Source: Clostridia bacterium
GTDB lineage: Bacteria; Bacillota; Clostridia; Lachnospirales; Lachnospiraceae
Assembly (NCBI GenBank): GCA_003249225.1
Contig: QKJQ01000027.1
Span: 186,001 to 250,000, forward strand
Length of the DNA stretch: 64,000 nucleotides
Direction: 5' to 3'
Part shown: positions 1 through 64,000 of the stretch, one piece after another
Numbering within the stretch: the stretch's first letter is position 1
How the letters are laid out: each line of letters begins with the position of its first letter
The notes under the pieces: model-generated
The model's input: the letters and a program-made list of their open reading frames with translations, nothing else
Databases searched by the model: none
What the model was told of the DNA's origin: nothing
Translations under genes and position numbers: made by a program

Positions 1-133
1 CACCTGAATCAACCATCATTTGTAATAATTCTTCGTTTTCTGCTTCGGATCCGTCACACCAGTAGATCGAATCCGGTTGACACATATCAGCCATTTCATT
101 TACCCAATCGAGTAATTTCTGATTCTTTGTCAT
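1..133 (-). CDS. pckG: Phosphoenolpyruvate carboxykinase (GTP), N-terminal fragment cut by the window edge
   Basis: The minus strand from an ATG at 131-133 reads 44 codons that run off the left edge. The visible peptide has the pattern of the GTP-dependent PEP carboxykinase N-terminus: a short helix ending in MCQPDSIYWCDGSEAENEEL, where the 'QPD..Y.CDGSE.E...L' pattern is characteristic of that family. The enzyme interconverts oxaloacetate and PEP in the cytoplasm. An AAAGGAG ribosome binding site sits 6 to 7 bases before the ATG. Only the first few percent of the enzyme is visible, so the catalytic residues cannot be checked; the call rests on this motif alone. Confidence 0.75.
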   Translation of the reverse strand, partial: MTKNQKLLDWVNEMADMCQPDSIYWCDGSEAENEELLQMMVDSG

Positions 134-286
134 ATTATTCTCCTTTCGATTTGCACAAATCTTCTATTAGATACAAAAAAGAGTGAAAAAATTCACAATC
201 AAAAATCGGTAAAGATTCCGTGCAAGAATGATTGCGAAATTTGTGCTAATGATATCAAAATTTTCACTAAAATTCAACCAAAATCT

Positions 287-2905
287 TCAAGTTTTTTCAG
301 TTTTTTTTAATGTGGGCATATGCCCGGTTGTTATGTCCCTCCCGGTGTAAGGCATAACCTGATTTCGTCCGAAATTTTTTGCTTCATATAATGCCACATC
401 TGCTTGGTTAATAATATCCTCAATACCCTTATTTTCAGTCGGACTGATTGAGGTGACGCCAACGGAAACTGTAACATATTTATTAATGGAAGATGCTTCG
501 TGTGCAATTTTCAGTTCCAAAATGTCTTTTCTGATTCTGTCAGCGATCTGACAAGCATCGTCGATCCCTGTATTGGGAAGCAGGCAGACGAATTCTTCTC
601 CTCCCCACCTTGCGGCAAAATCTTCTCTCCTATGCATCGCATGCTGAAGAGCTTCTGCGACTTTTTTCAGGCATTCATCTCCCTTAATATGTCCGTATCT
701 GTCATTAAATTTTTTGAAGTAATCAATGTCAATCATCAGAACCGAGAGATTCCAGCCAGTCAATGCAGACTGACTTAAGATCGACTGCAGCTTTTCCTCG
801 AACTTTCTTCGGTTTGCTATGTTTGTGAGCTTGTCAATTGTACTTTCTACCCGGAAGCTGTTCATTTTACTTTGTGAAAGCATAAGATTGTTCACCTTTG
901 CCTTAATTGTCTGAACATGAAATGGTTTCGTTATATAATCCACCGCACCCAGTCTAAGTCCTTTTTCTTCTGTTTCTTTGTCATTCAATGCTGTCAAAAA
1001 AATCACAGGCACATCTTTTATTTCCGGGTTATCCTTAATCTGTTCAAAAACTTCAAAACCGCTAATCTCAGGCATCATGATATCCAGCAGTATCAGGTCG
1101 GGATGTGGGACCTGCAAAGCCATACGTATTGCTTCATAACCATTCATAGCAACAATAACATCATATTCTGTCTCTAAAGCAGCAACCAGAATCCTATTGT
1201 TTACTGGTGCATCATCGACTATCAGAACCCTCTGGCGGTTTTTCTTCCCAGATTCATCGTAAAAAGGAGGCCTGCGCTTTCTTTTTCTTGTTTCCTCCGT
1301 AATTTCGGACTCATAGCCATCAGTTTCCGTCCATTCATCATCCTGTGTGACTTGTTTTAATATGGTTAACAGTAATTCATGTTTTCGGAACGGTTTATTG
1401 ATCTTGGCTGAAAACTCAAAGTAAGCATGCGCTTCTTCCGATGCTTTGTTACCCGGTTTGATCAAAATTATAGGTATGTCGTTCGCCGCTGATACGGAAC
1501 GGCAGATCGCAAGGAAATCATAATATGCTATCTCTTTTCTTTCATCGCTTATAAAAATCATATCATAATGTGAAATTTTAGGTTCCTGCATTATTTTTAA
1601 CAGAGCGGATTTTGTATCCTGTATCCACTCAGTATCTGCTCCCAGTTCTTTCAGATAGTTTTCCAGTATACGTCCACTCATACTGCCTGAATCAACGATC
1701 AGAACTGTTGTACCGTCCAGCAGATGCGTTTTCATTTCTTTCCATGCCGTGGTTTCTTCTTCTTTTTCCTTATCATGCTGTAGTCTGATTTTCACTAAAA
1801 ACTCAGAACCTTTTCCAGGTTCACTTGCCACAGCTATCGTTCCCTTCATTGCTTCTGCAATCTCTTTCGTTATGGTTAGTCCAAGTCCTGAGCCGCCATA
1901 CCTTCGGTTAATCGTCTCGTCTGCCTGCTGAAATGGATGAAACAGCTTTTCAATAACCTCTTTTGACATCCCGATTCCGGTATCGTTTATCCGTATCAAA
2001 AGTATGAACTCATCCTGTATCTTCGTTTCCTGTGCTGTTATCTCCAGATATATGGAGCCTTCTTCTGTAAACTTGATAGCATTGGTAACAAGGTTATTAA
2101 TTATCTGTGCTATTCGTATTGAGTCACCAATTACATATTCGGGTACCGACGAGTCAATATATAAATCAAAAATAAGACTTTGGCTGACAATAGCCCCCGT
2201 CAGAGGAATCGCTGCATCTTCAATTGCTTTGTGTAAATGAAACGGCTGTTTTTCCAGTTCAACACCCTTTGACTCCATTTTAGAAAAATCAAGAATGTCA
2301 TTAATGACCCGATACAGCATTTCAGAAGATAAACGTATGTTACTTACAAATTCCTCCTGATCCTTGGTAAGTTCCGTATTCTCCAGAAGCTGCAAAAAAC
2401 CAAGTATGCCGCTTAACGGCGTCTTGATTTCATGTGACATTTTTGAAATGAACTGACTTTTTAACCGGCTGATACTTTCTGCTTCGTCTTTTGCCTTCTC
2501 AAGCTCCTTTTCCAGCCTCTTTTGTTCTGTCAGATCTGTCATAGCCATAAAAAGAATTCTTTCTTCTTTTATTTTGACCATAATACCAAAGAACAGGCCC
2601 TCCAATTGACTGCCGTCTTTTTTACGGACCTGAATCTCAAAATTTTGTATCATTCCCTTTGACATGATCTGGCGGACCATGAGCATTCTCTGTTGAAAAT
2701 CAGAAAAAAGCTGAAGCTCTTCACTTGTTTTTCCGATAACTTCATCTCTTGTATATCCTAAAGCATCCAAAAAAGACTGATTCACCTGAATCAGTTTACC
2801 GCTCTGTGGTAATGAAAGAGACATAATCAATGGATGATGGTTGAACATATCATTAAACTTATCAAGGACAACATGAATATCATCAAGCTTTAATGGTATT
2901 GGCAT
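287..2905 (-). CDS. Hybrid histidine kinase: PAS - HisKA - HATPase - pseudo-receiver - receiver - GGDEF
   Basis: This 872-residue cytoplasmic signalling protein has no membrane segment. Domains in order: PAS (about 20-130), short coiled coil, HisKA with the phospho-accepting His158 in MSHEIKTP, HATPase (about 260-375, with N boxes, DTGIGM and GGSGLGLT), a first receiver-like domain (about 398-520), a linker rich in charged residues, a second receiver (559-680) with Asp608 in LLDIMMP, and a GGDEF domain (690-860) with GGEEF at 768-772. The first receiver has Ser453 where the phospho-acceptor Asp is expected, so it is probably a pseudo-receiver. The second receiver and the GGEEF motif look intact, so the likely output is c-di-GMP. 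A GGAGGG site precedes the ATG. The stimulus is unknown. It is transcribed alone, divergent from the YitT gene. Confidence 0.93.
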   Translation of the reverse strand: MPIPLKLDDIHVVLDKFNDMFNHHPLIMSLSLPQSGKLIQVNQSFLDALGYTRDEVIGKTSEELQLFSDFQQRMLMVRQIMSKGMIQNFEIQVRKKDGSQLEGLFFGIMVKIKEERILFMAMTDLTEQKRLEKELEKAKDEAESISRLKSQFISKMSHEIKTPLSGILGFLQLLENTELTKDQEEFVSNIRLSSEMLYRVINDILDFSKMESKGVELEKQPFHLHKAIEDAAIPLTGAIVSQSLIFDLYIDSSVPEYVIGDSIRIAQIINNLVTNAIKFTEEGSIYLEITAQETKIQDEFILLIRINDTGIGMSKEVIEKLFHPFQQADETINRRYGGSGLGLTITKEIAEAMKGTIAVASEPGKGSEFLVKIRLQHDKEKEEETTAWKEMKTHLLDGTTVLIVDSGSMSGRILENYLKELGADTEWIQDTKSALLKIMQEPKISHYDMIFISDERKEIAYYDFLAICRSVSAANDIPIILIKPGNKASEEAHAYFEFSAKINKPFRKHELLLTILKQVTQDDEWTETDGYESEITEETRKRKRRPPFYDESGKKNRQRVLIVDDAPVNNRILVAALETEYDVIVAMNGYEAIRMALQVPHPDLILLDIMMPEISGFEVFEQIKDNPEIKDVPVIFLTALNDKETEEKGLRLGAVDYITKPFHVQTIKAKVNNLMLSQSKMNSFRVESTIDKLTNIANRRKFEEKLQSILSQSALTGWNLSVLMIDIDYFKKFNDRYGHIKGDECLKKVAEALQHAMHRREDFAARWGGEEFVCLLPNTGIDDACQIADRIRKDILELKIAHEASSINKYVTVSVGVTSISPTENKGIEDIINQADVALYEAKNFGRNQVMPYTGRDITTGHMPTLKKTEKT

Positions 2906-2975
2906 AAGATCCCTCCGATCAAAATGCTCTGTTTTCGTACATTATATCATATATTTTTATTTTTTAAACTTTCTA

Positions 2976-3003
2976 TCGACAAATTATTTTTTTTTGATAT
3001 ACT
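2976..3003 (+). promoter_or_regulatory. Putative sigma-70 promoter of the YitT gene
   Basis: TCGACA (2976-2981) and TATACT (2998-3003) are separated by 16 bases within a very T-rich stretch, about 45 bases before the YitT start codon. The match is reasonable but not tested; AT-rich DNA makes chance matches common. Confidence 0.45.
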
Positions 3004-3046
3004 GAATACGCTATGATTGGAAATTCACTTATGAATAGAGGTATTT

Positions 3047-3880
3047 ATGTCAAAACATGTCAAACGTATAATAAGTATTGTGATCGGACAGTTCATTTCC
3101 GCTTCATCTTTTCAGCTAATTCTTTTGCCGAACAGTATGGCTGCCACCGGTCTTGGTGGGCTTTCAACAACCTTACATAAACTATTTGGTTTCAACATCC
3201 AACTGTCCCTGATTGCAATGTGCCTTCCGCTGTTAATCTGGGCCATCCTAAAATATGACAAGGCACAGGTTCTTTACGCCGCATTTAACTTTGTTATGTT
3301 TACCTTTTACATTGGTATCGTTGGAAAGATCATGCCTGCTTTTGTTACTGACCCGATTATTGCGGTCATAACCGGCGGAGCCCTCAATGGTATAGCAGCT
3401 GGTATTGTAATCAAACAAAACTGTGCGAACGGACCAGAGGCAATTGTTGCATTGTATCTTCGGCAGAAAAAAGGAATCACCATTGGTCGGTTCTTCCTGA
3501 TTTTTAACACAATCGTTATATTTTCCTCCATTGTCTATAATAACATCACACTAATCATATATTCTTTATTATGTAATGCAATTGCCAGCTATGTCACCGA
3601 TTATGTAATACTGGGTGCTCAGAAGTACTTTATTGTGCAGATCATGTCCGATCATTATCTTGATATTACAGAGTATGTTCAAAAAGACTTAAAACGCGGT
3701 GTTACCTTTATCCAAGGGATGGATACTGCAAATGTAAAGAAAAAAATGCTGCTCCAGTCCGTAATGAACAACCGAGAACTGGTGCAGCTGAAAGAATACG
3801 TGCAGAGCTTCAACGACGACAGTTTCGTTTATGTCATAACAAGCGCCGGACTGTTCGGGCGTGGATTTGAGACGATGTAA
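3047..3880 (+). CDS. YitT family membrane protein (YitT_membrane + DUF2179)
   Basis: A 277-residue integral membrane protein. The first roughly 200 residues form about six hydrophobic segments with the YitT-type start 'NSMAATGLGGLSTTLHKLFG' and the glycine-rich 'GGALNGIAAGIVIK' stretch. The last 65 residues form the cytoplasmic DUF2179 domain, ending in 'VITSAGLFGRGFE', typical of the family. The molecular function of YitT proteins is not established. An AGAGG site lies before the ATG. It is monocistronic and followed by a tandem repeat region that also contains the end of the convergent MFS gene. Confidence 0.9.
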   Translation: MSKHVKRIISIVIGQFISASSFQLILLPNSMAATGLGGLSTTLHKLFGFNIQLSLIAMCLPLLIWAILKYDKAQVLYAAFNFVMFTFYIGIVGKIMPAFVTDPIIAVITGGALNGIAAGIVIKQNCANGPEAIVALYLRQKKGITIGRFFLIFNTIVIFSSIVYNNITLIIYSLLCNAIASYVTDYVILGAQKYFIVQIMSDHYLDITEYVQKDLKRGVTFIQGMDTANVKKKMLLQSVMNNRELVQLKEYVQSFNDDSFVYVITSAGLFGRGFETM

Positions 3881-3904
3881 CAATATTTATCAGAATGCCA
3901 GTGT

Positions 3905-4014
3905 CTTGAAGCTTTTTAAGGTCTTGTAGTTTTTAAGAACTTGAAGTTTTTTCAGGACTTGAAGCTTTTTAAGGTCTTGTAGTTTTTAAGAACTTGAAGT
4001 TTTTTCAGGACTTG
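3905..4014. repeat. Two perfect 53-bp tandem copies built from three ~18-bp sub-repeats
   Basis: Copy 1 is 3905-3957 and copy 2 is 3958-4010, identical base for base, followed by CTTG as the start of a third. Each copy itself contains three related units of 17-18 bases beginning CTTGAAG, CTTGTAG and CTTGAAG, so the block is nested. Copy 2 contains the stop codon and the last codons of the minus-strand MFS gene (stop at 3986-3988), so the repeat crosses a coding boundary. Confidence 0.95.
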
Positions 4015-5170
4015 CAGAATTGTTATTTTTCCAGAATATCAGCAAGAGTATTGCGGCAGCAAATGACATTCCTGCACCATAGAGAAATGGAATCTGTGCT
4101 CCGAATGCTGTCCACAAAACACCTGCAATAGCACTCGCGGGCAACAATGCAATCCCGACCAGCATGGAATGCAGACCAAGCATCGTACCTTTTTGATGCG
4201 GTGGTGCTATTTCAGCTATAAAAGCTCTTTCTACTCCGGCGATCATAGCTGTATATGCTCCATATAAAACGAACATTATCACGATAAATACTTTGTTAAA
4301 AGCAAAGGCAAAACCAATATAAACAATAGAAAAAGTCAGATACCCGGCAATAAGGACACGTTTCCTTCCCACCGAATCTGACTTTTTTCCTGCCCAGAAA
4401 GCAAGCATGGATGCAGTCAGATTATAGACAAAATACAACAGGATTACGGTTGTATCATCAAATCCTGTGGATTTTGCACGTAACAGCAGAAATGAATTTG
4501 ATGAGTTTCCAAGCGTAAAGATAAAAACTATGACAAGATACAGTTTCAATCTTGAATCCAGTTGTTTCCAGTTTTTCCAGAAAGGTTCTCTACTTCTTAC
4601 TGACCTTGGTTCTTTTTTCTCTTTCACAAAGGAGAACATCATAAGTCCCAGGATTGCCGGAATAATGGAAATCAGAAAAACCTTTTTATAGGAAATATTC
4701 TGACTCCCCAGCTGCAAAAGCAGATACGACAGCAAAATGCCAAGAGCGGATCCTGCCATATCGAGCATTTTATGAAGACCAAAAGCCCTTCCCTCTCTGC
4801 CCTTTACCGCATTTTCACTGACCATGACATCACGCGGCACCGTACGTATGCCTTTTCCTACACGGTCGACACAACGTGCCGCCAGGACCCCTGCCCATGA
4901 GACCGAAAAGATCAGCATGATCTTATAGAAGATTCCTGAGGTATATCCGATAAATGCTATCGGTTTTTTCCTTTTGTAACGATCTGTTATATAACCACTG
5001 AAAATTTTCAATAAACTTGCAATGCTCTCTGCTGTTCCTTCGATGATCCCGACAAAAGCCGGAGTTGCTCCAAGCACTCCGGTCAGATATAACGGAATAA
5101 CCGGGTAGACCATCTCTGAACTAATATCTGAAAAAAAGCTGATAAGACCAAGAAAAATTATGTTCCACAT
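3986..5170 (-). CDS. MFS transporter (major facilitator superfamily)
   Basis: A 394-residue protein with about 12 hydrophobic segments. The conserved cytoplasmic loop 2-3 motif appears as GYITDRYKRKKP, and a second copy after segment 8 as GKKSDSVGRKR. It starts MWNIIFLGLISFFSDISSEM, a pattern seen in MFS proteins of anaerobes with uncertain substrate. The AGGGG site 6 bases before ATG supports the start. The C-terminal tail (KTSSS) is encoded inside the 53-bp repeat, so the protein end has probably been remodelled by repeat expansion. It lies 144 bases downstream of csoR on the same strand, which leaves open a link to metal efflux, but the substrate cannot be read from sequence. Confidence 0.88.
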   Translation of the reverse strand: MWNIIFLGLISFFSDISSEMVYPVIPLYLTGVLGATPAFVGIIEGTAESIASLLKIFSGYITDRYKRKKPIAFIGYTSGIFYKIMLIFSVSWAGVLAARCVDRVGKGIRTVPRDVMVSENAVKGREGRAFGLHKMLDMAGSALGILLSYLLLQLGSQNISYKKVFLISIIPAILGLMMFSFVKEKKEPRSVRSREPFWKNWKQLDSRLKLYLVIVFIFTLGNSSNSFLLLRAKSTGFDDTTVILLYFVYNLTASMLAFWAGKKSDSVGRKRVLIAGYLTFSIVYIGFAFAFNKVFIVIMFVLYGAYTAMIAGVERAFIAEIAPPHQKGTMLGLHSMLVGIALLPASAIAGVLWTAFGAQIPFLYGAGMSFAAAILLLIFWKNNNSASPEKTSSS

Positions 5171-5314
5171 AATGAACCCCTATTCTCGTCTGACTGCAAA
5201 AATTATTTGTTAAGCCGCCCTGCTAAGAAACCTTTTCGTGTTTTTCTCCTTGTTCCTGTGCTGAATCTATGCGTTTTGTTAAGGAGCCGTCTGTTTCTTT
5301 GACATTTTCATGCC

Positions 5315-5578
5315 TCATTTTGAAAGTTTATCTATGATTTTCATAATCTCATCTACTTTTTCACCGGCTTCTTCGTGACCCAGTGCATCAATAACACACC
5401 CGCCCAAATGTGCGTTTAGCACCTCTTTGTTTATCTTTTTCAAGATAGCCTGTGTTGCCATCAATTGGTTTGATATGTCAATACAGTATCGGTCCTCTTC
5501 CACCATTTTTAGCAATCCGTCGATCTGTCCTCTTGCGGTCTTAAGAAGCCGTGTTACATTTTCTTTCTCTGCACGCAT
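5315..5578 (-). CDS. csoR: CsoR-family copper-sensing repressor
   Basis: An 87-residue all-helical DUF156 protein. The Cu(I) ligand set of CsoR is present: Cys in DRYCIDIS, then His and Cys in NAHLGGCV, with the usual spacing. It begins with the family pattern 'KENVTRLLKTARGQIDGLLKMVEED'-like helix with the conserved Arg and Gln. In the CsoR family Cu(I) binding releases the repressor from a GC-rich inverted repeat; such a repeat is present at 8406-8423 in front of copA. It is 13 bases downstream of copA with its own GGGAGG site, so it is the second gene of a copper operon that it probably regulates itself. Confidence 0.92.
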   Translation of the reverse strand: MRAEKENVTRLLKTARGQIDGLLKMVEEDRYCIDISNQLMATQAILKKINKEVLNAHLGGCVIDALGHEEAGEKVDEIMKIIDKLSK

Positions 5579-5591
5579 TTTATTCCTCCCT

Positions 5592-5804
5592 TTATACAGA
5601 TTGTATGCCCATCACCTCATAACCGGCATCGGTCACAGCCTGAGTAAACGTCTCGTCTGCCACTTCTGCTTCAGAAGAAACATATGCCTTTTTTGCTTCA
5701 AGATCAACCGCTGCTGTCACACCGGGTATTGTCTGCAGTGCTTTCTCAACTCTTCCCTTGCAATGCTCACACATCATACCTTCAATTATAATCTCTTTTT
5801 TCAT
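5592..5804 (-). other. Internal start inside copA that would yield a free 70-residue CopZ-like chaperone
   Basis: An in-frame ATG at 5802-5804 begins MKKEIIIEGMMCEHCKGRVE, the exact N-terminus expected of a stand-alone CopZ. A full AAAGGAG Shine-Dalgarno lies 11 bases before it (about 5816-5822), where the copA frame reads Lys-Gly-Asp. Seen: site, ATG and domain boundary coincide. Inferred: the same mRNA may give both a CopA-CopZ fusion and free CopZ, or the fusion arose by loss of a copA stop codon in front of an old copZ. Confidence 0.55.
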
Positions 5805-8336
5805 ACGTTCATAGTCTCCTTTTATCGTTATTGTATTACTACTGCTTTTACTTTCTTTGTTACTGCTTGTATTTTCTCCTTTGCTGCTATCACTTACTTC
5901 TTTGCTACTATCTTTTTCTTCCATACTGCTTTCAATTATTTCTTTACTGCGAATCTTATCTTCCTTACTTCTTTCCTCTATATTACGCAATTTCTGCTCT
6001 TTATCCTGATTGCTCGTCAGTACATCCATTGTCTCAGGAATTCCTGTTCTTGGTCTAAAGAACCGAAGTCTGAGTGCGTTCGCTACCACACTGACAGAAC
6101 TCATTCCCATAGCCGCTGCGCCTATCATAGGGTTCAATTTTATTCCAAGTAACGTGTAAAGAACACCGGCCGCCAACGGAATCCCTATGGTATTATAAAA
6201 GAATGCCCAAAAAAGGTTTTGTTTTATATTGCGTAGTGTTGCCCTGCTTAGTTCAATGGCTGTAACGACATCGAACAGGTCACTTTTCATCAATACAATA
6301 TCGGCTGCATCAATGGCTATATCAGTGCCTGCACCGATTGCGATCCCAGTATCTGCTCTCATAAGCGCCGGTGCATCGTTAATACCATCGCCTACCATGG
6401 CAACTTTCTTTCCTTCAGCCTGCAGTCTTCTAATCTCCCTTTCTTTGTCTTCCGGCAATACCTGTGCTATAACTGTATCAATAGAAAGCTGCTTTTGTAT
6501 TGCTTCTGCAGTCCTCTGGTTATCACCTGTCAGCATTACTACCTCAAGTCCAAGGTGCTTCATTGCCGCAATCGCTGCCTTACTGGTCGGTTTAACCTTA
6601 TCCGCGACCGCTATCATGCCCAGGTATTCCCCTTTGCGGGCAAAATGAAGAACCGTCTTTCCTTCCATGGACAGCTGCTCTTCTGATTTGCCGCAATCCA
6701 TTATTTCTATATGCTGCTCTTTCATCATTTTCATGTTTCCGCCAAAAGCAGCTTCCCCTTCAAAAACAGCCTTAATGCCCTGACCTGGAATCAACTCAAA
6801 CTGATTTGATGTTGAAAGATGGATACTTTCTTCCTCTGCTTTCCTTACAATTGCTTCTCCAAGCGGATGACCGGACAGTTTTTCAATAGCTGCCGCAAAA
6901 CGCAGTAACTCGTAGCTATCAATTCCTTTTGCGGGATAAATGCCGGTTACAGCAGGTTTTCCTTCTGTAATCGTACCGGTTTTATCAAGAACAATGGTTT
7001 TTACAGCATGCAGCGTTTCAAAGCTTTCTGCTGATTTTATCAATATACCGTTTGCTGCACCCCTTCCGGTCCCCACCATAATCGCTACCGGCGTAGCAAG
7101 ACCAAGAGCACAGGGGCATGCGATGACCAAAATAGCAATTCCTATGGAAAGTGCGAAGGAAAAAGAAGCACCTGCAATCAGCCAGACAGCCATGGAAAGA
7201 ATGGATATTGCAATAACGACTGGAACAAAGATTCCACTGATGCGATCTGCCAGTTTTGCTATGGGAGCTTTTGAGGAAGAGGCTTCTTCAACAAGTTCGA
7301 TGATTTTAGCCAGTGCAGTATCCTCTCCTATTTTTTCAGCTGTAATCTTAATATATCCGGAACGATTAATGGATGCTGTGATCACTTTATCGCCAACTGT
7401 TTTGTCAACTGGTATGGATTCACCGGTTAGCGCAGATTCATCCATGGCAGCATTGCCTTCCAGAATTCTTCCGTCAACGGGCACGGCTTCTCCTGACCGT
7501 ATGATAAGTATGTCTCCAACTACAACAGCTTCGACTGGTATCTTTTTTTCTGTTTTATTGCGTAAGACGGTAGCTGTTTTGGGTGCCAGATCGATGAGTT
7601 TTTTGATGGCATCGGTTGTTTTACCTTTCGCCCGGGCTTCAAAAAATTTACCCAGTGTTATCAGGGTAAGAATGGTTCCTGCTGATTCAAAATACAATTC
7701 ATCCGTAAAGCGTGCCGCAGCCATAAGGTTTCCCTGTCCAAGAGCTATACCAATTCGATACATAGCGGTCACACTATACAGTATTGCTGCGGATGAACCA
7801 AGCGCTATCAGAGAATCCATATTGGGTGATCGGTGGATTAGTGTCTTAAAGCCAGTCTGATAATACTTTCGGTTCACCGCTATGATCGGAATTACAAACA
7901 GAAACTCGGTCAAAGCAAGATTCATACTGCCTGCATCACTATAGAAGGCTGACATAAGAAAAGCCGGCATGGTAAACCCTGCCAAGTGGTGAATCATTGG
8001 GAACATCGCAAGGGTCATCAGCGGAATAAGAAATACAGCCGAAATGATGATCCTTTTTTTCATTTCTTTTTGTGGATCAGCAAGGGCTTCCTTACTCTTT
8101 GTATCTGCCTTATTAAACGTTTTACTCGTCTTAGCGGCAGCATGATAACCTGCATTTTCAACGGCTTTTACAATCTTTTCTGTGTTTGCTTTCGTCTCTT
8201 CATAGGTTACGACCATACTGTTAGTCAGCAGATTTACATTAACTTCTTTTACACCATCTACTTTTGCTACACTTTTATTTACAGCAGCGGAACAAGCAGC
8301 ACATGTCATACCTGTAACATCAAATTTTTGTTCCAT
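5592..8336 (-). CDS. copA: Copper-exporting P1B-type ATPase CopA with a C-terminal CopZ-like domain
   Basis: A 914-residue Cu(I) efflux pump of the membrane. An N-terminal heavy-metal domain has GMTCAACS (about 9-16). Eight membrane segments follow, with the transport motif CPC near 407, the phosphorylation site DKTGT near 451, the HP locus SGHPLGEAI and the hinge GDGINDAP. After the last membrane pair comes a Ser/Lys/Glu-rich linker of about 60 residues, then a second heavy-metal domain with GMMCEHC (last 70 residues) that looks like a whole copper chaperone. A second copper domain at the C-terminus is unusual for CopA. The upstream in-frame ATG (8346-8348) lies over the GGAG ribosome site, so the ATG at 8334-8336 is chosen. 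csoR follows directly. Confidence 0.95.
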   Translation of the reverse strand: MEQKFDVTGMTCAACSAAVNKSVAKVDGVKEVNVNLLTNSMVVTYEETKANTEKIVKAVENAGYHAAAKTSKTFNKADTKSKEALADPQKEMKKRIIISAVFLIPLMTLAMFPMIHHLAGFTMPAFLMSAFYSDAGSMNLALTEFLFVIPIIAVNRKYYQTGFKTLIHRSPNMDSLIALGSSAAILYSVTAMYRIGIALGQGNLMAAARFTDELYFESAGTILTLITLGKFFEARAKGKTTDAIKKLIDLAPKTATVLRNKTEKKIPVEAVVVGDILIIRSGEAVPVDGRILEGNAAMDESALTGESIPVDKTVGDKVITASINRSGYIKITAEKIGEDTALAKIIELVEEASSSKAPIAKLADRISGIFVPVVIAISILSMAVWLIAGASFSFALSIGIAILVIACPCALGLATPVAIMVGTGRGAANGILIKSAESFETLHAVKTIVLDKTGTITEGKPAVTGIYPAKGIDSYELLRFAAAIEKLSGHPLGEAIVRKAEEESIHLSTSNQFELIPGQGIKAVFEGEAAFGGNMKMMKEQHIEIMDCGKSEEQLSMEGKTVLHFARKGEYLGMIAVADKVKPTSKAAIAAMKHLGLEVVMLTGDNQRTAEAIQKQLSIDTVIAQVLPEDKEREIRRLQAEGKKVAMVGDGINDAPALMRADTGIAIGAGTDIAIDAADIVLMKSDLFDVVTAIELSRATLRNIKQNLFWAFFYNTIGIPLAAGVLYTLLGIKLNPMIGAAAMGMSSVSVVANALRLRFFRPRTGIPETMDVLTSNQDKEQKLRNIEERSKEDKIRSKEIIESSMEEKDSSKEVSDSSKGENTSSNKESKSSSNTITIKGDYERMKKEIIIEGMMCEHCKGRVEKALQTIPGVTAAVDLEAKKAYVSSEAEVADETFTQAVTDAGYEVMGIQSV

Positions 8337-8405
8337 ACGTTTCTCCATTCCTGTACTGTTTTATAAGTATTCTTAACGAATATGAAAATTTCATAAATTT
8401 CTACC

Positions 8406-8458
8406 ACACCCCCGGTGGGGTGTATCCTTACCTTACACCTTTTATCAGGCGTTGTCAA
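8406..8458 (-). promoter_or_regulatory. copA promoter with CsoR-type operator
   Basis: On the minus strand TTGACA (8453-8458) and TAAGGT (8430-8435) are 17 bases apart. Just downstream lies a GC-rich inverted repeat, ACACCCC-CGGT-GGGGTGT (8406-8423), of the C-run/G-run form known for CsoR operators and out of character with the AT-rich surroundings. It overlaps the expected transcription start, so bound CsoR would block copA-csoR. Confidence 0.8.
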
Positions 8459-8567
8459 GCTATGTATAAGTGTTACTTATTGATTTTTCAAGATTATAAT
8501 GATACAGTTTACATAGAAATCATACATTTAATCGATTTAGACAGATAAAAAGGACTGGAGGCACTCG

Positions 8568-9020
8568 ATGAGCAAAAAGAAAAAAAGTTCAAAATCATCT
8601 TCCGTAGTATGGAGAATCATCCTTTCTTTTATTGCTGTTGCGATGATTCTTCTCTCACTTCGAAACATTTCACTGTATTTTATTGGCGATAAAACATTTG
8701 CCAACGTAACTACAACAAGACGGGGCGGATCAAATGACGGTGCTGTTTCATCAGCCCGATACGAATGGTCCGTCGATTATACATTTACAGACAGCAATGG
8801 AACTACGCACAACGGTCATACCACCGTACGCGGAAGCGATACTTCATCGGGCAGCATTTCTCCTGTTGTATATTACTATTCATTTGCTCCGTTTCTAAAT
8901 GCCTTGGAAATGGATGCAAGTCCAAATCTTGGACAGTTGATTCTGGTAGTTCTTGGTGTTTTTCTTCTTTTTGTTATGAATAAGAAGAAAAAAAACCGTG
9001 CTGATCAGCAATTCGAATAA
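8568..9020 (+). CDS. DUF3592-like small membrane protein
   Basis: A 150-residue protein with a lysine/serine-rich N-terminus (KKKKSSKSSS), one membrane segment (about 14-36), an extracytoplasmic beta-rich stretch of about 75 residues with 'YEWSVDYTFTDSNGTTHNGHT', a second membrane segment (about 120-138) and a charged tail (KKKKNR). The layout fits DUF3592-type proteins, whose function is unknown. A GGAGG site precedes the ATG by 6 bases. It diverges from copA and its 3' end is used as one arm of the terminator of the facing DUF1858 gene. Confidence 0.7.
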   Translation: MSKKKKSSKSSSVVWRIILSFIAVAMILLSLRNISLYFIGDKTFANVTTTRRGGSNDGAVSSARYEWSVDYTFTDSNGTTHNGHTTVRGSDTSSGSISPVVYYYSFAPFLNALEMDASPNLGQLILVVLGVFLLFVMNKKKKNRADQQFE

Positions 9021-9034
9021 GCTCAGCACGGTTT
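8985..9034 (-). terminator. Rho-independent terminator of the DUF1858 gene, overlapping the end of the facing gene
   Basis: AAACCGTGCTGA (8993-9004) and TCAGCACGGTTT (9023-9034) form a perfect 12-bp stem. Read on the minus strand the stem is followed by a run of Ts (As at 8989-8995 on plus). The plus strand has no such run after the stem, so it mainly stops minus-strand transcription. One arm is inside the last codons of the plus-strand gene. Confidence 0.85.
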
Positions 9035-9058
9035 ATGGGTAAAATGATTTCTGTATAC

Positions 9059-9268
9059 TTACAGTTCAGTCTGTTCAAGAAATATGTTCATATCATCAAC
9101 GAGTGAATCCACATCGATTCCATGTACCATACAAGCCTGTTCCAGTGTCTCACCCTGTGCGGACGGACATCCTACGCAGTGCATACCTGACTCCATTAAC
9201 ACAGTGGCCAGATCAGGATCCATACGAAGAGCCTGCTGAATTGTCATTGTTTCATTGACCTGTCTCAT
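9059..9268 (-). CDS. DUF1858 protein (hybrid-cluster-protein-associated redox disulfide domain)
   Basis: A 69-residue protein with the DUF1858 fold pattern: '[20 protein letters not shown]', then [24 protein letters not shown]. The CxxC in HCVGCP is the defining redox pair of the family. Such proteins occur in anaerobes and are thought to bind or reduce metal or disulfide centres; no enzyme activity is established. A longer start seven codons upstream would overlap the AAAGGAGG site, so the ATG at 9266-9268 is chosen. It is monocistronic with a strong terminator. Confidence 0.88.
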
Positions 9269-9384
9269 ATCTATAACCTCCTTTACCAAATGGGCAAATT
9301 ATCATCTTGATGTTATCTTGGTGAATCATTACTTTTAAATCTATTGCTTCGACTTGTATCATAACACGATCCCATCATAAATGT

Positions 9385-9400
9385 TGTAGCCATGGCTACA
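9385..9400. promoter_or_regulatory. Perfect 16-bp palindrome upstream of the DUF1858 gene
   Basis: TGTAGCCATGGCTACA is a perfect palindrome about 117 bases before the DUF1858 start. A possible -10 (TATGAT on the minus strand, about 9355-9360) lies downstream of it, so the palindrome sits near the -35 region. Its binding protein is unknown. Confidence 0.4.
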
Positions 9401-9445
9401 TTGTTATATGGCATTTTCTTTCTTATGATACCTATTCAAAATCAT

Positions 9446-9470
9446 AAAAAGCAGCTTTAAGCTGCTTTTT
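9446..9470. terminator. Bidirectional rho-independent terminator
   Basis: AAAAAGCAGC (9446-9455) pairs with GCTGCTTTTT (9461-9470) around a 5-base loop, with T-runs in both directions. On the minus strand it is about 210 bases after the DUF2202 stop, so it may end that transcript. Confidence 0.75.
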
Positions 9471-9521
9471 ACTTTAACTTCTTATCTTGTAGTATCTTTT
9501 TTCTTCCCATTCATAATGATT

Positions 9522-9603
9522 ATCACTTTGATTCAGAATGTTTATCACTTTACTTCAGAATGACTATCACTTTGATTCAGGATGATTATCACTTTGATTC
9601 ATA
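9522..9603. repeat. 22-bp tandem repeat, 3.7 copies, in the DUF2202-DUF1858 intergenic region
   Basis: Units at 9522-9543, 9544-9565, 9566-9587 and a partial one at 9588-9603 share ATCACTTT-ATTCAG-ATG with a few substitutions. They lie within the 412-base stretch 9269-9680, which otherwise holds the terminator at 9446-9470 and the palindrome at 9385-9400 and no gene. Confidence 0.85.
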
Positions 9604-9680
9604 CAATATAGTAACTTCTTTGTTATTATCAGTTCTAACTTATGAACCGTTCTTTGGTATAGGCTCTGCTTATCTTGTTT

Positions 9681-10427
9681 TTATGGTAAAAGACATGATC
9701 CATCACACTCCTGTGAACCTATTCCCGTTCCGTCACAGATACCGCTTCCGCTACCGAATCCTGCATTGTCCGTGTAACAGCTGCCTGTTCTGTTCGAGGT
9801 CACATCGCTTCTTCCACGTCCCGAACTTCCCATGCGGCCAGAATTCCTGCCTGATCTGCTTTCCTTATAGCTATTACCATCTTCTGAATTACCGTAAGAT
9901 CGTCTTCCAGAACTGTCATTGCCATAATCACAGGTTCCATCGCAATCTGTTCCTGTCTCAAAAGCCTCCAGATGCTGTTTTGATGCATTCATAAGGTTTG
10001 TAAATACAGCCACAACATCCGCTGGCAGATCCTGTGAAAGGAACGACTCATACATAGCAATGTTTGCAATCTCAGCGGTTACTCCGGTTTCATATGCATC
10101 CTCCAGCGATTCCGGAAGTACGACCTGGGAAGCCCAGTCTTCGATGGGAATTTGATAATTATAGGTCACAAAAAGATACTCAATTGCTGCAATGTGTGTT
10201 GCTTCTGCTTCAATAATATTCGAAAATTGTGTATCTGTACCGTATGCAGCAATAATTGCTTCATACTCAGCATAGGCATGATGCTCATCTTCAAGCGCAA
10301 GTATCAGCATTTCCTCCAGTGTCTTTTCTTCTGTGTCTGCGGCATAGACGCTGCTGCCTGCCATAAGTCCTGTTACCATAAGTACTGCTGCTAAAATTCC
10401 TAATCCTTTCATCCAATGCTTCTTCAT
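9681..10427 (-). CDS. Secreted ferritin-like DUF2202 protein
   Basis: A 248-residue exported protein. A signal peptide covers about 1-30 (MKKHW, hydrophobic core, cleavage near SVYA-AD). Residues about 35-155 form the DUF2202 four-helix ferritin-like domain with Glu/His pairs in DEHHAYAEYEAI, EATHIAAIEY, EIANIAMYESF and SKQHLEAF. A low-complexity Gly/Ser/Arg-rich tail of about 85 residues follows, holding Cys pairs (TDCDGTCDYG, QECDGSC). Function is unproved; metal binding is likely. The longer start is rejected because it covers the AAAAGGAG site. It lies 111 bases downstream of the two-component genes and may belong to their regulon or operon. Confidence 0.88.
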   Translation of the reverse strand: MKKHWMKGLGILAAVLMVTGLMAGSSVYAADTEEKTLEEMLILALEDEHHAYAEYEAIIAAYGTDTQFSNIIEAEATHIAAIEYLFVTYNYQIPIEDWASQVVLPESLEDAYETGVTAEIANIAMYESFLSQDLPADVVAVFTNLMNASKQHLEAFETGTDCDGTCDYGNDSSGRRSYGNSEDGNSYKESRSGRNSGRMGSSGRGRSDVTSNRTGSCYTDNAGFGSGSGICDGTGIGSQECDGSCLLP

Positions 10428-10538
10428 GTTCAACACTCCTTTTCTTTTCAAAATTATTCGTCCGTTACTATCGTCCGTTTGTACTTTCTTGCTACAAGTA
10501 CATCATAAGAAATAATTTTGATAGAAGTATGATAGAAA

Positions 10539-11960
10539 TCAAAAAGAAGTATGAGAGCCTTTCTGGAGGGTGAACCAGAAGGTTGTTCCATTTTCAGGTT
10601 CACTGTGGACACTGAATATAGCTTTATGAAGTTCAAGAATTTCTTTTACTATGGCAAGCCCAAGACCTGTACCTGAACCTTTTTTTGTATTCTCTCCCCG
10701 GTAATATCGGTCAAATATGTGAGGAAGCTCTTCCTTTTCTATGCCTTTCCCATTGTCTTTTACTTCAAAAATCACAACGTCTTTCTTTTCTGCAATCACG
10801 AGCCTTACAATTGTTCCGTCTCCTGCATGGAGGAAAGCATTGTCGATCAGATTCAGGAAAACCTGCAGAATTCGTTTGGAATCACATTTAACAATGCTGT
10901 CTTGTGTACCTTCCGCATTGACGGTTATTCTGCCTTCCTGCACTTTGTCTTCGTAATGCTCATAAACTGACAGCAGCAGCTGACTTACCGGAATTTCTTC
11001 TATCTCAAGACCGGATGCTTTTGTTTTTAATTGCGACAGATCAAGAATTTCTGCAACTAATTTACCAAGACGTTCTGTTTCATTTACAATAACGGTAAGC
11101 TGCTTGTCTCTTTTCTCTTTGTCTTCGCCCGTAACATCAAGAAGTGTTTCTGCATAACCGCGAATTAATGTCAAAGGTGTTCTAAGTTCATGAGATACAT
11201 TGGCAACCAGTTCTTTTTGCAATACTTCATTTCTTGATAATGCTTCTCCCATGGAATTCATCTGGGAGGCCAGAACACCAAGTTCGTCACTCCGCCTGCT
11301 TTGTATTCTTGCTCCAAAGTTACCTTGTTCAAATTCTTTCGCTGTTTTACTGATTTGTAAAATGGGGCTGGTAAAGTGCTTAGCCAGTGCAAAGGAAAGT
11401 GCTGCTGCGATCAGCAGCAAAAGACCCGAAATAATAATAAGCTGTTGCTTTAAGATTACTGCGGTTTCATCAAGCGATGCTTTCGGATACATAACGAGCA
11501 CGATTCCCAGAAAAGTCCCATCTTTTTCAATCGGAACAGACATAAGTTCATAATATACATTCCATCGCTGGTGTTTTACTTCCTGTACCAGAGAATTTCC
11601 TGCCTGTGCTTCCTGATAAGCCAGCGAATAAGCTTCTCTTTGCATGCCAGGCAAAGTACCTGACGCTGCCGAAACTTCATATACTGTATTCATCGAGGTA
11701 TTCAACACCATAATGTTGATCTGTTTTTCATAGGCAAAAGAACTTATGCTATCTTCTTCCTCGCTTGTCAGATCTAAAGTACCGGTTTCATCTGCGTTTA
11801 TAGAAGCAGCAATTTCATACTCCTGTTTCATAATACGTTTCGTTATCATCTGTTCATAAAATTGGTCAAGAAAAACTATCTGAAACAGCCATAAAAAAAT
11901 CAGAACACTGCCTGTAAGCAGCATCATTGCAAGCCAAAGCTTCGATCGTATACTCTTCAT
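10539..11960 (-). CDS. Membrane sensor histidine kinase (HAMP - HisKA - HATPase)
   Basis: A 473-residue transmembrane kinase. An N-terminal membrane segment (about 10-32) is followed by an extracytoplasmic sensor region of roughly 140 residues, a second segment near 175-195, HAMP, then HisKA with the phospho-accepting His in NVSHELRTPLTLIRGYAETL and a HATPase with NLIDNAFLHA, DNGKGI and GTGLGLAI. This is the PhoR/ResE-like class paired with OmpR regulators. It overlaps the upstream response regulator gene by 4 bases, so the two are translationally coupled. The signal is unknown; the next gene downstream is the DUF2202 protein. Confidence 0.95.
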   Translation of the reverse strand: MKSIRSKLWLAMMLLTGSVLIFLWLFQIVFLDQFYEQMITKRIMKQEYEIAASINADETGTLDLTSEEEDSISSFAYEKQINIMVLNTSMNTVYEVSAASGTLPGMQREAYSLAYQEAQAGNSLVQEVKHQRWNVYYELMSVPIEKDGTFLGIVLVMYPKASLDETAVILKQQLIIISGLLLLIAAALSFALAKHFTSPILQISKTAKEFEQGNFGARIQSRRSDELGVLASQMNSMGEALSRNEVLQKELVANVSHELRTPLTLIRGYAETLLDVTGEDKEKRDKQLTVIVNETERLGKLVAEILDLSQLKTKASGLEIEEIPVSQLLLSVYEHYEDKVQEGRITVNAEGTQDSIVKCDSKRILQVFLNLIDNAFLHAGDGTIVRLVIAEKKDVVIFEVKDNGKGIEKEELPHIFDRYYRGENTKKGSGTGLGLAIVKEILELHKAIFSVHSEPENGTTFWFTLQKGSHTSF

Positions 11961-12655
11961 GTCGTTTCCTCCGCATCAAATTTATATCCGATTCCCCAAA
12001 CTGTGACGATCCATTTCCTATGGTCCTGAAGATTTTCCCGCAGCATTTTTATATGGGTATCCACGGTCCTGACATCACCGATAAAATCATATCCCCATAC
12101 TTGATTTAGAAGCTGTTCTCTTGAGAAAACTTTCTTTGGGTGTCTGACAAGGAAAAAGAACAGGTCATATTCTTTTGGTGTCATGGAACACAAATCACCT
12201 TTAATCGAGACACTTCTGGCATCAAAGTCAATGATAACATCCTCAATTACCTTTTGATCCGGTTTCTCCTCCTCTTTTTCCTGACTACCTCTGCTGCGGA
12301 GAATAATTGCTTTGATCCGGGCAAGAAGTTCTCTTGGGCTAAAGGGTTTGACCATATAATCATCAATTCCAAGTTCAAATCCAAACAATTTATCGTATTC
12401 TTCTCCTCTTGCTGTCAATAAAATGATCGGCACCTTGGAAATGGCCCGAATCTCTCTGCACACTTTCCATCCATCCATTTTCGGAAGCATTACGTCAAGC
12501 ACGATCAAGGATATATCATTGTTCTTGAATTTATTAATGGCATCCACGCCGTCCACTGCTTCAATAACATCAAATCCTTCCGGCAGCATGTACTCTTTTA
12601 CAATATCACGAATTCCCTGTTCATCATCTACCACCAGGATTTTTATTCCGTCCAT
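11957..12655 (-). CDS. OmpR/PhoB-family response regulator
   Basis: A 232-residue regulator. The receiver domain (1-120) has the acidic pair DDE, the phospho-acceptor Asp in LIVLDVMLPKMDGWKV and the conserved Lys in MVKPFSPREL. A winged-helix DNA-binding domain (about 135-230) has MTPKEYDLFFFLVRHPKKVFSREQLL and the recognition helix in VRTVDTHIKMLR. A G-rich site (GGGGGG) precedes the ATG. It is the first gene of the pair with the kinase at 10539-11960. Confidence 0.96.
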   Translation of the reverse strand: MDGIKILVVDDEQGIRDIVKEYMLPEGFDVIEAVDGVDAINKFKNNDISLIVLDVMLPKMDGWKVCREIRAISKVPIILLTARGEEYDKLFGFELGIDDYMVKPFSPRELLARIKAIILRSRGSQEKEEEKPDQKVIEDVIIDFDARSVSIKGDLCSMTPKEYDLFFFLVRHPKKVFSREQLLNQVWGYDFIGDVRTVDTHIKMLRENLQDHRKWIVTVWGIGYKFDAEETT

Positions 12656-12819
12656 ACGATCCCCCCATGTCTGATTTTTGTAAGATTAAGGGTCAGAATT
12701 CTTTTTCCCCATGCAAATTATACTTTTATTATAGCATAAAATCTGTACATACAAGATATAATTTCCCAACGATTGTTTTGAAAACATTTGATTTGCAGGA
12801 AAGCCGACAATCGCCAGTC

Positions 12820-12862
12820 CTGTGATTTTATCACAGAAATCACATTGTACCTTTGTTATACT
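12820..12862 (+). promoter_or_regulatory. CRP/FNR-like palindrome and extended -10 promoter before the flavoprotein gene
   Basis: CTGTGATTTTATCACAG (12820-12836) is a perfect inverted repeat that matches the TGTGA-N-TCACA pattern of CRP/FNR-family sites, but with a 5-base instead of 6-base centre. TGTTATACT (12854-12862) fits an extended -10. The palindrome falls on the -35 region, about 72 bases before the start codon. Confidence 0.5.
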
Positions 12863-12907
12863 CAGAACAGTTAATCAAAAACGAATTTATTTGAAAGGCG
12901 GGTTGAA

Positions 12908-13783
12908 ATGTCCAGTACAATAATAATAGGAAATGGTCCGGCTGGTGTGTCGGCAGCGCTCTATACCGCAAGAGCCGGTATAGAGACCACCATAGTCGGA
13001 AAGGATTTTGGTGCTCTTGAAAAGGCTGCATCCATTGAAAACTATTACGGATTCAGCTCTCCCATCTCTGGAAAAGATCTGATTACAGATGGGCTGGCCG
13101 GCGCAAAACGTCTGGGTGTATCCATCTTACAGGATGAAGTTATCGGCATTTCGTTCACGAATTCCTTCTCTGTAACTACAAAATATAAGAACCTTAACGC
13201 TGACAGTGTTATTCTTGCAACCGGAACTTCACGACGCGCTCCGGTAATTCAGGGGCTGAAACAGTTCGAAGGGCGAGGGGTCAGCTATTGTGCCGTATGT
13301 GATGCTTTCTTTTACAGAAAAAAATCAGTTGCCGTGTTAGGATCCGGAGCGTACGCTTTGCACGAAGCAATGGAACTCCTGCCAGTGACCTCCTCTGTAA
13401 CTTTACTGACAAATGGTGTTCCTCTCACCGTTGATGTTCCGGATGAAATCATGGTCAACACGCAGAAAATCAAAGCACTGGAAGGTGGAAACCAGCTGGA
13501 ATCCATACTTTTCGAAGATGAAAGCACACTTGATGTCTATGGTCTTTTTATTGCATTTGCCTTTGCCCAGAGCACCGATCTGGCCAGAAAACTTGGTGCA
13601 CTGACGGAAAAGAACAAGATTCTTGTTGATTCCAAAATGTCAACGAATCTTCCAGGACTTTATGCTGCCGGCGACTGTACCGGTGGATTGCTTCAGATAT
13701 CAAAAGCTGTCTATGAAGGAGCAAAAGCCGGAACGGAAGTAATTCAATATCTTCGAAATCTTGAAAAATCAAAGATCGCATAA
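12908..13783 (+). CDS. Thioredoxin-reductase-like FAD/NAD(P)H disulfide oxidoreductase
   Basis: A 291-residue cytoplasmic flavoprotein. The FAD-binding motif is GNGPAGVSAAL at the N-terminus, the redox-active pair is CAVC (near 135) in the NADPH domain as in bacterial TrxB, the second Rossmann motif is GSGAYALHEA, and the FAD-closing motif is GLYAAGDCTGG near the C-terminus. TrxB normally has CATC, and the second motif normally has GGGDSA, so this may be a divergent TrxB or a ferredoxin-linked relative. No thioredoxin gene lies next to it. An AAAGGCGGG-type site precedes the ATG. It diverges from the two-component operon. Confidence 0.87.
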   Translation: MSSTIIIGNGPAGVSAALYTARAGIETTIVGKDFGALEKAASIENYYGFSSPISGKDLITDGLAGAKRLGVSILQDEVIGISFTNSFSVTTKYKNLNADSVILATGTSRRAPVIQGLKQFEGRGVSYCAVCDAFFYRKKSVAVLGSGAYALHEAMELLPVTSSVTLLTNGVPLTVDVPDEIMVNTQKIKALEGGNQLESILFEDESTLDVYGLFIAFAFAQSTDLARKLGALTEKNKILVDSKMSTNLPGLYAAGDCTGGLLQISKAVYEGAKAGTEVIQYLRNLEKSKIA

Positions 13784-13834
13784 AAAATAAGCAACCGCGG
13801 TGCCTTGTATGACAAAACGCAGTTGCTTATTTTT
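13783..13834. terminator. Bidirectional terminator between convergent genes
   Basis: AAAAATAAGCAAC (13783-13795) pairs with GTTGCTTATTTTT (13822-13834). T-runs lie on both sides, so it can end both the flavoprotein transcript and the minus-strand mrp transcript. Confidence 0.85.
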
Positions 13835-13896
13835 CGTAATTTATCATGCGGCCTTACCAATACCATCAAGGAATCCCACAGATTTTCGATCCTCAC

Positions 13897-14763
13897 TCAC
13901 AATTCGTCTATTCCTTTATCTATCGTTTCAAGTATTCTAACTGCATGATCCAGATCATCACAGTCAAATCGCTCAAATTCTCCAATATCAACAAGAGCTG
14001 ATATCGCAGGATCAATCGGTATCCTTCCAAGGGATGGAACACCCAATTCGTCTGCTATATCCTGAATTTTGCTCTCTCCAAATATATTCACTTTTGTCTT
14101 ACAGTCGGGACATAATACATAGCTCATGTTCTCGACAAGACCTAAGACTGGTATTTTCATTTGTTTTGCCATATTCACTGCCTTTTTAACGATCATGGAA
14201 ACAAGATCTTGCGGTGAAAATACAATAACCACCCCATCCAAAGGCAAGGATTGAAATACAGTCAGCGGAACATCACCAGTGCCCGGAGGCATATCAATTA
14301 ATAGATAGTCAAGTTCTCCCCAGGCCACATCACTCCAGAATTGTTTTACGGTTCCGGCAAGAATCGGCCCTCTCCATAGGACCGGGTCTTCTTCCCTTTC
14401 AAGCAAAAGATTTACTGACATAATCTTTATGTCATTTGCTGTGTGTTCCGGAAGAATTCCCATTTCATTTGCTCTTGCTTTCCCTTTGATTCCAAACATT
14501 TTCGGTATGGAAGGTCCTGTAATATCAGCATCTAAAATTCCTGTTTTATATCCTTTTCGGTTCAAAAGGACAGCAAGCATTGCTGTTACAAAGGATTTTC
14601 CGACGCCTCCCTTACCACTGGCTACCCCAATGACATGTTTTACACTGCTGTATTCATTCATATCGACTGCAAACTTATTCTTATTACTGGTATTCTGCGT
14701 ACATCCTTCACAGGATTCTTTTGTACAGGACGAATCCTGGCATTCGTGTTTTTGCTCTGACAT
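13897..14763 (-). CDS. Mrp/NBP35-family P-loop ATPase (Fe-S cluster carrier)
   Basis: A 288-residue cytoplasmic ATPase. An N-terminal Cys-rich stretch (CQDSSCTKESCEGC) resembles the NBP35-type cluster site. The deviant Walker A is GKGGVGKS, Walker B includes LLIDMPPGTGD, and a C-terminal CxxC (VLCPDCKT) is the conserved cluster-binding pair of Mrp proteins. Members hold and transfer 4Fe-4S clusters. It is 107 bases downstream of the DUF134 regulator gene on the same strand; Mrp and DUF134 genes commonly travel with the NifX-like/MinD set seen at 20927-25043. Confidence 0.93.
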   Translation of the reverse strand: MSEQKHECQDSSCTKESCEGCTQNTSNKNKFAVDMNEYSSVKHVIGVASGKGGVGKSFVTAMLAVLLNRKGYKTGILDADITGPSIPKMFGIKGKARANEMGILPEHTANDIKIMSVNLLLEREEDPVLWRGPILAGTVKQFWSDVAWGELDYLLIDMPPGTGDVPLTVFQSLPLDGVVIVFSPQDLVSMIVKKAVNMAKQMKIPVLGLVENMSYVLCPDCKTKVNIFGESKIQDIADELGVPSLGRIPIDPAISALVDIGEFERFDCDDLDHAVRILETIDKGIDEL

Positions 14764-14870
14764 TGACTTGACTCCTCATTAATAATTTACACATAATGGT
14801 CTTATGCTCATTATCGTATTTTAATTCAATTATGGGCATATGTCAATATCTTATCGGAAAACTATAGATT

Positions 14871-15344
14871 TTACGCTTCGTTCTTTCGTTTGTTGCAATT
14901 CTTTCTGCAGAACTTTCCGCTGCAGCCGGACTGACATATCACATGCTCCGAACCGCAGGAAGGACAGGCATAGGATTCCATTCTCTCTTCTTCAAAGTTC
15001 TCAAAGCTTTCCTTCCATTCCTTTCCACATTCTTTACAACGGACAGGGCAGATATTTCTGGTGAAATTACCGCCTTCAATACGGATTGCTTTTCCATTCA
15101 AAAGACTGTCTGCAACTTTTTCTCTGGCTGACAGTAAAATACGCTGGAATGTGGGTCTGGATACTTCCATGCGAACCGCACATTCTTCCTGTTCCAGACC
15201 AAGCAGGTCTTTTAACCGGATTGCTTCCAGTTCTTCAAGTTTTAACTGATTTTCCTCCGTGCCTTCTTCAATTCCATCGGTCGGAGTAAAGCAGGTTACA
15301 ACCGGGGTTGCTTCGACCTTCCTCCATTTTACTGGTCTTGCCAT
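14871..15344 (-). CDS. DUF134 DNA-binding protein with C-terminal zinc/Fe-S-type Cys cluster
   Basis: A 157-residue protein of the DUF134 family. It starts MARPVKWRKV, has a sigma-70 region 4-like helix-turn-helix (GLEQEECAVRMEVSRPTFQRIL) and ends with two Cys pairs, CKECGKEW and YACPSCGSEHVICQSGCSGKFCRKNC, that would bind metal. DUF134 genes are typically next to Mrp, NifX-like and MinD genes in anaerobes, as here. A start two codons upstream would lie one base from the AAAGGAG site, so the second ATG (15342-15344) is used. It begins 41 bases after the zinc operon's last gene and may be read through from it. Confidence 0.9.
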   Translation of the reverse strand: MARPVKWRKVEATPVVTCFTPTDGIEEGTEENQLKLEELEAIRLKDLLGLEQEECAVRMEVSRPTFQRILLSAREKVADSLLNGKAIRIEGGNFTRNICPVRCKECGKEWKESFENFEEERMESYACPSCGSEHVICQSGCSGKFCRKNCNKRKNEA

Positions 15345-15385
15345 ATACATCTCCTTTACTAATTACATTATAAACATAGCAGTCA

Positions 15386-16192
15386 CTAATAATAAGAATA
15401 ATAAATATAGGGATCTTCCGGTGCCTCACTCTTGTCAATGATCACATCGGTAAGGATCGGGACTGTCTCACCATGATATTTTGTTGTTTCAATTGTTCCG
15501 GTAACCATAATCCATTCATCATCAATCAATGTACTTCGTTCATCACTTTCACATAAAATACCGTATCCTGCAACATCAGCTGCACAGCATACCATAAAAT
15601 ACCTTCCTGCCAAAAACTGATTTTCTGTAAAATCTTCTACGGAATAAACTTGTGCCAGATATTGATATCTTTTCCCTATAAAATCATCCGTATTTACGTA
15701 TACATCAAAGTACCAATTGCTAAAAACCGCTTCTTTTATTTTTATCACACCGTCTTCTTCGTACTGATCATAAGCAAGTGATGAATCGGTTGTGTCAGTA
15801 TTTTCTTTCATATCTTCCGATTGCTCAGACAACTCTGTTTGATTCTGCTGGCTGTTGCTTTCTATGTCAAGCGTAAGATTTTGTGTGCTGTCCGAAAGAT
15901 CCATACTTTTACCACTGACTCCTGTGGCAGGAAAAGCCAGCGCAAAAAACACCGGAAGAAATAAAATCACATAATGTTTTAAATTGCTGTTATGACGAGC
16001 CTTTTTTACCTTTGGAACAAGACTTAAAATAAATGCAATCAGAATTAAAACAGATATCCATAATCCTATTTTGAACCTGGGATGTACATAATAATTTACT
16101 TTTCCACTGCACAGTGCCCATAAAAGAAATATTGATATAAAAATCAGTACAATGATCTGCATTACAGCATCCATATTTTTATTTCGTTTCAT
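15386..16192 (-). CDS. YcgQ-like (TIGR03943 / DUF1980) membrane protein, partner of the permease
   Basis: A 268-residue protein with two N-terminal membrane segments (about 8-26 and 38-58), a third near 75-95, then a linker rich in Ser/Gln/Glu and an extracytoplasmic domain of about 130 residues with 'VIKIKEAVFSNWYFDVYVNTDDFIGKRY' and 'CCAADVAGYGILCE'. This is the known two-part architecture of the YcgQ family, almost always encoded next to a DUF318 permease, as here (20 bases downstream). The pair is often under Zur control in Firmicutes; function is not established. A GAGG site supports the start. Confidence 0.87.
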   Translation of the reverse strand: MKRNKNMDAVMQIIVLIFISIFLLWALCSGKVNYYVHPRFKIGLWISVLILIAFILSLVPKVKKARHNSNLKHYVILFLPVFFALAFPATGVSGKSMDLSDSTQNLTLDIESNSQQNQTELSEQSEDMKENTDTTDSSLAYDQYEEDGVIKIKEAVFSNWYFDVYVNTDDFIGKRYQYLAQVYSVEDFTENQFLAGRYFMVCCAADVAGYGILCESDERSTLIDDEWIMVTGTIETTKYHGETVPILTDVIIDKSEAPEDPYIYYSYY

Positions 16193-16212
16193 AACTACCT
16201 CATTTCATATTG

Positions 16213-17433
16213 CTAAATAAAAATTGAAAGAATACCAAGCATTATAAGACTCGTAATAATAACCATTCCTGTCATAAGCAATAAAAACCACTTTTTCAGC
16301 GTCCCAGATAACATTATGAGATTTTGCAGATCAAGCATTGGACCAAGAATTACAAAAGACAAGATTGGTATTGTTGAAAATTGCTTTGAGAAACTTCGCC
16401 CAATAAATGCATTTGACGTTGAACAAGTTGACATCAGCATTGCAGCCAGTATCATAATAATAAACTGAACTATAATTGTTTTATTCAGGAAACTTTGAGC
16501 TGCCTGAGGCAGAATTGCCTGTAAAAGAGCTGAAATAAATGCTCCAATTGTTATATACTCCATTACTCTGAAAAATTCTTTTCTCGCACCATGAAGCACA
16601 GCTTTACAATTACCTTTTACTCCTTCGATACTTTGTTCGCCAATATCACTTCCGATTTTCACATATCTATTTGTACTTTTTAAAATATACTGCGTCTTAA
16701 TTTTAAAAGCTTGCAGCAATAAACCGACAAAGACAGCAATTAATACTCCACTAATAAACCGTACAAGAGCAAGCATTGGTTGATCGGGAAAAGCGTACAG
16801 CATAGAAACAATAACCAGGGGGTTCACAGCAGAAGATGCAAGCCAGAATGTTATAACCTGAGGCAAAGGTGTATTCTTTCTTAAAAGTCCGGCAACAACA
16901 GGGACTGTTCCGCAATCGCACATTGGTAAGAACAATCCGGCAAATGCCGCTGCCAGAAATGATAAAAATCCGCCCTTTGAAAATCTGGATAGTATCCACC
17001 CTGAAGGTACATAGAGTTGAATGACTACAGACAGAAAAGATCCAATCAGTAAAAAAGGAATCGCCTGCATCAATATACCAAGGAAAACAACTGAAAATGA
17101 CTGTACGACCGTATAAGCTGAAGGTACCAAAAATATAACGACAAGTCCGATACATAGTAAGAATCCAAGGAACACTTTCAGGTTTAGCTTAATTCCATTT
17201 ATAAGCGTTTCCTTTTTATTTTCAATGCCAAATAAATTCAATAATTTATCATTTTTTGCATTATCAGTAAATATAACTTTTGTTTTTGGATTGATATCAC
17301 GAACATCTCCCTCAATTTTTTTTCGCTCACCATTTGTCAGTTCTGCGTATCGATTTATAATTACTGCATCGCTGTTCACGATCTTTGGTTGTACTTTGCC
17401 TGTCATATTGTAAAGTACAGGGTAAAAAGACAC
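16213..17433 (-). CDS. DUF318/YraQ permease fused to the C-terminal half of a COG0523-like GTPase; frameshifted from its N-terminal half
   Basis: The first 70 residues of this reading frame are not permease: 'VNSDAVIINRYAE' and 'DINPKTKVIF' match the middle of COG0523/CobW GTPases. About eight membrane segments follow from residue 85, with the DUF318 signature FLPMCDCGTVPVVAGLL and SSAVNPL. Upstream of the GTG at 17431-17433 the same frame stays open for 37 more codons (to about 17544) with PDHILIEYNG, the CobW Walker B region. Removing one A from the 7-base run at 17554-17560 joins this to the P-loop fragment at 17546-17788 and gives one 500-residue GTPase-permease. The permease part is intact. 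NKxD is degenerate (NRYA). It is a member of the zinc operon. Confidence 0.8.
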   Translation of the reverse strand: MSFYPVLYNMTGKVQPKIVNSDAVIINRYAELTNGERKKIEGDVRDINPKTKVIFTDNAKNDKLLNLFGIENKKETLINGIKLNLKVFLGFLLCIGLVVIFLVPSAYTVVQSFSVVFLGILMQAIPFLLIGSFLSVVIQLYVPSGWILSRFSKGGFLSFLAAAFAGLFLPMCDCGTVPVVAGLLRKNTPLPQVITFWLASSAVNPLVIVSMLYAFPDQPMLALVRFISGVLIAVFVGLLLQAFKIKTQYILKSTNRYVKIGSDIGEQSIEGVKGNCKAVLHGARKEFFRVMEYITIGAFISALLQAILPQAAQSFLNKTIIVQFIIMILAAMLMSTCSTSNAFIGRSFSKQFSTIPILSFVILGPMLDLQNLIMLSGTLKKWFLLLMTGMVIITSLIMLGILSIFI

Positions 17434-17545
17434 CGCTCCGCTAACATAGCAAACATTCCTGAATTCATACTCAAATGGTTTTTTACAGCTTAAAATCCTG
17501 GAAATATCCCAAAACCCATTGTATTCGATCAGGATATGATCTGGA

Positions 17546-17788
17546 TTATATTCTTTTTTTAATCTCTATGAATAAAGTATCGTTAATCTCTTCTTCTGAT
17601 TCAATCGTTTTAAGTAAAACGTTTTGTTTTTCGCCCAGGATCTCATCTGTTTCAACAATTCCTTCTTCACACTGAAGAAGAACGATTCTTTCATATTCTT
17701 CAAAACATCCACTTTGCAGCAAATCCATAATCAAGGTTGATTTACCGCATTCCAAAATTCCTGTTATTACATCAACTGATACCGTCAT
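17546..17788 (-). CDS. N-terminal P-loop fragment of a COG0523 (CobW-like) GTPase, ends at a frameshift
   Basis: Eighty residues starting MTVSVDVITGILECGKSTL, with the Walker A GILECGKS. The GCxCC zinc motif of COG0523 is absent; a single Cys occurs in LLQCEEG. The frame ends at TAA 17546-17548 just after a run of seven As (minus strand). The continuation of the domain is in the next frame (see the permease entry). Whether the break is a real mutation, transcriptional slippage at the A-run, or a sequencing error cannot be told here. It is 34 bases downstream of the zur gene. COG0523 proteins under Zur act as zinc-sparing metallochaperones in other Firmicutes. Confidence 0.78.
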   Translation of the reverse strand: MTVSVDVITGILECGKSTLIMDLLQSGCFEEYERIVLLQCEEGIVETDEILGEKQNVLLKTIESEEEINDTLFIEIKKRI

Positions 17789-17822
17789 TTTGTACCCCTG
17801 CTGTTTTTATCTGCCGTTTCTC

Positions 17823-18284
17823 TTAGATGCTGTTTTCTGTTCGTTTCACTTCGCCATTCTCACGACAATCCCTGCAGTACCCATACAAAAAAAGTTTATG
17901 TCCAAGAATCGTAAAGTCCGTCTCTTCTTCCACATGATGATCATAATCACCAAGTGGGCAGTCATGGATAGTGACCAATTTTTTACAGGTAACGCAGATC
18001 AGATAATGTCTGTGTCCAATTTCATTGTATTCGAATAATTTCCTGTCCTCATTCATAATCTGTATTTTAGTGACAAGACCTGCATCTTCAAGAGCTTCCA
18101 GCGTTCTATATACCGTTGATAAATTAATCTGAATATCTTTGTTCTTTAGTACGATAAAAATATCTTCTGCAGCCATTGGACAATCATTATTATACAGTAT
18201 CTGAAGAATCGCCATTCTGCTTTTGGTTGATTTTAGTCCACATTTTTTAATCTGCTCATTCAAAATCCCCTGTTCTTTCATCAT
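17823..18284 (-). CDS. zur: Fur-family zinc uptake regulator
   Basis: A 153-residue Fur-family repressor. A winged helix (about 15-85) contains INLSTVYRTLEALEDAGLV. The C-terminal metal-binding part has HRHYLICVTCKK and a second pair CRDCRENG, giving the two CxxC structural-zinc motifs, plus HDCPLGDYDHHVEE. Family membership is certain; the assignment to zinc (Zur) is inferred from its place in the znuACB operon and the operator at 20817-20861. It is 15 bases downstream of znuB. Confidence 0.88.
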   Translation of the reverse strand: MMKEQGILNEQIKKCGLKSTKSRMAILQILYNNDCPMAAEDIFIVLKNKDIQINLSTVYRTLEALEDAGLVTKIQIMNEDRKLFEYNEIGHRHYLICVTCKKLVTIHDCPLGDYDHHVEEETDFTILGHKLFLYGYCRDCRENGEVKRTENSI

Positions 18285-18299
18285 ACATCATCCTTTCTG

Positions 18300-19136
18300 T
18301 TAGTTTAGAAGTTTCATTTTCCTGCGTCTAGCTTTTATTGTTTTTAATAAAAAACCTGCAAAATAACTGATAACTGATAAAATAACAATGCAGGCACCGG
18401 AAGCCACATCAAATTCATAGGAAATCCACAGACCAGCCACACAAAATATAACGCCAAAACCAATAGCAAGCAACATCCTGCTCTTTAGTTTATTTGATAT
18501 AAGTGCAGCCAACGCTGCCGGTGCAGTCAATAACGAAAGAACCATAATGATTCCGGCTACACGAATTAGAACAACAACAGTCATTGCAACCAAAACAAGC
18601 AGCAGGTATTCAAAAAATGTAGTCTTCATTCCAAGAATGGCAGCAAACTCATGGTCAAACAGATACGCCTTCCAATATCTGAAAAACGCACTGATAATAA
18701 GGGCAACAATAATCGTAAGTATAAGCATGAGTAAAAGGTCTGATCTTGTCACCGATAAAATATTGCCGAATAAATAAGAACTAAGATCCGGCGGATACCC
18801 TGGCGTCAAAGCAATAAAGACAATACCCAGTGCCATTCCCAGAGACCAGAATAAACTAATAATAACATCGGATCTTGCTCCGCCTCTTCTTTTAATAAAT
18901 CCGATTCCAAACGCAGCACTGATTGCGAAAATAAAAGCTCCGATAATAGGTTCAAATCCGATCAGATAACCAAATCCGACGCCGCCATAAGCAGTATGGG
19001 CAATTCCTCCGCTCATCATGACCAGTTTTTTTTCCACAACAATAACCCCTATGATACCGCAAACGATGCTGGCAAGAATCCCGGCAATTAATGCGTTCTG
19101 CATGAATTGATATTCAAATAATGCATTTAACAACAC
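18300..19136 (-). CDS. znuB: Zinc ABC transporter permease
   Basis: A 278-residue integral membrane protein of the ABC-3 family with about eight hydrophobic segments. The conserved 'MMSGGIAHTAYGGVGFGYL' stretch matches the 'SHA..PG...G' region of metal permeases of this family. It starts with GTG (19134-19136) 5 bases after a strong GGAGGG site and overlaps the end of znuC by 10 bases, so the two are coupled. The substrate, zinc (manganese is the alternative for this family), is inferred from the linked ZnuA and Zur. Confidence 0.92.
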   Translation of the reverse strand: MLLNALFEYQFMQNALIAGILASIVCGIIGVIVVEKKLVMMSGGIAHTAYGGVGFGYLIGFEPIIGAFIFAISAAFGIGFIKRRGGARSDVIISLFWSLGMALGIVFIALTPGYPPDLSSYLFGNILSVTRSDLLLMLILTIIVALIISAFFRYWKAYLFDHEFAAILGMKTTFFEYLLLVLVAMTVVVLIRVAGIIMVLSLLTAPAALAALISNKLKSRMLLAIGFGVIFCVAGLWISYEFDVASGACIVILSVISYFAGFLLKTIKARRRKMKLLN

Positions 19137-19903
19137 CCATTCCCTCCTTTATGTTCATGCTGCTGTAAAACACGATGCGGTACACCGTGAGCGATCAGGT
19201 CGACTGGGCAGCCATACAATTCATTAACAATCTTTTCATTCATCTCCGGTTCTCCATGGAAAACCAGGTCTCCATTCAGACAGGCCAATTTCTTCACCGT
19301 GGATGATATGGCAAGAAGATCATGCGTGACCATGACAATAGTCATTTCATGATTTAGTTCTTCAAGCAGCCGGTAGATCTTTTCTCTGGAGCCTGCGTCA
19401 ACACTTGCTGTCGGCTCATCCAGAATAAGCAGTTTCGGACCGGCCGCTAATGCTCTTGCAATCAGCAGCCGCTGATATTCCCCACCAGAAAGCTCCAGAA
19501 TCTGGCGCTTATATAGCTTTTCAATGCCGACCCTTTCAAGCTGTGCATAAGCATACTCTTTATCATTCTGGGAGTACTTCATAAAAGGGCGAAACCCTTT
19601 TTGCATTCTGCCTGTCAGAGCTACTTCGAATACGGAGATTGGAAATCTTCTGTCGACACTTGAAAATTGTGGTGTATACCCCACAACGCTTTTACGCAGA
19701 AGTGGATCTTCCCCGAATATTTGAACTTTTCCGCTGTCAATCGGCAGTAAGCCAAGCAGCGCTTTTAATAACGTTGATTTTCCTCCGCCGTTTGGACCGA
19801 TAATACCTAAGAATTCACCTTCTTGCACCTGTAAGCTTACATCCCTCAGTACAAAAGACTGTCCATAGGATACATATAAATGGTCAATGTTAATTGCTTC
19901 CAT
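19127..19903 (-). CDS. znuC: Zinc ABC transporter ATP-binding protein
   Basis: A 258-residue ABC ATPase. Walker A is GPNGGGKST, the Q-loop is TPQF, the signature is LSGGEYQR, Walker B is LLILDEPTASVD and the H-loop is VTHD. The C-terminal end is His-rich (QQHEHKGGNGCC), which fits metal handling. It starts 3 bases after the znuA stop and overlaps znuB. Confidence 0.94.
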   Translation of the reverse strand: MEAINIDHLYVSYGQSFVLRDVSLQVQEGEFLGIIGPNGGGKSTLLKALLGLLPIDSGKVQIFGEDPLLRKSVVGYTPQFSSVDRRFPISVFEVALTGRMQKGFRPFMKYSQNDKEYAYAQLERVGIEKLYKRQILELSGGEYQRLLIARALAAGPKLLILDEPTASVDAGSREKIYRLLEELNHEMTIVMVTHDLLAISSTVKKLACLNGDLVFHGEPEMNEKIVNELYGCPVDLIAHGVPHRVLQQHEHKGGNGCC

Positions 19904-19905
19904 AT

Positions 19906-20781
19906 CTATTCCATCGCCTCCGCCATAGTGGCTGCCATAGCCTCCAGATTTTCAATATAATTTGCTGCAAGCGGTGACAGCTGAATCGTCTTTCCACCTA
20001 TTTCTTCAGCATATGCTTCTGACTGACTGCTGTCAATCTCATCCTGATAGAAAATAGCTTTTATATTCTCAGCTTTTGCAAAATCAATCATCTCCTGCAA
20101 ATGCGCAACGGTGGCTTCTTTTCCCTCTTCTTCGAGAGCATACATCATCAGTCCATAATCCTCTGCCAGGTATCCAAACGCCGGGTGATATACAATAAAT
20201 GCCTTGTTCTGCACTCCAACCAAAGCATTCTTTATATCCTGATCAAGCTGGTCAAGCTTTGCAATGTATGCGTCTCCGTTTATTTTGTATGTCTCCTCAT
20301 TCTCAGGATCCAGCTTGCTAAGCTCTCTTACGATCACCTGTATCATGACTTGAACACGTTTGGGTGATAACCAGATATGCGGATCTCTTTCTCCTGATTC
20401 AAACATTCTTTCCTCGTATACAGATGCCACTTCATCCTGTAAAGAAATAAGTACAGTATCTCCCACTATGTTTGGAATAATATTGGTTTCTTCGGCTGGA
20501 ACACCGATTGCAAAATAAAGGGAAGCGTCGCTGAATTTTTCCATAAGCTCCGGAGTAGGTTCATAATTCTCGGGACTATATCCTGGTGGAATCAGTGTTA
20601 CTACTTCAGCCAATTCTCCGCATACAGCTTCAACAAATGTCTGCTCCGGTACGATTGACACAGCTATAACAACTTTACTTTCATCCTTTGTGTTTTCTTT
20701 CGTTTGTAATGAACAACCTGTCTGTACTAAAATACAAACTAGTAAGAAGAGTCCAACCATTCCCTTATTCATTTTTTTCAT
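19906..20781 (-). CDS. znuA: Zinc ABC transporter substrate-binding lipoprotein
   Basis: A 291-residue lipoprotein of the cluster A-I metal-binding family. A signal peptide ends in the lipobox VQTGC (Cys23). The metal-binding fold residues of the family can be seen: 'PHIWLSPKRVQ' (His), 'FIVYHPAFGYLAEDYGL' (His) and the Glu/Asp in 'IFYQDEIDSSQSEAYAEEI'. The acidic stretch 'EEEGKE' replaces the His-rich loop common in Gram-negative ZnuA. An ATG five codons upstream is rejected because it overlaps the GGAGGA site; the ATG at 20779-20781 has ideal spacing. First gene of the zinc operon. Confidence 0.93.
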   Translation of the reverse strand: MKKMNKGMVGLFLLVCILVQTGCSLQTKENTKDESKVVIAVSIVPEQTFVEAVCGELAEVVTLIPPGYSPENYEPTPELMEKFSDASLYFAIGVPAEETNIIPNIVGDTVLISLQDEVASVYEERMFESGERDPHIWLSPKRVQVMIQVIVRELSKLDPENEETYKINGDAYIAKLDQLDQDIKNALVGVQNKAFIVYHPAFGYLAEDYGLMMYALEEEGKEATVAHLQEMIDFAKAENIKAIFYQDEIDSSQSEAYAEEIGGKTIQLSPLAANYIENLEAMAATMAEAME

Positions 20782-20816
20782 ACAACATTCCTCCATTTTT
20801 TGAATTAAGCAAATTC

Positions 20817-20887
20817 AATCAATAACGCAAATGCAAGTCATTTGCATTTGCGTTATTGATTATACTCTATCCAAAAGAAGAAATCAA
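20817..20887 (-). promoter_or_regulatory. Zinc operon promoter with a 45-bp Zur-type palindromic operator
   Basis: TTGATT (20882-20887) and TATAAT (20859-20864) with a 17-base spacer form a strong minus-strand promoter. A perfect inverted repeat with 20-bp arms (20817-20836 and 20842-20861) around the 5-base centre GTCAT overlaps the -10 and the start point. The core AAATGCAA-N5-TTGCATTT has the form of a Fur-family site. Being longer than one site, it may hold two dimers. It is not followed by a T-run, so it is not a terminator. Confidence 0.85.
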
Positions 20888-20926
20888 TGAAAATCTGTAA
20901 TGTTACTATTCACTGCTCTTTCAGGG

Positions 20927-21760
20927 TCACTCTATCGTAAGTATCGTTCCGGTGTTGTTATACAAAAATTTCTCCTTATATTCCTTCTTAAGAACCTCAA
21001 TTCCTGTCTCACCGGTACAATGTGATACTGCTATCATGGAAAGGTTTTGCTTTCTCAGTTCCTTTGCTGATTGATTGATTCGATAATTATCTTCTCCCAA
21101 AAGATGAGTTCCTCCGACCATAGAATCCACCTTTTTCCCTGTCTGCATCTCGACCTCTTTCATTATATTTATGATTCCAGGATGTGCACAGCCTGTAAAT
21201 ACAGCAATACCTTTTTTCGTTTCTATAACAAGTACTATTTCATCACTAAAATCATCGGTTCTGTAGTTTCCATTTTCTTTTCTGACATAGTTGGAATTTA
21301 TCGTTTCAAAATCATTTGTTTTCGGGAACCCTTTTACAATCCAAATCCCTTGCGTCAGACATAATGATTCAGAAATTATCTGTACCGGTATTCCCGTTCC
21401 CTCGATCCATTCTTTTGTAAATGGGTTCCCATTGTAGTGATAGCTTCCGCTATCCGTTACTTTGTATTTTTCAGTAAAAAATCCTTCGCCAATGATTATT
21501 TTTTTAATGTCAGCACCTGCTTCGTACAGCTTTACGAGTCCACCACTGTGATCATAATGACCATGACTTACGATGACAAGATCGATCGTCGGAAGCTCTC
21601 CGTAAAGGTTTCTGAGATTTTCCACAAACATGCCAGTCTGTCCGGTATCGAATACTATACGAAGTCCGTATGCTTCTATGAGCATGGATAACCCATGCTC
21701 ATAATGTAAATCTTCTTTTCCCGGATGATTTTCAATTAATGTAGTTACCCGAATACTCAT
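20927..21760 (-). CDS. MBL-fold metallo-hydrolase (COG1237 type)
   Basis: A 277-residue cytoplasmic protein with the metallo-beta-lactamase fold. The metal motif is SHGHYDHSGGL, with further ligands in FTGCAHPGIINI and VSHCTGETG. This subgroup includes enzymes of the dihydropterin ribofuranosyl-aminobenzene phosphate synthase type, but the precise reaction is unknown. It recurs beside NifX-like proteins and MinD ATPases in anaerobes. The longer start is rejected: AAGGAG lies just before the ATG at 21758-21760. It begins 8 bases after the stop of the upstream NifX-like gene. Confidence 0.9.
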   Translation of the reverse strand: MSIRVTTLIENHPGKEDLHYEHGLSMLIEAYGLRIVFDTGQTGMFVENLRNLYGELPTIDLVIVSHGHYDHSGGLVKLYEAGADIKKIIIGEGFFTEKYKVTDSGSYHYNGNPFTKEWIEGTGIPVQIISESLCLTQGIWIVKGFPKTNDFETINSNYVRKENGNYRTDDFSDEIVLVIETKKGIAVFTGCAHPGIINIMKEVEMQTGKKVDSMVGGTHLLGEDNYRINQSAKELRKQNLSMIAVSHCTGETGIEVLKKEYKEKFLYNNTGTILTIE

Positions 21761-21768
21761 AGGTCTCC

Positions 21769-22125
21769 TTACTCGCCACAGCTTCCTTCGTGCGCGTGTT
21801 CTGTACATATGCTGTTCGTGGATTGCAAGACTCCTGCTAAATGCTCCATGACCGCATTGTCTGCTGCTCCCTGTGCTCCAACGATGACCTTAATTCCCTG
21901 TTCCGCAAACAAGTCCTGTGCTGTTCCTCCCATACCTCCGGCTACAATCACATCGGCTTCTTGTTCCTTTAAAAAAACAGGCAGATAACCAGGTCTGTGA
22001 CCTGGATTTGGAATAAATGTCTTCTCTTTTATTTCACTTTCCTCCACTGTATAGAGTAAAAAAACCTCACAATGTCCAAAGTGACCGCTGACTGCTTTCC
22101 CATCACTTGCTACTGCTATTTTCAT
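21769..22125 (-). CDS. NifX/NifB-C-type Fe-Mo cluster-binding domain protein
   Basis: A 118-residue single-domain protein of the dinitrogenase iron-molybdenum cofactor family. It starts MKIAVASDGKAVSGHFGHCE, with the conserved SGHFGHC, and has 'ADVIVAGGMGGTAQDLF' and a Cys/His tail (CTEHAHEGSCGE) that could bind metal. Relatives include the orange protein ORP of Desulfovibrio, NifX and the C-terminus of NifB. It is one of two such genes here and sits between the MinD and MBL genes. The upstream ATG overlaps the recurring GCAGGAATGGAG leader, so the ATG at 22123-22125 is chosen. Confidence 0.9.
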   Translation of the reverse strand: MKIAVASDGKAVSGHFGHCEVFLLYTVEESEIKEKTFIPNPGHRPGYLPVFLKEQEADVIVAGGMGGTAQDLFAEQGIKVIVGAQGAADNAVMEHLAGVLQSTNSICTEHAHEGSCGE

Positions 22126-22158
22126 ACTTTCTCCATTCCTGCGGTTTTGCATTCGATT

Positions 22159-23028
22159 TTATATTTCTTCAAGTTCCTTTGTCAGAAACTGATTCCAGAT
22201 CTTCTGTATTTCCTTTGCAGCCCTGCTGTTCTGCATATGAGTTATCGGTATCCCTTTGTTGATTGCTTCTGAAACCTTTGCATCAAATGGAATACGTCCC
22301 ATTAACCGGATATTGTTTCTCTTTAAATATGCTTCGATTTCCTCAGACATCTGTTCATTTATGTCATATTTATTAATACAGACATAAACTTTGTTTTCAA
22401 AGCGTTTGATCAACTCAAGGATCCTTTCAAGATCACTAAGTCCTGATTTTGTAGGTTCCGTTACGATCACTGCTATGTCTGTATTCGTAATGGATGCTAT
22501 TACTGCACAACCTATTCCGGGCGAACCGTCAATAATTGTCAGAAAATTCCCGGTTTCAAACCGATTAACTGTCTTACGAAGATAGGTCACAAGCTTTCCG
22601 GAGCCTTCACTTCCTACTTCCATTTCTGCATTTGACAGAATTCCCATTTCATTTTTTGACAGATACGTTTCTGCTGTTTTTTCGTCATGCATATTGATTG
22701 CATTCCTTGGGCATGCAATCGAACAGGCTCCGCAACCTTCACAGAGCAAAGAATCTATCTCACTGTTCGTGATTGCACCAAAATGACAGACTTCCTCACA
22801 GATTTCACAGGACTGACATAAGATCTTATTAATACGTGCTTTTTTCCCACCGTAAAAGTTTCGCTTTTCCACCAATTGACCGCTTGACAGCAGAGAAAGA
22901 TTAGGTGCATCAACATCACAATCCACACGTATAAGATTCGGTATTGTCTTGGCTGCCAGATCTGAGAATGCTGCTACAACGGTAGTTTTACCAGTCCCGC
23001 CTTTCCCGCTTACCACCGTTATTGTCAT
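22159..23028 (-). CDS. MinD/ParA-type ATPase with two 4Fe-4S ferredoxin motifs (second copy)
   Basis: A 289-residue protein. The N-terminal deviant Walker A is SGKGGTGKTT, followed by an inserted two-cluster ferredoxin domain (about 65-115) with CQSCEICEEVCHFGA and CEGCGACSIACPRNA, then the rest of the SIMIBI ATPase with 'DGSPGIGCAVIASI'. Pairs of such ATPases belong to the ORP-type cluster and are thought to drive cluster assembly or transfer. It overlaps the first copy by 4 bases (ATGA), so the pair probably acts as a heterodimer. Confidence 0.92.
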   Translation of the reverse strand: MTITVVSGKGGTGKTTVVAAFSDLAAKTIPNLIRVDCDVDAPNLSLLSSGQLVEKRNFYGGKKARINKILCQSCEICEEVCHFGAITNSEIDSLLCEGCGACSIACPRNAINMHDEKTAETYLSKNEMGILSNAEMEVGSEGSGKLVTYLRKTVNRFETGNFLTIIDGSPGIGCAVIASITNTDIAVIVTEPTKSGLSDLERILELIKRFENKVYVCINKYDINEQMSEEIEAYLKRNNIRLMGRIPFDAKVSEAINKGIPITHMQNSRAAKEIQKIWNQFLTKELEEI

Positions 23029-23849
23029 GAAAACACCTCCCTGACTTTTTCTGCAATATACAGAAAAACTTTTTTGAACATTTCCTGGTCGATCAGCATT
23101 TCACCGTTGGAATACGCTTTTGCAGCTTCTCTGGAAAATGGTACAGCACCCAGTAATCTTACATTATCTTTTCTGCAATGTCTGCGAATCACATTATCTT
23201 TGCCATCATCTTTATTAATTATAATACCAAATGGCAAATGATACATAGCCACCAATTTTTCAGCCATCAGAAGATCATGCAGCCCAAATTTTGTGGGTTC
23301 TGTTACGAGAATCGCAATGTCTGCTTTTTTTATTGATGCAACAACACTGCATGAAGTTCCGGGTGGACAATCCAGAATGCAGTCATTCCCGCCCAGCTCA
23401 CTGACCAGTGCCCGAATAACGGGAACGGCCATTGGTTCACCGATCTTTAACACTCCTCTTTTACATCGCTTTCCCTCTGCATATCCTGTTTCAATTATTC
23501 CGACCAGACGAGGCCACATAGTAATCGCATTACCTGCACATACCAAGCTGCAGGCACCGCAATCATGGCAAAGTTTTTCAAAAACCATAATCTCATCACC
23601 GGCTTTTGCCAGAGCATTGAATTGACATACATTCACACATGCTTTGCATAAGGTGCAATTCTCCTGATTGATCTTCGGATAATTTTGCACCACATTTTTT
23701 CGTTCCTTTATTTCAGGCTTAAGAAAAAGGAAGCCGTTTGGTTCTTCTACATCGCAGTCTATATAATCCATCCCTAATAGCTTAGAAAGATTTGCAGATA
23801 TCGTCGTCTTGCCAGTTCCACCTTTTCCGCTGATGATTGCTATTTTCAT
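23025..23849 (-). CDS. MinD/ParA-type ATPase with two 4Fe-4S ferredoxin motifs (first copy)
   Basis: A 274-residue paralogue of the gene that follows. Walker A is SGKGGTGKTT, the ferredoxin insert is CTLCKACVNVCQFNA and CHDCGACSLVCAGNA, and the switch region is 'DCPPGTSCSVVASI'. The second cluster motif ends in CAGNA rather than CPxxA. A GAGGAAAAA site precedes the ATG. It lies 110 bases downstream of the NifX-like gene at 23960-24322. In that gap, about 23905-23937, there is a second copy of the GCGCAGAAATGAGGAAAA leader followed by a five-codon mini frame (GTG to TAA), apparently a leftover duplicate. Confidence 0.92.
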   Translation of the reverse strand: MKIAIISGKGGTGKTTISANLSKLLGMDYIDCDVEEPNGFLFLKPEIKERKNVVQNYPKINQENCTLCKACVNVCQFNALAKAGDEIMVFEKLCHDCGACSLVCAGNAITMWPRLVGIIETGYAEGKRCKRGVLKIGEPMAVPVIRALVSELGGNDCILDCPPGTSCSVVASIKKADIAILVTEPTKFGLHDLLMAEKLVAMYHLPFGIIINKDDGKDNVIRRHCRKDNVRLLGAVPFSREAAKAYSNGEMLIDQEMFKKVFLYIAEKVREVFS

Positions 23850-23959
23850 TTTTTCCTCATTCCTGCACTGTTTTTATGCGCATTGGAAAAGAATTATCTA
23901 TTTTTCACGCTTTTCCTCATTTCTGCGCTTTTCTAATAAAATAAGTCTTTCAGTGTGTT

Positions 23960-24322
23960 TCATAACATTCCCTGATGGGCGCGTCCTGCACCCTCCAATA
24001 ATGATAATTCCTCTTTTTCCAGGAGTTCTAAAGCTCTCTTGACCGTTACTGCATCACTTTTATACAAATGTACCTTTGCTTTTTGAAGAAGTGAATAAGC
24101 GTTTGGTCCTAAATTGCCTGTGATTACAGCTTCCACTCCTTCTTCCATTGCCTGATTTGCCGCAGCGATTCCGGCTCCCTGGTTCGATTCTGCTCCGGAA
24201 TTTTTTATAGCTTTAAAACTCCTTGCTGAAGAATCATAAACTATAAAATAAGTACACCTTCCAAATCGCGGATCAAGCCTGCTTTCCAAAGACGTACCTT
24301 CGGATGATAAAATAACCTTCAT
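23960..24322 (-). CDS. NifX-like Fe-Mo cluster-binding domain protein, first of the set
   Basis: A 120-residue protein of the dinitrogenase iron-molybdenum cofactor family. The N-terminus is MKVILSSEGTSLESRLDPRF with 'FGRCTYF' and the middle 'VEAVITGNLGPNAYSLL', all typical. It has a single Cys in the cluster region, unlike the other copy with SGHFGHC. It is first of five minus-strand genes (NifX-like, MinD, MinD, NifX-like, MBL). Its leader is the recurring GCGCAGGAATGGAG sequence. Confidence 0.9.
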   Translation of the reverse strand: MKVILSSEGTSLESRLDPRFGRCTYFIVYDSSARSFKAIKNSGAESNQGAGIAAANQAMEEGVEAVITGNLGPNAYSLLQKAKVHLYKSDAVTVKRALELLEKEELSLLEGAGRAHQGML

Positions 24323-24625
24323 AAATTCTCCATTCCTGCGCTATTTCGGCACAACCTTGTTCATACACAACGTTTTTAAAAATGTACCGCGTATAAACGC
24401 ACATTCAGTTTGCGTGAGAGGTGCAAAGTTCTATTGAACTCCTATGCGCCTGCTGTTACATTAAATCTGTATAAATATTATGAGCGTATGCCAATAACTA
24501 TATTACACACCTTACTCTCTTCTGTCAACCCAAAAATCGAAATGAATTAATTGTGTGACCTTGTTACAGAAGCTGCCATAAAAGTATGGTATTTTATCCT
24601 CAGCGCTTCAAACAAATAAGAACAA
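24323..24625. other. Divergent intergenic region between the NifX-like and ferredoxin genes, left part
   Basis: No gene is seen. The minus-strand end (24323-24350) is the leader module of the NifX-like gene. AT-rich stretches near 24465-24520 could hold promoters in both directions, but no clear -35/-10 pair stands out. Confidence 0.5.
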
Positions 24626-24850
24626 CGCAGGAATGGAGTAAAAGTGAAAGAATAAAATTATTCTTTCACCTGCAAGTTTGTGCCTCGCGCGTCACCGCTC
24701 GTTCAAACTTGATATGCGCAATAAGCAGCGCAGGAATGAAGTAAAAAGTGAAAGAATAAAATTATTCTTTCACCTGCAAGTTTGTGCCTCGCGCGTCACC
24801 GCTCGTTCAAACTTGATATGCGCAATAAGCAGCGCAGGAATGGAGAAAAA
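24626..24850 (+). repeat. Tandem duplication of a 103/104-bp leader element, third partial copy serving as ferredoxin RBS
   Basis: Copies begin at 24626, 24729 and (partial) 24833, each with CGCAGGAATGGAG or CGCAGGAATGAAG. After the site each full copy has the mini frame GTG-AAA-GAA-TAA inside a perfect 12-bp inverted repeat (GTGAAAGAATAA / TTATTCTTTCAC, 2-base centre), then a second inverted repeat AAGTTTG / CAAACTT around a GC-rich stretch. Copies 1 and 2 differ only in one or two bases near the site. The third copy keeps just the ribosome site and leads directly into the ferredoxin ATG. Confidence 0.93.
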
Positions 24851-24851
24851 T

Positions 24852-25043
24852 ATGAGTGAAAAAACTTTACATGTAATAACCAGAAACTGTCCGCAGAACC
24901 ACCGCTGTCCCGCTGTTTCCGCTTGCCCGGTGGAATGTCTGAAACAAGAAGGATATGCAGCTCCGACGGTTGATAATGACGCTTGTATCAGCTGTGGTAA
25001 ATGTACCAGAGTCTGTCCGATGGGTGCTCTGATTTTATCGTAA
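24852..25043 (+). CDS. Small 4Fe-4S ferredoxin-like protein
   Basis: A 63-residue protein. The C-terminal half has one canonical cluster motif, CISCGKCTRVCPMGAL. The N-terminal half has a second, non-canonical Cys set, CPQNHRCPAVSACPVEC, that may be a remodelled second cluster. Longer in-frame starts run through the upstream tandem repeats and are rejected; the ATG at 24852 has the GGAG site of the last repeat copy at the right distance. It diverges from the NifX/MinD genes and could be their electron or cluster partner. Confidence 0.88.
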   Translation: MSEKTLHVITRNCPQNHRCPAVSACPVECLKQEGYAAPTVDNDACISCGKCTRVCPMGALILS

Positions 25044-25112
25044 CGATTGAATCGCAGTGATTGAAGCTTAATGATTTAACGAAATGACCGGATATACAAA
25101 AATTAAGTTAAC

Positions 25113-25168
25113 AGCAAAATAAAAGAACCGTAGTCAGAAATTCTGAACTGCGGTTCTTTTATTTTGCT
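25113..25168. terminator. Long bidirectional terminator after the ferredoxin and HD-GYP genes
   Basis: The 18-bp arms at 25113-25130 and 25151-25168 (AAAATAAAAGAACCG and its complement at the core) pair perfectly, and the stem continues inward (GTCAGAA / TTCTGA). A/T-rich arms provide U-runs in both directions, ending two convergent transcripts. Confidence 0.88.
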
Positions 25169-25178
25169 CCTTCCCTGG

Positions 25179-26438
25179 TCAAATATATAAAGTCAGGAAC
25201 TGTGCATACTTTTCTTCTGCTTCTTTCTGCGCTATTTCGCGCAGTGCATCGATCATATCGTAATTATCAATTAGCAGCGTTACAACTCTTTCATCGATCA
25301 TATTCCCAGCCACCATGTTTTCCAGTGTCATGATTGCACATTCCTGGGTCATTCCTTCCCGGTATGGCCGGTTTTCTGTAATTGCAGTAAAGACGTCGGC
25401 TACAGCCATAATTCTTGAACCTAGAGAAAGATTCTGTCCTTCTATATGGAATGGATACCCTTTGCCGTCTAGTCTTTCGTGGTGATAAGAAGCCCATTCA
25501 TTGATCAGGCGAAATTGCGGAATCGGTTCAAGCAGCTGATATGTATAGTAAGAATGAGCACGTATTTCATTAAATTCATCTTCATTCAGTTTTGAAGGCT
25601 TTTCCAGTACACTGTTACTGATCGATAGTTTACCAAGATCATGGAGGTATCCTGCTACCAGTATCATCTGACATTCAATCGGTGAAAATCCGACCATAAA
25701 GGCAAGTTTTTCTGCAATCACTGCAACCCCGGCTGAGTGTCTTGCTGTAAAGCTGCTCCTGAAATCAATAATCTGAGAAAATATATGGGCCAGTTCAATT
25801 ATATCTTCCATCTCAAGTTCAACAATATCAAAGATAGAAAAATTGATCTTATTGACCGGATCATCCGATACCATATCAAGCCATAAAGACTCTTTTTTGT
25901 ATATTGATTTCAAAGCCTGTACAGCCCCCGGTGAAAATATGCTTCCTTCTTTTGCGACTATTTCACCCATGATCTTTGGTATTTGTGAGATTACATTCTG
26001 ATCTTTTTTGATTGCTGCACATACTCTGTCAGCAAGATGAAGCGTATGACTCCCAAAAGCAACTTCTTCACCCTGATACATAGTACCTTTCCCATGCTCC
26101 CATGGTAAATGGTGATACTTAATCAGTTTCGCAGAATTTGCAAGAGGTTTAAAATCCCCCATCAGTTTTGCTCCGATAAAAGCATGATGGTTCACATGAA
26201 ATGCTTCCTTTTCAATAACATCCAGTCTTTCTTTCTTTGAAATCGCACCAATATCATGAACGAGTCCGGCAAGAAAGATATCCTTTTGTTCCTGAAGTGT
26301 AAATCCCTGCTCCTGCGCCAGATGAAATGACATATATGCCACCTGCTGGTGATGGTTGCTTAAGATTGGGGAAATCAGGTCCTGTGCATTTGAAAGGCTT
26401 TTTAATAATGTATATAAACTAATCTTAATCTTTTCCAC
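25179..26438 (-). CDS. Two-domain HD / HD-GYP phosphohydrolase
   Basis: A 419-residue cytoplasmic protein with two HD domains. The first (about 25-160) has HDIGAISK and a later KYHHLPWEHG. The second (about 235-400) has HDLGKLSISNSVLEK, HSYYTYQLL, the HD-GYP signature HHERLDGKGYPF and MAVADVFTAITENRPYR. HD-GYP enzymes hydrolyse c-di-GMP, or 3'3'-cGAMP in some bacteria. No receiver or membrane domain is present. GTG start at 26436-26438 with a GGGAG site. It could oppose the GGDEF proteins at 287-2905 and 52310-54247. Confidence 0.92.
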   Translation of the reverse strand: MEKIKISLYTLLKSLSNAQDLISPILSNHHQQVAYMSFHLAQEQGFTLQEQKDIFLAGLVHDIGAISKKERLDVIEKEAFHVNHHAFIGAKLMGDFKPLANSAKLIKYHHLPWEHGKGTMYQGEEVAFGSHTLHLADRVCAAIKKDQNVISQIPKIMGEIVAKEGSIFSPGAVQALKSIYKKESLWLDMVSDDPVNKINFSIFDIVELEMEDIIELAHIFSQIIDFRSSFTARHSAGVAVIAEKLAFMVGFSPIECQMILVAGYLHDLGKLSISNSVLEKPSKLNEDEFNEIRAHSYYTYQLLEPIPQFRLINEWASYHHERLDGKGYPFHIEGQNLSLGSRIMAVADVFTAITENRPYREGMTQECAIMTLENMVAGNMIDERVVTLLIDNYDMIDALREIAQKEAEEKYAQFLTLYI

Positions 26439-26610
26439 AACATACTCCCGCTATTATAATTTTCTCAATCATATCACAGTATAAAAGATACGTAAATGTA
26501 TTTTTTTCGCAAATAAATGCAGCTTTATATCCATGCGGATTCATAAGGCTGCATTCAAAATTCATTTTATCTCATATGTTGTACTTCATATTGTCTTTCG
26601 TGAATTTACA

Positions 26611-27624
26611 TCAAAAATTTTCTTTAACAACAACCGACCAATTTTTACCGGCATAAGCATTATATCCTTTTGTATGTGCATATCCAATTATACCGAGTAA
26701 TTGATCATTTTTGCTTTCAATACTGAATCCATATTCTTCTCCATCGATTACTTTTCTTGCAGACGGATATGTTTTTAATAAATCGGTTTTAAGTACATCA
26801 TTTTTATCTTTTGATGCGATAACAATACCCTTGGAGTCTATGACATAAACTTCACCTTTTTCGCTGATCTTAGCTTTATCGATAATATCATAGATAAAAG
26901 ACCAGTTAAAACGGGTTGATAAAACACCGATAAAATTACCTGAATTATCATGTATGGCGCAGCTGTAAGAGACCGTATAATCATTGATATTTTTTGAATA
27001 ATACATCTCCGACACCGAACAGCCATTTTTCATTTTTGCATTCTGAAACCATTCACTGCCCGATACATCCATTCCAATCAGGTCTTTGTTTACAGCTACT
27101 GAAAGTATCTCACCATCTTTATTGACCATGATTATATCATGATATACCTCGTAAATTTGATACAGATTATGAAGAAGTGCATTCACATAGCTGATCCGGT
27201 CTTCTGTAGCCTCAACAACACATTCAACAATTTTATCAAAGGTAGCCCATGCCTGTACGTCACAGTTACGTTCGAACAGATTGCGGTCAATTTTGTCAAT
27301 AAGATCAAAAGCAACATCCGCCGTACGCAAACCAATCACATTATAGATCTGATGATTCAGTATTTTCATTGTGTCCAGACTTTCGTCATTTGATGCTCTG
27401 CTTTGATCTGAAAACTTTTGAATCTCACTCGCTATAACTGCAAACCCCCGTCCGGCTTCACCCGCTCTTGCAGCTTCAATTGAGGAATTCAATGATAACA
27501 ACTTCGTTTTGTTCATGATATTATTGATTTTACCAATATGATTCATCATCCTGTTATAAGAATCAATTAACTTATGCAATAATACTGATAGATCCTTGTC
27601 TTCTTCGTAGCTGAATTCTGACAT
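26611..27624 (-). CDS. Soluble chemoreceptor-like protein: MCP signalling tip followed by a Cache sensor domain
   Basis: A 337-residue protein without membrane segments. Residues about 10-95 contain the highly conserved MCP hairpin tip, [20 protein letters not shown], which binds CheA and CheW. The tip is flanked by much shorter helices than in normal receptors. Residues about 150-320 look like a Cache/PAS sensor domain ([57 protein letters not shown]). The order, signalling first and sensor second, is the reverse of usual receptors. A TTG start 16 codons upstream lacks a site; the ATG at 27622-27624 has GGAG 6 bases before it. No che genes are nearby. Confidence 0.82.
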
Positions 27625-27831
27625 AAATTTCTCCATTTCATAAATTTTCTGGCCTCTCTTGGCATCCAACAATTCTATTAATTATTATGAATAATTAATA
27701 CACTCCTTATAAGTTTACCATATGTAATTATCGGATGCATGGTAGATTCTACAAAAATGAATGTGAATATTTATGCAATTTACAATCAAAATTTTCTTTG
27801 TGTATTCTAAGTTTATATTATACTTTTTATC

Positions 27832-29355
27832 CTATTGCTCAACTAGATTTTTATCCATCCACTGCTTGATATCGGCAGATGTTTTCTGGGAAACAAGTGG
27901 TGAATTCTGTATGATCCTCATGTCGTCCACGAGTTTATTCTGAGCCTCCGAAGTCAGCTCAGATACTTCAGTTGTATCTGAAAAAATATTCAGGATATTT
28001 ATAGCCGTATTGATAAGTTCAGAAAAATCATCCTTGGTTGATGCAAAGTCTGATCCGGCAGGTGCTGCCTCTGCATCAATATCAAAAACGGTAAAACTTC
28101 TTTGCAGAATCCAGTTTACAAACTCCGGAACTATACTTTCCGCAATTTTCATATTGTAAATAAGATCAGCTGTATTCTCTGCGAACATATCAGAAACCAT
28201 CGTAAGATCGAAGGTTGTCTTATTGCCGGCTTGAAGATCCGAATTACCATTAACCGATACTGTTCCTGAATTACTGAGCGGGCCTTCTTTATCAGAGTTA
28301 ATAAGGCCTTCTTCTGCAAAATAATTCAACAATGTTAAAAGTTTTGTCACTTCCGGCAAAAGATCTTCGTCTGACAATTCCAACAATGCCTGCTGTGCTG
28401 TTCCTGCAATCTCATCGTATTCGGTTTCCTGTACCTTGAGCTTTGACAGCAACATTCTTACCAGCGTTGCTTTTTCATCCTCCGTAAAAAAGGAAACATT
28501 AAGAAACTTATCGTAAAATTTATTGGCAGCATTAAATCTCGCCGAATACTCTTTGTCGCGGTTCATTTTATTATTATCTAAAACAAACTCACAGGCATCT
28601 GGTATCATTGCAAGAAATTCGGGCATTATTTCACCGGCTTTATATTGCTTTTCATCAATCGTTACTGTAGCAATGACATCGTAGATCTTACCTGACAGTG
28701 ACTCCAGCCCAACCGTCACGAACACATAATGGACTAAGGAAGAATCATAAAAACTAAAGTTTTGATATCTTTCTTCTCCTATATAATTTTCAAGATATTC
28801 ATTTTCATTCGCCAATAGCTGATATTCGTTGAACTTCGCAAGCGGCATCAAGATGATAGCACTGCAAAAAATACCGCACACCAGACCGACAATGGTTCCA
28901 AGCAGCCATGACGGACCATCTTCTTCTGTGGATTTTCCGCTTTTTTTATCAATTTTTTTCATGACAACTATATAAACAGGCCAGGTAAGCAGCCGAAGTA
29001 CCATAAGAACGAAAACAAAAACAACTGGTTTACATAAAGCAATGGTCATTCCGACAGTGAATCCGGACAGAATTTCACTTCCATCATTTGACAGACCGGC
29101 ATTGCCCAGCACTGCTTCCACCATTTCTTTATAGGAACCGGAACTCCCTGCACTTTCAAAAAACTTTGTTATCAGTTTGCCAAGGAAAGGTTCTGTAATC
29201 AAAGAAATGATTCCCAAAGAAATAAACATAAGCACAACAATGGACAGCATTCTGATCATCATTTTTTTTGTTCCCCTGCGTATGCCAAGAAAACATTCGA
29301 TTATCAAAATTAACGCTACTAGTATTATAATCCCTATTTTAATTATTCCTATCAT
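27832..29355 (-). CDS. CvpA-like membrane protein with large extracytoplasmic domain
   Basis: A 507-residue protein. Four membrane segments in the first about 190 residues (near 4-24, 33-55, 100-130, 150-180) resemble CvpA family proteins (IIECFLGIRRGTKKMMIRMLS). About 310 residues then lie outside or inside the membrane without clear motifs, rich in Asn, Glu and Asp, with a Gly/Ser/Asn segment (NSGTVSVNGNSDL). I do not recognise the C-terminal part. It begins 33 bases after the Lhr helicase stop and is probably cotranscribed with it. An AAAGGCGGA site supports the start. Confidence 0.7.
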   Translation of the reverse strand: MIGIIKIGIIILVALILIIECFLGIRRGTKKMMIRMLSIVVLMFISLGIISLITEPFLGKLITKFFESAGSSGSYKEMVEAVLGNAGLSNDGSEILSGFTVGMTIALCKPVVFVFVLMVLRLLTWPVYIVVMKKIDKKSGKSTEEDGPSWLLGTIVGLVCGIFCSAIILMPLAKFNEYQLLANENEYLENYIGEERYQNFSFYDSSLVHYVFVTVGLESLSGKIYDVIATVTIDEKQYKAGEIMPEFLAMIPDACEFVLDNNKMNRDKEYSARFNAANKFYDKFLNVSFFTEDEKATLVRMLLSKLKVQETEYDEIAGTAQQALLELSDEDLLPEVTKLLTLLNYFAEEGLINSDKEGPLSNSGTVSVNGNSDLQAGNKTTFDLTMVSDMFAENTADLIYNMKIAESIVPEFVNWILQRSFTVFDIDAEAAPAGSDFASTKDDFSELINTAINILNIFSDTTEVSELTSEAQNKLVDDMRIIQNSPLVSQKTSADIKQWMDKNLVEQ

Positions 29356-29388
29356 TCTTATCCGCCTTTCTTTTCTGTCAAATAACTG

Positions 29389-32300
29389 TTATTTTCGGTA
29401 TAATACAAAGTCTTGCATCTCATGCAGGAAACCAGTTGCTTCAAATGCTTCCTTACATTCCTGTGGATACTTTTTCACAACAATTCTGGACTGCTCCGTA
29501 TAGATTTTATGATCATAAAAATCAAGAACAAATTGTTTCAGTATTTCAATGCAGTTCTCCTGGGAAAACACACGGAAAATACTGCCTTTTCTTTCAAAGA
29601 CCGCAACAAGCGAACCGTCCAGCAAAGCCACCATCGTCCCTGGTACAAGCAAAAAAGAACATCCTTCTTTATGGGGAAGACAATTACCGTAACACTGATC
29701 CGGATCAACTGCACTAAGCCAGAATATGGAATTGTTTTTTCTATTGAAACTCTTTAGGAGCTTTGCATAATCCTGCTCCAGCATATATTGGATTCCTGAC
29801 ATGCCTTCAATAAAATATCCCCGCCTTACCTCACCGGTATATTCCATGACTCTCAAAAATTCAATAGCCTGTGCCCAGTTCTGTCCCATAACTGTTTCCC
29901 GGCATACGATTCCTGTTTTGTGAAAATTCTCATATAATAACTCTTTTCCGGTTCTTAGCTTTATCGGGTGCCGGATTTCCCACCTTCCGCTCATCATAGC
30001 CTTGCTTTTTACCATAGCACGTCTCTTGACCGGTGCTTTTAACAGCATATCCTTCATGAGCCACTGCCTTACAGGAAGAAAACTGTCCGCAGTAACAAGC
30101 CCCTCTTCCAGCATCTGCAATAAAGTATCATAAACCGATATATCCGGCATTGCAGCAGATATCCTCTGCATAAAACTGGCCCCGCGGACTTTTAAGAAAT
30201 CGTAAATTTTCTTTTGTTCTTCTATTTCGGGAATGTTCTCATCCTGCGTGCACTCCCACTCTATCTCATCATAAGAGTAGAATGCAATTTTCCCTCTCTC
30301 CTGCATTCCAAAAAAATACTCACCCTCGCCCAGAATTTCGTCTAGAATTCCCTCTCTGTAACGATTTACTCTGGCCGGCAGAAGTATACTCTCCCACCAC
30401 TCAGCCGGGAAGGGCTGGTGCAGCAGTTGTTTTATAACATGCTTTACCTGTTCTTTGACTGATTCAAGTGGTTCTGTCATTCCCGCACGAAATGAGGCGT
30501 AACTAGCTGCCGGAAGAGTCAGAATCTCCATTCTCCGCTTTTTTATTGTTTCTTCACGTGCTCGCTCATACAATCCCGAGTGATAATAACTGCCCTTGTC
30601 TTCAATGATCTCTTTCTTTTCCTGTAATTCTTTGAGAATCATTAAAACCTCAGACTCTTTCCATAAATACCTTGCCGCAAGTCCATAAGCATCAGAATCG
30701 CCTCGGTACCTTAAATTCCTCATTATAACAGAAGAAAAAGCAGCTCTGTCCTTTTCCTCCAATGCTTTCTTGTAAACATCCGCATGTTCTGCAGCGATCC
30801 AAAGTCCCGGCTCAATATAGAGAGCCTGTTCACTTTTTATCAGGTCTTCCAGCCATTCAATCGGCGCCGCCACTTCACCGGCAATCAGATCTCCTTCTAT
30901 CATTAATAAGGAATGAAGCTGCTTTTCGTCTTCCGGTTCGCGTTTTCTCATACTGGCAAGCTGAAGCTGCTCTTTTGTAGGTGAAAGCATTTCCGCCTGA
31001 TTCAGGGCTTCTTCCACGGCTGCCTGAACCTTTCTTGTTGTTGGTGAGTAATTATAAAGTTCGGAGGCTTCCATCTGAAACCTAAGCTGCATGGACATCG
31101 GCGATGCTTCCGCAACTTCTATTTCTTTAATTTTTATCTCCCCAGAGATGATTTTTTCTATGACCTGACAAGTACCTTCAATATCCCAGTAATCTTCCAT
31201 ACATTCACGCTTTGTTTCACGGATCAGAGGATGCGATGGCGCATGAATGATCATATCCATCATCTGGGTACTGCGAAGCCGTTGTACCCACAACGGAACT
31301 CTTCCCTTCTTTCGCACACCCATCATAAGTGCACGCGCTGCATTATACCGGAATGTCATCGAGAATAATGGGGTAGCCGGTAATTCAGCCTCCAGGATTT
31401 CTCTTATTTTCTCTGTATTCAGATCATACAGAATATTCCAAGGGATTTTTTCATCACCATAAGGCATGAGAAGAAAACCATCATCATTCTCATAGGCAGA
31501 TATGGTATTCCTTATTCTTTGTCTGGCTGCTTCCCGCGCCAGAATGGCAAGTGGTTCGTTAACTCTGCGGCCAAATAATGAATGTACCATAGTCTGATGA
31601 CAATTCGATGCTGCGGTGTAATGTTCAATCAGAATTACATCTTTGGATGGAAGTTCTCCGGTTATTCTGCATTGTTTCTGCAAAAATCCTTCCACTTCTT
31701 CTATCGTCCCTTCGTCCATACCAAGTTTTTGAAGTTCTTCCGGGAGCGTAGCTTCCTCTATTGCATGATTCAGGTCTTTTAATATGCTTCCAAATGCCAG
31801 TCCTGTCTGCATTCTTCTTCCTGTGACTTCTGCTTTATAAAAAGGTGGTGTAGCACCGGACATGGAGGTTGGAGCAACCATTACAATATCCTTGTCGATT
31901 TTTTGAATCTTCCACGGATATGTTCCAAGTAAAAATTTATCCCCAACTCGGGCTTCAAAGACAAATTCTTCGTCGACTTCACCAAGTTTTACTCCACCTT
32001 CTGTTTTTACGGCGAACAGACCTTTATCCGGAATGGTTCCCCCTGCCGATACGGCAAGCATCCTGCTGTAGTTATCTCCTTCCACCGATTCATGAATTCG
32101 ATCATAAAGCAGTCTTGGACGAACCGGGATGTTCTTATCGTGTTCATAGTCTCCTGCGAGCATTTCAAGAACAGCTTCAATATCCTGTTTCGTTACATCC
32201 CTGAATGGATACGCTCGCTTTGTGATCTCCAGAACATCAGAAACAAAATATTCTCCTTCTGCCGCCATGGATACCAGGTGCTGTGAAAGTACATCGAGAC

Positions 32301-33573
32301 ATAACCGCGGCGGCTTCACATGCTCAATGCCTCCTTCCGAAGCAACTTTTGCTGTCAGACCACAGAACAATGCGTCCAGAGGTGTTCTTGGAAAAATCTG
32401 CATAACACTTACACGGCCGGGATTGTGACCTGCACGTCCCAGACGCTGCATTGTGCTTGATATTGTTCTCGGACATCCGATCTGGATGACAAGATCAATA
32501 TCACCAACATCAATGCCAAGTTCCATCGAAGAAGTAGCACACAGAACACGAAGGCTGCCGTTTCTCAGCGCTTCTTCCGCTGCAAGACGCTGCTCTTTTG
32601 ACAGACTTCCATGGTGTGTCCTTGCAAAACCATCTCCGCCCAGGAGATTAATCGCATGTGCAATCTTTTCAACAAAGGTCCTGCCCTCGACAAAGACAAT
32701 TACACTTTTTGAATTAATGCACTGTTCATAAACAGAACGTGCCATAGCATTCCATATGGTATCATTATAGGAAGAGAACGATTGTTTTCTCGGACTCTGT
32801 ACAAACAGCTGTACTTTTTTTTGCATGATAGGAGCAACAATGGTGACCGGATCCGGCGATAAATACTGTGCCGCCTGTTCCAAAGGTTCAATGGTCGCAG
32901 AAAGTCCAATGCGCTGCAATGGGCTTTTGCATAGTCTGTCAAGCCTTGCCAGTGAAAGCATTAAATGAGCTCCTCGTTTTGAATCAATAACTGCGTGAAG
33001 CTCATCCAGAATAATTGCTTTTGCAGTAGAAAGCATCTTCCTGCCGGACACCGATGTCAATAACAGATACAGGGATTCCGGGGTAGTGATCAGAATATGC
33101 GGAGGATGCTTTGCCATGGATCGGCGATCCTGCTGCGACGTGTCGCCTGTGCGTATTGATACTTTGATATCAAACGGTGACCGATGTGTTGTCGGTGTTA
33201 TCTGATGGTCTTTTTCATAAATTCCATGCAGTGGTCTTTGAAGATTTTCCCGAATGTCACTTGCCAGTGATTTAAGTGGTGAGATGTAAATCAACTGCAA
33301 TTCTTCTTTTAGTTCTTTCTTTCTTGCTTCCATCGCCAGCCTGTCGATAAACACCAAAAAAGCCGACAGCGTTTTTCCTGTTCCTGTCGGTGCGGCCACA
33401 AGTGTATGATTGCCGGAAGCAATTGCTGGCCATGCACTTTCCTGAACTGCTGTCGGTGTTCCAATCTCAGAGCAGAACCATTCTTTTGTCACATTATGAA
33501 ATAAATCCAAAGCATTGGGTTCCATTGGGATCAAAAGTCCTTTCCATTTCTGATTAAATCCTGTGAATACCAT
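29389..33573 (-). CDS. Lhr-type DEAD/DEAH helicase
   Basis: A 1394-residue ATP-dependent helicase. The Lhr core fills the first 850 residues: Walker A APTGTGKT, Walker B as DELHAV, motif III LSATIE, motif V SSMELGIDVGDID, motif VI QRLGRAGH, then the Lhr winged-helix and beta-barrel region. The C-terminal ~500 residues match the Lhr-CTD that is similar to YcaQ-like winged-helix glycosylases. Lhr proteins act in DNA repair on 3' to 5' single strands. Its ATG overlaps the stop of the dihydurouridine synthase gene (TGATG), so the two are coupled. The TTG one codon upstream is not needed. Confidence 0.93.
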   Translation of the reverse strand: MVFTGFNQKWKGLLIPMEPNALDLFHNVTKEWFCSEIGTPTAVQESAWPAIASGNHTLVAAPTGTGKTLSAFLVFIDRLAMEARKKELKEELQLIYISPLKSLASDIRENLQRPLHGIYEKDHQITPTTHRSPFDIKVSIRTGDTSQQDRRSMAKHPPHILITTPESLYLLLTSVSGRKMLSTAKAIILDELHAVIDSKRGAHLMLSLARLDRLCKSPLQRIGLSATIEPLEQAAQYLSPDPVTIVAPIMQKKVQLFVQSPRKQSFSSYNDTIWNAMARSVYEQCINSKSVIVFVEGRTFVEKIAHAINLLGGDGFARTHHGSLSKEQRLAAEEALRNGSLRVLCATSSMELGIDVGDIDLVIQIGCPRTISSTMQRLGRAGHNPGRVSVMQIFPRTPLDALFCGLTAKVASEGGIEHVKPPRLCLDVLSQHLVSMAAEGEYFVSDVLEITKRAYPFRDVTKQDIEAVLEMLAGDYEHDKNIPVRPRLLYDRIHESVEGDNYSRMLAVSAGGTIPDKGLFAVKTEGGVKLGEVDEEFVFEARVGDKFLLGTYPWKIQKIDKDIVMVAPTSMSGATPPFYKAEVTGRRMQTGLAFGSILKDLNHAIEEATLPEELQKLGMDEGTIEEVEGFLQKQCRITGELPSKDVILIEHYTAASNCHQTMVHSLFGRRVNEPLAILAREAARQRIRNTISAYENDDGFLLMPYGDEKIPWNILYDLNTEKIREILEAELPATPLFSMTFRYNAARALMMGVRKKGRVPLWVQRLRSTQMMDMIIHAPSHPLIRETKRECMEDYWDIEGTCQVIEKIISGEIKIKEIEVAEASPMSMQLRFQMEASELYNYSPTTRKVQAAVEEALNQAEMLSPTKEQLQLASMRKREPEDEKQLHSLLMIEGDLIAGEVAAPIEWLEDLIKSEQALYIEPGLWIAAEHADVYKKALEEKDRAAFSSVIMRNLRYRGDSDAYGLAARYLWKESEVLMILKELQEKKEIIEDKGSYYHSGLYERAREETIKKRRMEILTLPAASYASFRAGMTEPLESVKEQVKHVIKQLLHQPFPAEWWESILLPARVNRYREGILDEILGEGEYFFGMQERGKIAFYSYDEIEWECTQDENIPEIEEQKKIYDFLKVRGASFMQRISAAMPDISVYDTLLQMLEEGLVTADSFLPVRQWLMKDMLLKAPVKRRAMVKSKAMMSGRWEIRHPIKLRTGKELLYENFHKTGIVCRETVMGQNWAQAIEFLRVMEYTGEVRRGYFIEGMSGIQYMLEQDYAKLLKSFNRKNNSIFWLSAVDPDQCYGNCLPHKEGCSFLLVPGTMVALLDGSLVAVFERKGSIFRVFSQENCIEILKQFVLDFYDHKIYTEQSRIVVKKYPQECKEAFEATGFLHEMQDFVLYRK

Positions 33574-34529
33574 CAAAAATGCAGGTATTCCTTATCGATA
33601 AGTTCCTGCTCACGAAACAGAGCAGAAACAGCCGCCCTATACTCTGTACAGCGTTCTGATTTTTTTATTTTCTTCATATAAGGTGCGGCATCTGAGAAGG
33701 AGTTCTGCATATAGAACCATAACTCTTTCATCTTGCTTAGGACATGCTTGTCTCCAAAGAGCACTTCGCAATAGCGGTCCATTAACGTATCATGAAATTC
33801 CAGAAACATATCTTTGGTGATTTTCTCACCGGTCGCAAGTTCTTCGATCAGACCAGGATTTGCAATAACACCTCTGCCCAGCATGACTGTCTCAACTTCC
33901 GGAAATGACTGCAGAAAGCTTTGATAAGCTTTCTTATTAAACAGATCTCCATTATAACAAATCGGATTTTTACTGCACTTGACAGCTTCACGAAATACAT
34001 CCAGATTTGGTACATTATTGTATTTATCTTTTTGTACTCTTGGGTGGATAATCAGTTCTTCAATGGGATATTGATTGAACATTTCCATCAAAGCCGGCCA
34101 TTCCTCCGGATGATCTTTCCCGATTCTTGTCTTTATGGATAATTTACAATCGACTTGTGAATATATTTCATACAGGAATTCATTCAATTCTTCTCTTTTT
34201 GCCAGAAATCCTGATCCACGGCCCCTCGATACAACGGTCCCAGACGGACAGCCAAGGTTAAGATTTATCTCCTTATATCCAAGTTCTTTTATGTTCTTTG
34301 CAGCTCTGCAAAAATTTCCGGCATGATTCGCCAGAATCTGAACAACCACCGGAATATTCGAATTATTTTCCGGATGTATGTCGCGAAGTTCGCGGTTTTG
34401 AAAGCCTTCACCGAAATTTGCTGATACAAACGGCGTAAAATATTTATCTGCATGATGGAACATTCCGGCATGTACTGACCGGTAAACGTATCCTGTGATT
34501 CCTTCCAATGGTGCCATATAATACTTCAT
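33573..34529 (-). CDS. tRNA-dihydrouridine synthase family protein
   Basis: A 318-residue FMN flavoprotein of the Dus family. Visible motifs: MAPLEGITGYVYR at the start, 'EINLNLGCPSGTVVSRGRGSGFL' with the catalytic Cys in GCPS, KTRIG, 'LIIHPRVQKDKY', 'CYNGDLF' and the FMN phosphate site MLGRGVIANPGL. It reduces uridine in tRNA D-loops. The start is uncertain: a TTG at 34533-34535 and an ATG at 34527-34529 are two codons apart and neither has a good ribosome site; ATG is preferred. It is the first gene of a pair with the Lhr helicase. Confidence 0.93.
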   Translation of the reverse strand: MKYYMAPLEGITGYVYRSVHAGMFHHADKYFTPFVSANFGEGFQNRELRDIHPENNSNIPVVVQILANHAGNFCRAAKNIKELGYKEINLNLGCPSGTVVSRGRGSGFLAKREELNEFLYEIYSQVDCKLSIKTRIGKDHPEEWPALMEMFNQYPIEELIIHPRVQKDKYNNVPNLDVFREAVKCSKNPICYNGDLFNKKAYQSFLQSFPEVETVMLGRGVIANPGLIEELATGEKITKDMFLEFHDTLMDRYCEVLFGDKHVLSKMKELWFYMQNSFSDAAPYMKKIKKSERCTEYRAAVSALFREQELIDKEYLHF

Positions 34530-34568
34530 TATCAATAACTCTGTGCCAAACGCACAGATCCTTTCCTT

Positions 34569-36365
34569 TTACAAATCGTTCTTTATTGCAGATGCCACGC
34601 TGTCAAGGTGATGAATATGGGACACGGCCTGTTCTTCTCCAACTTTAAATTCAATGTTCCTGCTGTTTGTCAATGCTTCCTGATAACAGGTCATGGCTTT
34701 TTCTGCTTCGTTCATTTTCTCATAAAGAAATCCGGTTCGAATCAATACAAGGATTCTGCTCTTTTGATTTCCGGCATTTGCATGTATGATTGAAGCTTTT
34801 AGCAGGAAGGATAATGCTTTCCCTGTGTCGTCCATTTCGATGCAGGCGTTTCCCATGTTATACATAGCATCGCCCTCTCCTTGCTTATATTCGGAATCAA
34901 TGCTGGCATTCAGTGCATCCTCGAACTGTTGCATGGCGTTGCTGTATTTCTTTTGTTTCATATATAAGACACCGATCTGGTTCAGCTGTGTTATGATTCC
35001 GATCTTATAATCTGCTTCCTTATAAATGGCAAGAGCTTTTTGAAAATGATCAAATGCTTTTGTATAGTCATTTCCATCAAGATAAATATTTCCCATGACA
35101 CTGTACGCATTTGCCTGACCCTGACGATAGGATATCTTTGTATGCAGTTCAACGGAACGCTGGCAGAATTCCAGCGCATTGTTCATATCTCCCATCCAGC
35201 GATAGGTGCTTCCAAGGTTCAAAAGCTGGTTGGCTTCTCCCTGCAGACTGCCGATCTCATGATTGATCTGCACTGCCTTTTCGAAGTTCACCAATGCTTC
35301 TTCGTAATTTTCTTTTGAACTGTATAGATAACCAATGTTTGCAAGTGTGTTGGCTTCACCCTGACGGTTGCCATTCTCTCTGTTCATATGAAGTGCTTCC
35401 ATCTGGTGCTTCAGTTCCTCGCTTTGCTTCATATCTCTGTACTTTGCATAAAGCGCTGCATCGATTTCATTGATCTTATCCATGATCTGATCCACAATGG
35501 AACGATCCTTTCGCTGAGGATCGACATCACTCAGCAGCTCCTTGATCCTTTCCGGTTTATTCAGATCGGTCGATTTTATACAGTTGAACAGCAAGTCGAC
35601 ACGTCCAAGCATTAATTCACCATTGGTATTTTCGTGCGAGCTAAAACGGTTATTTAAAAAGATTGCAACTTCATAATGATTGTTGAATTCACTTCCCACC
35701 TGGCTGACACGGTTCTTCACCGCAGTCTGCAGCCTCTGCAATGCTATTTCGGCTGTAAGTACCAATCCGTTCAGTTCATCAAGAATCTGGTATTCTTCAT
35801 AGGACAGTTCACCGCTAAAAGGTTTGTAGACAAGGTCATGCTCTACTTCAGCCCATGCATGCATAATTGCTGAAGCGACCTGAATCTCGATCATGGTCTT
35901 TGCATACTTTTTATTTTCATGAGATAGGTTTTCATACTTCATATACACTCTGTAATGTGTTGCCCAATATCCTGAAAATCGCTTAACATATTCTGTTGAA
36001 TGAAGGTCGTCCTGGTCTTCCGCTTCCGGAAAAGACCTGCATTCCTTCACAATAAAATTTGCTTCTATGAACTGACGGACCTTCGCCAGATCACCCGGGA
36101 AATAAAGAGCGATCCTGACACCGGATAAATCCGCTATATCATCATAAATGTCCTCAAAGGTATGATACCTTTTTGCGACATTTCGTTTTTCTAACTTATT
36201 TCGTAAACGTTCCGGCTTCTTTGCACGGCTTGTAACAATGGCGCGGATACCCATTTGTTCCATGCTTGTTTCACAAGCCTGAGCACAAATTCTCCCCAAT
36301 TCCACATAAAATTCATATTTTTTAATATAATGATCTATAAACCCGCCAATCACTGACATCTCCAC
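34569..36365 (-). CDS. RelA/SpoT (p)ppGpp synthetase-domain protein with C-terminal TPR array
   Basis: A 598-residue cytoplasmic protein. Residues about 40-235 are a RelA/SpoT synthetase domain with SRAKKPERLRNKL, the core DIADLSGVRIALYF, the ring-stacking region SGYWATHYRVY and EIQVASAIMHAWAEVEHDLVYK, so the catalytic set appears present, with Arg in place of the usual Ser in the first motif. A linker (about 240-320) leads to six or seven TPR repeats (about 325-575), each with the G-x-A-N-x-L-x-N-x-G pattern (GEANTLANIG, GEANQLLNLG, GQANAYSVMG). No hydrolase, TGS or ACT domain is present. It starts with GTG at 36363-36365, with GGAGG 6 bases before. It is monocistronic. Confidence 0.88.
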   Translation of the reverse strand: MEMSVIGGFIDHYIKKYEFYVELGRICAQACETSMEQMGIRAIVTSRAKKPERLRNKLEKRNVAKRYHTFEDIYDDIADLSGVRIALYFPGDLAKVRQFIEANFIVKECRSFPEAEDQDDLHSTEYVKRFSGYWATHYRVYMKYENLSHENKKYAKTMIEIQVASAIMHAWAEVEHDLVYKPFSGELSYEEYQILDELNGLVLTAEIALQRLQTAVKNRVSQVGSEFNNHYEVAIFLNNRFSSHENTNGELMLGRVDLLFNCIKSTDLNKPERIKELLSDVDPQRKDRSIVDQIMDKINEIDAALYAKYRDMKQSEELKHQMEALHMNRENGNRQGEANTLANIGYLYSSKENYEEALVNFEKAVQINHEIGSLQGEANQLLNLGSTYRWMGDMNNALEFCQRSVELHTKISYRQGQANAYSVMGNIYLDGNDYTKAFDHFQKALAIYKEADYKIGIITQLNQIGVLYMKQKKYSNAMQQFEDALNASIDSEYKQGEGDAMYNMGNACIEMDDTGKALSFLLKASIIHANAGNQKSRILVLIRTGFLYEKMNEAEKAMTCYQEALTNSRNIEFKVGEEQAVSHIHHLDSVASAIKNDL

Positions 36366-36465
36366 CGCTTTCCTCCATTTCCGGAATTCACTTCTACTAT
36401 ACTATTATATGCAAACATTCGTAAACAGGCAATCATTCTTTCTCATTTCACACTTTTTTCAACAC

Positions 36466-36514
36466 AAAAAAAGGCATTTGGGATTCCCACTCACGGTCCT
36501 CCAAAACACCTTTG
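36466..36514 (-). terminator. Terminator at the end of the nif operon
   Basis: On the minus strand AAAGG-TG-TTTTGG pairs with CCCAAA-TG-CCTTT around an 18-base loop, followed by a T-run (As at 36466-36472 on plus). It lies about 75 bases after the stop of the last nif-operon gene. Confidence 0.65.
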
Positions 36515-36585
36515 TTTCTGAATGTATGCAGATTCTTCCTATATTCTAGGACTATACCATGCGCATTCCTTTTTGTCAACCTTGT

Positions 36586-37557
36586 TCATATACTGCAAGC
36601 ACTGCATGTACTGCAGTTCCCGCCACAACCAAAACTGGCTGTAACTCTGTCTGTACATACAGATATCACATTTTTTGAGTACTGAAAATGATATATGCTT
36701 CGATCTGCACTTGTCACAAGAAGCTCATCTTTTAAGAACTCCAGCTGAACCGGAACGACCTCCCATTGTTCCGGATCCATCTGACTTGGTCGAAGCTGTG
36801 GTTTAATCATAAGCAGTTCCCCTGCATTGTTCTGAATATGGATCTGTTCCGATACAGTCTTACATTTTTTTATGCTTCCATTTTCGTAGAACTCCAATGA
36901 ATTAGCATCTCCGTGAATTCCATACGCCATAGAGTCGTACGCTGTAATAACTCCGATCGGTGTCTGAATTCTGCATTCTTTTGCGGGTTCAATGGATTTG
37001 ATATCCCCTGATTCATAAAAGGCAATTCCAATACGAACCGGAAAACTTTCTCCCTGTTTCCAGATAACCGGCTCTTCACCGGGGTAAAATGTCATGCTTT
37101 TTATTCTTCCTGATTTATAAAAACAAAAGCATGAAACACGATACACGCCAGAAATTCCGCACCAGTTCAAATCAACCGGAAGGAGCAGTGCTCTTTCTTC
37201 TTCCTCCGACCAGTACCCACCGATCTGTCCGTACCTTGGAAAAAGACGAAGTAATTCACCGCTCTCATAAAATGTTACCATCTCAGCTTCCATTTTGCCA
37301 AGTGATGTCGAAACATTTGTCCTTTCTTCCAGATATACACTTTTCAAAGTGCCGGAAGGATAGAATTCAACTGCGTTACGCAGTTTTGTTCTTGCCTCAC
37401 TGACACTGTATTTTGGAATAAGTGAACCGATTCTAGTCGTCAGTGTGCATTCCGTCTCCAGTCTGCAATCCTTGCAGATTCCATTTTCATATTTCGTCAG
37501 ACATGTGACATTGTTAAGTGTCCCATATTTTGTCTTAAGGCTTTCAATTCCGTACAT
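36586..37557 (-). CDS. MORN-like repeat protein with Cys-rich ends, last gene of the nif operon
   Basis: A 323-residue protein with no signal peptide or membrane segment. It contains at least five repeats of the form F-Y-x-S/N-G-x-I/L-K-S: FYPSGTLKSV, FYESGELLRL, FYKSGRIKSM, FYESGDIKSI and FYENGSIKKC, resembling MORN/toxin-antidote-type repeats. The N-terminal part has CLTKYENGICKDCRLETEC and the C-terminus ends CGGNCSTCSACSI, so both ends could bind an Fe-S cluster or metal. It overlaps the end of nifV-alpha by 61 bases and has a perfect GGAGGG site, so it is translated as part of the nif operon. Function unknown; a role in nitrogenase assembly or metal supply is an inference from position and Cys clusters. 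Confidence 0.85.
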   Translation of the reverse strand: MYGIESLKTKYGTLNNVTCLTKYENGICKDCRLETECTLTTRIGSLIPKYSVSEARTKLRNAVEFYPSGTLKSVYLEERTNVSTSLGKMEAEMVTFYESGELLRLFPRYGQIGGYWSEEEERALLLPVDLNWCGISGVYRVSCFCFYKSGRIKSMTFYPGEEPVIWKQGESFPVRIGIAFYESGDIKSIEPAKECRIQTPIGVITAYDSMAYGIHGDANSLEFYENGSIKKCKTVSEQIHIQNNAGELLMIKPQLRPSQMDPEQWEVVPVQLEFLKDELLVTSADRSIYHFQYSKNVISVCTDRVTASFGCGGNCSTCSACSI

Positions 37558-38375
37558 AACGTTCCCTCCACAGCTTCCTGTCCCTGCATTGTAAGAAGCT
37601 TTTCTTCAAGTGCTTTGATCAGTCTTTTATCAATGCCAAAGTCAAACAATCTTTCCGAAGCATGTAAGAACTGAAACATGTCACAATTGCCACAGCGCTC
37701 TCCAACGCCAAATACAGTACAATCAATGTAGGCAGCACCAGCTTTAGCACTTTCCAGTGAGTTTGCTATCGCCATTCCAAAATCATTATGAGCGTGAAAC
37801 TCAACCGGAACGCCTGTCTCACTGACAATTTTACGTACCAGATTTCCTGCCCGCATGGGAGTCAGTACCCCAACCGTATCTGCAACTCGAACGGCCTTTG
37901 CACCAAGTCTATTGGCCAGCATTGCAAGACTTAGAATAAATCCTTCATCAGACCTTGATGCATCTTCAAATCCAACTATGACCTCAATTCCTGCGTCAAT
38001 TGCAATACGTACACATTCTTCCATGTTCTTGATGACCCAGGTCTTATTTTTTTTAAGCTTACTGTAGATCTGAATATAGGAGACCGGAACTCCAATATGA
38101 AGAATATCAGGCCGATAAAGAATAGCATGCCTTACGTCCGACGGATTCATTCTGCTCCAGAGAGATATCTTGGCATTTTTACATTCTTTTTTGATTTCCC
38201 TTATATAATGCAGACTTTCTACTTTCATCTCTGGGATTCCTGCTTCGATCTCGTATACACCGATTCGGTCCAACATTATGGCAAGTTCAATTTTTTCTTT
38301 CTCTGTAAATGCAATTCCGGGGCATTGTTCGCCATCCCGTAGTGTTGTATCAACGATCCATCTCTTTTCCTTCAT
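37497..38375 (-). CDS. nifV: Homocitrate synthase, alpha subunit (NifV-alpha)
   Basis: A 292-residue HMGL-like TIM-barrel protein. The catalytic start is VDTTLRDGEQCPGIAF, with EFHAHNDFGMAIANSL (metal-binding His pair) and VFGVGERCGNCDMFQ. It condenses acetyl-CoA with 2-oxoglutarate to homocitrate, the organic ligand of FeMo-cofactor. It lacks the C-terminal communication domain, which is supplied by the neighbouring NifV-omega, as in Clostridium pasteurianum. It overlaps nifV-omega by 26 bases. The ATG at 38373-38375, 9 bases after GGAGG, is favoured over a TTG two codons earlier. Confidence 0.92.
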   Translation of the reverse strand: MKEKRWIVDTTLRDGEQCPGIAFTEKEKIELAIMLDRIGVYEIEAGIPEMKVESLHYIREIKKECKNAKISLWSRMNPSDVRHAILYRPDILHIGVPVSYIQIYSKLKKNKTWVIKNMEECVRIAIDAGIEVIVGFEDASRSDEGFILSLAMLANRLGAKAVRVADTVGVLTPMRAGNLVRKIVSETGVPVEFHAHNDFGMAIANSLESAKAGAAYIDCTVFGVGERCGNCDMFQFLHASERLFDFGIDKRLIKALEEKLLTMQGQEAVEGTLCTELKALRQNMGHLTMSHV

Positions 38376-39330
38376 TGTCAAGCACCTCCCTGACTAATTG
38401 CAGGAACTCAGCATCGGTCAAGCCTCGCCGCAATCCCATACAGACATTCTTCACCTTTTGTAAAATCAGATTGATCACTGCCGCATCCTGCAGGATAATT
38501 CCATGTTCCTTGCATTTTATTTTTATCGAATTACTGCCCGAATGCTTTCCTATTACAATTTTTGTTTCTTTTCCGACAAGTTGTGGTTCATATGCCTCAT
38601 AATTCGCAGGATTTTTCATAATACCGTCTACATGGATACCAGACTCCACATGAAATATGCGCTTTCCGATAATCGGCTTGATTGGAGAAATGGGTTCTCC
38701 TGCTATATTCTCATACCAGTCTTTTAGATTTTGAAACCCTTTCAGACTCTGATTTGGCTTATACCTGTTTACCACCCGCAATGCAATGTAAACTTCTTCC
38801 GTAGCTCCAAATCCCCCAATTCCGAGGAAAGAGGTCGTTACAGCCTTTCCCCCGGATTCGAGCCACAGGACACAAAGTGCACTGGCACAGTGGTAGGTGT
38901 TTTCAGGACAAAAAATAATCTCGCTGTTCTGAAAAATATTTTTTATTTCCTGCAGGACGAACGAATAATTCCCACACATCAGATCATCAAGCCCTGTTAT
39001 CTTAACATAAGAATAATCAGAGTACTGACGAAGCAAGGCAATTTCTTTCACATCATTAATCTGAAAACTGCTGATACAGTTCTCCTGATTACAATGTGGA
39101 ATGATATATTTATAAATCCCCCGATAGCTGCATGCCTTGTCAAACGGACCAAGATGAAGATAAAAACGGTATCCTTCCGGAAGTACTTTTAATTCATCGT
39201 AGATTTTGGTGGAAATCTCCAGATCGACAATTCCAATATCTTTCATATACTCTAAAAATGTATGGATATTCTCCTTTGTCAGATCGAACTGATCCAAATT
39301 TGCTAATGTACAGTCAATGATTTTTAACAT
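38350..39330 (-). CDS. nifV: Homocitrate synthase, omega subunit (NifV-omega)
   Basis: A 326-residue protein that covers the C-terminal half of homocitrate synthase: 'HVESGIHVDGIMKNPANYEAYEP' and 'IVIGKHSGSNSIKIKCKEHGI' are the LeuA-family C-terminal signatures. The N-terminal half is a degenerate barrel (MLKIIDCTLANLDQFDLTKE) that lacks the DTTLRDGEQ catalytic motif. This matches the NifV-omega/NifV-alpha split known in C. pasteurianum, where both polypeptides are needed. It begins 21 bases after the 2Fe-2S ferredoxin gene. Confidence 0.9.
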   Translation of the reverse strand: MLKIIDCTLANLDQFDLTKENIHTFLEYMKDIGIVDLEISTKIYDELKVLPEGYRFYLHLGPFDKACSYRGIYKYIIPHCNQENCISSFQINDVKEIALLRQYSDYSYVKITGLDDLMCGNYSFVLQEIKNIFQNSEIIFCPENTYHCASALCVLWLESGGKAVTTSFLGIGGFGATEEVYIALRVVNRYKPNQSLKGFQNLKDWYENIAGEPISPIKPIIGKRIFHVESGIHVDGIMKNPANYEAYEPQLVGKETKIVIGKHSGSNSIKIKCKEHGIILQDAAVINLILQKVKNVCMGLRRGLTDAEFLQLVREVLDNEGKEMDR

Positions 39331-39351
39331 CCCTTCACCCGCTTCCCGGTG

Positions 39352-39660
39352 CTAAATCATAAGGTCTTCCACAGGGTTACCCTGTTCAAAATGTTCATCA
39401 AAGATACGAGGAACATCGTCCTCAGTAAGGTTGCCATACCAAACACCTTCCGGGTATACAACAGCAACTGGTCCTTTCTCGCAGATGCCAAAGCATCCTG
39501 TGTTATTAATAACGACCTCTCCTGACATTTCTCTTTCCTCGATCTCGTCCATAAAAGCTTTTACAATATCAACCGCATCCTTCTGAAAGCATACCCCTTT
39601 CTGCTGTCCGTTGATTCTGCAGCTCGTGCAGATAAATACATGATATTTTGGTTGTACCAT
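39352..39660 (-). CDS. Thioredoxin-fold [2Fe-2S] ferredoxin of the nitrogenase-associated (C. pasteurianum) type
   Basis: A 102-residue protein, the same length as the classical C. pasteurianum [2Fe-2S] ferredoxin. Cluster ligands: Cys in VFICTSCRINGQQKGVC and in NNTGCFGICEKGP, followed by the hallmark VAVVYPEGVWYGNLT. The C. pasteurianum protein is known to bind the MoFe protein specifically. Here its gene lies between nifNB and nifV-omega, which supports a role in nitrogenase electron transfer or cofactor assembly. An AAAGGGG site lies 9 to 10 bases before the ATG. Confidence 0.93.
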   Translation of the reverse strand: MVQPKYHVFICTSCRINGQQKGVCFQKDAVDIVKAFMDEIEEREMSGEVVINNTGCFGICEKGPVAVVYPEGVWYGNLTEDDVPRIFDEHFEQGNPVEDLMI

Positions 39661-39692
39661 AATGAAATACCCCTTTCTTATTTTGTGTTTTT

Positions 39693-42020
39693 TTATCCGT
39701 TATATACGCTCTCGCAAGCTGCTTCACTGTAGTCAAATTCCTTAAAACGGTCATCGTTCAATGTTCCTACGGCATCTGCACGACACTGCTTGCAATGTGT
39801 CATCTGCTTCATCACAGGACTGCATTCTTTACGAAGCTCTGCAAGATCCTGGGCACTGGTCGCTTCCAGATTTTCAAATATACTGCCTTTTACCTGAATG
39901 AACGGCATAATATTGGTCATATAACAACCGATTTCTTTAGCAGTTTTAACGATTTCAGGAATATGTTGATCGTTTATTCCTTTTAATGTAACAATATTCA
40001 CTTTACAGATAATGCCTGCCGCCGTTAATATACGAAGCCCGGCAAGCTGGTTCGATAATAATATGGCTGCGGCGCTTTCTCCCTCAAACAACATTCCGTT
40101 GTATTTGACATATTGTATTATTTTAGCCCCGATTCTTATATCAACAGCGTTCATAGTCACTGTAACATGTGTAACACCAAGGGCAATCAGGTCCTGCGCA
40201 TATTCCGGCAGGCGTAACCCGTTTGTGGATAAACAAAAGGTAACATCAGGATCGTATTCACGTATTAATTCAAGCGTTTTTCTTGTTGACTCAAAATTCG
40301 CCAGGGTATCACCAGGTCCTGCAATACCAACAACGTTCAGATTCTTCACTTTCTCTTTTGCAAGTTTATATCTGGCAAAAGCTTCTTCCGGACTCAGTAC
40401 ATGCGAGGTAACACCAGGTCTGCTCTCATTCGGACAGTCAAATTTACGAACACAGTAGTTACACTGAATGTTACATTTTGGTGCAACCGGTAAATGTATT
40501 CTAGCCGATTCTGACGCACAGCCATTATAACAAGGATGCGTATTTGTCTTTTCTTCCATCTTTTTTCTATCGACCGGTACATAGACTGTACGGATCACCG
40601 TTTCTTTCTTTGTCTTTTCCAATAGGCTTTCCTCCTCTTGCTTAAAGTACTTATTGTACAGTTTATCTCTGAAATCAACTTCTTTACGCGAAAGAACAGC
40701 ATTTGCAATCTCTTCCATAAAGGTAAGTGAACCGTCATATAAAACACTTTTCAGACGTTGTCCTCCGACTCTGTCATGGATAGGAAATCCTCTTCGCACA
40801 AGCGGTATGTGAAGCTCTTCTTCTATTCTGCGTCCGTCTGAATTACCAATCATGAGGTTCGCATGATGTTTTACAGCGAGTGCTTCTATCGTTTTAAAAT
40901 CGACATCATCAACAATGTCATAAGCGCGTATCATAAAACGGTCGGCCAGTGCCTTGATTTCTTTTTCAATGGCTTCCTTAAGCTCCGGAACCACTGATCC
41001 GGTAGCTACAACAACAGGCATAACACCGTTTTCTGCACAAAGTCGAATGGTCGAAAATACAAAATCCGGTTCACCAAAAACCACCGCTCTGCCGTCTGAA
41101 TTATACTTATGCGCATCAATCATGGAATCGGCATATCTTCCTCTTAATTTCTTTAGTTTTGCCGGAATCGGACGACCACTCAGTTTTGATAATAACTCAT
41201 AAAAGATATCTGTATCACGAATACCGACCGGAAGATGCAGCGGCAGATACTGTACCTGGTATACATCTGAAAGATATCGTCCCGGTGAGTTCTTTAAAAA
41301 ACTCATGCCAAGTTCTATTGTCATTCTTGCCCCCGCCATCCTTTTGATTTCCTCAATGGAAGTTCCGTGAGCCGGAAGCTTTTCATAATCCTTCGAGTAC
41401 TCCCTGTCAAGGTTGTCTGAAATATCCGGAAATAAAATAGCCGGAATCTCAAATGCTTCAAAGGTTTCTTTGATCATCCTGACATCTTCCGGCGACATTG
41501 GCGGTAAAATCACATTAATGTATTCATTTGGTGTTGTATCCATTTTTATATTGGCAAGTATTGAATTCAGTGCTCTGTAATAACCTTCGAACTGAGTTCC
41601 TCCATAACCAGGAGAATTGACTGGTATAATTTCTATTTCTTTATATTCCGGGTAAGCATGGTAAAACTTTTCAATCATCGCCGGTACATCTTCTCCGATT
41701 GTTTCTGCAAGACAGGTCGTTGATACTCCAATTATCTCTGGGTGATATACTTCAATGATATTCTTAAGTCCAATCATCAGGTTCTTCTCACCACCGAATA
41801 CAGTTCCTTCTTCAGTCAGAGACGAGGAAGCAATATCGATCGGCTCATTATAATGAGTGGCCATGTGCCTTCTGATGTAAGTACTGCAGCCCTGTGAACC
41901 ATGAAGGATAGAAATACTTTTTCTGATTCCGTAAAATGCAGTGACCGAACCAAGCGGCATGCACATCTTACAGGGATTACTGTTGAGATGAACCAGTGGT
42001 TCTATTTTTGTTTTACTCAT
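39693..42020 (-). CDS. nifN-nifB: NifN-NifB fusion: FeMo-cofactor scaffold subunit plus radical-SAM NifB
   Basis: A 775-residue fusion. Residues 1-455 are NifN (HGSQGCSTYIRRHM, SSSLTEEGTVFGGEKNL, STTCLAETIGED), the partner of NifE in the scaffold on which NifB-co matures. A charged linker (455-490) leads to NifB (about 495-760), whose radical-SAM motif is CNIQCNYC (Cys516, 520, 523), with GIAGPGD, LSTNGL and the C-terminal CKQCRADAVG. NifB makes the 8Fe-9S-C core. No C-terminal NifX-like domain is present. The same fusion is known in C. pasteurianum. It starts inside the end of nifE (8-base overlap) with a GAGGTGAG site. Confidence 0.96.
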   Translation of the reverse strand: MSKTKIEPLVHLNSNPCKMCMPLGSVTAFYGIRKSISILHGSQGCSTYIRRHMATHYNEPIDIASSSLTEEGTVFGGEKNLMIGLKNIIEVYHPEIIGVSTTCLAETIGEDVPAMIEKFYHAYPEYKEIEIIPVNSPGYGGTQFEGYYRALNSILANIKMDTTPNEYINVILPPMSPEDVRMIKETFEAFEIPAILFPDISDNLDREYSKDYEKLPAHGTSIEEIKRMAGARMTIELGMSFLKNSPGRYLSDVYQVQYLPLHLPVGIRDTDIFYELLSKLSGRPIPAKLKKLRGRYADSMIDAHKYNSDGRAVVFGEPDFVFSTIRLCAENGVMPVVVATGSVVPELKEAIEKEIKALADRFMIRAYDIVDDVDFKTIEALAVKHHANLMIGNSDGRRIEEELHIPLVRRGFPIHDRVGGQRLKSVLYDGSLTFMEEIANAVLSRKEVDFRDKLYNKYFKQEEESLLEKTKKETVIRTVYVPVDRKKMEEKTNTHPCYNGCASESARIHLPVAPKCNIQCNYCVRKFDCPNESRPGVTSHVLSPEEAFARYKLAKEKVKNLNVVGIAGPGDTLANFESTRKTLELIREYDPDVTFCLSTNGLRLPEYAQDLIALGVTHVTVTMNAVDIRIGAKIIQYVKYNGMLFEGESAAAILLSNQLAGLRILTAAGIICKVNIVTLKGINDQHIPEIVKTAKEIGCYMTNIMPFIQVKGSIFENLEATSAQDLAELRKECSPVMKQMTHCKQCRADAVGTLNDDRFKEFDYSEAACESVYNG

Positions 42021-43362
42021 AGGAACTCACCTCGCTTTTTATAAAGTCCCACACAGGATGGTTTATGCTGCTGTTGATCTCCTCAACGAAATTAAGGACA
42101 CCATCAAAACCAGCCAGCGGATGTTTGCGCTCATGATTGTGATCACAGAAGGCTATACCAAGTTTATAAGCCAGAGGTCTTTCTTTAACTCCGCCAACCA
42201 GAATATCTGCACCTGTTTCGACCATATATCGTTCTAATTCGGCAGGATTGGCATCATCCAGTATTACCGTTCCCTTATCTACAATCTTTTCAATTACTTC
42301 ATACTCATCTTTTTTTCCTGTCTGTGTACCGACTACCACTGTTTTCATGCCGAGTGCGGTAAACTGGTGGATCAGTGAAATTGCTTTAAAGCCTCCTCCA
42401 ACATAAACGGCAGCTTTTTTCCCTTCCAGATTCTTTCGGTACTTTGCAATGATTTCTTCTACCCTTGTAGTCTGTTCGGTGCAGTAATCTGTAATTTTTT
42501 GTTTTGCTTCTTCATCCTTCAGTGCATCTGCTATTTTGATCAATGATTCCGTTGTATCTTCTACACCAAAGAAACTTACCTTTATAAACGGAATTCCAAA
42601 CTCTTCATACATACGGTTCGCAAGATACATGCTGGAGCCTGCACACTGTACGATATTCAGTTGTGCGGATGGTGCTTTGATCAGCTTTTCGTAACTGGAA
42701 TCACCGGTAAAAGTTGATATGACCGGGATACCCATTTCTTTCATATAGCTTTTTATGATCCACATTTCTCCGGCAAGGTTAAAATCGCCGAGAATGTTAA
42801 TTCCTCTTTGAAGCGGCTGATTCTTGTAATCCTGTAACAATTGCATGATTGCATTACAGGCCATTTTATAGCCGGTTGCCTTATTGCCTGAGAATCCGGG
42901 TGATTTGACCGGAATCACATGCATGGCATATTTATTTGATATGCGCTTACATACCGCTTCTACATCGTCCCCGATGACACCTACGATACAAGTCGCATAT
43001 ACGAATATTAATTTGGGCTGATGTTTTGCAACAACCTCTTCAATAGCAGCTTCGAGTTTCTTTTCTCCGCCGAATATAACATCTTTTTCTCTCAGGTCGG
43101 TAGAAAAACTTGTTCTGAAAATATCATCACCACTTGTCAGGCTGCCTCTGATGTCCCAGGTATAGCTTGCACATCCGATTGGTCCATGAACAATATGAAA
43201 GGCGTCTGTGATTGGATTCAGAACCACACGGGCTCCACTATAAACGCAGGCTCTCTGGCTGACAGAACCGGACACACTGTTCTGATCACATGTGATACCA
43301 CTATTCTCAGTGCCAGTTTTCAATACGATTGATTGTTTTCTCTCTTCAATGATACCATTCAC
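42013..43362 (-). CDS. nifE: NifE, FeMo-cofactor assembly scaffold subunit
   Basis: A 449-residue protein of the nitrogenase alpha-like family. Features: SQRACVYSGARVVLNPITDAFHIVHGPIGCASY (cluster Cys), FRTSFSTDLREKDVIFGGEKKL, YATCIVGVIGDD, and C-terminal 'NHERKHPLAGFDGVLNF' where NifD has the cofactor His region. With NifN it forms the scaffold for FeMo-cofactor maturation. The most upstream in-frame start (TTG) touches the AAAGGAG site, so the GTG at 43360-43362, nine bases downstream of it, is chosen. A terminator-like hairpin separates it from nifK. Confidence 0.95.
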   Translation of the reverse strand: MNGIIEERKQSIVLKTGTENSGITCDQNSVSGSVSQRACVYSGARVVLNPITDAFHIVHGPIGCASYTWDIRGSLTSGDDIFRTSFSTDLREKDVIFGGEKKLEAAIEEVVAKHQPKLIFVYATCIVGVIGDDVEAVCKRISNKYAMHVIPVKSPGFSGNKATGYKMACNAIMQLLQDYKNQPLQRGINILGDFNLAGEMWIIKSYMKEMGIPVISTFTGDSSYEKLIKAPSAQLNIVQCAGSSMYLANRMYEEFGIPFIKVSFFGVEDTTESLIKIADALKDEEAKQKITDYCTEQTTRVEEIIAKYRKNLEGKKAAVYVGGGFKAISLIHQFTALGMKTVVVGTQTGKKDEYEVIEKIVDKGTVILDDANPAELERYMVETGADILVGGVKERPLAYKLGIAFCDHNHERKHPLAGFDGVLNFVEEINSSINHPVWDFIKSEVSSYE

Positions 43363-43388
43363 TTTGCACAACTCCTTTCATTATGAGT

Positions 43389-43436
43389 CAAAAAAGAGCC
43401 TTATGAAAAAGAATGACTTCTTTGTCATAAGACTCT
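43389..43436 (-). terminator. Terminator-like hairpin between nifK and nifE
   Basis: In the 123-base gap between nifK and nifE the minus strand reads AGAG-T-CTTATGA (43425-43436), an inner stem AAAGAA-GTCA-TTCTTT, then TCATAAG-G-CTCT (43395-43406) directly followed by six Ts (43390-43395). It is a stable stem with one mismatch plus U-run, the form of a rho-independent terminator, yet the operon continues. It may lower nifE and nifNB expression relative to nifHDK or protect the nifHDK mRNA 3' end. Confidence 0.75.
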
Positions 43437-43485
43437 AACTTTACTTACTCATACATTAAATAATTGTATTTCTACCAGCTGTAAA

Positions 43486-44850
43486 TTACATTACCATTTC
43501 AAGATCTTTTTCATCACAGTGCTTATCCTGATAATCCATGATCGCATTCGTTATAAGTTCCGCCATGCGGATTGCACCTTTGTATCCAACCAGTGGCTGA
43601 TAAGAGTGAATGTAACGGTCAATGATTGGGAAGCCCATTCTTACCAACGGAACATCTTCTGCTCTGGCAATTGCTTTGCCATGCGTACCGCCAATCATGA
43701 TGTCGACCGGTTCGTTCTTCATCCACTGATGAAGCTCAAATAGGTCACCTTCTACTTTAACCGTGCAATCTGTCATTGCATAGCTGTTGAGGAGCTCATT
43801 AGCCAGACGTTCGAAATCTTTTCCCGGTGTTCCAGTAATCATATACTTTGGTATCATACCAAGTTCCAGTGCAAATGCTGCAATACCAAGAACGGTATCC
43901 GGATCTCCATAGATTGCCACTTTCTTTCCATAGGTGTATGGATGAATGTCGATCATAATGTCAACAAGCTGTCCACGTTCTTCTTCAACATCCGCCGGAA
44001 TTTCTTCTTTTGAAAGTTCCTGCAGTGTCATAAGGAATTTATCGGTTGCATTAACACCCATAGGAAGAGGTAAATTAATCGGTTCAACACCGCATTTACG
44101 CTTCAGGACTTCACCGGATGGCTCTGAGGCAAATTTACCAAGTGTAATTGATTTTTTACATTCACCCAGCTTTTTAATGTCTTCGATCTGAGTTCCGCCC
44201 TTAGGATACATCTCGAATTTTCCTGTCATAGGAGAATCCATTACTCCACTTGTATCTGGCAACATAGTAAACGGAACTTTCATTTTTGTCAAGAGTCTTT
44301 TATACTCACGCATGTCTCCAGGGTTCACAAATCCAGGAAAAATGCAGACTTTATCTGTCTTTACATCTGTCTTAACACTTAAATAATTAATAAAGCCGGA
44401 AACCATGTTTGAAAATCCGGTAATATGAGATCCATTGTAACTTGGAGTATTACAGTGAACCATGTATTTCCCTTCCGGAATTTCTATATCAGTGATCAAT
44501 GCATTTAAATCATCACCGATTGTTTCAGAAAGACAGGTCGTATGAACTGCAATCATATCCGGTTTATAGATATCAAAAATGTTCTTGGAGGCAATCTTTA
44601 AGTTACTTCCGCCGCCGAATACAGAGGCACCTTCTGTGAAGGAACTGGAAGAAGCCATTGCAGGGTCTTTAAAATGTCTTGTTAAGAACATTCTGTGGAA
44701 TGCGCAGCATCCTTGAGAACCATGACTGTGAGGAAGACATTTGTGTACACCAAGTGCTGCATACATTGCACCTACCGGCTGACAGGTCTTTGCCGGATTT
44801 ACGCGAAGCGCTGAACGCTCTTTAATTTCATTTGTAGTAAAATCAAGCAT
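43486..44850 (-). CDS. nifK: Nitrogenase MoFe protein beta subunit
   Basis: A 454-residue protein of the short, Clostridium-type NifK (no N-terminal extension). P-cluster ligands are seen as Cys23 (PAKTCQPVG), Cys48/49 (HGSQGCCAF) and Cys106 (TTCLSETIGDD); SSSSFTEGASVFGG is the loop after the second ligand. 'MGFPIIDRYIHSYQPLVGYKGA' closes the protein. With NifD it forms the alpha2-beta2 dinitrogenase. The ATG shares its A with the nifD stop (TAATG) and uses a GGAGG site inside nifD. Confidence 0.98.
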   Translation of the reverse strand: MLDFTTNEIKERSALRVNPAKTCQPVGAMYAALGVHKCLPHSHGSQGCCAFHRMFLTRHFKDPAMASSSSFTEGASVFGGGSNLKIASKNIFDIYKPDMIAVHTTCLSETIGDDLNALITDIEIPEGKYMVHCNTPSYNGSHITGFSNMVSGFINYLSVKTDVKTDKVCIFPGFVNPGDMREYKRLLTKMKVPFTMLPDTSGVMDSPMTGKFEMYPKGGTQIEDIKKLGECKKSITLGKFASEPSGEVLKRKCGVEPINLPLPMGVNATDKFLMTLQELSKEEIPADVEEERGQLVDIMIDIHPYTYGKKVAIYGDPDTVLGIAAFALELGMIPKYMITGTPGKDFERLANELLNSYAMTDCTVKVEGDLFELHQWMKNEPVDIMIGGTHGKAIARAEDVPLVRMGFPIIDRYIHSYQPLVGYKGAIRMAELITNAIMDYQDKHCDEKDLEMVM

Positions 44851-46457
44851 TATTCCTCACCTCCTAATGTAGCTGATAAGCTTGGTACTTTTTTCCACGG
44901 AGCACGAACAAGTCCCCAGGCCGGTGTTGACAGACCCATAAGAATATCTTTTCCAAAGTTTACTGCTCCCTGGAATCCTGCATACGGTCCACTATAGTCA
45001 TAAGAATGAAGCTGTCTTGAAAGTGTTCCGCTTTTCTGTGCAATGAACTTATCTTTAATACCAGAGAAAAATACATCCGGTTTTAAAATGCTGATAAACT
45101 CTTCTGTTTCAAAATGGTTAAGGTCATCACAGATGATGGAGCCTTCGTCCATTTCTTTGAACATACCTTCGTAATAATTAAGTTTTACGCCTTTTTCAGC
45201 CAAAGCTGCCTTCTGCTCATCGGTAAGGTAAACACGATAGTATTTTTTGTCTGGTTCCACGGTGATACTTTCGATGTTCTTGCTGTCGGCGTCCGGTTTG
45301 ATATCCGGAAGTACTTCTCTTCCTTCGTAATCATCACGATGAGCAAATTCATATCCCGCGAGGACTGTACTGATACCAAAGTCTTTTAATAAGGTCTGAT
45401 AGTGGTGAGATCTTGATCCGCCAACATACAATGCTGCTGTTTTGCCTTTTAGTTTGCTCTTTAGGTACTGCATTTCATCTGCGTTGTTCAGCATCTCATC
45501 TGTGATAACTTCCTGAATTCTTGTTTTTAATTCTTCATCTCCAAAATACTCACCGATTTCTGCAAGCGACTTTTTACAGCTTTCTGAACCAATAAAATTC
45601 ACCTTGATCCAGTCAATGCCATACTTTTCATACATCATGTCTGCTACATAGTTTATAGAACGATGGCACTGAACCAGATTTAAGTCTGCATGATGTGCAT
45701 TCTTAATATCTCTGACACTGCTTCCACCGGTAAATACCGATACAACATCGATACCACAACGGCGTAACAATCTTTCTACTTCCCATCCGTCACCACCAAT
45801 GTTATACTCACCAAGGATATTAACACTGAATTTCTTCTTCGGTTTCTTATCGCCGGTTCCAATGATATAGCGAATCAGCTGATTGTTTGCGATATGGTGA
45901 CCAGCTGACTGGCTGACACCCTTGTATCCTTCACAGCTGAACCCGATGCATTTGATACCATATTCCTCTTCCGCCCATCTGGCAACGGCATGAATATCAT
46001 CACCGATCAGTCCGACAGGGCAGGTAGAACAGATAAAGATTGCCGGTGGGTTGAATATATCAACAGCTTCTGTAATTGCTTTTTTAAGCTTCTTTTCTCC
46101 GCCGAATACAATATCTGATTCCTGCATATCGGTCGAGAAACAATATTCCAGATAACTCTTTGCTTCTTCACCATCTTTTACGTCGGATTCTGCTTTGTGA
46201 CGTCTGGTTCCCCATGCATAGTAGGAGCATCCGATCGGTCCGTGGACGATGATGAGTGCATCCTTGATCGGACCAAGAACAACACCTTTACAGCCTGCAT
46301 AACAGCACCCTCTCTGTGTTATAATACCGGGAATGGTTCTTGTGTTTGCTGTTACTTCATCCGGTTGCTTATCACCAATTGTGATGACATGCTCTTTTCT
46401 GTTTTTATAAACTCTTGAATTATATTGATCTAATACATGATCCCTTACTGAACTCAT
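44850..46457 (-). CDS. nifD: Nitrogenase MoFe protein alpha subunit, Clostridium-type with insertion
   Basis: A 535-residue protein. Cys264 (NLVQCHRSINYV) and His484 (RQLHSYDYSGPYAGF) are the FeMo-cofactor ligands. P-cluster Cys are in RGCCYAGCKG (51/52), HGPIGC77 and STC146PVGL. The substrate-gating GVSQSAGHHIAN is present. About 50 extra residues (about 380-435) relative to the Azotobacter protein form the insertion known from C. pasteurianum. These ligands identify the molybdenum enzyme rather than an AnfD/VnfD; no anfG or vnfG is present. A GGAGG site precedes the ATG. Confidence 0.98.
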   Translation of the reverse strand: MSSVRDHVLDQYNSRVYKNRKEHVITIGDKQPDEVTANTRTIPGIITQRGCCYAGCKGVVLGPIKDALIIVHGPIGCSYYAWGTRRHKAESDVKDGEEAKSYLEYCFSTDMQESDIVFGGEKKLKKAITEAVDIFNPPAIFICSTCPVGLIGDDIHAVARWAEEEYGIKCIGFSCEGYKGVSQSAGHHIANNQLIRYIIGTGDKKPKKKFSVNILGEYNIGGDGWEVERLLRRCGIDVVSVFTGGSSVRDIKNAHHADLNLVQCHRSINYVADMMYEKYGIDWIKVNFIGSESCKKSLAEIGEYFGDEELKTRIQEVITDEMLNNADEMQYLKSKLKGKTAALYVGGSRSHHYQTLLKDFGISTVLAGYEFAHRDDYEGREVLPDIKPDADSKNIESITVEPDKKYYRVYLTDEQKAALAEKGVKLNYYEGMFKEMDEGSIICDDLNHFETEEFISILKPDVFFSGIKDKFIAQKSGTLSRQLHSYDYSGPYAGFQGAVNFGKDILMGLSTPAWGLVRAPWKKVPSLSATLGGEE

Positions 46458-46472
46458 GCTCTCACCTCCTGT

Positions 46473-46862
46473 CTAGTATGAATCTACATCCGTCTGATTT
46501 TCTCCGTCTCTGATACGGATTGATTCCGATACCGGAAGTACAAACACTTTTCCGTCTCCGGGGTTACCAGTAGAGTTTACATTAATAATTGTTTTCACTA
46601 CTTTTTCCACGTCTGAATCCGGAACGACCAGAGTAATGCAACGTTTTGATATCAATCTGTGTGGTTCTGTAATATATTCACCTACTGGTGATACAGGAAG
46701 TTCTCCCTGTTCTATGATGGTTTCCAGAATAGCTTCACTTACTGCTTTTTTGCCTCGACCCATAACTTTTCTACAGGTAAATGCCGGAAAACCTTCATCT
46801 GCTAATGCTTCTTTGGTTTCATTTATCCGGTTTAATCGGATGAACGCCATAATCTCCTTCAC
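46473..46862 (-). CDS. nifI2: PII-like nitrogenase regulator NifI2
   Basis: A 129-residue PII-family protein. It has the FIRLNRINETKEALADEGFPAFTCRKVMGRG start, an extended T-loop region (about 45-75) and the STGNPGDGKVFVLPV ligand-binding C-terminus. NifI1/NifI2 pairs, placed between nifH and nifD in archaea and clostridia, bind NifDK and switch off nitrogenase when ammonia is present, with 2-oxoglutarate and ATP reversing this. The start is GTG (46860-46862) 6 bases after GGAGGG. Confidence 0.95.
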   Translation of the reverse strand: MKEIMAFIRLNRINETKEALADEGFPAFTCRKVMGRGKKAVSEAILETIIEQGELPVSPVGEYITEPHRLISKRCITLVVPDSDVEKVVKTIINVNSTGNPGDGKVFVLPVSESIRIRDGENQTDVDSY

Positions 46863-46873
46863 GAAAATCCCTC

Positions 46874-47200
46874 CTATAATCCAGCTTTTTTCGTACTGAT
46901 CGTATATGCTTCTTCCACGGGGCTGATGAAGATTCTTCCATCACCGTAGTTGCCGTTATCTCCTGTTCTTGCATACTTCATGATGATCTTAACAACATCA
47001 TCTTTATCTTCATCTTTTACGACCATAAGCAGCATTTCCTTCGGGATCTCATCGTAAAATACATCACCGATCTTAATTCCCTTTTGTTTTCCCCTACCAT
47101 AAACATCCATCTTGGTCACTGCCGGAAATCCAGCTGCAAGCAACTCTGATAATACCAGGCTAACTTTGTTTGGTCGAATAATTGAACGTACCAATAACAT
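46874..47200 (-). CDS. nifI1: PII-like nitrogenase regulator NifI1
   Basis: A 108-residue PII-family protein: MLLVRSIIRPNKVSLVLSEL, 'GFPAVTKMDVYGRGKQKGI', 'DVFYDEIPKEMLLMVVKDED' (T-loop and following strand) and the TGDNGNYGDGRIFISPV ligand loop. It forms the partner of NifI2 in post-translational control of nitrogenase. It lies between nifH and nifI2 with a GGAGG site before its ATG. Confidence 0.95.
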   Translation of the reverse strand: MLLVRSIIRPNKVSLVLSELLAAGFPAVTKMDVYGRGKQKGIKIGDVFYDEIPKEMLLMVVKDEDKDDVVKIIMKYARTGDNGNYGDGRIFISPVEEAYTISTKKAGL

Positions 47201-47240
47201 ATTTTTATTCCTCCTTCATATCACCATTCTATGTTTATTA

Positions 47241-48074
<834 letters not shown>

Positions 48075-48139
48075 TCATCCAAACCAGTTTTCATACAGTT
48101 TCCATTGATAGAATTTCGACCCGTCAGCCTCCGGATTGC

Positions 48140-48173
48140 AAAAAGGCGTCGGAAATATTTTTCCAACGCCTTT
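48140..48173 (-). terminator. Terminator-form hairpin in the nifH leader
   Basis: The arms AAAGGCGT-C-GGAA (48142-48154) and TTCC-A-ACGCCTTT (48161-48173) give a 12-bp stem with one mismatch and a 6-base loop. On the minus strand a run of five Ts follows (As at 48140-48144). It lies about 115 bases after modC and 80 bases before the nifH start, so it either ends the mod transcript or acts as an attenuator in the nifH leader. Confidence 0.7.
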
Positions 48174-48202
48174 GTCGAATCGCTTTTGAATTCTATTGCC
48201 TT

Positions 48203-48231
48203 ATTATATTCGGATTCAAATTTCTTTACAA
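48203..48231 (-). promoter_or_regulatory. Putative nifH promoter
   Basis: TTGTAA (48226-48231) and a perfect TATAAT (48203-48208) on the minus strand with a 17-base spacer. The predicted transcript would start near 48196 and contain the hairpin at 48140-48173 within its first about 60 bases. No sigma-54 (GG-N10-GC) element is seen. Confidence 0.6.
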
Positions 48232-48287
48232 TACTACAAAAAGTACAAATATATTTTGTAATTTCAACAGTTTTTATCACTTTTCGT

Positions 48288-49172
48288 TCATAAACCGATA
48301 TAAATCAGGTGATTTTCAGTAATCTCTTTTCCATCCGGTACAGGTATCTTTCTATTATCAAGAGGCGCTTTCAGCGCTACATGAATAACATCCCCGGTCA
48401 CTTTTCGTTTCGTGGTAACGGTCAGACCGTATTCCTGTATGTTTATATGGTAATCATCAATTCTTGTTGCTTTTGCTATTTTCCGGCATCCTATGATTCT
48501 TGCTGTTTGCAGCGTTGCCGGATGTGAAAAGACTTCTTCCACAGCTCCATATTGAAGAATGCTCCCCTTGTCAAGAACCGCCATCTGTGTTGCATAAGTT
48601 TCAATCTCTTCCGGATTATGTGATACTGTTATAAGTTTCCCCTGATATTCCGAAAGTATTGTAAGCATTTCCTCCTGCAGTTGCTCACGCAGATAGGCAT
48701 CAATGGCCGAAAAAGGTTCATCAAGCAAGATCATATTCGGCTCATAAGCCAGTATCCTTGCTAATGCAACGCGCTGCTGCTGTCCCCCTGACAGTTGGGA
48801 AGGATACCTTTTTTCAAGACCCTCGAGTCTCATTTTACGGATAAGCTGATGTATAACTGCACGATCTGCCTTTGTAATACCAATGTTCTGTTCAACTGTC
48901 AAATTGGGAAACAATGCATAGTTTTGAAACAGATACCCAATCTTTCGTTTTTGCGGCGGAAGATTGATTTTTTTTTCCGAATCAAAGAGGATTTGATTGC
49001 CCAGTACGATTCTTCCACAATCCGGTGTCATTATCCCTGCAATGCATTTGAGTGTCATACTTTTGCCTGACCCGCTGGCACCCATTAGTCCGATGTATTT
49101 TTCATCACATGTGAAATCAACATTCAGGGAAAAGCTTCCTGTTTCTTTTTTAATATTTACTTCAAGTAGCAT
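48288..49172 (-). CDS. modC: Molybdate ABC transporter ATP-binding protein
   Basis: A 294-residue ABC ATPase. Walker A is GASGSGKS, the signature LSGGQQQR, Walker B MILLDEPFSAID and the H-loop VSHNPEE. A short C-terminal extension (about 215-294) takes the place of the full ModC regulatory domain. Position after modB and modA and before nifH supports molybdate (or tungstate). A GAGGGGG site precedes the ATG. Confidence 0.93.
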   Translation of the reverse strand: MLLEVNIKKETGSFSLNVDFTCDEKYIGLMGASGSGKSMTLKCIAGIMTPDCGRIVLGNQILFDSEKKINLPPQKRKIGYLFQNYALFPNLTVEQNIGITKADRAVIHQLIRKMRLEGLEKRYPSQLSGGQQQRVALARILAYEPNMILLDEPFSAIDAYLREQLQEEMLTILSEYQGKLITVSHNPEEIETYATQMAVLDKGSILQYGAVEEVFSHPATLQTARIIGCRKIAKATRIDDYHINIQEYGLTVTTKRKVTGDVIHVALKAPLDNRKIPVPDGKEITENHLIYIGL

Positions 49173-49247
49173 AATTTTCCCCCTCTGCGTATTGTTATTC
49201 CCTGCTCTTTATAACCTGTCACTTTGTCATTACGATGCAAAAAGAAA

Positions 49248-49943
49248 CTACCACTTCCCAACATGCGTACGTTTGCTCTCAAAAAATCGATTACTGATTG
49301 TCATGATCAGGAAGGATAGGACAACAATAATAATGACCCAGACGCCAGCCACATCATAATGACCGTTCGCCGTCTCTGTCGCAATTGCCATCGAAACGGT
49401 TCTTGTTTTACCAAGTATGTTTCCGGCAAGCATAGCCGTAGCTCCATATTCCCCAATCGCTCTGGTAAAAGCCAGCATAGTTCCGGATATAATACCTGGT
49501 GCAGCGTTTGGAAGTATGATCTTGATTAAAATAGTTAATTCGCCCAGTCCCAGTGTTCTTCCTGCCTGTATCAAGGTTAGATCAACCTGCTCAAAGGCGG
49601 CTCTCGTATTACGATACATCAGAGGAAAGGCGATCACTACGGCAGCAATGACGCAACCTTTCCAGGTCTGAACGATTTTTATATCGAAGGTATCCAGCAA
49701 AAATGCACCAAATGGTCTGCGGATACTGAATATTATCAATAGAAAAAAACCGGCAACGGTCGGTGGAAGAACAAGCGGTAATGTAAGGACGGCATCGATC
49801 AGCCATTGAAGTTTGCCACTGATTCTCATTACAAGGGCAGCAAATAGTATGCCAAGCACAAAAGCTATGGCAGTCGCAGCAATTCCGGTTTTTAAAGAAA
49901 TCCAGAATGGACTCCAGTCTATGTTCATAAGAATATCAAGCAT
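49248..49943 (-). CDS. modB: Molybdate ABC transporter permease
   Basis: A 231-residue membrane protein with five to six segments. The family-specific loop LPLVLPPTVAGFFLL and the cytoplasmic EAA-type loop AGRTLGLGELTILIKIILPNAAPGII, then FTRAIGEYGATAMLAGN, identify the ModB/CysT class. A longer start at 50009 is rejected: the ATG at 49941-49943 has an AGGAGG site at ideal distance. A 233-base gap separates it from modA. Confidence 0.93.
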   Translation of the reverse strand: MLDILMNIDWSPFWISLKTGIAATAIAFVLGILFAALVMRISGKLQWLIDAVLTLPLVLPPTVAGFFLLIIFSIRRPFGAFLLDTFDIKIVQTWKGCVIAAVVIAFPLMYRNTRAAFEQVDLTLIQAGRTLGLGELTILIKIILPNAAPGIISGTMLAFTRAIGEYGATAMLAGNILGKTRTVSMAIATETANGHYDVAGVWVIIIVVLSFLIMTISNRFFESKRTHVGKW

Positions 49944-50136
49944 ACTGCCTCCTGTTCTTTGCAATATTTCAAGTTGCGATATCAGAAAAACATCTTCCAT
50001 GATTTCCATGTTAGTCTGCCGTCTGAAACCTCACTATGAGGAACACCTTATATAGAATCTGTGCTGCAACATACCTCCTGGGATTCCTCGACTGTAACAG
50101 CACAAATTCCATATTCTAAAATCATTTCTTCTCTAA

Positions 50137-50153
50137 TAAAATTTCAGTAAAAT
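50137..50153 (+). repeat. 17-bp inverted repeat flanking modA, left copy
   Basis: TAAAATTTCAGTAAAAT lies between modA and modB. The exact reverse complement occurs at 51083-51099, just upstream of modA. It lies within 233 intergenic bases that also contain a possible hairpin with 7-bp arms TGTGCTG / CAGCACA. Confidence 0.75.
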
Positions 50154-50176
50154 TTCCCCAACACCTATATGTAAAC

Positions 50177-50971
50177 TTACTCGTATGCAGAAAAACCATA
50201 ATTCTGCAGTATATTCAGAGCCTCCTCTGACTGAAGATATTCATAAAAGGCCTCTGCTGCTTTTTTCTGATCGTCATCTGCAGCCGAATTATTTACAAGA
50301 CCAACAGGATAAACAACGCGACTCGAAAGATATTCACTTTTAGCGACTTCAATAATATCCACCGAATCTTCAACAAGTTTTGCATCCGTTGCATATACAA
50401 CACCAACTTCATTGCTTCCTTCACTGACAGCTGCAAGAACAGCAGACACATTAGAACATTCATTGATTTCCATATTCATTACATCATCAAGAATTCCCAG
50501 TGTTTCGAAAATCTGTCTTGCATAATCACCGACCGGTACGTCTTCTCCTGCCAAGGCAAGATTGGCAGCTTTTGTTACATCAGCAAATCCAGTCACTTCT
50601 GTTTGTGTTCCCGCAGGCTTGATCAGTACAACTTTATTCTCCAGAAGTTTTACGGAATCACTCTCCCCGATGAATCCTTCCTCTGTTAAAGCATCTACCT
50701 GTTTTGTCCCTGCGGAAAAGAAAACATCACATTCCGCACCCTCTTCAATCTGTTTTTGAAGTGTTCCAGAACTGTCTGTCTGAAGTATAATCGTAACTTC
50801 TGCATTATCCGCCTGATAAGCATCTGTGATCTGTGTCATGGCATCTGTCAGACTGGCCGCAGCAAAAAGATAGATGGTAGATTCTTTTTTACCGCATCCT
50901 GTCAAACCTGCAAGTAAAGTTACTACGAAAAGTGTCATAATACAATTCCTGATCCAAGGTCTCTTTTTCAT
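50177..50971 (-). CDS. modA: Molybdate-binding lipoprotein
   Basis: A 264-residue periplasmic-type binding lipoprotein anchored in the membrane. A signal peptide ends in the lipobox GLTGC (Cys26). The ModA start TIYLFAAASLTDAMTQI and 'QTDSSGTLQKQIEEGAECDVFFSA' give the oxyanion-binding loops, and 'NEVGVVYATDA' closes the site. Upstream in-frame starts run through a leader repeat and are rejected; the ATG at 50969-50971 follows GAGGA with good spacing. Confidence 0.94.
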   Translation of the reverse strand: MKKRPWIRNCIMTLFVVTLLAGLTGCGKKESTIYLFAAASLTDAMTQITDAYQADNAEVTIILQTDSSGTLQKQIEEGAECDVFFSAGTKQVDALTEEGFIGESDSVKLLENKVVLIKPAGTQTEVTGFADVTKAANLALAGEDVPVGDYARQIFETLGILDDVMNMEINECSNVSAVLAAVSEGSNEVGVVYATDAKLVEDSVDIIEVAKSEYLSSRVVYPVGLVNNSAADDDQKKAAEAFYEYLQSEEALNILQNYGFSAYE

Positions 50972-51452
50972 AGAATTCCTCATTTCTGCACTGCTTTTAA
51001 ACATTTCAACATGTGTCAAGCAGCACACAGACACAAGTTGCTGTGCGAACGCTATATTCGCACATTTCCCCTCTTGCATGTGATTTTACTGAAATTTTAT
51101 ATTACAATATCTTATCAAATATATAATTATTTACTATCCATGAAATTTTAGATTATTCACAAATTAATTGTGTTATTTTGTGCAATTTAACCAATGTATT
51201 TTTTTTGTATACTCATTCAATGAACAACCAGATTCAGTAACCGTTCAACACACTTCTTATTAATTAGGCAGTTTACAGTAGCCAGTACTGTCTGTCCTGC
51301 ATATCAGCGAATCATCTATGCTTCTGTTATATGCTTCTGCTATATGCTTCTGTTATATGCAGTTGAAGATTGTTTCTAAAACAAAAATGCTTCAAAGCGA
51401 CGCGAATTTATGATATGATTGATTTTATCATTCGCAGAATTGAGGAAGTCCC
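50972..51452. other. 481-bp region between modA and the OGG gene
   Basis: No gene is seen. It holds the GCAGAAATGAGG leader module of modA, a hairpin GTGCGAA-N7-TTCGCAC (51043-51049 / 51057-51063) in the modA leader, the 17-bp repeat at 51083-51099, three 13-bp tandem units TATGCTTCTGTTA (51317-51355, middle one with CTA), and the plus-strand leader of the glycosylase gene with GCAGAATTGAGG just before its ATG. Confidence 0.6.
51083..51099 (-). repeat. 17-bp inverted repeat flanking modA, right copy
   Basis: Exact reverse complement of 50137-50153. It lies 112 bases before the modA start codon in an AT-rich stretch that probably holds the modA promoter. Confidence 0.75.
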
Positions 51453-52331
51453 ATGTTAGTTGAAAAAGCAAATTTTGACCTTAAACAGATTGCAGAGTCT
51501 GGGCAGTGTTTTCGAATGACCGAACTTGCCCCCTCACTTTATCAGATCATAGCAGGTAATCACTATGTTCTGGCTGAGCAACTGGAAGAAAACCTTATAA
51601 ATTTATTCTGTTCAAACGAAGAATTCGAACTGATCTGGTATGATTACTTTGATCTTGGTTATGATTATACAGCACTTGTTGACCGGCTCATTAATGCTCC
51701 TGATGTCTTTTTATCAAACGCAGCTGCGTACGGACATGGAATCAGAATCCTTCAGCAGGATCCATTTGAAATGACCATAAGTTTTATTCTTTCGCAGAAT
51801 AAGAACATACCAGCAATTATGAAAAGTATAGAATCCTTGTGCCTTATGTTCGGTGAAAAAAAAGAAGTCAGCAAAACAGATCTATCCTGTTTTACTGACC
51901 AGCGTTCTCATTATACGATTGATGAAATTATCTGCTTTCTTCCTTTGCACTATTATGCTTTTCCAACACCAGCTATTCTTGCCGCGGCAGAACTTGGTGA
52001 TCTGAAAAAAACGAAAGCCGGGTATCGCTCAGAGTATATAAAAAGAGCCTCTGCTTCCGTTGCTGAGAAACAACTGAACCTGGAAGCTCTGCGTACATTA
52101 CCCTCTGCTTTGGCTATATCTGCTTTAAAAACGCTTCACGGAGTCGGCGATAAAGTCGCTAACTGTATCGCTTTGTTCGGGCTGCATCATGTTGATGTAT
52201 TCCCTGTTGATGTATGGATCAAGCGTATTCTTTCTGAACATTACAACGATAGTTTCAAGGTTGAATTATATGACGGATATGCCGGTATCGTCCAGCAGTA
52301 TATGTTCTACTATATCCGTGCCTGCTCGTGA
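51453..52331 (+). CDS. OGG1/AlkA-type DNA glycosylase (HhH-GPD)
   Basis: A 292-residue DNA repair enzyme. An N-terminal OGG-type domain (GQCFRMTELAPSLYQIIAG) is followed by the helix-hairpin-helix domain LHGVGDKVANCIALFGLHHVDVFPVDVWIKRIL, with the catalytic Asp in PVDVW. A Lys in 'KKTKAGYRSEYI' sits where the Schiff-base Lys of 8-oxoguanine glycosylases is found, so it is probably bifunctional. It removes oxidised guanine. The last 22 bases overlap the end of the convergent GGDEF-IMPase gene. GAGGAAG site before the ATG. Confidence 0.92.
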   Translation: MLVEKANFDLKQIAESGQCFRMTELAPSLYQIIAGNHYVLAEQLEENLINLFCSNEEFELIWYDYFDLGYDYTALVDRLINAPDVFLSNAAAYGHGIRILQQDPFEMTISFILSQNKNIPAIMKSIESLCLMFGEKKEVSKTDLSCFTDQRSHYTIDEIICFLPLHYYAFPTPAILAAAELGDLKKTKAGYRSEYIKRASASVAEKQLNLEALRTLPSALAISALKTLHGVGDKVANCIALFGLHHVDVFPVDVWIKRILSEHYNDSFKVELYDGYAGIVQQYMFYYIRACS

Positions 52332-54247
52332 GCTGGCTGTCCGCCTGCAAGACAGGAACAACTCTTTCCATATGGGAGTTCTTCACGCGAAATCGTTGTT
52401 ATCTTTCCTCCGGCTTCCATAACGATCAATGCTCCGGCTGTGTAATCCCAAGGCGACAGTCTGTACTCATAATATAGTTCGCATCTGCCTGCCGCTATAT
52501 TGCATAAATCTAGTGCTGCAGAACCGCTCCGCCTTATATCCAGTGCCTGATCGAACAAAGATCTCATCAAAGCGAAGGTATCATTGGTCAGTTCAGGATA
52601 ATAAGGTGCTGTACCAAATACAACAATTCCCTCTGCTAAAGAATGCTGCGATGCATGAATCTGCTGTTGATTCACATAAGCGCCTTCCCCTTTTTTTGCA
52701 TAAAAAATTTCATCCAGATAGGGGTTGTATACGACCCCCATGTAAGGTTCCCTGTTCCTTAGCAGTCCGACCGATATAGAACTGTACTTGTATCCTTTTA
52801 TAAAATTTGTGGTTCCATCAATCGGATCAATGATAAACGTAAAGCCGTCACCAAGTTCTTTTTGTTCCTTTTCTTCTTCTCCGATAAAAACAGCTTCCGG
52901 AAGTATCTTTTGCAATCCTTCGAACAGTGCCTGTTGCACAATATTGTCATAGGCAGTAACAAAATTCGCATTTCCGGACTTTTCCGTTACAGATGCTTCA
53001 ATGTTCAATGCAGAAAGCATGATTTTTCCGCACTTCTTAGTGATCTGCAGGATTTCATCAAGAAGTGAATCCTCTTTGTATATAATTTCTGCTTTGTTGC
53101 TCTTTCTTTTATTCTTATTCTTATACATTCCGACATCGGATATGGCTAATGCATTTTCAAACGGAATATCAACCTCAGGGCTCACTTCACATATCCCATA
53201 ACTGAACTGAAGTGTAATGCCATTCAGCTCCCGTTCTGCAACAACGCTTACAACATTCTTCATTATAAGCTTTGCCTGCGGCTTATCCGTATTTTTTAAT
53301 AAAACCAAGAATTCATCTCCTGCAAATCTTGCAACGAGATTGGGTTCTTTGATGCTATCGGTTAAAATCGCAGAAAAATGCTGCAGAACCTGATCACCAA
53401 AGCAATGCCCGTAAGTATCATTGTAGGACTTAAAATCGTCCATATCGATCATGACAAGACAAAACTTTTGCTGACTGCTTCTAGCAGCAATCGCTTCCAA
53501 ATCATATGATTTTTTGATCTTTCGCCGATTCATTACACCAGTTAATTCATCATGATCAACAAGGAACCTGACTTTCTTCTCAGCATAAAAATTCTTTATG
53601 GAAGGTTCAAGTTCTGCTTTTATCTGTTCAATTGTCTCTAAATCCTGTTCTTTAAAAAGATGATCCTTATCAATGGAGCCAATGTGAAGTACACCATACA
53701 AATACCTGTCATTTATAACCGGTACAAGTAAAAAATTACTGTCACTTTCACTCATTCCATTTTCAATGAGTATCTTGTTGCCCCGGTATAAGCGAAAACA
53801 ATTGTGAATGACAGAACCTTTGAACTGGTTGATCTGATACAATATCATAGCTTTACGGGAAATAATCTCTCCCGCTTCGGCTTTTTTCATATTCACAGCA
53901 GCCATCTGTTCAAATCCGATCTTCCTGTTGATCAGGAACTCACCCTTGTCAGCATTAGGAATCAATTCAATGATAGCTTGTACAACCGTCTGTATAATCT
54001 CACTTTCCGTATTATGCTCGGAAATCTGCCGGCTCGTTTCAATCAGCCTTTTGCGAATCATCGTAACACGCATAAGCTGCTTATTCTTCTTATGCATCAT
54101 AAAAAATGCATAGACAGCAACTAAAAAAACAATAACCAAAACTGTTATGACCGTCCACAAAATGGTCGCAATGTGCCCCACATCCTCCATACGTGTATCC
54201 TGCCCTTCACTCATAAAACATAGTAGAATCAATGTTAGCATATACAC
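52310..54247 (-). CDS. Fusion protein: membrane anchor - GAF-like - GGDEF - inositol monophosphatase
   Basis: A 645-residue protein in one uninterrupted frame. One membrane segment (about 28-50), a GAF-like domain (65-215), a GGDEF domain (225-390; FLVDHDELTGVMNRR, IDMDDFKSYNDTYGH, AGDEF at 309-313), then a complete inositol monophosphatase family domain (about 392-640) with FVTAYDN, the metal-binding GEE (456-458), DPIDGTTNF (474-482) and PWDYTAG. All IMPase metal ligands are present. AGDEF is compatible with diguanylate cyclase activity. I know of no usual fusion of these two enzymes. The start is uncertain: neither the ATG at 54247 nor ATG at 54188-54190 (with AGGA upstream) is clearly best. 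Confidence 0.87.
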   Translation of the reverse strand: MYMLTLILLCFMSEGQDTRMEDVGHIATILWTVITVLVIVFLVAVYAFFMMHKKNKQLMRVTMIRKRLIETSRQISEHNTESEIIQTVVQAIIELIPNADKGEFLINRKIGFEQMAAVNMKKAEAGEIISRKAMILYQINQFKGSVIHNCFRLYRGNKILIENGMSESDSNFLLVPVINDRYLYGVLHIGSIDKDHLFKEQDLETIEQIKAELEPSIKNFYAEKKVRFLVDHDELTGVMNRRKIKKSYDLEAIAARSSQQKFCLVMIDMDDFKSYNDTYGHCFGDQVLQHFSAILTDSIKEPNLVARFAGDEFLVLLKNTDKPQAKLIMKNVVSVVAERELNGITLQFSYGICEVSPEVDIPFENALAISDVGMYKNKNKRKSNKAEIIYKEDSLLDEILQITKKCGKIMLSALNIEASVTEKSGNANFVTAYDNIVQQALFEGLQKILPEAVFIGEEEKEQKELGDGFTFIIDPIDGTTNFIKGYKYSSISVGLLRNREPYMGVVYNPYLDEIFYAKKGEGAYVNQQQIHASQHSLAEGIVVFGTAPYYPELTNDTFALMRSLFDQALDIRRSGSAALDLCNIAAGRCELYYEYRLSPWDYTAGALIVMEAGGKITTISREELPYGKSCSCLAGGQPAHEQARI

Positions 54248-54294
54248 CGGAACAGGTCAATCCTAACTCTTTGATATTTATAAACAATTCTTAT

Positions 54295-55338
54295 TTATTT
54301 TGTACTTTTTCGCAGCTTAAGTTCCGGCTTGATCAAAGAGGTCTTCATATCATGAGGTTTTTTATCCTGCATTATTTTATGCAGTGTTGTAAACACTTTC
54401 TTACCAAATACATCATAGCAGGGACTGACGGAAGTTATATGTGTAGGCAGAACGGTTTCTTCTCCAATATCATCAAACCCTACAAATGCTATGTCTTCCG
54501 GGACACGCAGACCAGCTTCCAGCGCTGCATCCCTGGCACCAACAGCAACATAATCGTTGACCCCACAGAATACCTCTGCTTCCAAAGGCTTTTCTAACAG
54601 CATTTTCATACCAATGTAGCCGGAGCGATAATCAAAATTCATATTCGGAGTCAGCCAGTTGACGGTTACTTTCATGCCAAGTTTCTTACCAAACTCATAA
54701 GCATACTTCTTTTTCAGATAAGCCGGATAGAATTCATCACCGCCACCGAACATATATATACTGTTGTATCCTTTTGATTTCAGATGTGTCATCAAAAGTT
54801 CCACTCCTTTGCCATCATCTGTATAAACAGCCGCACACCCAAAACGTTCAGCCATTGTTGCACATGAGACAAAAGGTATCAGATCTTTGATCTCCCGAAT
54901 TTCTCGAATGTATTCTTCAGAAAGTTCGACCGCATCCATCCGTCCACCCATCATGACAATGCCGTCCACCCTTTTTTCCTTTAAGCTGTATAAAAGCTTT
55001 GATTCGACTTCATAATCACCCTTTGAATTGAGCAGGATTGTCATATACCCGTGGCTGGATGCCCATTTTTCAAACTCATAATAAACACTTGCAAAGTACA
55101 TATTTCCTATATGAGGTACAATGAATCCGATGGTTTTCGTAAAGCCTGTCTTTAGATTCTGAGCAAATGTGTTTGGACTGAAATTATACTTTTCAACGAG
55201 ATCCAGAATCTGAATTTTTTTTGTTTCCGAAACATAACCTTTTCCCGAAATCGCTCTTGATACAGTTGCCGATGATACTCCCGCTTCTTTTGCAATATCA
55301 TAAATGGTTATTGATTTTGATCGTGTCTGTTCATCCAA
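54295..55338 (-). CDS. LacI-family transcriptional regulator
   Basis: A 347-residue repressor. The N-terminal helix-turn-helix ITIYDIAKEAGVSSATVSRAI and hinge (about residues 7-65) are followed by a periplasmic-binding-protein-like sensor with TIGFIVPHIGNMYFA, 'DGIVMMGGRM' and 'DIAFVGFDDI'. Placed after two glycosidase genes and a sugar ABC transporter on the same strand, it most likely controls that sugar regulon; the inducer is unknown. The 242 bases upstream (55339-55580) hold no gene, and I found no convincing operator. Confidence 0.93.
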   Translation of the reverse strand: MDEQTRSKSITIYDIAKEAGVSSATVSRAISGKGYVSETKKIQILDLVEKYNFSPNTFAQNLKTGFTKTIGFIVPHIGNMYFASVYYEFEKWASSHGYMTILLNSKGDYEVESKLLYSLKEKRVDGIVMMGGRMDAVELSEEYIREIREIKDLIPFVSCATMAERFGCAAVYTDDGKGVELLMTHLKSKGYNSIYMFGGGDEFYPAYLKKKYAYEFGKKLGMKVTVNWLTPNMNFDYRSGYIGMKMLLEKPLEAEVFCGVNDYVAVGARDAALEAGLRVPEDIAFVGFDDIGEETVLPTHITSVSPCYDVFGKKVFTTLHKIMQDKKPHDMKTSLIKPELKLRKSTK

Positions 55339-55580
55339 ACTTACTTCACCATCCTTTTCTTACCTTTTGATATATAGATTTACATCCGTGTACGTAATCT
55401 GGACAACTATATTCTGTACAGTAAAATCAAAGCATTCATATGCTGTACTTTACTCGTATTGAACTTGCAGCTTCCATAAACTTCATCTGTAGCTATTATT
55501 GGGCATTTTCCTGTACTTTTGTATAATGTACTATCCTTAATCTTGTGTGTTGCTTTTCCTGTGTTTTCATTTCCCATCTG

Positions 55581-57608
55581 CTAATAATGAATCGGTGGAA
55601 CATCCTCTCCTTTGTCATTTGAAGGTTCTTCTTCAAAAAGTGCAATGGAGTACATTTTTTCATGGCATAACTGTACCTGACTGCACATCTCTTCATATTC
55701 CTGCATGCAGACATCCAGAAATCCGATCTGATAATTCTCACCGTCAAATCTACCAAGACAACTCTGATCATTCAACTGAAAATAATGACTGCCAAGAAAA
55801 TACGGACTTTGCAGTGTCTGCTCGACATAGTAACGGTACGCTTTCCCTCTGTCCTCCTGTGTTTTTACACCACGGATTCCATGTGCAGTTAGCCCCCGGT
55901 CCAAAGCACCGTGATGAAACTCACCGACAATGACAGGCATATGCAGATGCTCACCGGCATAATTGACCGCTTCAAGAGGTGTTTCCTGATAGCTATTAAT
56001 AGAGAACACATCAAAATATTTTGCTCCAGACAGCAGAGAATCATCGGTTATATAGGCATAGCGCATACCAAGATTTAAGTGATTTTTATCAACTTCACGT
56101 ATGGCTTGTGCGGGTATTCCAACATATCTCTCAATCATTTCTTCCGAAAACTCTTTTAAATCTTCCTTCGCTTTTTCAGAAAATTCAGATGCATTCAAAA
56201 TCGGTTGATACAGGTCATCAAACTCCAGATAATTAGTTTTCCAGCTTTCATTTAAGCGTCCGATCGTCACGTAGTTGTCTTTCAGTCTTTGGATCAATAC
56301 CTTTTTAGATTCAAAGCGAACCTCGCTCGCAAGCATTTCTTCCGCCAGAATAAGATCATACACAAATGCCCAGGCTGGTTCATTTCTCATAAAAAATCCA
56401 ATCAGATTCCTGTCATTCTTCACAGGTTCTAACGCGGAAGCGTATTCCAGTGCATTTATTTTGTACTCTTCTGCAAAAACGTCAGGAAAGTCGCGAAAAA
56501 CTTTGTTCTGTGTTGATGGAAATCCATTTTTTGCATACCGGTCAAGTGGTATTACATAAGGCATATCCGCAAATTCAATAAACTCAGGATCTGACCAGTT
56601 CCCGATGGTATTCATCTTCCATTTCTTCATATAATACAGTATGATCTTGTACCATGCCTTTTTCCACTCCCTGCTTCCGAAGGCAGCAATCATATTCGCT
56701 ATACCAAAGTTGAAGAATTCTGCTCCTGGTAAAAAATGCCCCTGCTCAAAACATTCCTCATATTCCGGCAGTTGCTTCATTGTCTCCAGGATATCCCCCA
56801 TCCACATACGGACCGGGTCTGTTCTGGTTTCGACCCCGGGCCTGATGCAATCAATTCCCATAGAAAAGAACGCATTGCCATCTGGATCTGCAAGCCAGTA
56901 CCTACCATTCTTTTTATCTATATGGAACCAGCCATTCTTCTCTAGCGTAATCTTTTTGTATCCGCCATAGCGGTCAAAAAGCTCACTCTCAACAACACTT
57001 TTTTGTTCTGCTTTTTTATACAATGCTCTTAAAAATTCATTACATTCTTCTCTGTCTTTTTTCTTGTCTTTCCAGTTCTTCGGTATCCATTGACCCAATT
57101 CATCAATAAGAACACTGGAAGATACCCATTCTTCTTTTTCGTTATTAAATGCAATTTCTTCTATTATAAACTGGCAATCTTCCTGCCTTTTTGTCGTCTG
57201 TAATCGTATTTCTTCTATTTCATTCAAGCGGACCGGCTTACCAAAGACGGTCATTTTTAGTCTTCCTTTTGATCTTTCCGGGAATAATGTCTGACTGTCC
57301 AGAATGGACAGGTCAAATGGAATACGGACTCTTGTATGAGGAAGAATACCAAATATCATTCGTATATCCGACTCTGTGCTCTTTGTATAGAAAGAAAGCT
57401 GCAGGCACAGGGAATCTTCCCCTTTGTACTCTATAAAGAAAGATAAATAAGAATATCTCTCTGGCAAAACTTCGGGCATTTGCGATCTGTTAAAGATACA
57501 GTAATCAAGACCTTCACCCGGACAAATGAATACATTCTTTCCTTCTTCGTTAACCAGGTAAGAACCATTAATCATTTGTTGTTCCTTTATCTGTAAGATT
57601 TCCTTCAT
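55581..57608 (-). CDS. Glycoside hydrolase of clan GH-A, GH50 (agarase)-like
   Basis: A 675-residue cytoplasmic enzyme without signal peptide. An N-terminal beta-sandwich-like region (1-180) precedes a TIM-barrel. Hallmarks: WLADPDGNAFFSMGIDCIRPG, FMRNEPAW (acid/base Glu), 'VIVGEFHHGALDRG' (nucleophile Glu) and the C-terminal 'LGSHYFQLNDQSCLGRFDGENYQIGFLDV', all of which resemble GH50-type agarases and related beta-galactosidases. A gut or soil anaerobe is unlikely to degrade agar inside the cell, so the true substrate may be a galactoside oligomer; this is an inference. The ATG at 57606-57608 follows a GGGGTGG site; a TTG four codons upstream is not used. Confidence 0.72.
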   Translation of the reverse strand: MKEILQIKEQQMINGSYLVNEEGKNVFICPGEGLDYCIFNRSQMPEVLPERYSYLSFFIEYKGEDSLCLQLSFYTKSTESDIRMIFGILPHTRVRIPFDLSILDSQTLFPERSKGRLKMTVFGKPVRLNEIEEIRLQTTKRQEDCQFIIEEIAFNNEKEEWVSSSVLIDELGQWIPKNWKDKKKDREECNEFLRALYKKAEQKSVVESELFDRYGGYKKITLEKNGWFHIDKKNGRYWLADPDGNAFFSMGIDCIRPGVETRTDPVRMWMGDILETMKQLPEYEECFEQGHFLPGAEFFNFGIANMIAAFGSREWKKAWYKIILYYMKKWKMNTIGNWSDPEFIEFADMPYVIPLDRYAKNGFPSTQNKVFRDFPDVFAEEYKINALEYASALEPVKNDRNLIGFFMRNEPAWAFVYDLILAEEMLASEVRFESKKVLIQRLKDNYVTIGRLNESWKTNYLEFDDLYQPILNASEFSEKAKEDLKEFSEEMIERYVGIPAQAIREVDKNHLNLGMRYAYITDDSLLSGAKYFDVFSINSYQETPLEAVNYAGEHLHMPVIVGEFHHGALDRGLTAHGIRGVKTQEDRGKAYRYYVEQTLQSPYFLGSHYFQLNDQSCLGRFDGENYQIGFLDVCMQEYEEMCSQVQLCHEKMYSIALFEEEPSNDKGEDVPPIHY

Positions 57609-57760
57609 ATTCCACCCCAATCCCGCATAATTCTTTGGCGTACATCAAGTTTGAACACATGGTGAAGTAAAATTAGTTTATTCTATCACACAGAACACAG
57701 CAGCTCCTCTTATAAAAAGATGCTTCCCCTCATGTTCCTTCCTATTGTTATAACGCTTCT

Positions 57761-57789
57761 ACCCATACTGCATATTCTGCAGTATGGGT
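57761..57789. repeat. Perfect 12-bp stem-loop between the two glycosidase genes
   Basis: ACCCATACTGCA (57761-57772) pairs with TGCAGTATGGGT (57778-57789) around TATTC. There is no T-run on either strand, so it is not a normal terminator. In the 255-base gap 57609-57863 it could be an mRNA-stability hairpin or a regulator site. Confidence 0.6.
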
Positions 57790-57863
57790 TAAATACAAAC
57801 AAATTTATACTACCTTATCCTTCACAAAAAAACAAGTATTTTAAAATATTCTTCACAATATTA

Positions 57864-60311
57864 CTAGTTTACGGAATGAACGTTGATTTCTTTGGATCGA
57901 AGGCCATCTCCTTTTATCAGAACCTTACTGCTTCCTGCGGTTTTTGTTGCTCGTAAAAATATGAGCAGTTTCCCCTGATAGGTTCTGCGAAACGGTGCTT
58001 TGTATTCCATAACATCAGAGATATCTCCATTTTCAATTCCCAGTAACGATGCTTCACCACTTACTAATACATGAAGCACGGACGGATCCTCCTGTACCTC
58101 ATTTCCATTGCAGTCAACAAGCGAAACCTCAATCTGCATGACATCTTTTCCATCTGCTATGAAATCATCATCGTATATTTTTGCATTGATTTCACAAGCC
58201 GTTCCCGTTGTGGTAAGTTTCACACTGCAGGATCCACCCGCTTTGCATTGTAAAACTCCAGGTTCATATGGTATGCAAAACAGTATCACACCTTTTGATT
58301 CATCCATTTTCTTTGATTCGATCCGTCTTTCATTAAGGAACAAATCGACTTGTTTTTGATTCGTGAAAACTTTTATATCGATCATTTCACCCGGTTTATA
58401 ATTCCACCGGTTCGTAAACATATAATTGTGGTTTCCTGTATTTTCAGGCATATTCTGAATGTCCTGTGTTCTTGCGGTTACCATATGCAGTACCGGCTCA
58501 TCACACCATAAACTTTGCCTGAAATAAAACTCAGTTTTCTTAAATCCTGCAAGTGTCAGATGTCCTGCCCCGGAACCATGAATCGGCCAGCCATGTGCTT
58601 CTCCAAGATAATCAATGCCAGTCCATAAAAATTGACCACTGATATAATCATTGTCAAGAACCGCTTTCCACTGCCAGTACTCATGTCCATTCTCACTGCC
58701 CAGAATCGGCTGTTTCGGGAAACGTTTATGATCTTCTTCATAGAACATTTCTTTGTAGTTATATCCAATAACGTCAATTTCATCAAAAAAACCGATTCGT
58801 GAAGATAATTCCGGGAACGCAGCGGCTAACGTAACCGGTCTCGTGGTATCGTATTTTTTAATTTCTCTTGAAAGCATGGCTGACAGAGTGCTGAGCCTTT
58901 CTGCATTTGGTCTGTCCGGATTATATATTCTTTCTTCTTCCGGTTTGTTGGCATCATTATTACCGGTCGCAAGTTCGAACAATGGATGACAATAAGGATC
59001 GTTCGGATAATCTACTTCATTGCCAATGCTCCACATCATAATACTTGGATGGTTTTTATTCCTTCCTACAAAGGATCTGACATCTTTTTTATACCATTCG
59101 TGGAATTCTTCAAAAAATCCCTGATGGACCGGAGGGTAAACATTATGTCCGGTTGACCATTTGTTCTTCGGCCCTTCCCATTCGTCATACAATTCATCAA
59201 TGACAAGAAATCCCATCTCATCGCACAAATCATAAAGTTCCTCCGAATGAGGGTTATGACTCATACGGATAGCATTACAGCCCATTTCCTTTAACGTGGT
59301 AAGGCGCCTTTTCCAGACTTTTTTTGGTACACTGTTTCCAAGACATCCGGCGTCTTCATGAAGACAGACACCTTTTAAAAGTATTGACCGGCCATTGAGA
59401 AAGCATCCTTTGTCGGGATCAAATTCTATAGTCCGCAAGCCAACCCTGTATTCGTAGGAATCAACCGGAACTTCTTCTCTTTTTATTGTCAGCCGGAACG
59501 TATATAATGCCGGATTCTCCACAGACCAAAGTTTTGGATTTGTAATACTTCCATTCCACGTAACTTTCTGTCTTTCTGCCTGCCCCGGTATCGAATTTTC
59601 ATAAGTATGAACAGTTTCTCCACTGTCATCGAGCAGTTCTCCATGAAGTGATAAATTCTGCTTTTCTGCAATACGGCCGCGATAATTCTGAATCACAGTT
59701 TCAACGTTAACTGTAAAATCAGCACGATCCTCGTCTGCTTTCGTTGTTGTCATAAAAAAAGAATCTTTTGCCAGATGAACCTGATCCGTAATCCTGAGCA
59801 TTACTTTTCTTGTAATGCCGGATCCGGTATACCATCTCGAATCAGCAATATCAGGATGTGACACTTTGACAGCAATTACAACATCACGTTGTCTTCTGTC
59901 AAGAAACTCACTGATATCAAAGGAAAAGCCGGTATAACCATTTGCCCATCTTCCAAGGTAATACCCATTGCACCAGATCTGGCTGTTCTTATATACTCCG
60001 TCAAACGTTAACTCTACTCTTTTTTCATATGCTTCATCCGGCAAACTAAGATGAGCACGATACCAGCCGATACCACCCGGCAGATATCCTGTTCCACTGG
60101 AACATTTTTTATCAAATGGCATGGTAACTGCCCAGTCATGTGGTACAATTACTTTTTCCCATTCAGCATCCGGATACTCACGTTTCCATGCCTGTGCCAT
60201 ACTTCCCACGCCGGTAATTCCACCGTCAGCCGCTATCACAGCATTGGATGAAAGTGTGCAGGTTCCTTCACAATAATGAAAAAGCCAGTCCGATACTACT
60301 ATTTTTGTCAT
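57864..60311 (-). CDS. Glycoside hydrolase family 2 (beta-galactosidase-like)
   Basis: An 815-residue cytoplasmic enzyme. GH2 domains in order: sugar-binding (1-180, with GGIGWYRAHLSLP), Ig-like (180-290), TIM barrel (about 295-590) with the acid/base Glu in SIGNEVD and the nucleophile Glu in GSENGHE, a DUF4982-like Ig domain (about 600-690, NRWNYKPGEMIDIKVFTN) and a C-terminal Ig-like domain. The substrate (beta-galactoside is most likely) is not proved. A GGAGG site precedes the ATG. It lies downstream of the sugar ABC transporter across a terminator. Confidence 0.9.
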   Translation of the reverse strand: MTKIVVSDWLFHYCEGTCTLSSNAVIAADGGITGVGSMAQAWKREYPDAEWEKVIVPHDWAVTMPFDKKCSSGTGYLPGGIGWYRAHLSLPDEAYEKRVELTFDGVYKNSQIWCNGYYLGRWANGYTGFSFDISEFLDRRQRDVVIAVKVSHPDIADSRWYTGSGITRKVMLRITDQVHLAKDSFFMTTTKADEDRADFTVNVETVIQNYRGRIAEKQNLSLHGELLDDSGETVHTYENSIPGQAERQKVTWNGSITNPKLWSVENPALYTFRLTIKREEVPVDSYEYRVGLRTIEFDPDKGCFLNGRSILLKGVCLHEDAGCLGNSVPKKVWKRRLTTLKEMGCNAIRMSHNPHSEELYDLCDEMGFLVIDELYDEWEGPKNKWSTGHNVYPPVHQGFFEEFHEWYKKDVRSFVGRNKNHPSIMMWSIGNEVDYPNDPYCHPLFELATGNNDANKPEEERIYNPDRPNAERLSTLSAMLSREIKKYDTTRPVTLAAAFPELSSRIGFFDEIDVIGYNYKEMFYEEDHKRFPKQPILGSENGHEYWQWKAVLDNDYISGQFLWTGIDYLGEAHGWPIHGSGAGHLTLAGFKKTEFYFRQSLWCDEPVLHMVTARTQDIQNMPENTGNHNYMFTNRWNYKPGEMIDIKVFTNQKQVDLFLNERRIESKKMDESKGVILFCIPYEPGVLQCKAGGSCSVKLTTTGTACEINAKIYDDDFIADGKDVMQIEVSLVDCNGNEVQEDPSVLHVLVSGEASLLGIENGDISDVMEYKAPFRRTYQGKLLIFLRATKTAGSSKVLIKGDGLRSKEINVHSVN

Positions 60312-60356
60312 ACAGCACCTCCGAATAGGATGCTTCCCCTAAGGTATCCTCTTATT

Positions 60357-60410
60357 GAAAAAGGGTGTGTGAGCCCTTTCGTTATATCTTCCGGTTACTT
60401 ACACACCCTT
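60357..60410 (-). terminator. Terminator after the sugar ABC transporter operon
   Basis: AAGGGTGTGT (60361-60370) pairs with ACACACCCTT (60401-60410) around a 30-base loop. On the minus strand the stem is followed by TTTTT. It lies 41 bases after the solute-binding protein stop. Confidence 0.8.
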
Positions 60411-60451
60411 ATTTACTTATGTTTCAGAATGTAATCTCATTTCTGAATTGA

Positions 60452-62080
60452 TTACTGCTGGCTAGCTTTGAATGTATCCATCTGAGACTGTAAATCTGCT
60501 ATAACATCTTCAATACCTGCAGCCTGGAGTTTTGATCTGAATTCTGCAACGATACTCTCTGCATCATCAAATTTACCAAAGCAGATCTTAGGCATATATT
60601 CGTTGTAGATGTCAGAAATATTCGAAATCTGTGAACTGAAATTATCCTGGCTCCAAACAACCTGACCATAAGGATAATCAATAGCAAATGTCTTGTAAAT
60701 TGCTGTCAGATCTTCATAATCGCTCCATGCTCTTCCTGCATATTTTAAAGCGATAGAATCGTTACGTCCCCACCAATAGTTGGTTGTAATACCATTTGCT
60801 TCGTCTGTATAAGAAGCTGGTCTCTGATAGTATCCACCATCAACTACTTCATACTGAACGCCTTCGATACCAATGTTGAGGAGATTGTAGCACTCTGGGT
60901 CATTTCTAAGAAGATCATAAACCATAAGAGCACGTTCCGGATTCTTGGATGCAGCAGAAATTGCCATTGCACCATGAGTAATGCTTAACTTAACAAGATT
61001 CTGGCTTTCTTCACCAAAGTAGAAGAATCCAACATCGGAACCTGGCTGCTGTTCATCCATCTTAGGTTTTACAGTACCATACCATGTTTCTGTATGATGC
61101 TGATCTGATGCTGTCTCACCAAGGTAAAATTCTTCTCTGTTATCTGCTGAGTTATTTAAAACGTCTGTTTTCCAAACGCCAAGCTCATCCCATTGCTTCA
61201 TCAATTTTGCGTAATTTACAAGTTCATCTCCTTCGTAGAATGGAGAATAAACGGTGTAAAGATCAGACTGTCTTGATCCAAAGATAGCAACTGACAAACC
61301 ATCGATTGCAACATAATCAGATTTTGATGTGATATAACCAAGAGCATTGTATGCAGAACCATCACTATCCCAAGGAATAACATCTGGATATGCACCTTTT
61401 ACATATTCATAATAAGTGGTAAGATCTTCCCAACTGTGAACACCATTGGTAAGTCCAGCTTCTGCTGCCCAGTCACCACGGTACATATAACCATGATTGA
61501 TCCACTGTGCATAATTGTCTTCTGGCATTAAATAAATTTCACCATCGTACTTACACATATTCCAGTGATCCTGTGATACAGATGCCCATGTCTGAGGAGC
61601 ATAGGTCTGGAGCATATCTTCGCTGAGTGCAAGGAAAGCACCTTTTTGTGTGTTTGGCCATGCATCAAGCCAGTCTGTTGCTGTTCCGACAAGGTCTACA
61701 GAACCATCCATCTGAGCAAGTGTCAGATTGTAGTTTGATAACCAGTCAGTCCATGAAATGTAGTAAATCTGGAGTTCAGCATTTACTTTTTCTGTGAGGA
61801 TTTTGTTCAGTTCTGCAATAACTTCTTCTGTTGCACCGTTTGTAGGAGCATCACCTGTTGTCATGTAAGTAATAACAACATGTTCAGAAGTATCAATTGC
61901 TGAAGAATCTGTTCCTGAAGTTGATCCGTTATCTGTACTTGTGCTTCCGGATTCACCATTTGAACTTGTTCCTGCGCTTGTTGGCTCCGTAGTATTATTC
62001 GAGCTTGAATTGCTTCCGCATCCGATTAATCCTACCAGCATTGCCATTGTTAATACGACAACCAATAGTACCTTTTTCAT
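60452..62080 (-). CDS. Sugar ABC transporter solute-binding lipoprotein (LipO/CUT1 type)
   Basis: A 542-residue lipoprotein. The signal peptide ends with the lipobox LVGLIGC. A Ser/Thr/Asn-rich linker of about 50 residues follows, then a large type-1 solute-binding fold (VVITYMTTGDAPTNGATEEVIAELNK). Size and linker are typical of LipO-like proteins found with LplB/LplC permeases in Lachnospiraceae. It binds an oligosaccharide, identity unknown. An AGGAGGG site is 8 bases before the ATG. Confidence 0.92.
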   Translation of the reverse strand: MKKVLLVVVLTMAMLVGLIGCGSNSSSNNTTEPTSAGTSSNGESGSTSTDNGSTSGTDSSAIDTSEHVVITYMTTGDAPTNGATEEVIAELNKILTEKVNAELQIYYISWTDWLSNYNLTLAQMDGSVDLVGTATDWLDAWPNTQKGAFLALSEDMLQTYAPQTWASVSQDHWNMCKYDGEIYLMPEDNYAQWINHGYMYRGDWAAEAGLTNGVHSWEDLTTYYEYVKGAYPDVIPWDSDGSAYNALGYITSKSDYVAIDGLSVAIFGSRQSDLYTVYSPFYEGDELVNYAKLMKQWDELGVWKTDVLNNSADNREEFYLGETASDQHHTETWYGTVKPKMDEQQPGSDVGFFYFGEESQNLVKLSITHGAMAISAASKNPERALMVYDLLRNDPECYNLLNIGIEGVQYEVVDGGYYQRPASYTDEANGITTNYWWGRNDSIALKYAGRAWSDYEDLTAIYKTFAIDYPYGQVVWSQDNFSSQISNISDIYNEYMPKICFGKFDDAESIVAEFRSKLQAAGIEDVIADLQSQMDTFKASQQ

Positions 62081-62150
62081 ATCTTATACCCTCCTTTTTT
62101 TATAATTTCATTGGAACAGGCTGACCTGCTCCAAGAAAATTCGTTGAACA

Positions 62151-63065
62151 TTACCCCTTTACAGCACCGATTGTAATACCACCTATAAAATACTTCTGAA
62201 CAAATGGATACAAAAAGATAATCGGTCCGGTTGATAATACAGCGGTTGCCATCTTTAGTGTCTCCTGAGGAAGATCATCAAAAGTTACATAGGTAGCTGC
62301 AACCGAATTCTTAAGACTTGCTATCTTATTAACAACTTCATAAAGGTTATACTGTAAAGTCTTGTACTGAACTCTTGAACTTAAGAAAAGCGAGCAGTTA
62401 TACCATTCATTCCAGTAAGACAAAGCGAGGAACAAGCCAATTGTCGCAAGTGCCGGTTTCAAAAGCGGGATAACAAGGGATGAAAAAATTCTCATATCTC
62501 CAGCTCCGTCGATCTTGCCTGATTCCGTAATCTCATGAGGAATCGACTTAACGAAATTCTTCATGAGAATGATAAGCCATGGAGACATCAACAACGGAAG
62601 AAATACTGCCAGATAATTGTCTTTCAGGTGATAAGTCTGTGTCATCATCAGATAGTAAGGTGCAAGTCCTGCTGAAAACAAACTTGTAAAATAAATGTAG
62701 AACGAAATGGCATTACGAAATGGAAAATCACGTCTTTGCAATGCATAACCTGTCATTGATATAATGAACAGACCAATTGCAGTTCCGCAAACTGTCATAA
62801 CAATCGTCACAACATAGGATCCACCGATTGTACCGCCTTTGATTACAAGATCATATGCATAAGTCGTAAATCCTCTTGGGAAAAAAGTAAAACCGCTTTT
62901 TCTGACAACTGCTTCCTCACTGAATGAAGTTCCTATAATAAGCAGAAATGGAAACACACAAGCCAGTGCATAAAAGCTTACAAATATATACCCAAATCCT
63001 CTGATGATCGCATCGGATAAATCAAGTCTTTTTCTATTCTTTTTTACCACACTATTTGTACTCAT
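62151..63065 (-). CDS. Carbohydrate ABC transporter permease (LplC/MalG type)
   Basis: A 304-residue protein with six membrane segments and the cytoplasmic EAA-type loop ITESGKIDGAGDMRIFSSLVIPLLKPA. The Lpl-type C-terminus PFVQKYFIGGITIGAVKG is intact. Twelve bases separate it from the upstream permease gene, so the two form the membrane channel together with the binding protein at 60452-62080. Confidence 0.94.
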   Translation of the reverse strand: MSTNSVVKKNRKRLDLSDAIIRGFGYIFVSFYALACVFPFLLIIGTSFSEEAVVRKSGFTFFPRGFTTYAYDLVIKGGTIGGSYVVTIVMTVCGTAIGLFIISMTGYALQRRDFPFRNAISFYIYFTSLFSAGLAPYYLMMTQTYHLKDNYLAVFLPLLMSPWLIILMKNFVKSIPHEITESGKIDGAGDMRIFSSLVIPLLKPALATIGLFLALSYWNEWYNCSLFLSSRVQYKTLQYNLYEVVNKIASLKNSVAATYVTFDDLPQETLKMATAVLSTGPIIFLYPFVQKYFIGGITIGAVKG

Positions 63066-63076
63066 CTTTGCCCCTC

Positions 63077-64000
63077 CTAAAACAGTGAATAATCCGGATT
63101 GAGTTTTCTTACAACCCAGTTACTGGTCAACACAAGCACAAAACCAAACAAGGACTGGTACAATCCAACCGCACTGGCTGTTGAAAAGTTGAAATCATTC
63201 ATGGTTGCACGGTATACATAAGTCTCGATAATATCGGTCGTACTGAACAGCATGGAATTCTGTCCGATTATGTTGTAGAACAGACCAAAGTTACCTTTTA
63301 CGATTCCGCCAAGAGCAAACAGGAAAAGTATGACTACCGTCTGCTTCAGACCCGGAAGAATAATATAGAAGATCTTTTGAAAACCATTCGCACCATCCAC
63401 TCTGGCTGCTTCTATGATCTCAGCATCAATTCCCATGATTGCCGCAAAGTAAACGACTGAATTGTATCCTGTTACCTGCCAAAGGAATATGACGACCAGT
63501 ATGACTGGCCAGACATTCGCATTCGAGTAAGGTCCCCAGCGTTCAAATCCAAGATTCACAAGAACTGTATTCACAAAACCATAATCATAATTCAACATGT
63601 TATAAACAAGGAATCCGACCAGAACGTGTGAAATAAAATAAGGTAAGAACATCATTGTCTGCGATACTTTTTTAAAGTATTTGCTGCGAAGTTCATTAAG
63701 AAGGATAGCCATAAAGATAGCCAATAAGTTACCCAAAATAATAAATGCAAGATTATAAAGAATCGTATTTCTTGTCAGCATTGCAATCTTTCCTGATGTA
63801 AACAGAAACTTAAAATTACTGAGGCCAACAAATTTACTGCCAAATATACCTTTGTTATAACTGTAATTAATAAACGCTACATAAATACCAGGCAGTGGCA
63901 TATAACTGAATAGAAAGAAAAATACGATGGCTGGTATACACATAAGTGTCAATACCCTGTAGTGAATCAGATTAATAAAAAATCGTTTGATCGGATTCTT
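63077..64000 (-). CDS. Carbohydrate ABC transporter permease (LplB/MalF type), 5' end beyond the window
   Basis: The frame is open to the right edge, so at least 307 residues are visible and the start lies outside. The visible N-terminus KNPIKRFFINLIHYRVLTLM is a usual cytoplasmic lead before the first membrane segment, so only a few residues are missing. The EAA-type loop is ARVDGANGFQKIFYIILPGLKQT and the C-terminus NWVVRKLNPDYSLF is intact. First visible gene of the operon permease-permease-binding protein. Confidence 0.92.
   Translation of the reverse strand, partial: KNPIKRFFINLIHYRVLTLMCIPAIVFFFLFSYMPLPGIYVAFINYSYNKGIFGSKFVGLSNFKFLFTSGKIAMLTRNTILYNLAFIILGNLLAIFMAILLNELRSKYFKKVSQTMMFLPYFISHVLVGFLVYNMLNYDYGFVNTVLVNLGFERWGPYSNANVWPVILVVIFLWQVTGYNSVVYFAAIMGIDAEIIEAARVDGANGFQKIFYIILPGLKQTVVILFLFALGGIVKGNFGLFYNIIGQNSMLFSTTDIIETYVYRATMNDFNFSTASAVGLYQSLFGFVLVLTSNWVVRKLNPDYSLF

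Follow-up and report, generated by a model that had tools for sequence, protein, structure and literature searches.

A GGDEF–inositol monophosphatase fusion of apparently narrow distribution in a Lachnospiraceae genus

The usual partners of GGDEF domains within a protein are sensors or c-di-GMP phosphodiesterases. In the window, by which we mean the whole 64,000-nucleotide stretch analysed here, one minus-strand frame instead joins a GGDEF domain to an inositol monophosphatase (IMPase) domain. GGDEF-EAL bifunctional proteins are alike in placing a second catalytic domain directly after the GGDEF; their EAL domains degrade c-di-GMP, and we know of no IMPase-family member that acts on this compound. 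Two questions are raised by the locus: (i) is the frame a single gene and (ii) what might such a protein do. The gene, the parts of its product and its two flanking genes are as follows.

52310-54247 (-): fusion gene, 645 aa, transmembrane helix, GAF-like region, GGDEF and IMPase (ORF, Pfam)
54098-54169 (-): transmembrane helix, residues ~27-50 (hydropathy and a long helix, residues 20-77, in the AlphaFold model)
53621-54013 (-): GAF-like putative sensor region, residues 79-209 (GAF_2 below threshold here and in the sister species G003)
53102-53557 (-): GGDEF domain, residues 231-382 (PF00990, E 1.2e-34)
53309-53323 (-): AGDEF signature, A309-F313, first residue A and not G
53066-53098 (-): linker, residues 384-394 (model confidence below 50 at 385-392)
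52325-53065 (-): IMPase domain, residues 395-641 (PF00459; Pfam span 399-641)
52811-52879 (-): metal-site motifs E457-E458 and DPIDGT (474-479), by alignment
52505-52534 (-): SuhB-type motif 5, RRSGSAALDL, residues 572-581, by alignment
52445-52447 (-): metal ligand D601 of SPWDYTAG, by alignment
51453-52331 (+): convergent neighbour, OGG-type DNA glycosylase, with a 22-nt overlap with the end of the fusion gene, as in G003
54295-55338 (-): upstream neighbour, LacI-family regulator, ending 47 nt ahead of GTG 54247

The frame at 52310-54247 is uninterrupted over 645 codons in the window's ORF list. Its start is uncertain: by eye, no ribosome-binding site stands out ahead of the GTG at 54247, and ATG codons at 54241, 54214 and 54190 lie in frame as alternatives.

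The first question is best addressed with the draft genome G003, from a second species of the genus. Residues 234-645 are encoded there in one frame on one contig at 76% identity, and a second contig ends within the counterpart of residues 2-254, at 58% identity, as placed by a match search in which at most 20 candidates were scored. When the printed ends of these two contigs are compared, 69 bases are shared and a single one of them differs; therefore, the assembly break cuts the gene inside the GGDEF part and not at the junction. The two loci also have in common a LacI-type frame, an upstream glycoside-hydrolase-like gene (70% identity) and the OGG-type gene (66%), whose tail-to-tail overlap with the fusion gene (22 nt, window 52310-52331) is of equal length in G003.

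Substitutions between the window and G003 at codon positions 1, 2 and 3 number 80, 48 and 229 over residues 234-645, and 11, 5 and 24 over residues 366-405, which contain the linker. The pN values are 0.34 for residues 1-60, 0.23 for residues 61-222, 0.19 for the GGDEF and 0.11 for the IMPase, with pS values, all at or near saturation, of 0.61, 0.92, 0.76 and 0.83, respectively. The IMPase is the best-conserved part of the two fused proteins, at 81% identity compared with 71% for the GGDEF. At the level of sequence comparison, it is shown that purifying selection has conserved the fused frame in both species. The earlier note had read the region as one frame and had raised the possibility of a frameshift near the linker. 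The single frame is borne out by the 645 open codons and the same in-frame junction in G003, and no frameshift is seen, the bias toward third-position changes continuing through the linker.

The GGDEF domain of the cyclase half scores 119.8 bits against PF00990 (cut-off 23.8) and is matched by diguanylate cyclases in the PDB (best E 6.4e-22), with which the metal- and base-binding block MIDMDDFKSYNDTYGH at residues 266-281 and the AGDEF at 309-313 align. RxxD is an optional inhibitory I-site motif of GGDEF cyclases; it is absent from the fusion GGDEF, where KEPN occupies positions 300-303, and KEPH is found in G003. The window's genome contains 56 matches to the fusion protein, namely the fusion gene itself and 55 over the cyclase half. 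These 55 centre on the GGDEF and end at or before query residue 416, and some frames hold two of them. The fusion cyclase may be redundant, given so many further matches. PilZ matches in the same genome number two. A separate GGDEF protein within the window (287-2905, 872 aa) combines PAS, histidine kinase and receiver domains with its GGDEF.

Free-standing relatives of the cyclase half occur in G027 and G039 (372 and 403 aa, ~40% identity). Like the fusion protein, such GAF-GGDEF cyclases have an N-terminal hydrophobic stretch, a GAF-like region and a GGDEF with the AGDEF signature; unlike it, they stop after the GGDEF and have no phosphatase. The hydropathy of the fusion protein peaks in the 19-residue stretch that starts at residue 33 (33-51), which marks the predicted membrane helix. 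The GAF-like region is less easily assigned. GAF_2 (PF13185) reaches 18.8 bits in the fusion protein and 25.3 bits in the N-terminal half from G003, both under the cut-off of 28.6, and the AlphaFold model of the region is poor and unreliable. The assignment is strengthened because the relatives in G027 and G039 pass the cut-off, with 39.4 and 30.9 bits.

The phosphatase half matches Inositol_P (PF00459) at E 3.1e-62 (211 bits, cut-off 27), and its nearest fold is that of Pseudomonas aeruginosa SuhB (8wip, Foldseek E 7.0e-24). By alignment, the full IMPase metal-ligand set is kept: E457, D474, I476 (through its backbone), D477, T479 and D601. The earlier note's division of the protein into domains is thus upheld by Pfam (GGDEF and Inositol_P) and by this set of ligands. 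The ligand roles of the aligned residues are in part general background on the family. In part they follow excerpts of PMC5516325, where SuhB-type proteins are marked by a double Arg and GSAAL with Asp-Leu in motif 5 and by a Gly in motif 6, and HisN by an Asp with aromatics in motif 5 and no Gly at the motif-6 position. The fusion IMPase carries the SuhB-type set (RRSGSAALDL at 572-581 and G605). It shares its fold, metal ligands and RRxGSAALDL motif with SuhB-type IMPases of PF00459, which differ in being usually ~260 aa long and free-standing, whereas the domain described here forms the C-terminus of a membrane protein that also has a GGDEF.

Assignment to a particular enzyme within this family is more difficult. 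An identity as HisN was rejected, since the HisN motif 5 is absent and TIGR02067 scores 129.6 bits against 275.15, and so was an identity as the 3'(2'),5'-bisphosphate nucleotidase CysQ (TIGR01331, 121.4 bits against 228.8; separate from CysQ in the tree described below). PRK10757, the NCBIfam inositol-1-monophosphatase equivalog, is not reached either (134.1 bits against 332). The exact substrate cannot be read from the sequence because the cut-offs of the best-matched NCBIfam IMPase equivalogs are missed. Inositol-1-phosphate synthase (PF01658) has no match in the window's genome, which is 88% complete; the control search finds it in 6 of 14 genomes. Neighbouring genes are of no further help. 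At 17 loci of free-standing IMPase homologues, read by eye and in a few cases by Pfam, they vary by genome (for example, a sugar transferase directly upstream in G122, a PfkB kinase at G101 and a macro domain at G156) and so give no hint of the substrate. On this sequence evidence, we favour neither de novo inositol nor a nucleotide from the turnover of c-di-GMP as the phosphatase target.

How widely is the fusion distributed? It is found in two of the four genomes of the genus. The earlier note had counted absence from close relatives as evidence against it; of the three other genomes, G003 has the fusion, and G001 (100% complete, 5% contaminated) and G002 (81% complete) have neither half at E 1e-20 and no IMPase-domain match at E 1e-8. 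G001 and G002 also have only distant OGG genes, and the glycoside-hydrolase-like gene was not found in them. In the family sample, which evidently lacks G003 as it is not among the genomes matched, 100 of 397 genomes including the window's have an IMPase-domain match, GGDEF-fused in the window's genome alone. IMPase-domain matches occur in 101 of 391 genomes of the class sample and 80 of 348 of the phylum sample, with no further GGDEF-IMPase frame among the frames inspected. For the cyclase half, a search at E 1e-30 in which at most 5 candidates were scored per genome gives relatives in at least 3 of the 392 genomes sampled from the order, namely G027, G039 and the window's own. These genome samples are drawn and overlapping, and fusions split between contigs or falling under the E cut-off would escape them.

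Longer IMPase-matching frames were considered as possible further fusions. The seven other listed frames of at least 400 aa in the family, class and phylum searches (G102, G324, G321, G917, G1273, G1266 and G1141) match only the IMPase part when the whole query is compared by BLASTP; Pfam finds no GGDEF in G102, G324 or G917, and the G321 frame is CysQ-like by eye. Among listed frames of 336-398 aa, those of G201, G097, G018, G154, G749, G944, G839, G884, G1213, G1383 and G1388 are likewise IMPase only, their matches touching just a few residues of the GGDEF end; two others, G1339 and G1208, were left out of the comparison. In viral contigs, the whole-protein scan yields 29 pattern stretches and no relatives, and the IMPase-alignment scan yields seven loci, one of which (L146) is an 862-aa frame with a terminal IMPase and an upstream part that matches nothing in the query. 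Of the 259 plasmid records that match the query, none covers 80% of it.

Other IMPase fusions did come to light. Like the protein described here, they have a C-terminal IMPase; unlike it, they have no GGDEF domain. They are a Nudix-IMPase of 420 aa in G102 (L106:4913-6172), with lumazine-synthase-like and GTP-cyclohydrolase-II-like frames ~4 kb upstream by eye, a PHP-IMPase of 546 aa in G917 (L135:1100-2737) and a 555-aa protein in G324 (L113:4741-6405) that comprises a membrane region, a part with no Pfam match and an IMPase.

The origin of the fusion was approached with a tree of IMPase domains (68 rows, 67 of them different, long branches flagged by the program). The two fused domains form one clade (100/100) within mostly same-family free-standing IMPases, with G122 as sister at modest support (88/88); the CysQ branch is long. 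Measured from the fork, the fused branches (0.47 and 0.54) and the G122 branch (0.48) have much the same length, and the fused domain therefore bears no sign of decay. Five free-standing homologues from the same family align at 54-57% identity. The two related cyclases end near query residue 384 and free-standing IMPases start near 393-395, which puts the linker at about ten residues. We infer one fusion event before G003 and the window's genome (G000) parted. Because each half has free-standing homologues, such comparisons make the protein look as if two modules of ordinary kind had been fused in this lineage. Our search of the open-licence literature, with domain-architecture databases and subscription papers outside its scope, turned up no account of a fused GGDEF and IMPase; the architecture is real and of narrow distribution, and apparently undescribed.

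Turning to the second question, the reading that we tentatively prefer is a membrane-anchored bifunctional protein in which both halves would be active, with dimerisation as the coupling between them. The IMPase is a candidate dimer clamp because the IMPases known so far are dimeric and GGDEF domains have to dimerise in order to work. The GAF-like region would sense something and tune the GGDEF dimer, and the GGDEF would make c-di-GMP free of I-site feedback. The IMPase would be an active Mg-dependent monoester phosphatase whose substrate may be a small sugar, polyol or nucleoside phosphate. From its C-terminal position it would most likely hold two cyclase domains together at the membrane, and in this way the phosphatase state and the cyclase output could influence each other. 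The earlier note had suggested that cyclase and phosphatase activities are linked. A link is made plausible by a second species having kept the frame fused; the coupling itself we infer. Counting against this reading are the possible redundancy of the cyclase, the occurrence of the fusion in just two genomes and the lower conservation of the N-terminal part (58% identity). A related case is P. aeruginosa SuhB, which excerpts of PMC5462983 describe as an IMPase-family protein that likewise influences c-di-GMP levels, but which works through Gac/Rsm and the cyclase GcbA and not through a fusion.

Nearly as likely is that the tether is neutral: loss of a stop codon would have joined the genes, each half would keep its separate job without coupling and the cell, left without an independent IMPase gene, would depend on the fused copy. 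Neither half is unusual, free-standing homologues exist for each, and no PF00459 gene besides the fusion was found in the window's 88% complete genome. IMPase domains are also fused to unrelated partners, such as Nudix in G102 and PHP in G917. The AlphaFold model is of high confidence for the GGDEF and most of the IMPase, with a pTM of 0.45 and pLDDT below 50 at residues 385-392; because the linker is short and of low confidence and the domains are not confidently placed relative to one another, the halves may act independently. Against mere tethering, divergence has gone far enough to saturate synonymous sites, and the fused frame and its linker have persisted through it.

A different role for the C-terminal half, which we consider improbable, is that the IMPase now serves the cyclase as a dimerisation module or a sensor of metabolites and is no longer selected for catalysis. 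Non-catalytic use of the fold is known, since SuhB of E. coli belongs to this family and carries the annotation of a Nus factor. However, the metal ligands and IMPase motifs are all retained in both fused proteins, and the IMPase is their most conserved part (81% identity, GGDEF 71%), as would be expected of a working enzyme.

More improbable still is the earlier note's proposal, in which the substrate of the phosphatase half would be a nucleotide from the turnover of c-di-GMP (pGpG, pAp or similar). The IMPase fold includes nucleotidases by annotation, CysQ among them, and the title of entry 5dw8 describes a Staphylococcus aureus IMPase-II crystallised with 2'-AMP. According to excerpts of PMC12051542, the Aquifex aeolicus IMP is indiscriminate and takes phosphate from both NADPH and a riboflavin intermediate; an IMP-family enzyme can thus be very unspecific, which leaves a nucleotide target some slight probability. 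The motifs of the fused domains are nevertheless of the SuhB type and not of the CysQ type, and in the tree these domains stand apart from CysQ, so that the proposal fares poorly. That a stop or frameshift missed in sequencing or assembly joined two separate genes has a negligible chance of being correct, even with the window's assembly being a draft of 42 contigs and 88% completeness, and is ruled out by the same in-frame junction in a separate assembly of another species, by the pN and pS values and by third-position-biased substitutions across the junction.

Returning to the coupled bifunctional protein, its genomic setting allows a bolder version. The fusion gene ends a same-strand run that comprises two ABC permeases, a solute-binding protein, a GH2 enzyme, a glycoside-hydrolase-like protein (Glyco_hydro_42, 23.4 bits, cut-off 21) and the LacI regulator, the transporter names being read from sequence and not from a family search. 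It is conceivable, and on our estimate unlikely, that the protein is a single-protein membrane switch in which phosphatase and cyclase would control each other and a small phosphomonoester tied to the neighbouring carbohydrate-use genes would set local c-di-GMP. Linking a cyclase covalently to a metabolic phosphatase would connect metabolism with c-di-GMP directly and in a way that is simple to test. Both halves have well-known folds, so coupling could be tested in one set of assays; wider importance is limited by the narrow distribution.

A promoter-like site lies just 5' of the fusion gene, such sites being at chance level in the region (20 found, 16.5 expected; terminator-like sites 4 and 3.6), and Rfam gives no matches in the window. 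Elsewhere in the window, a nitrogenase cluster at 39693-48059 encodes NifH (47241-48059) and four nitrogenase-component-1-type proteins. One of these (39693-42020) carries a joined radical SAM domain and resembles NifN-NifB fusions. Adjoining the cluster is an ABC system at 48288-51079 whose binding protein has a family match and for which molybdate is the putative reading. A further multidomain protein, of 598 aa (34569-36365), joins a RelA/SpoT-type domain to many TPR repeats.
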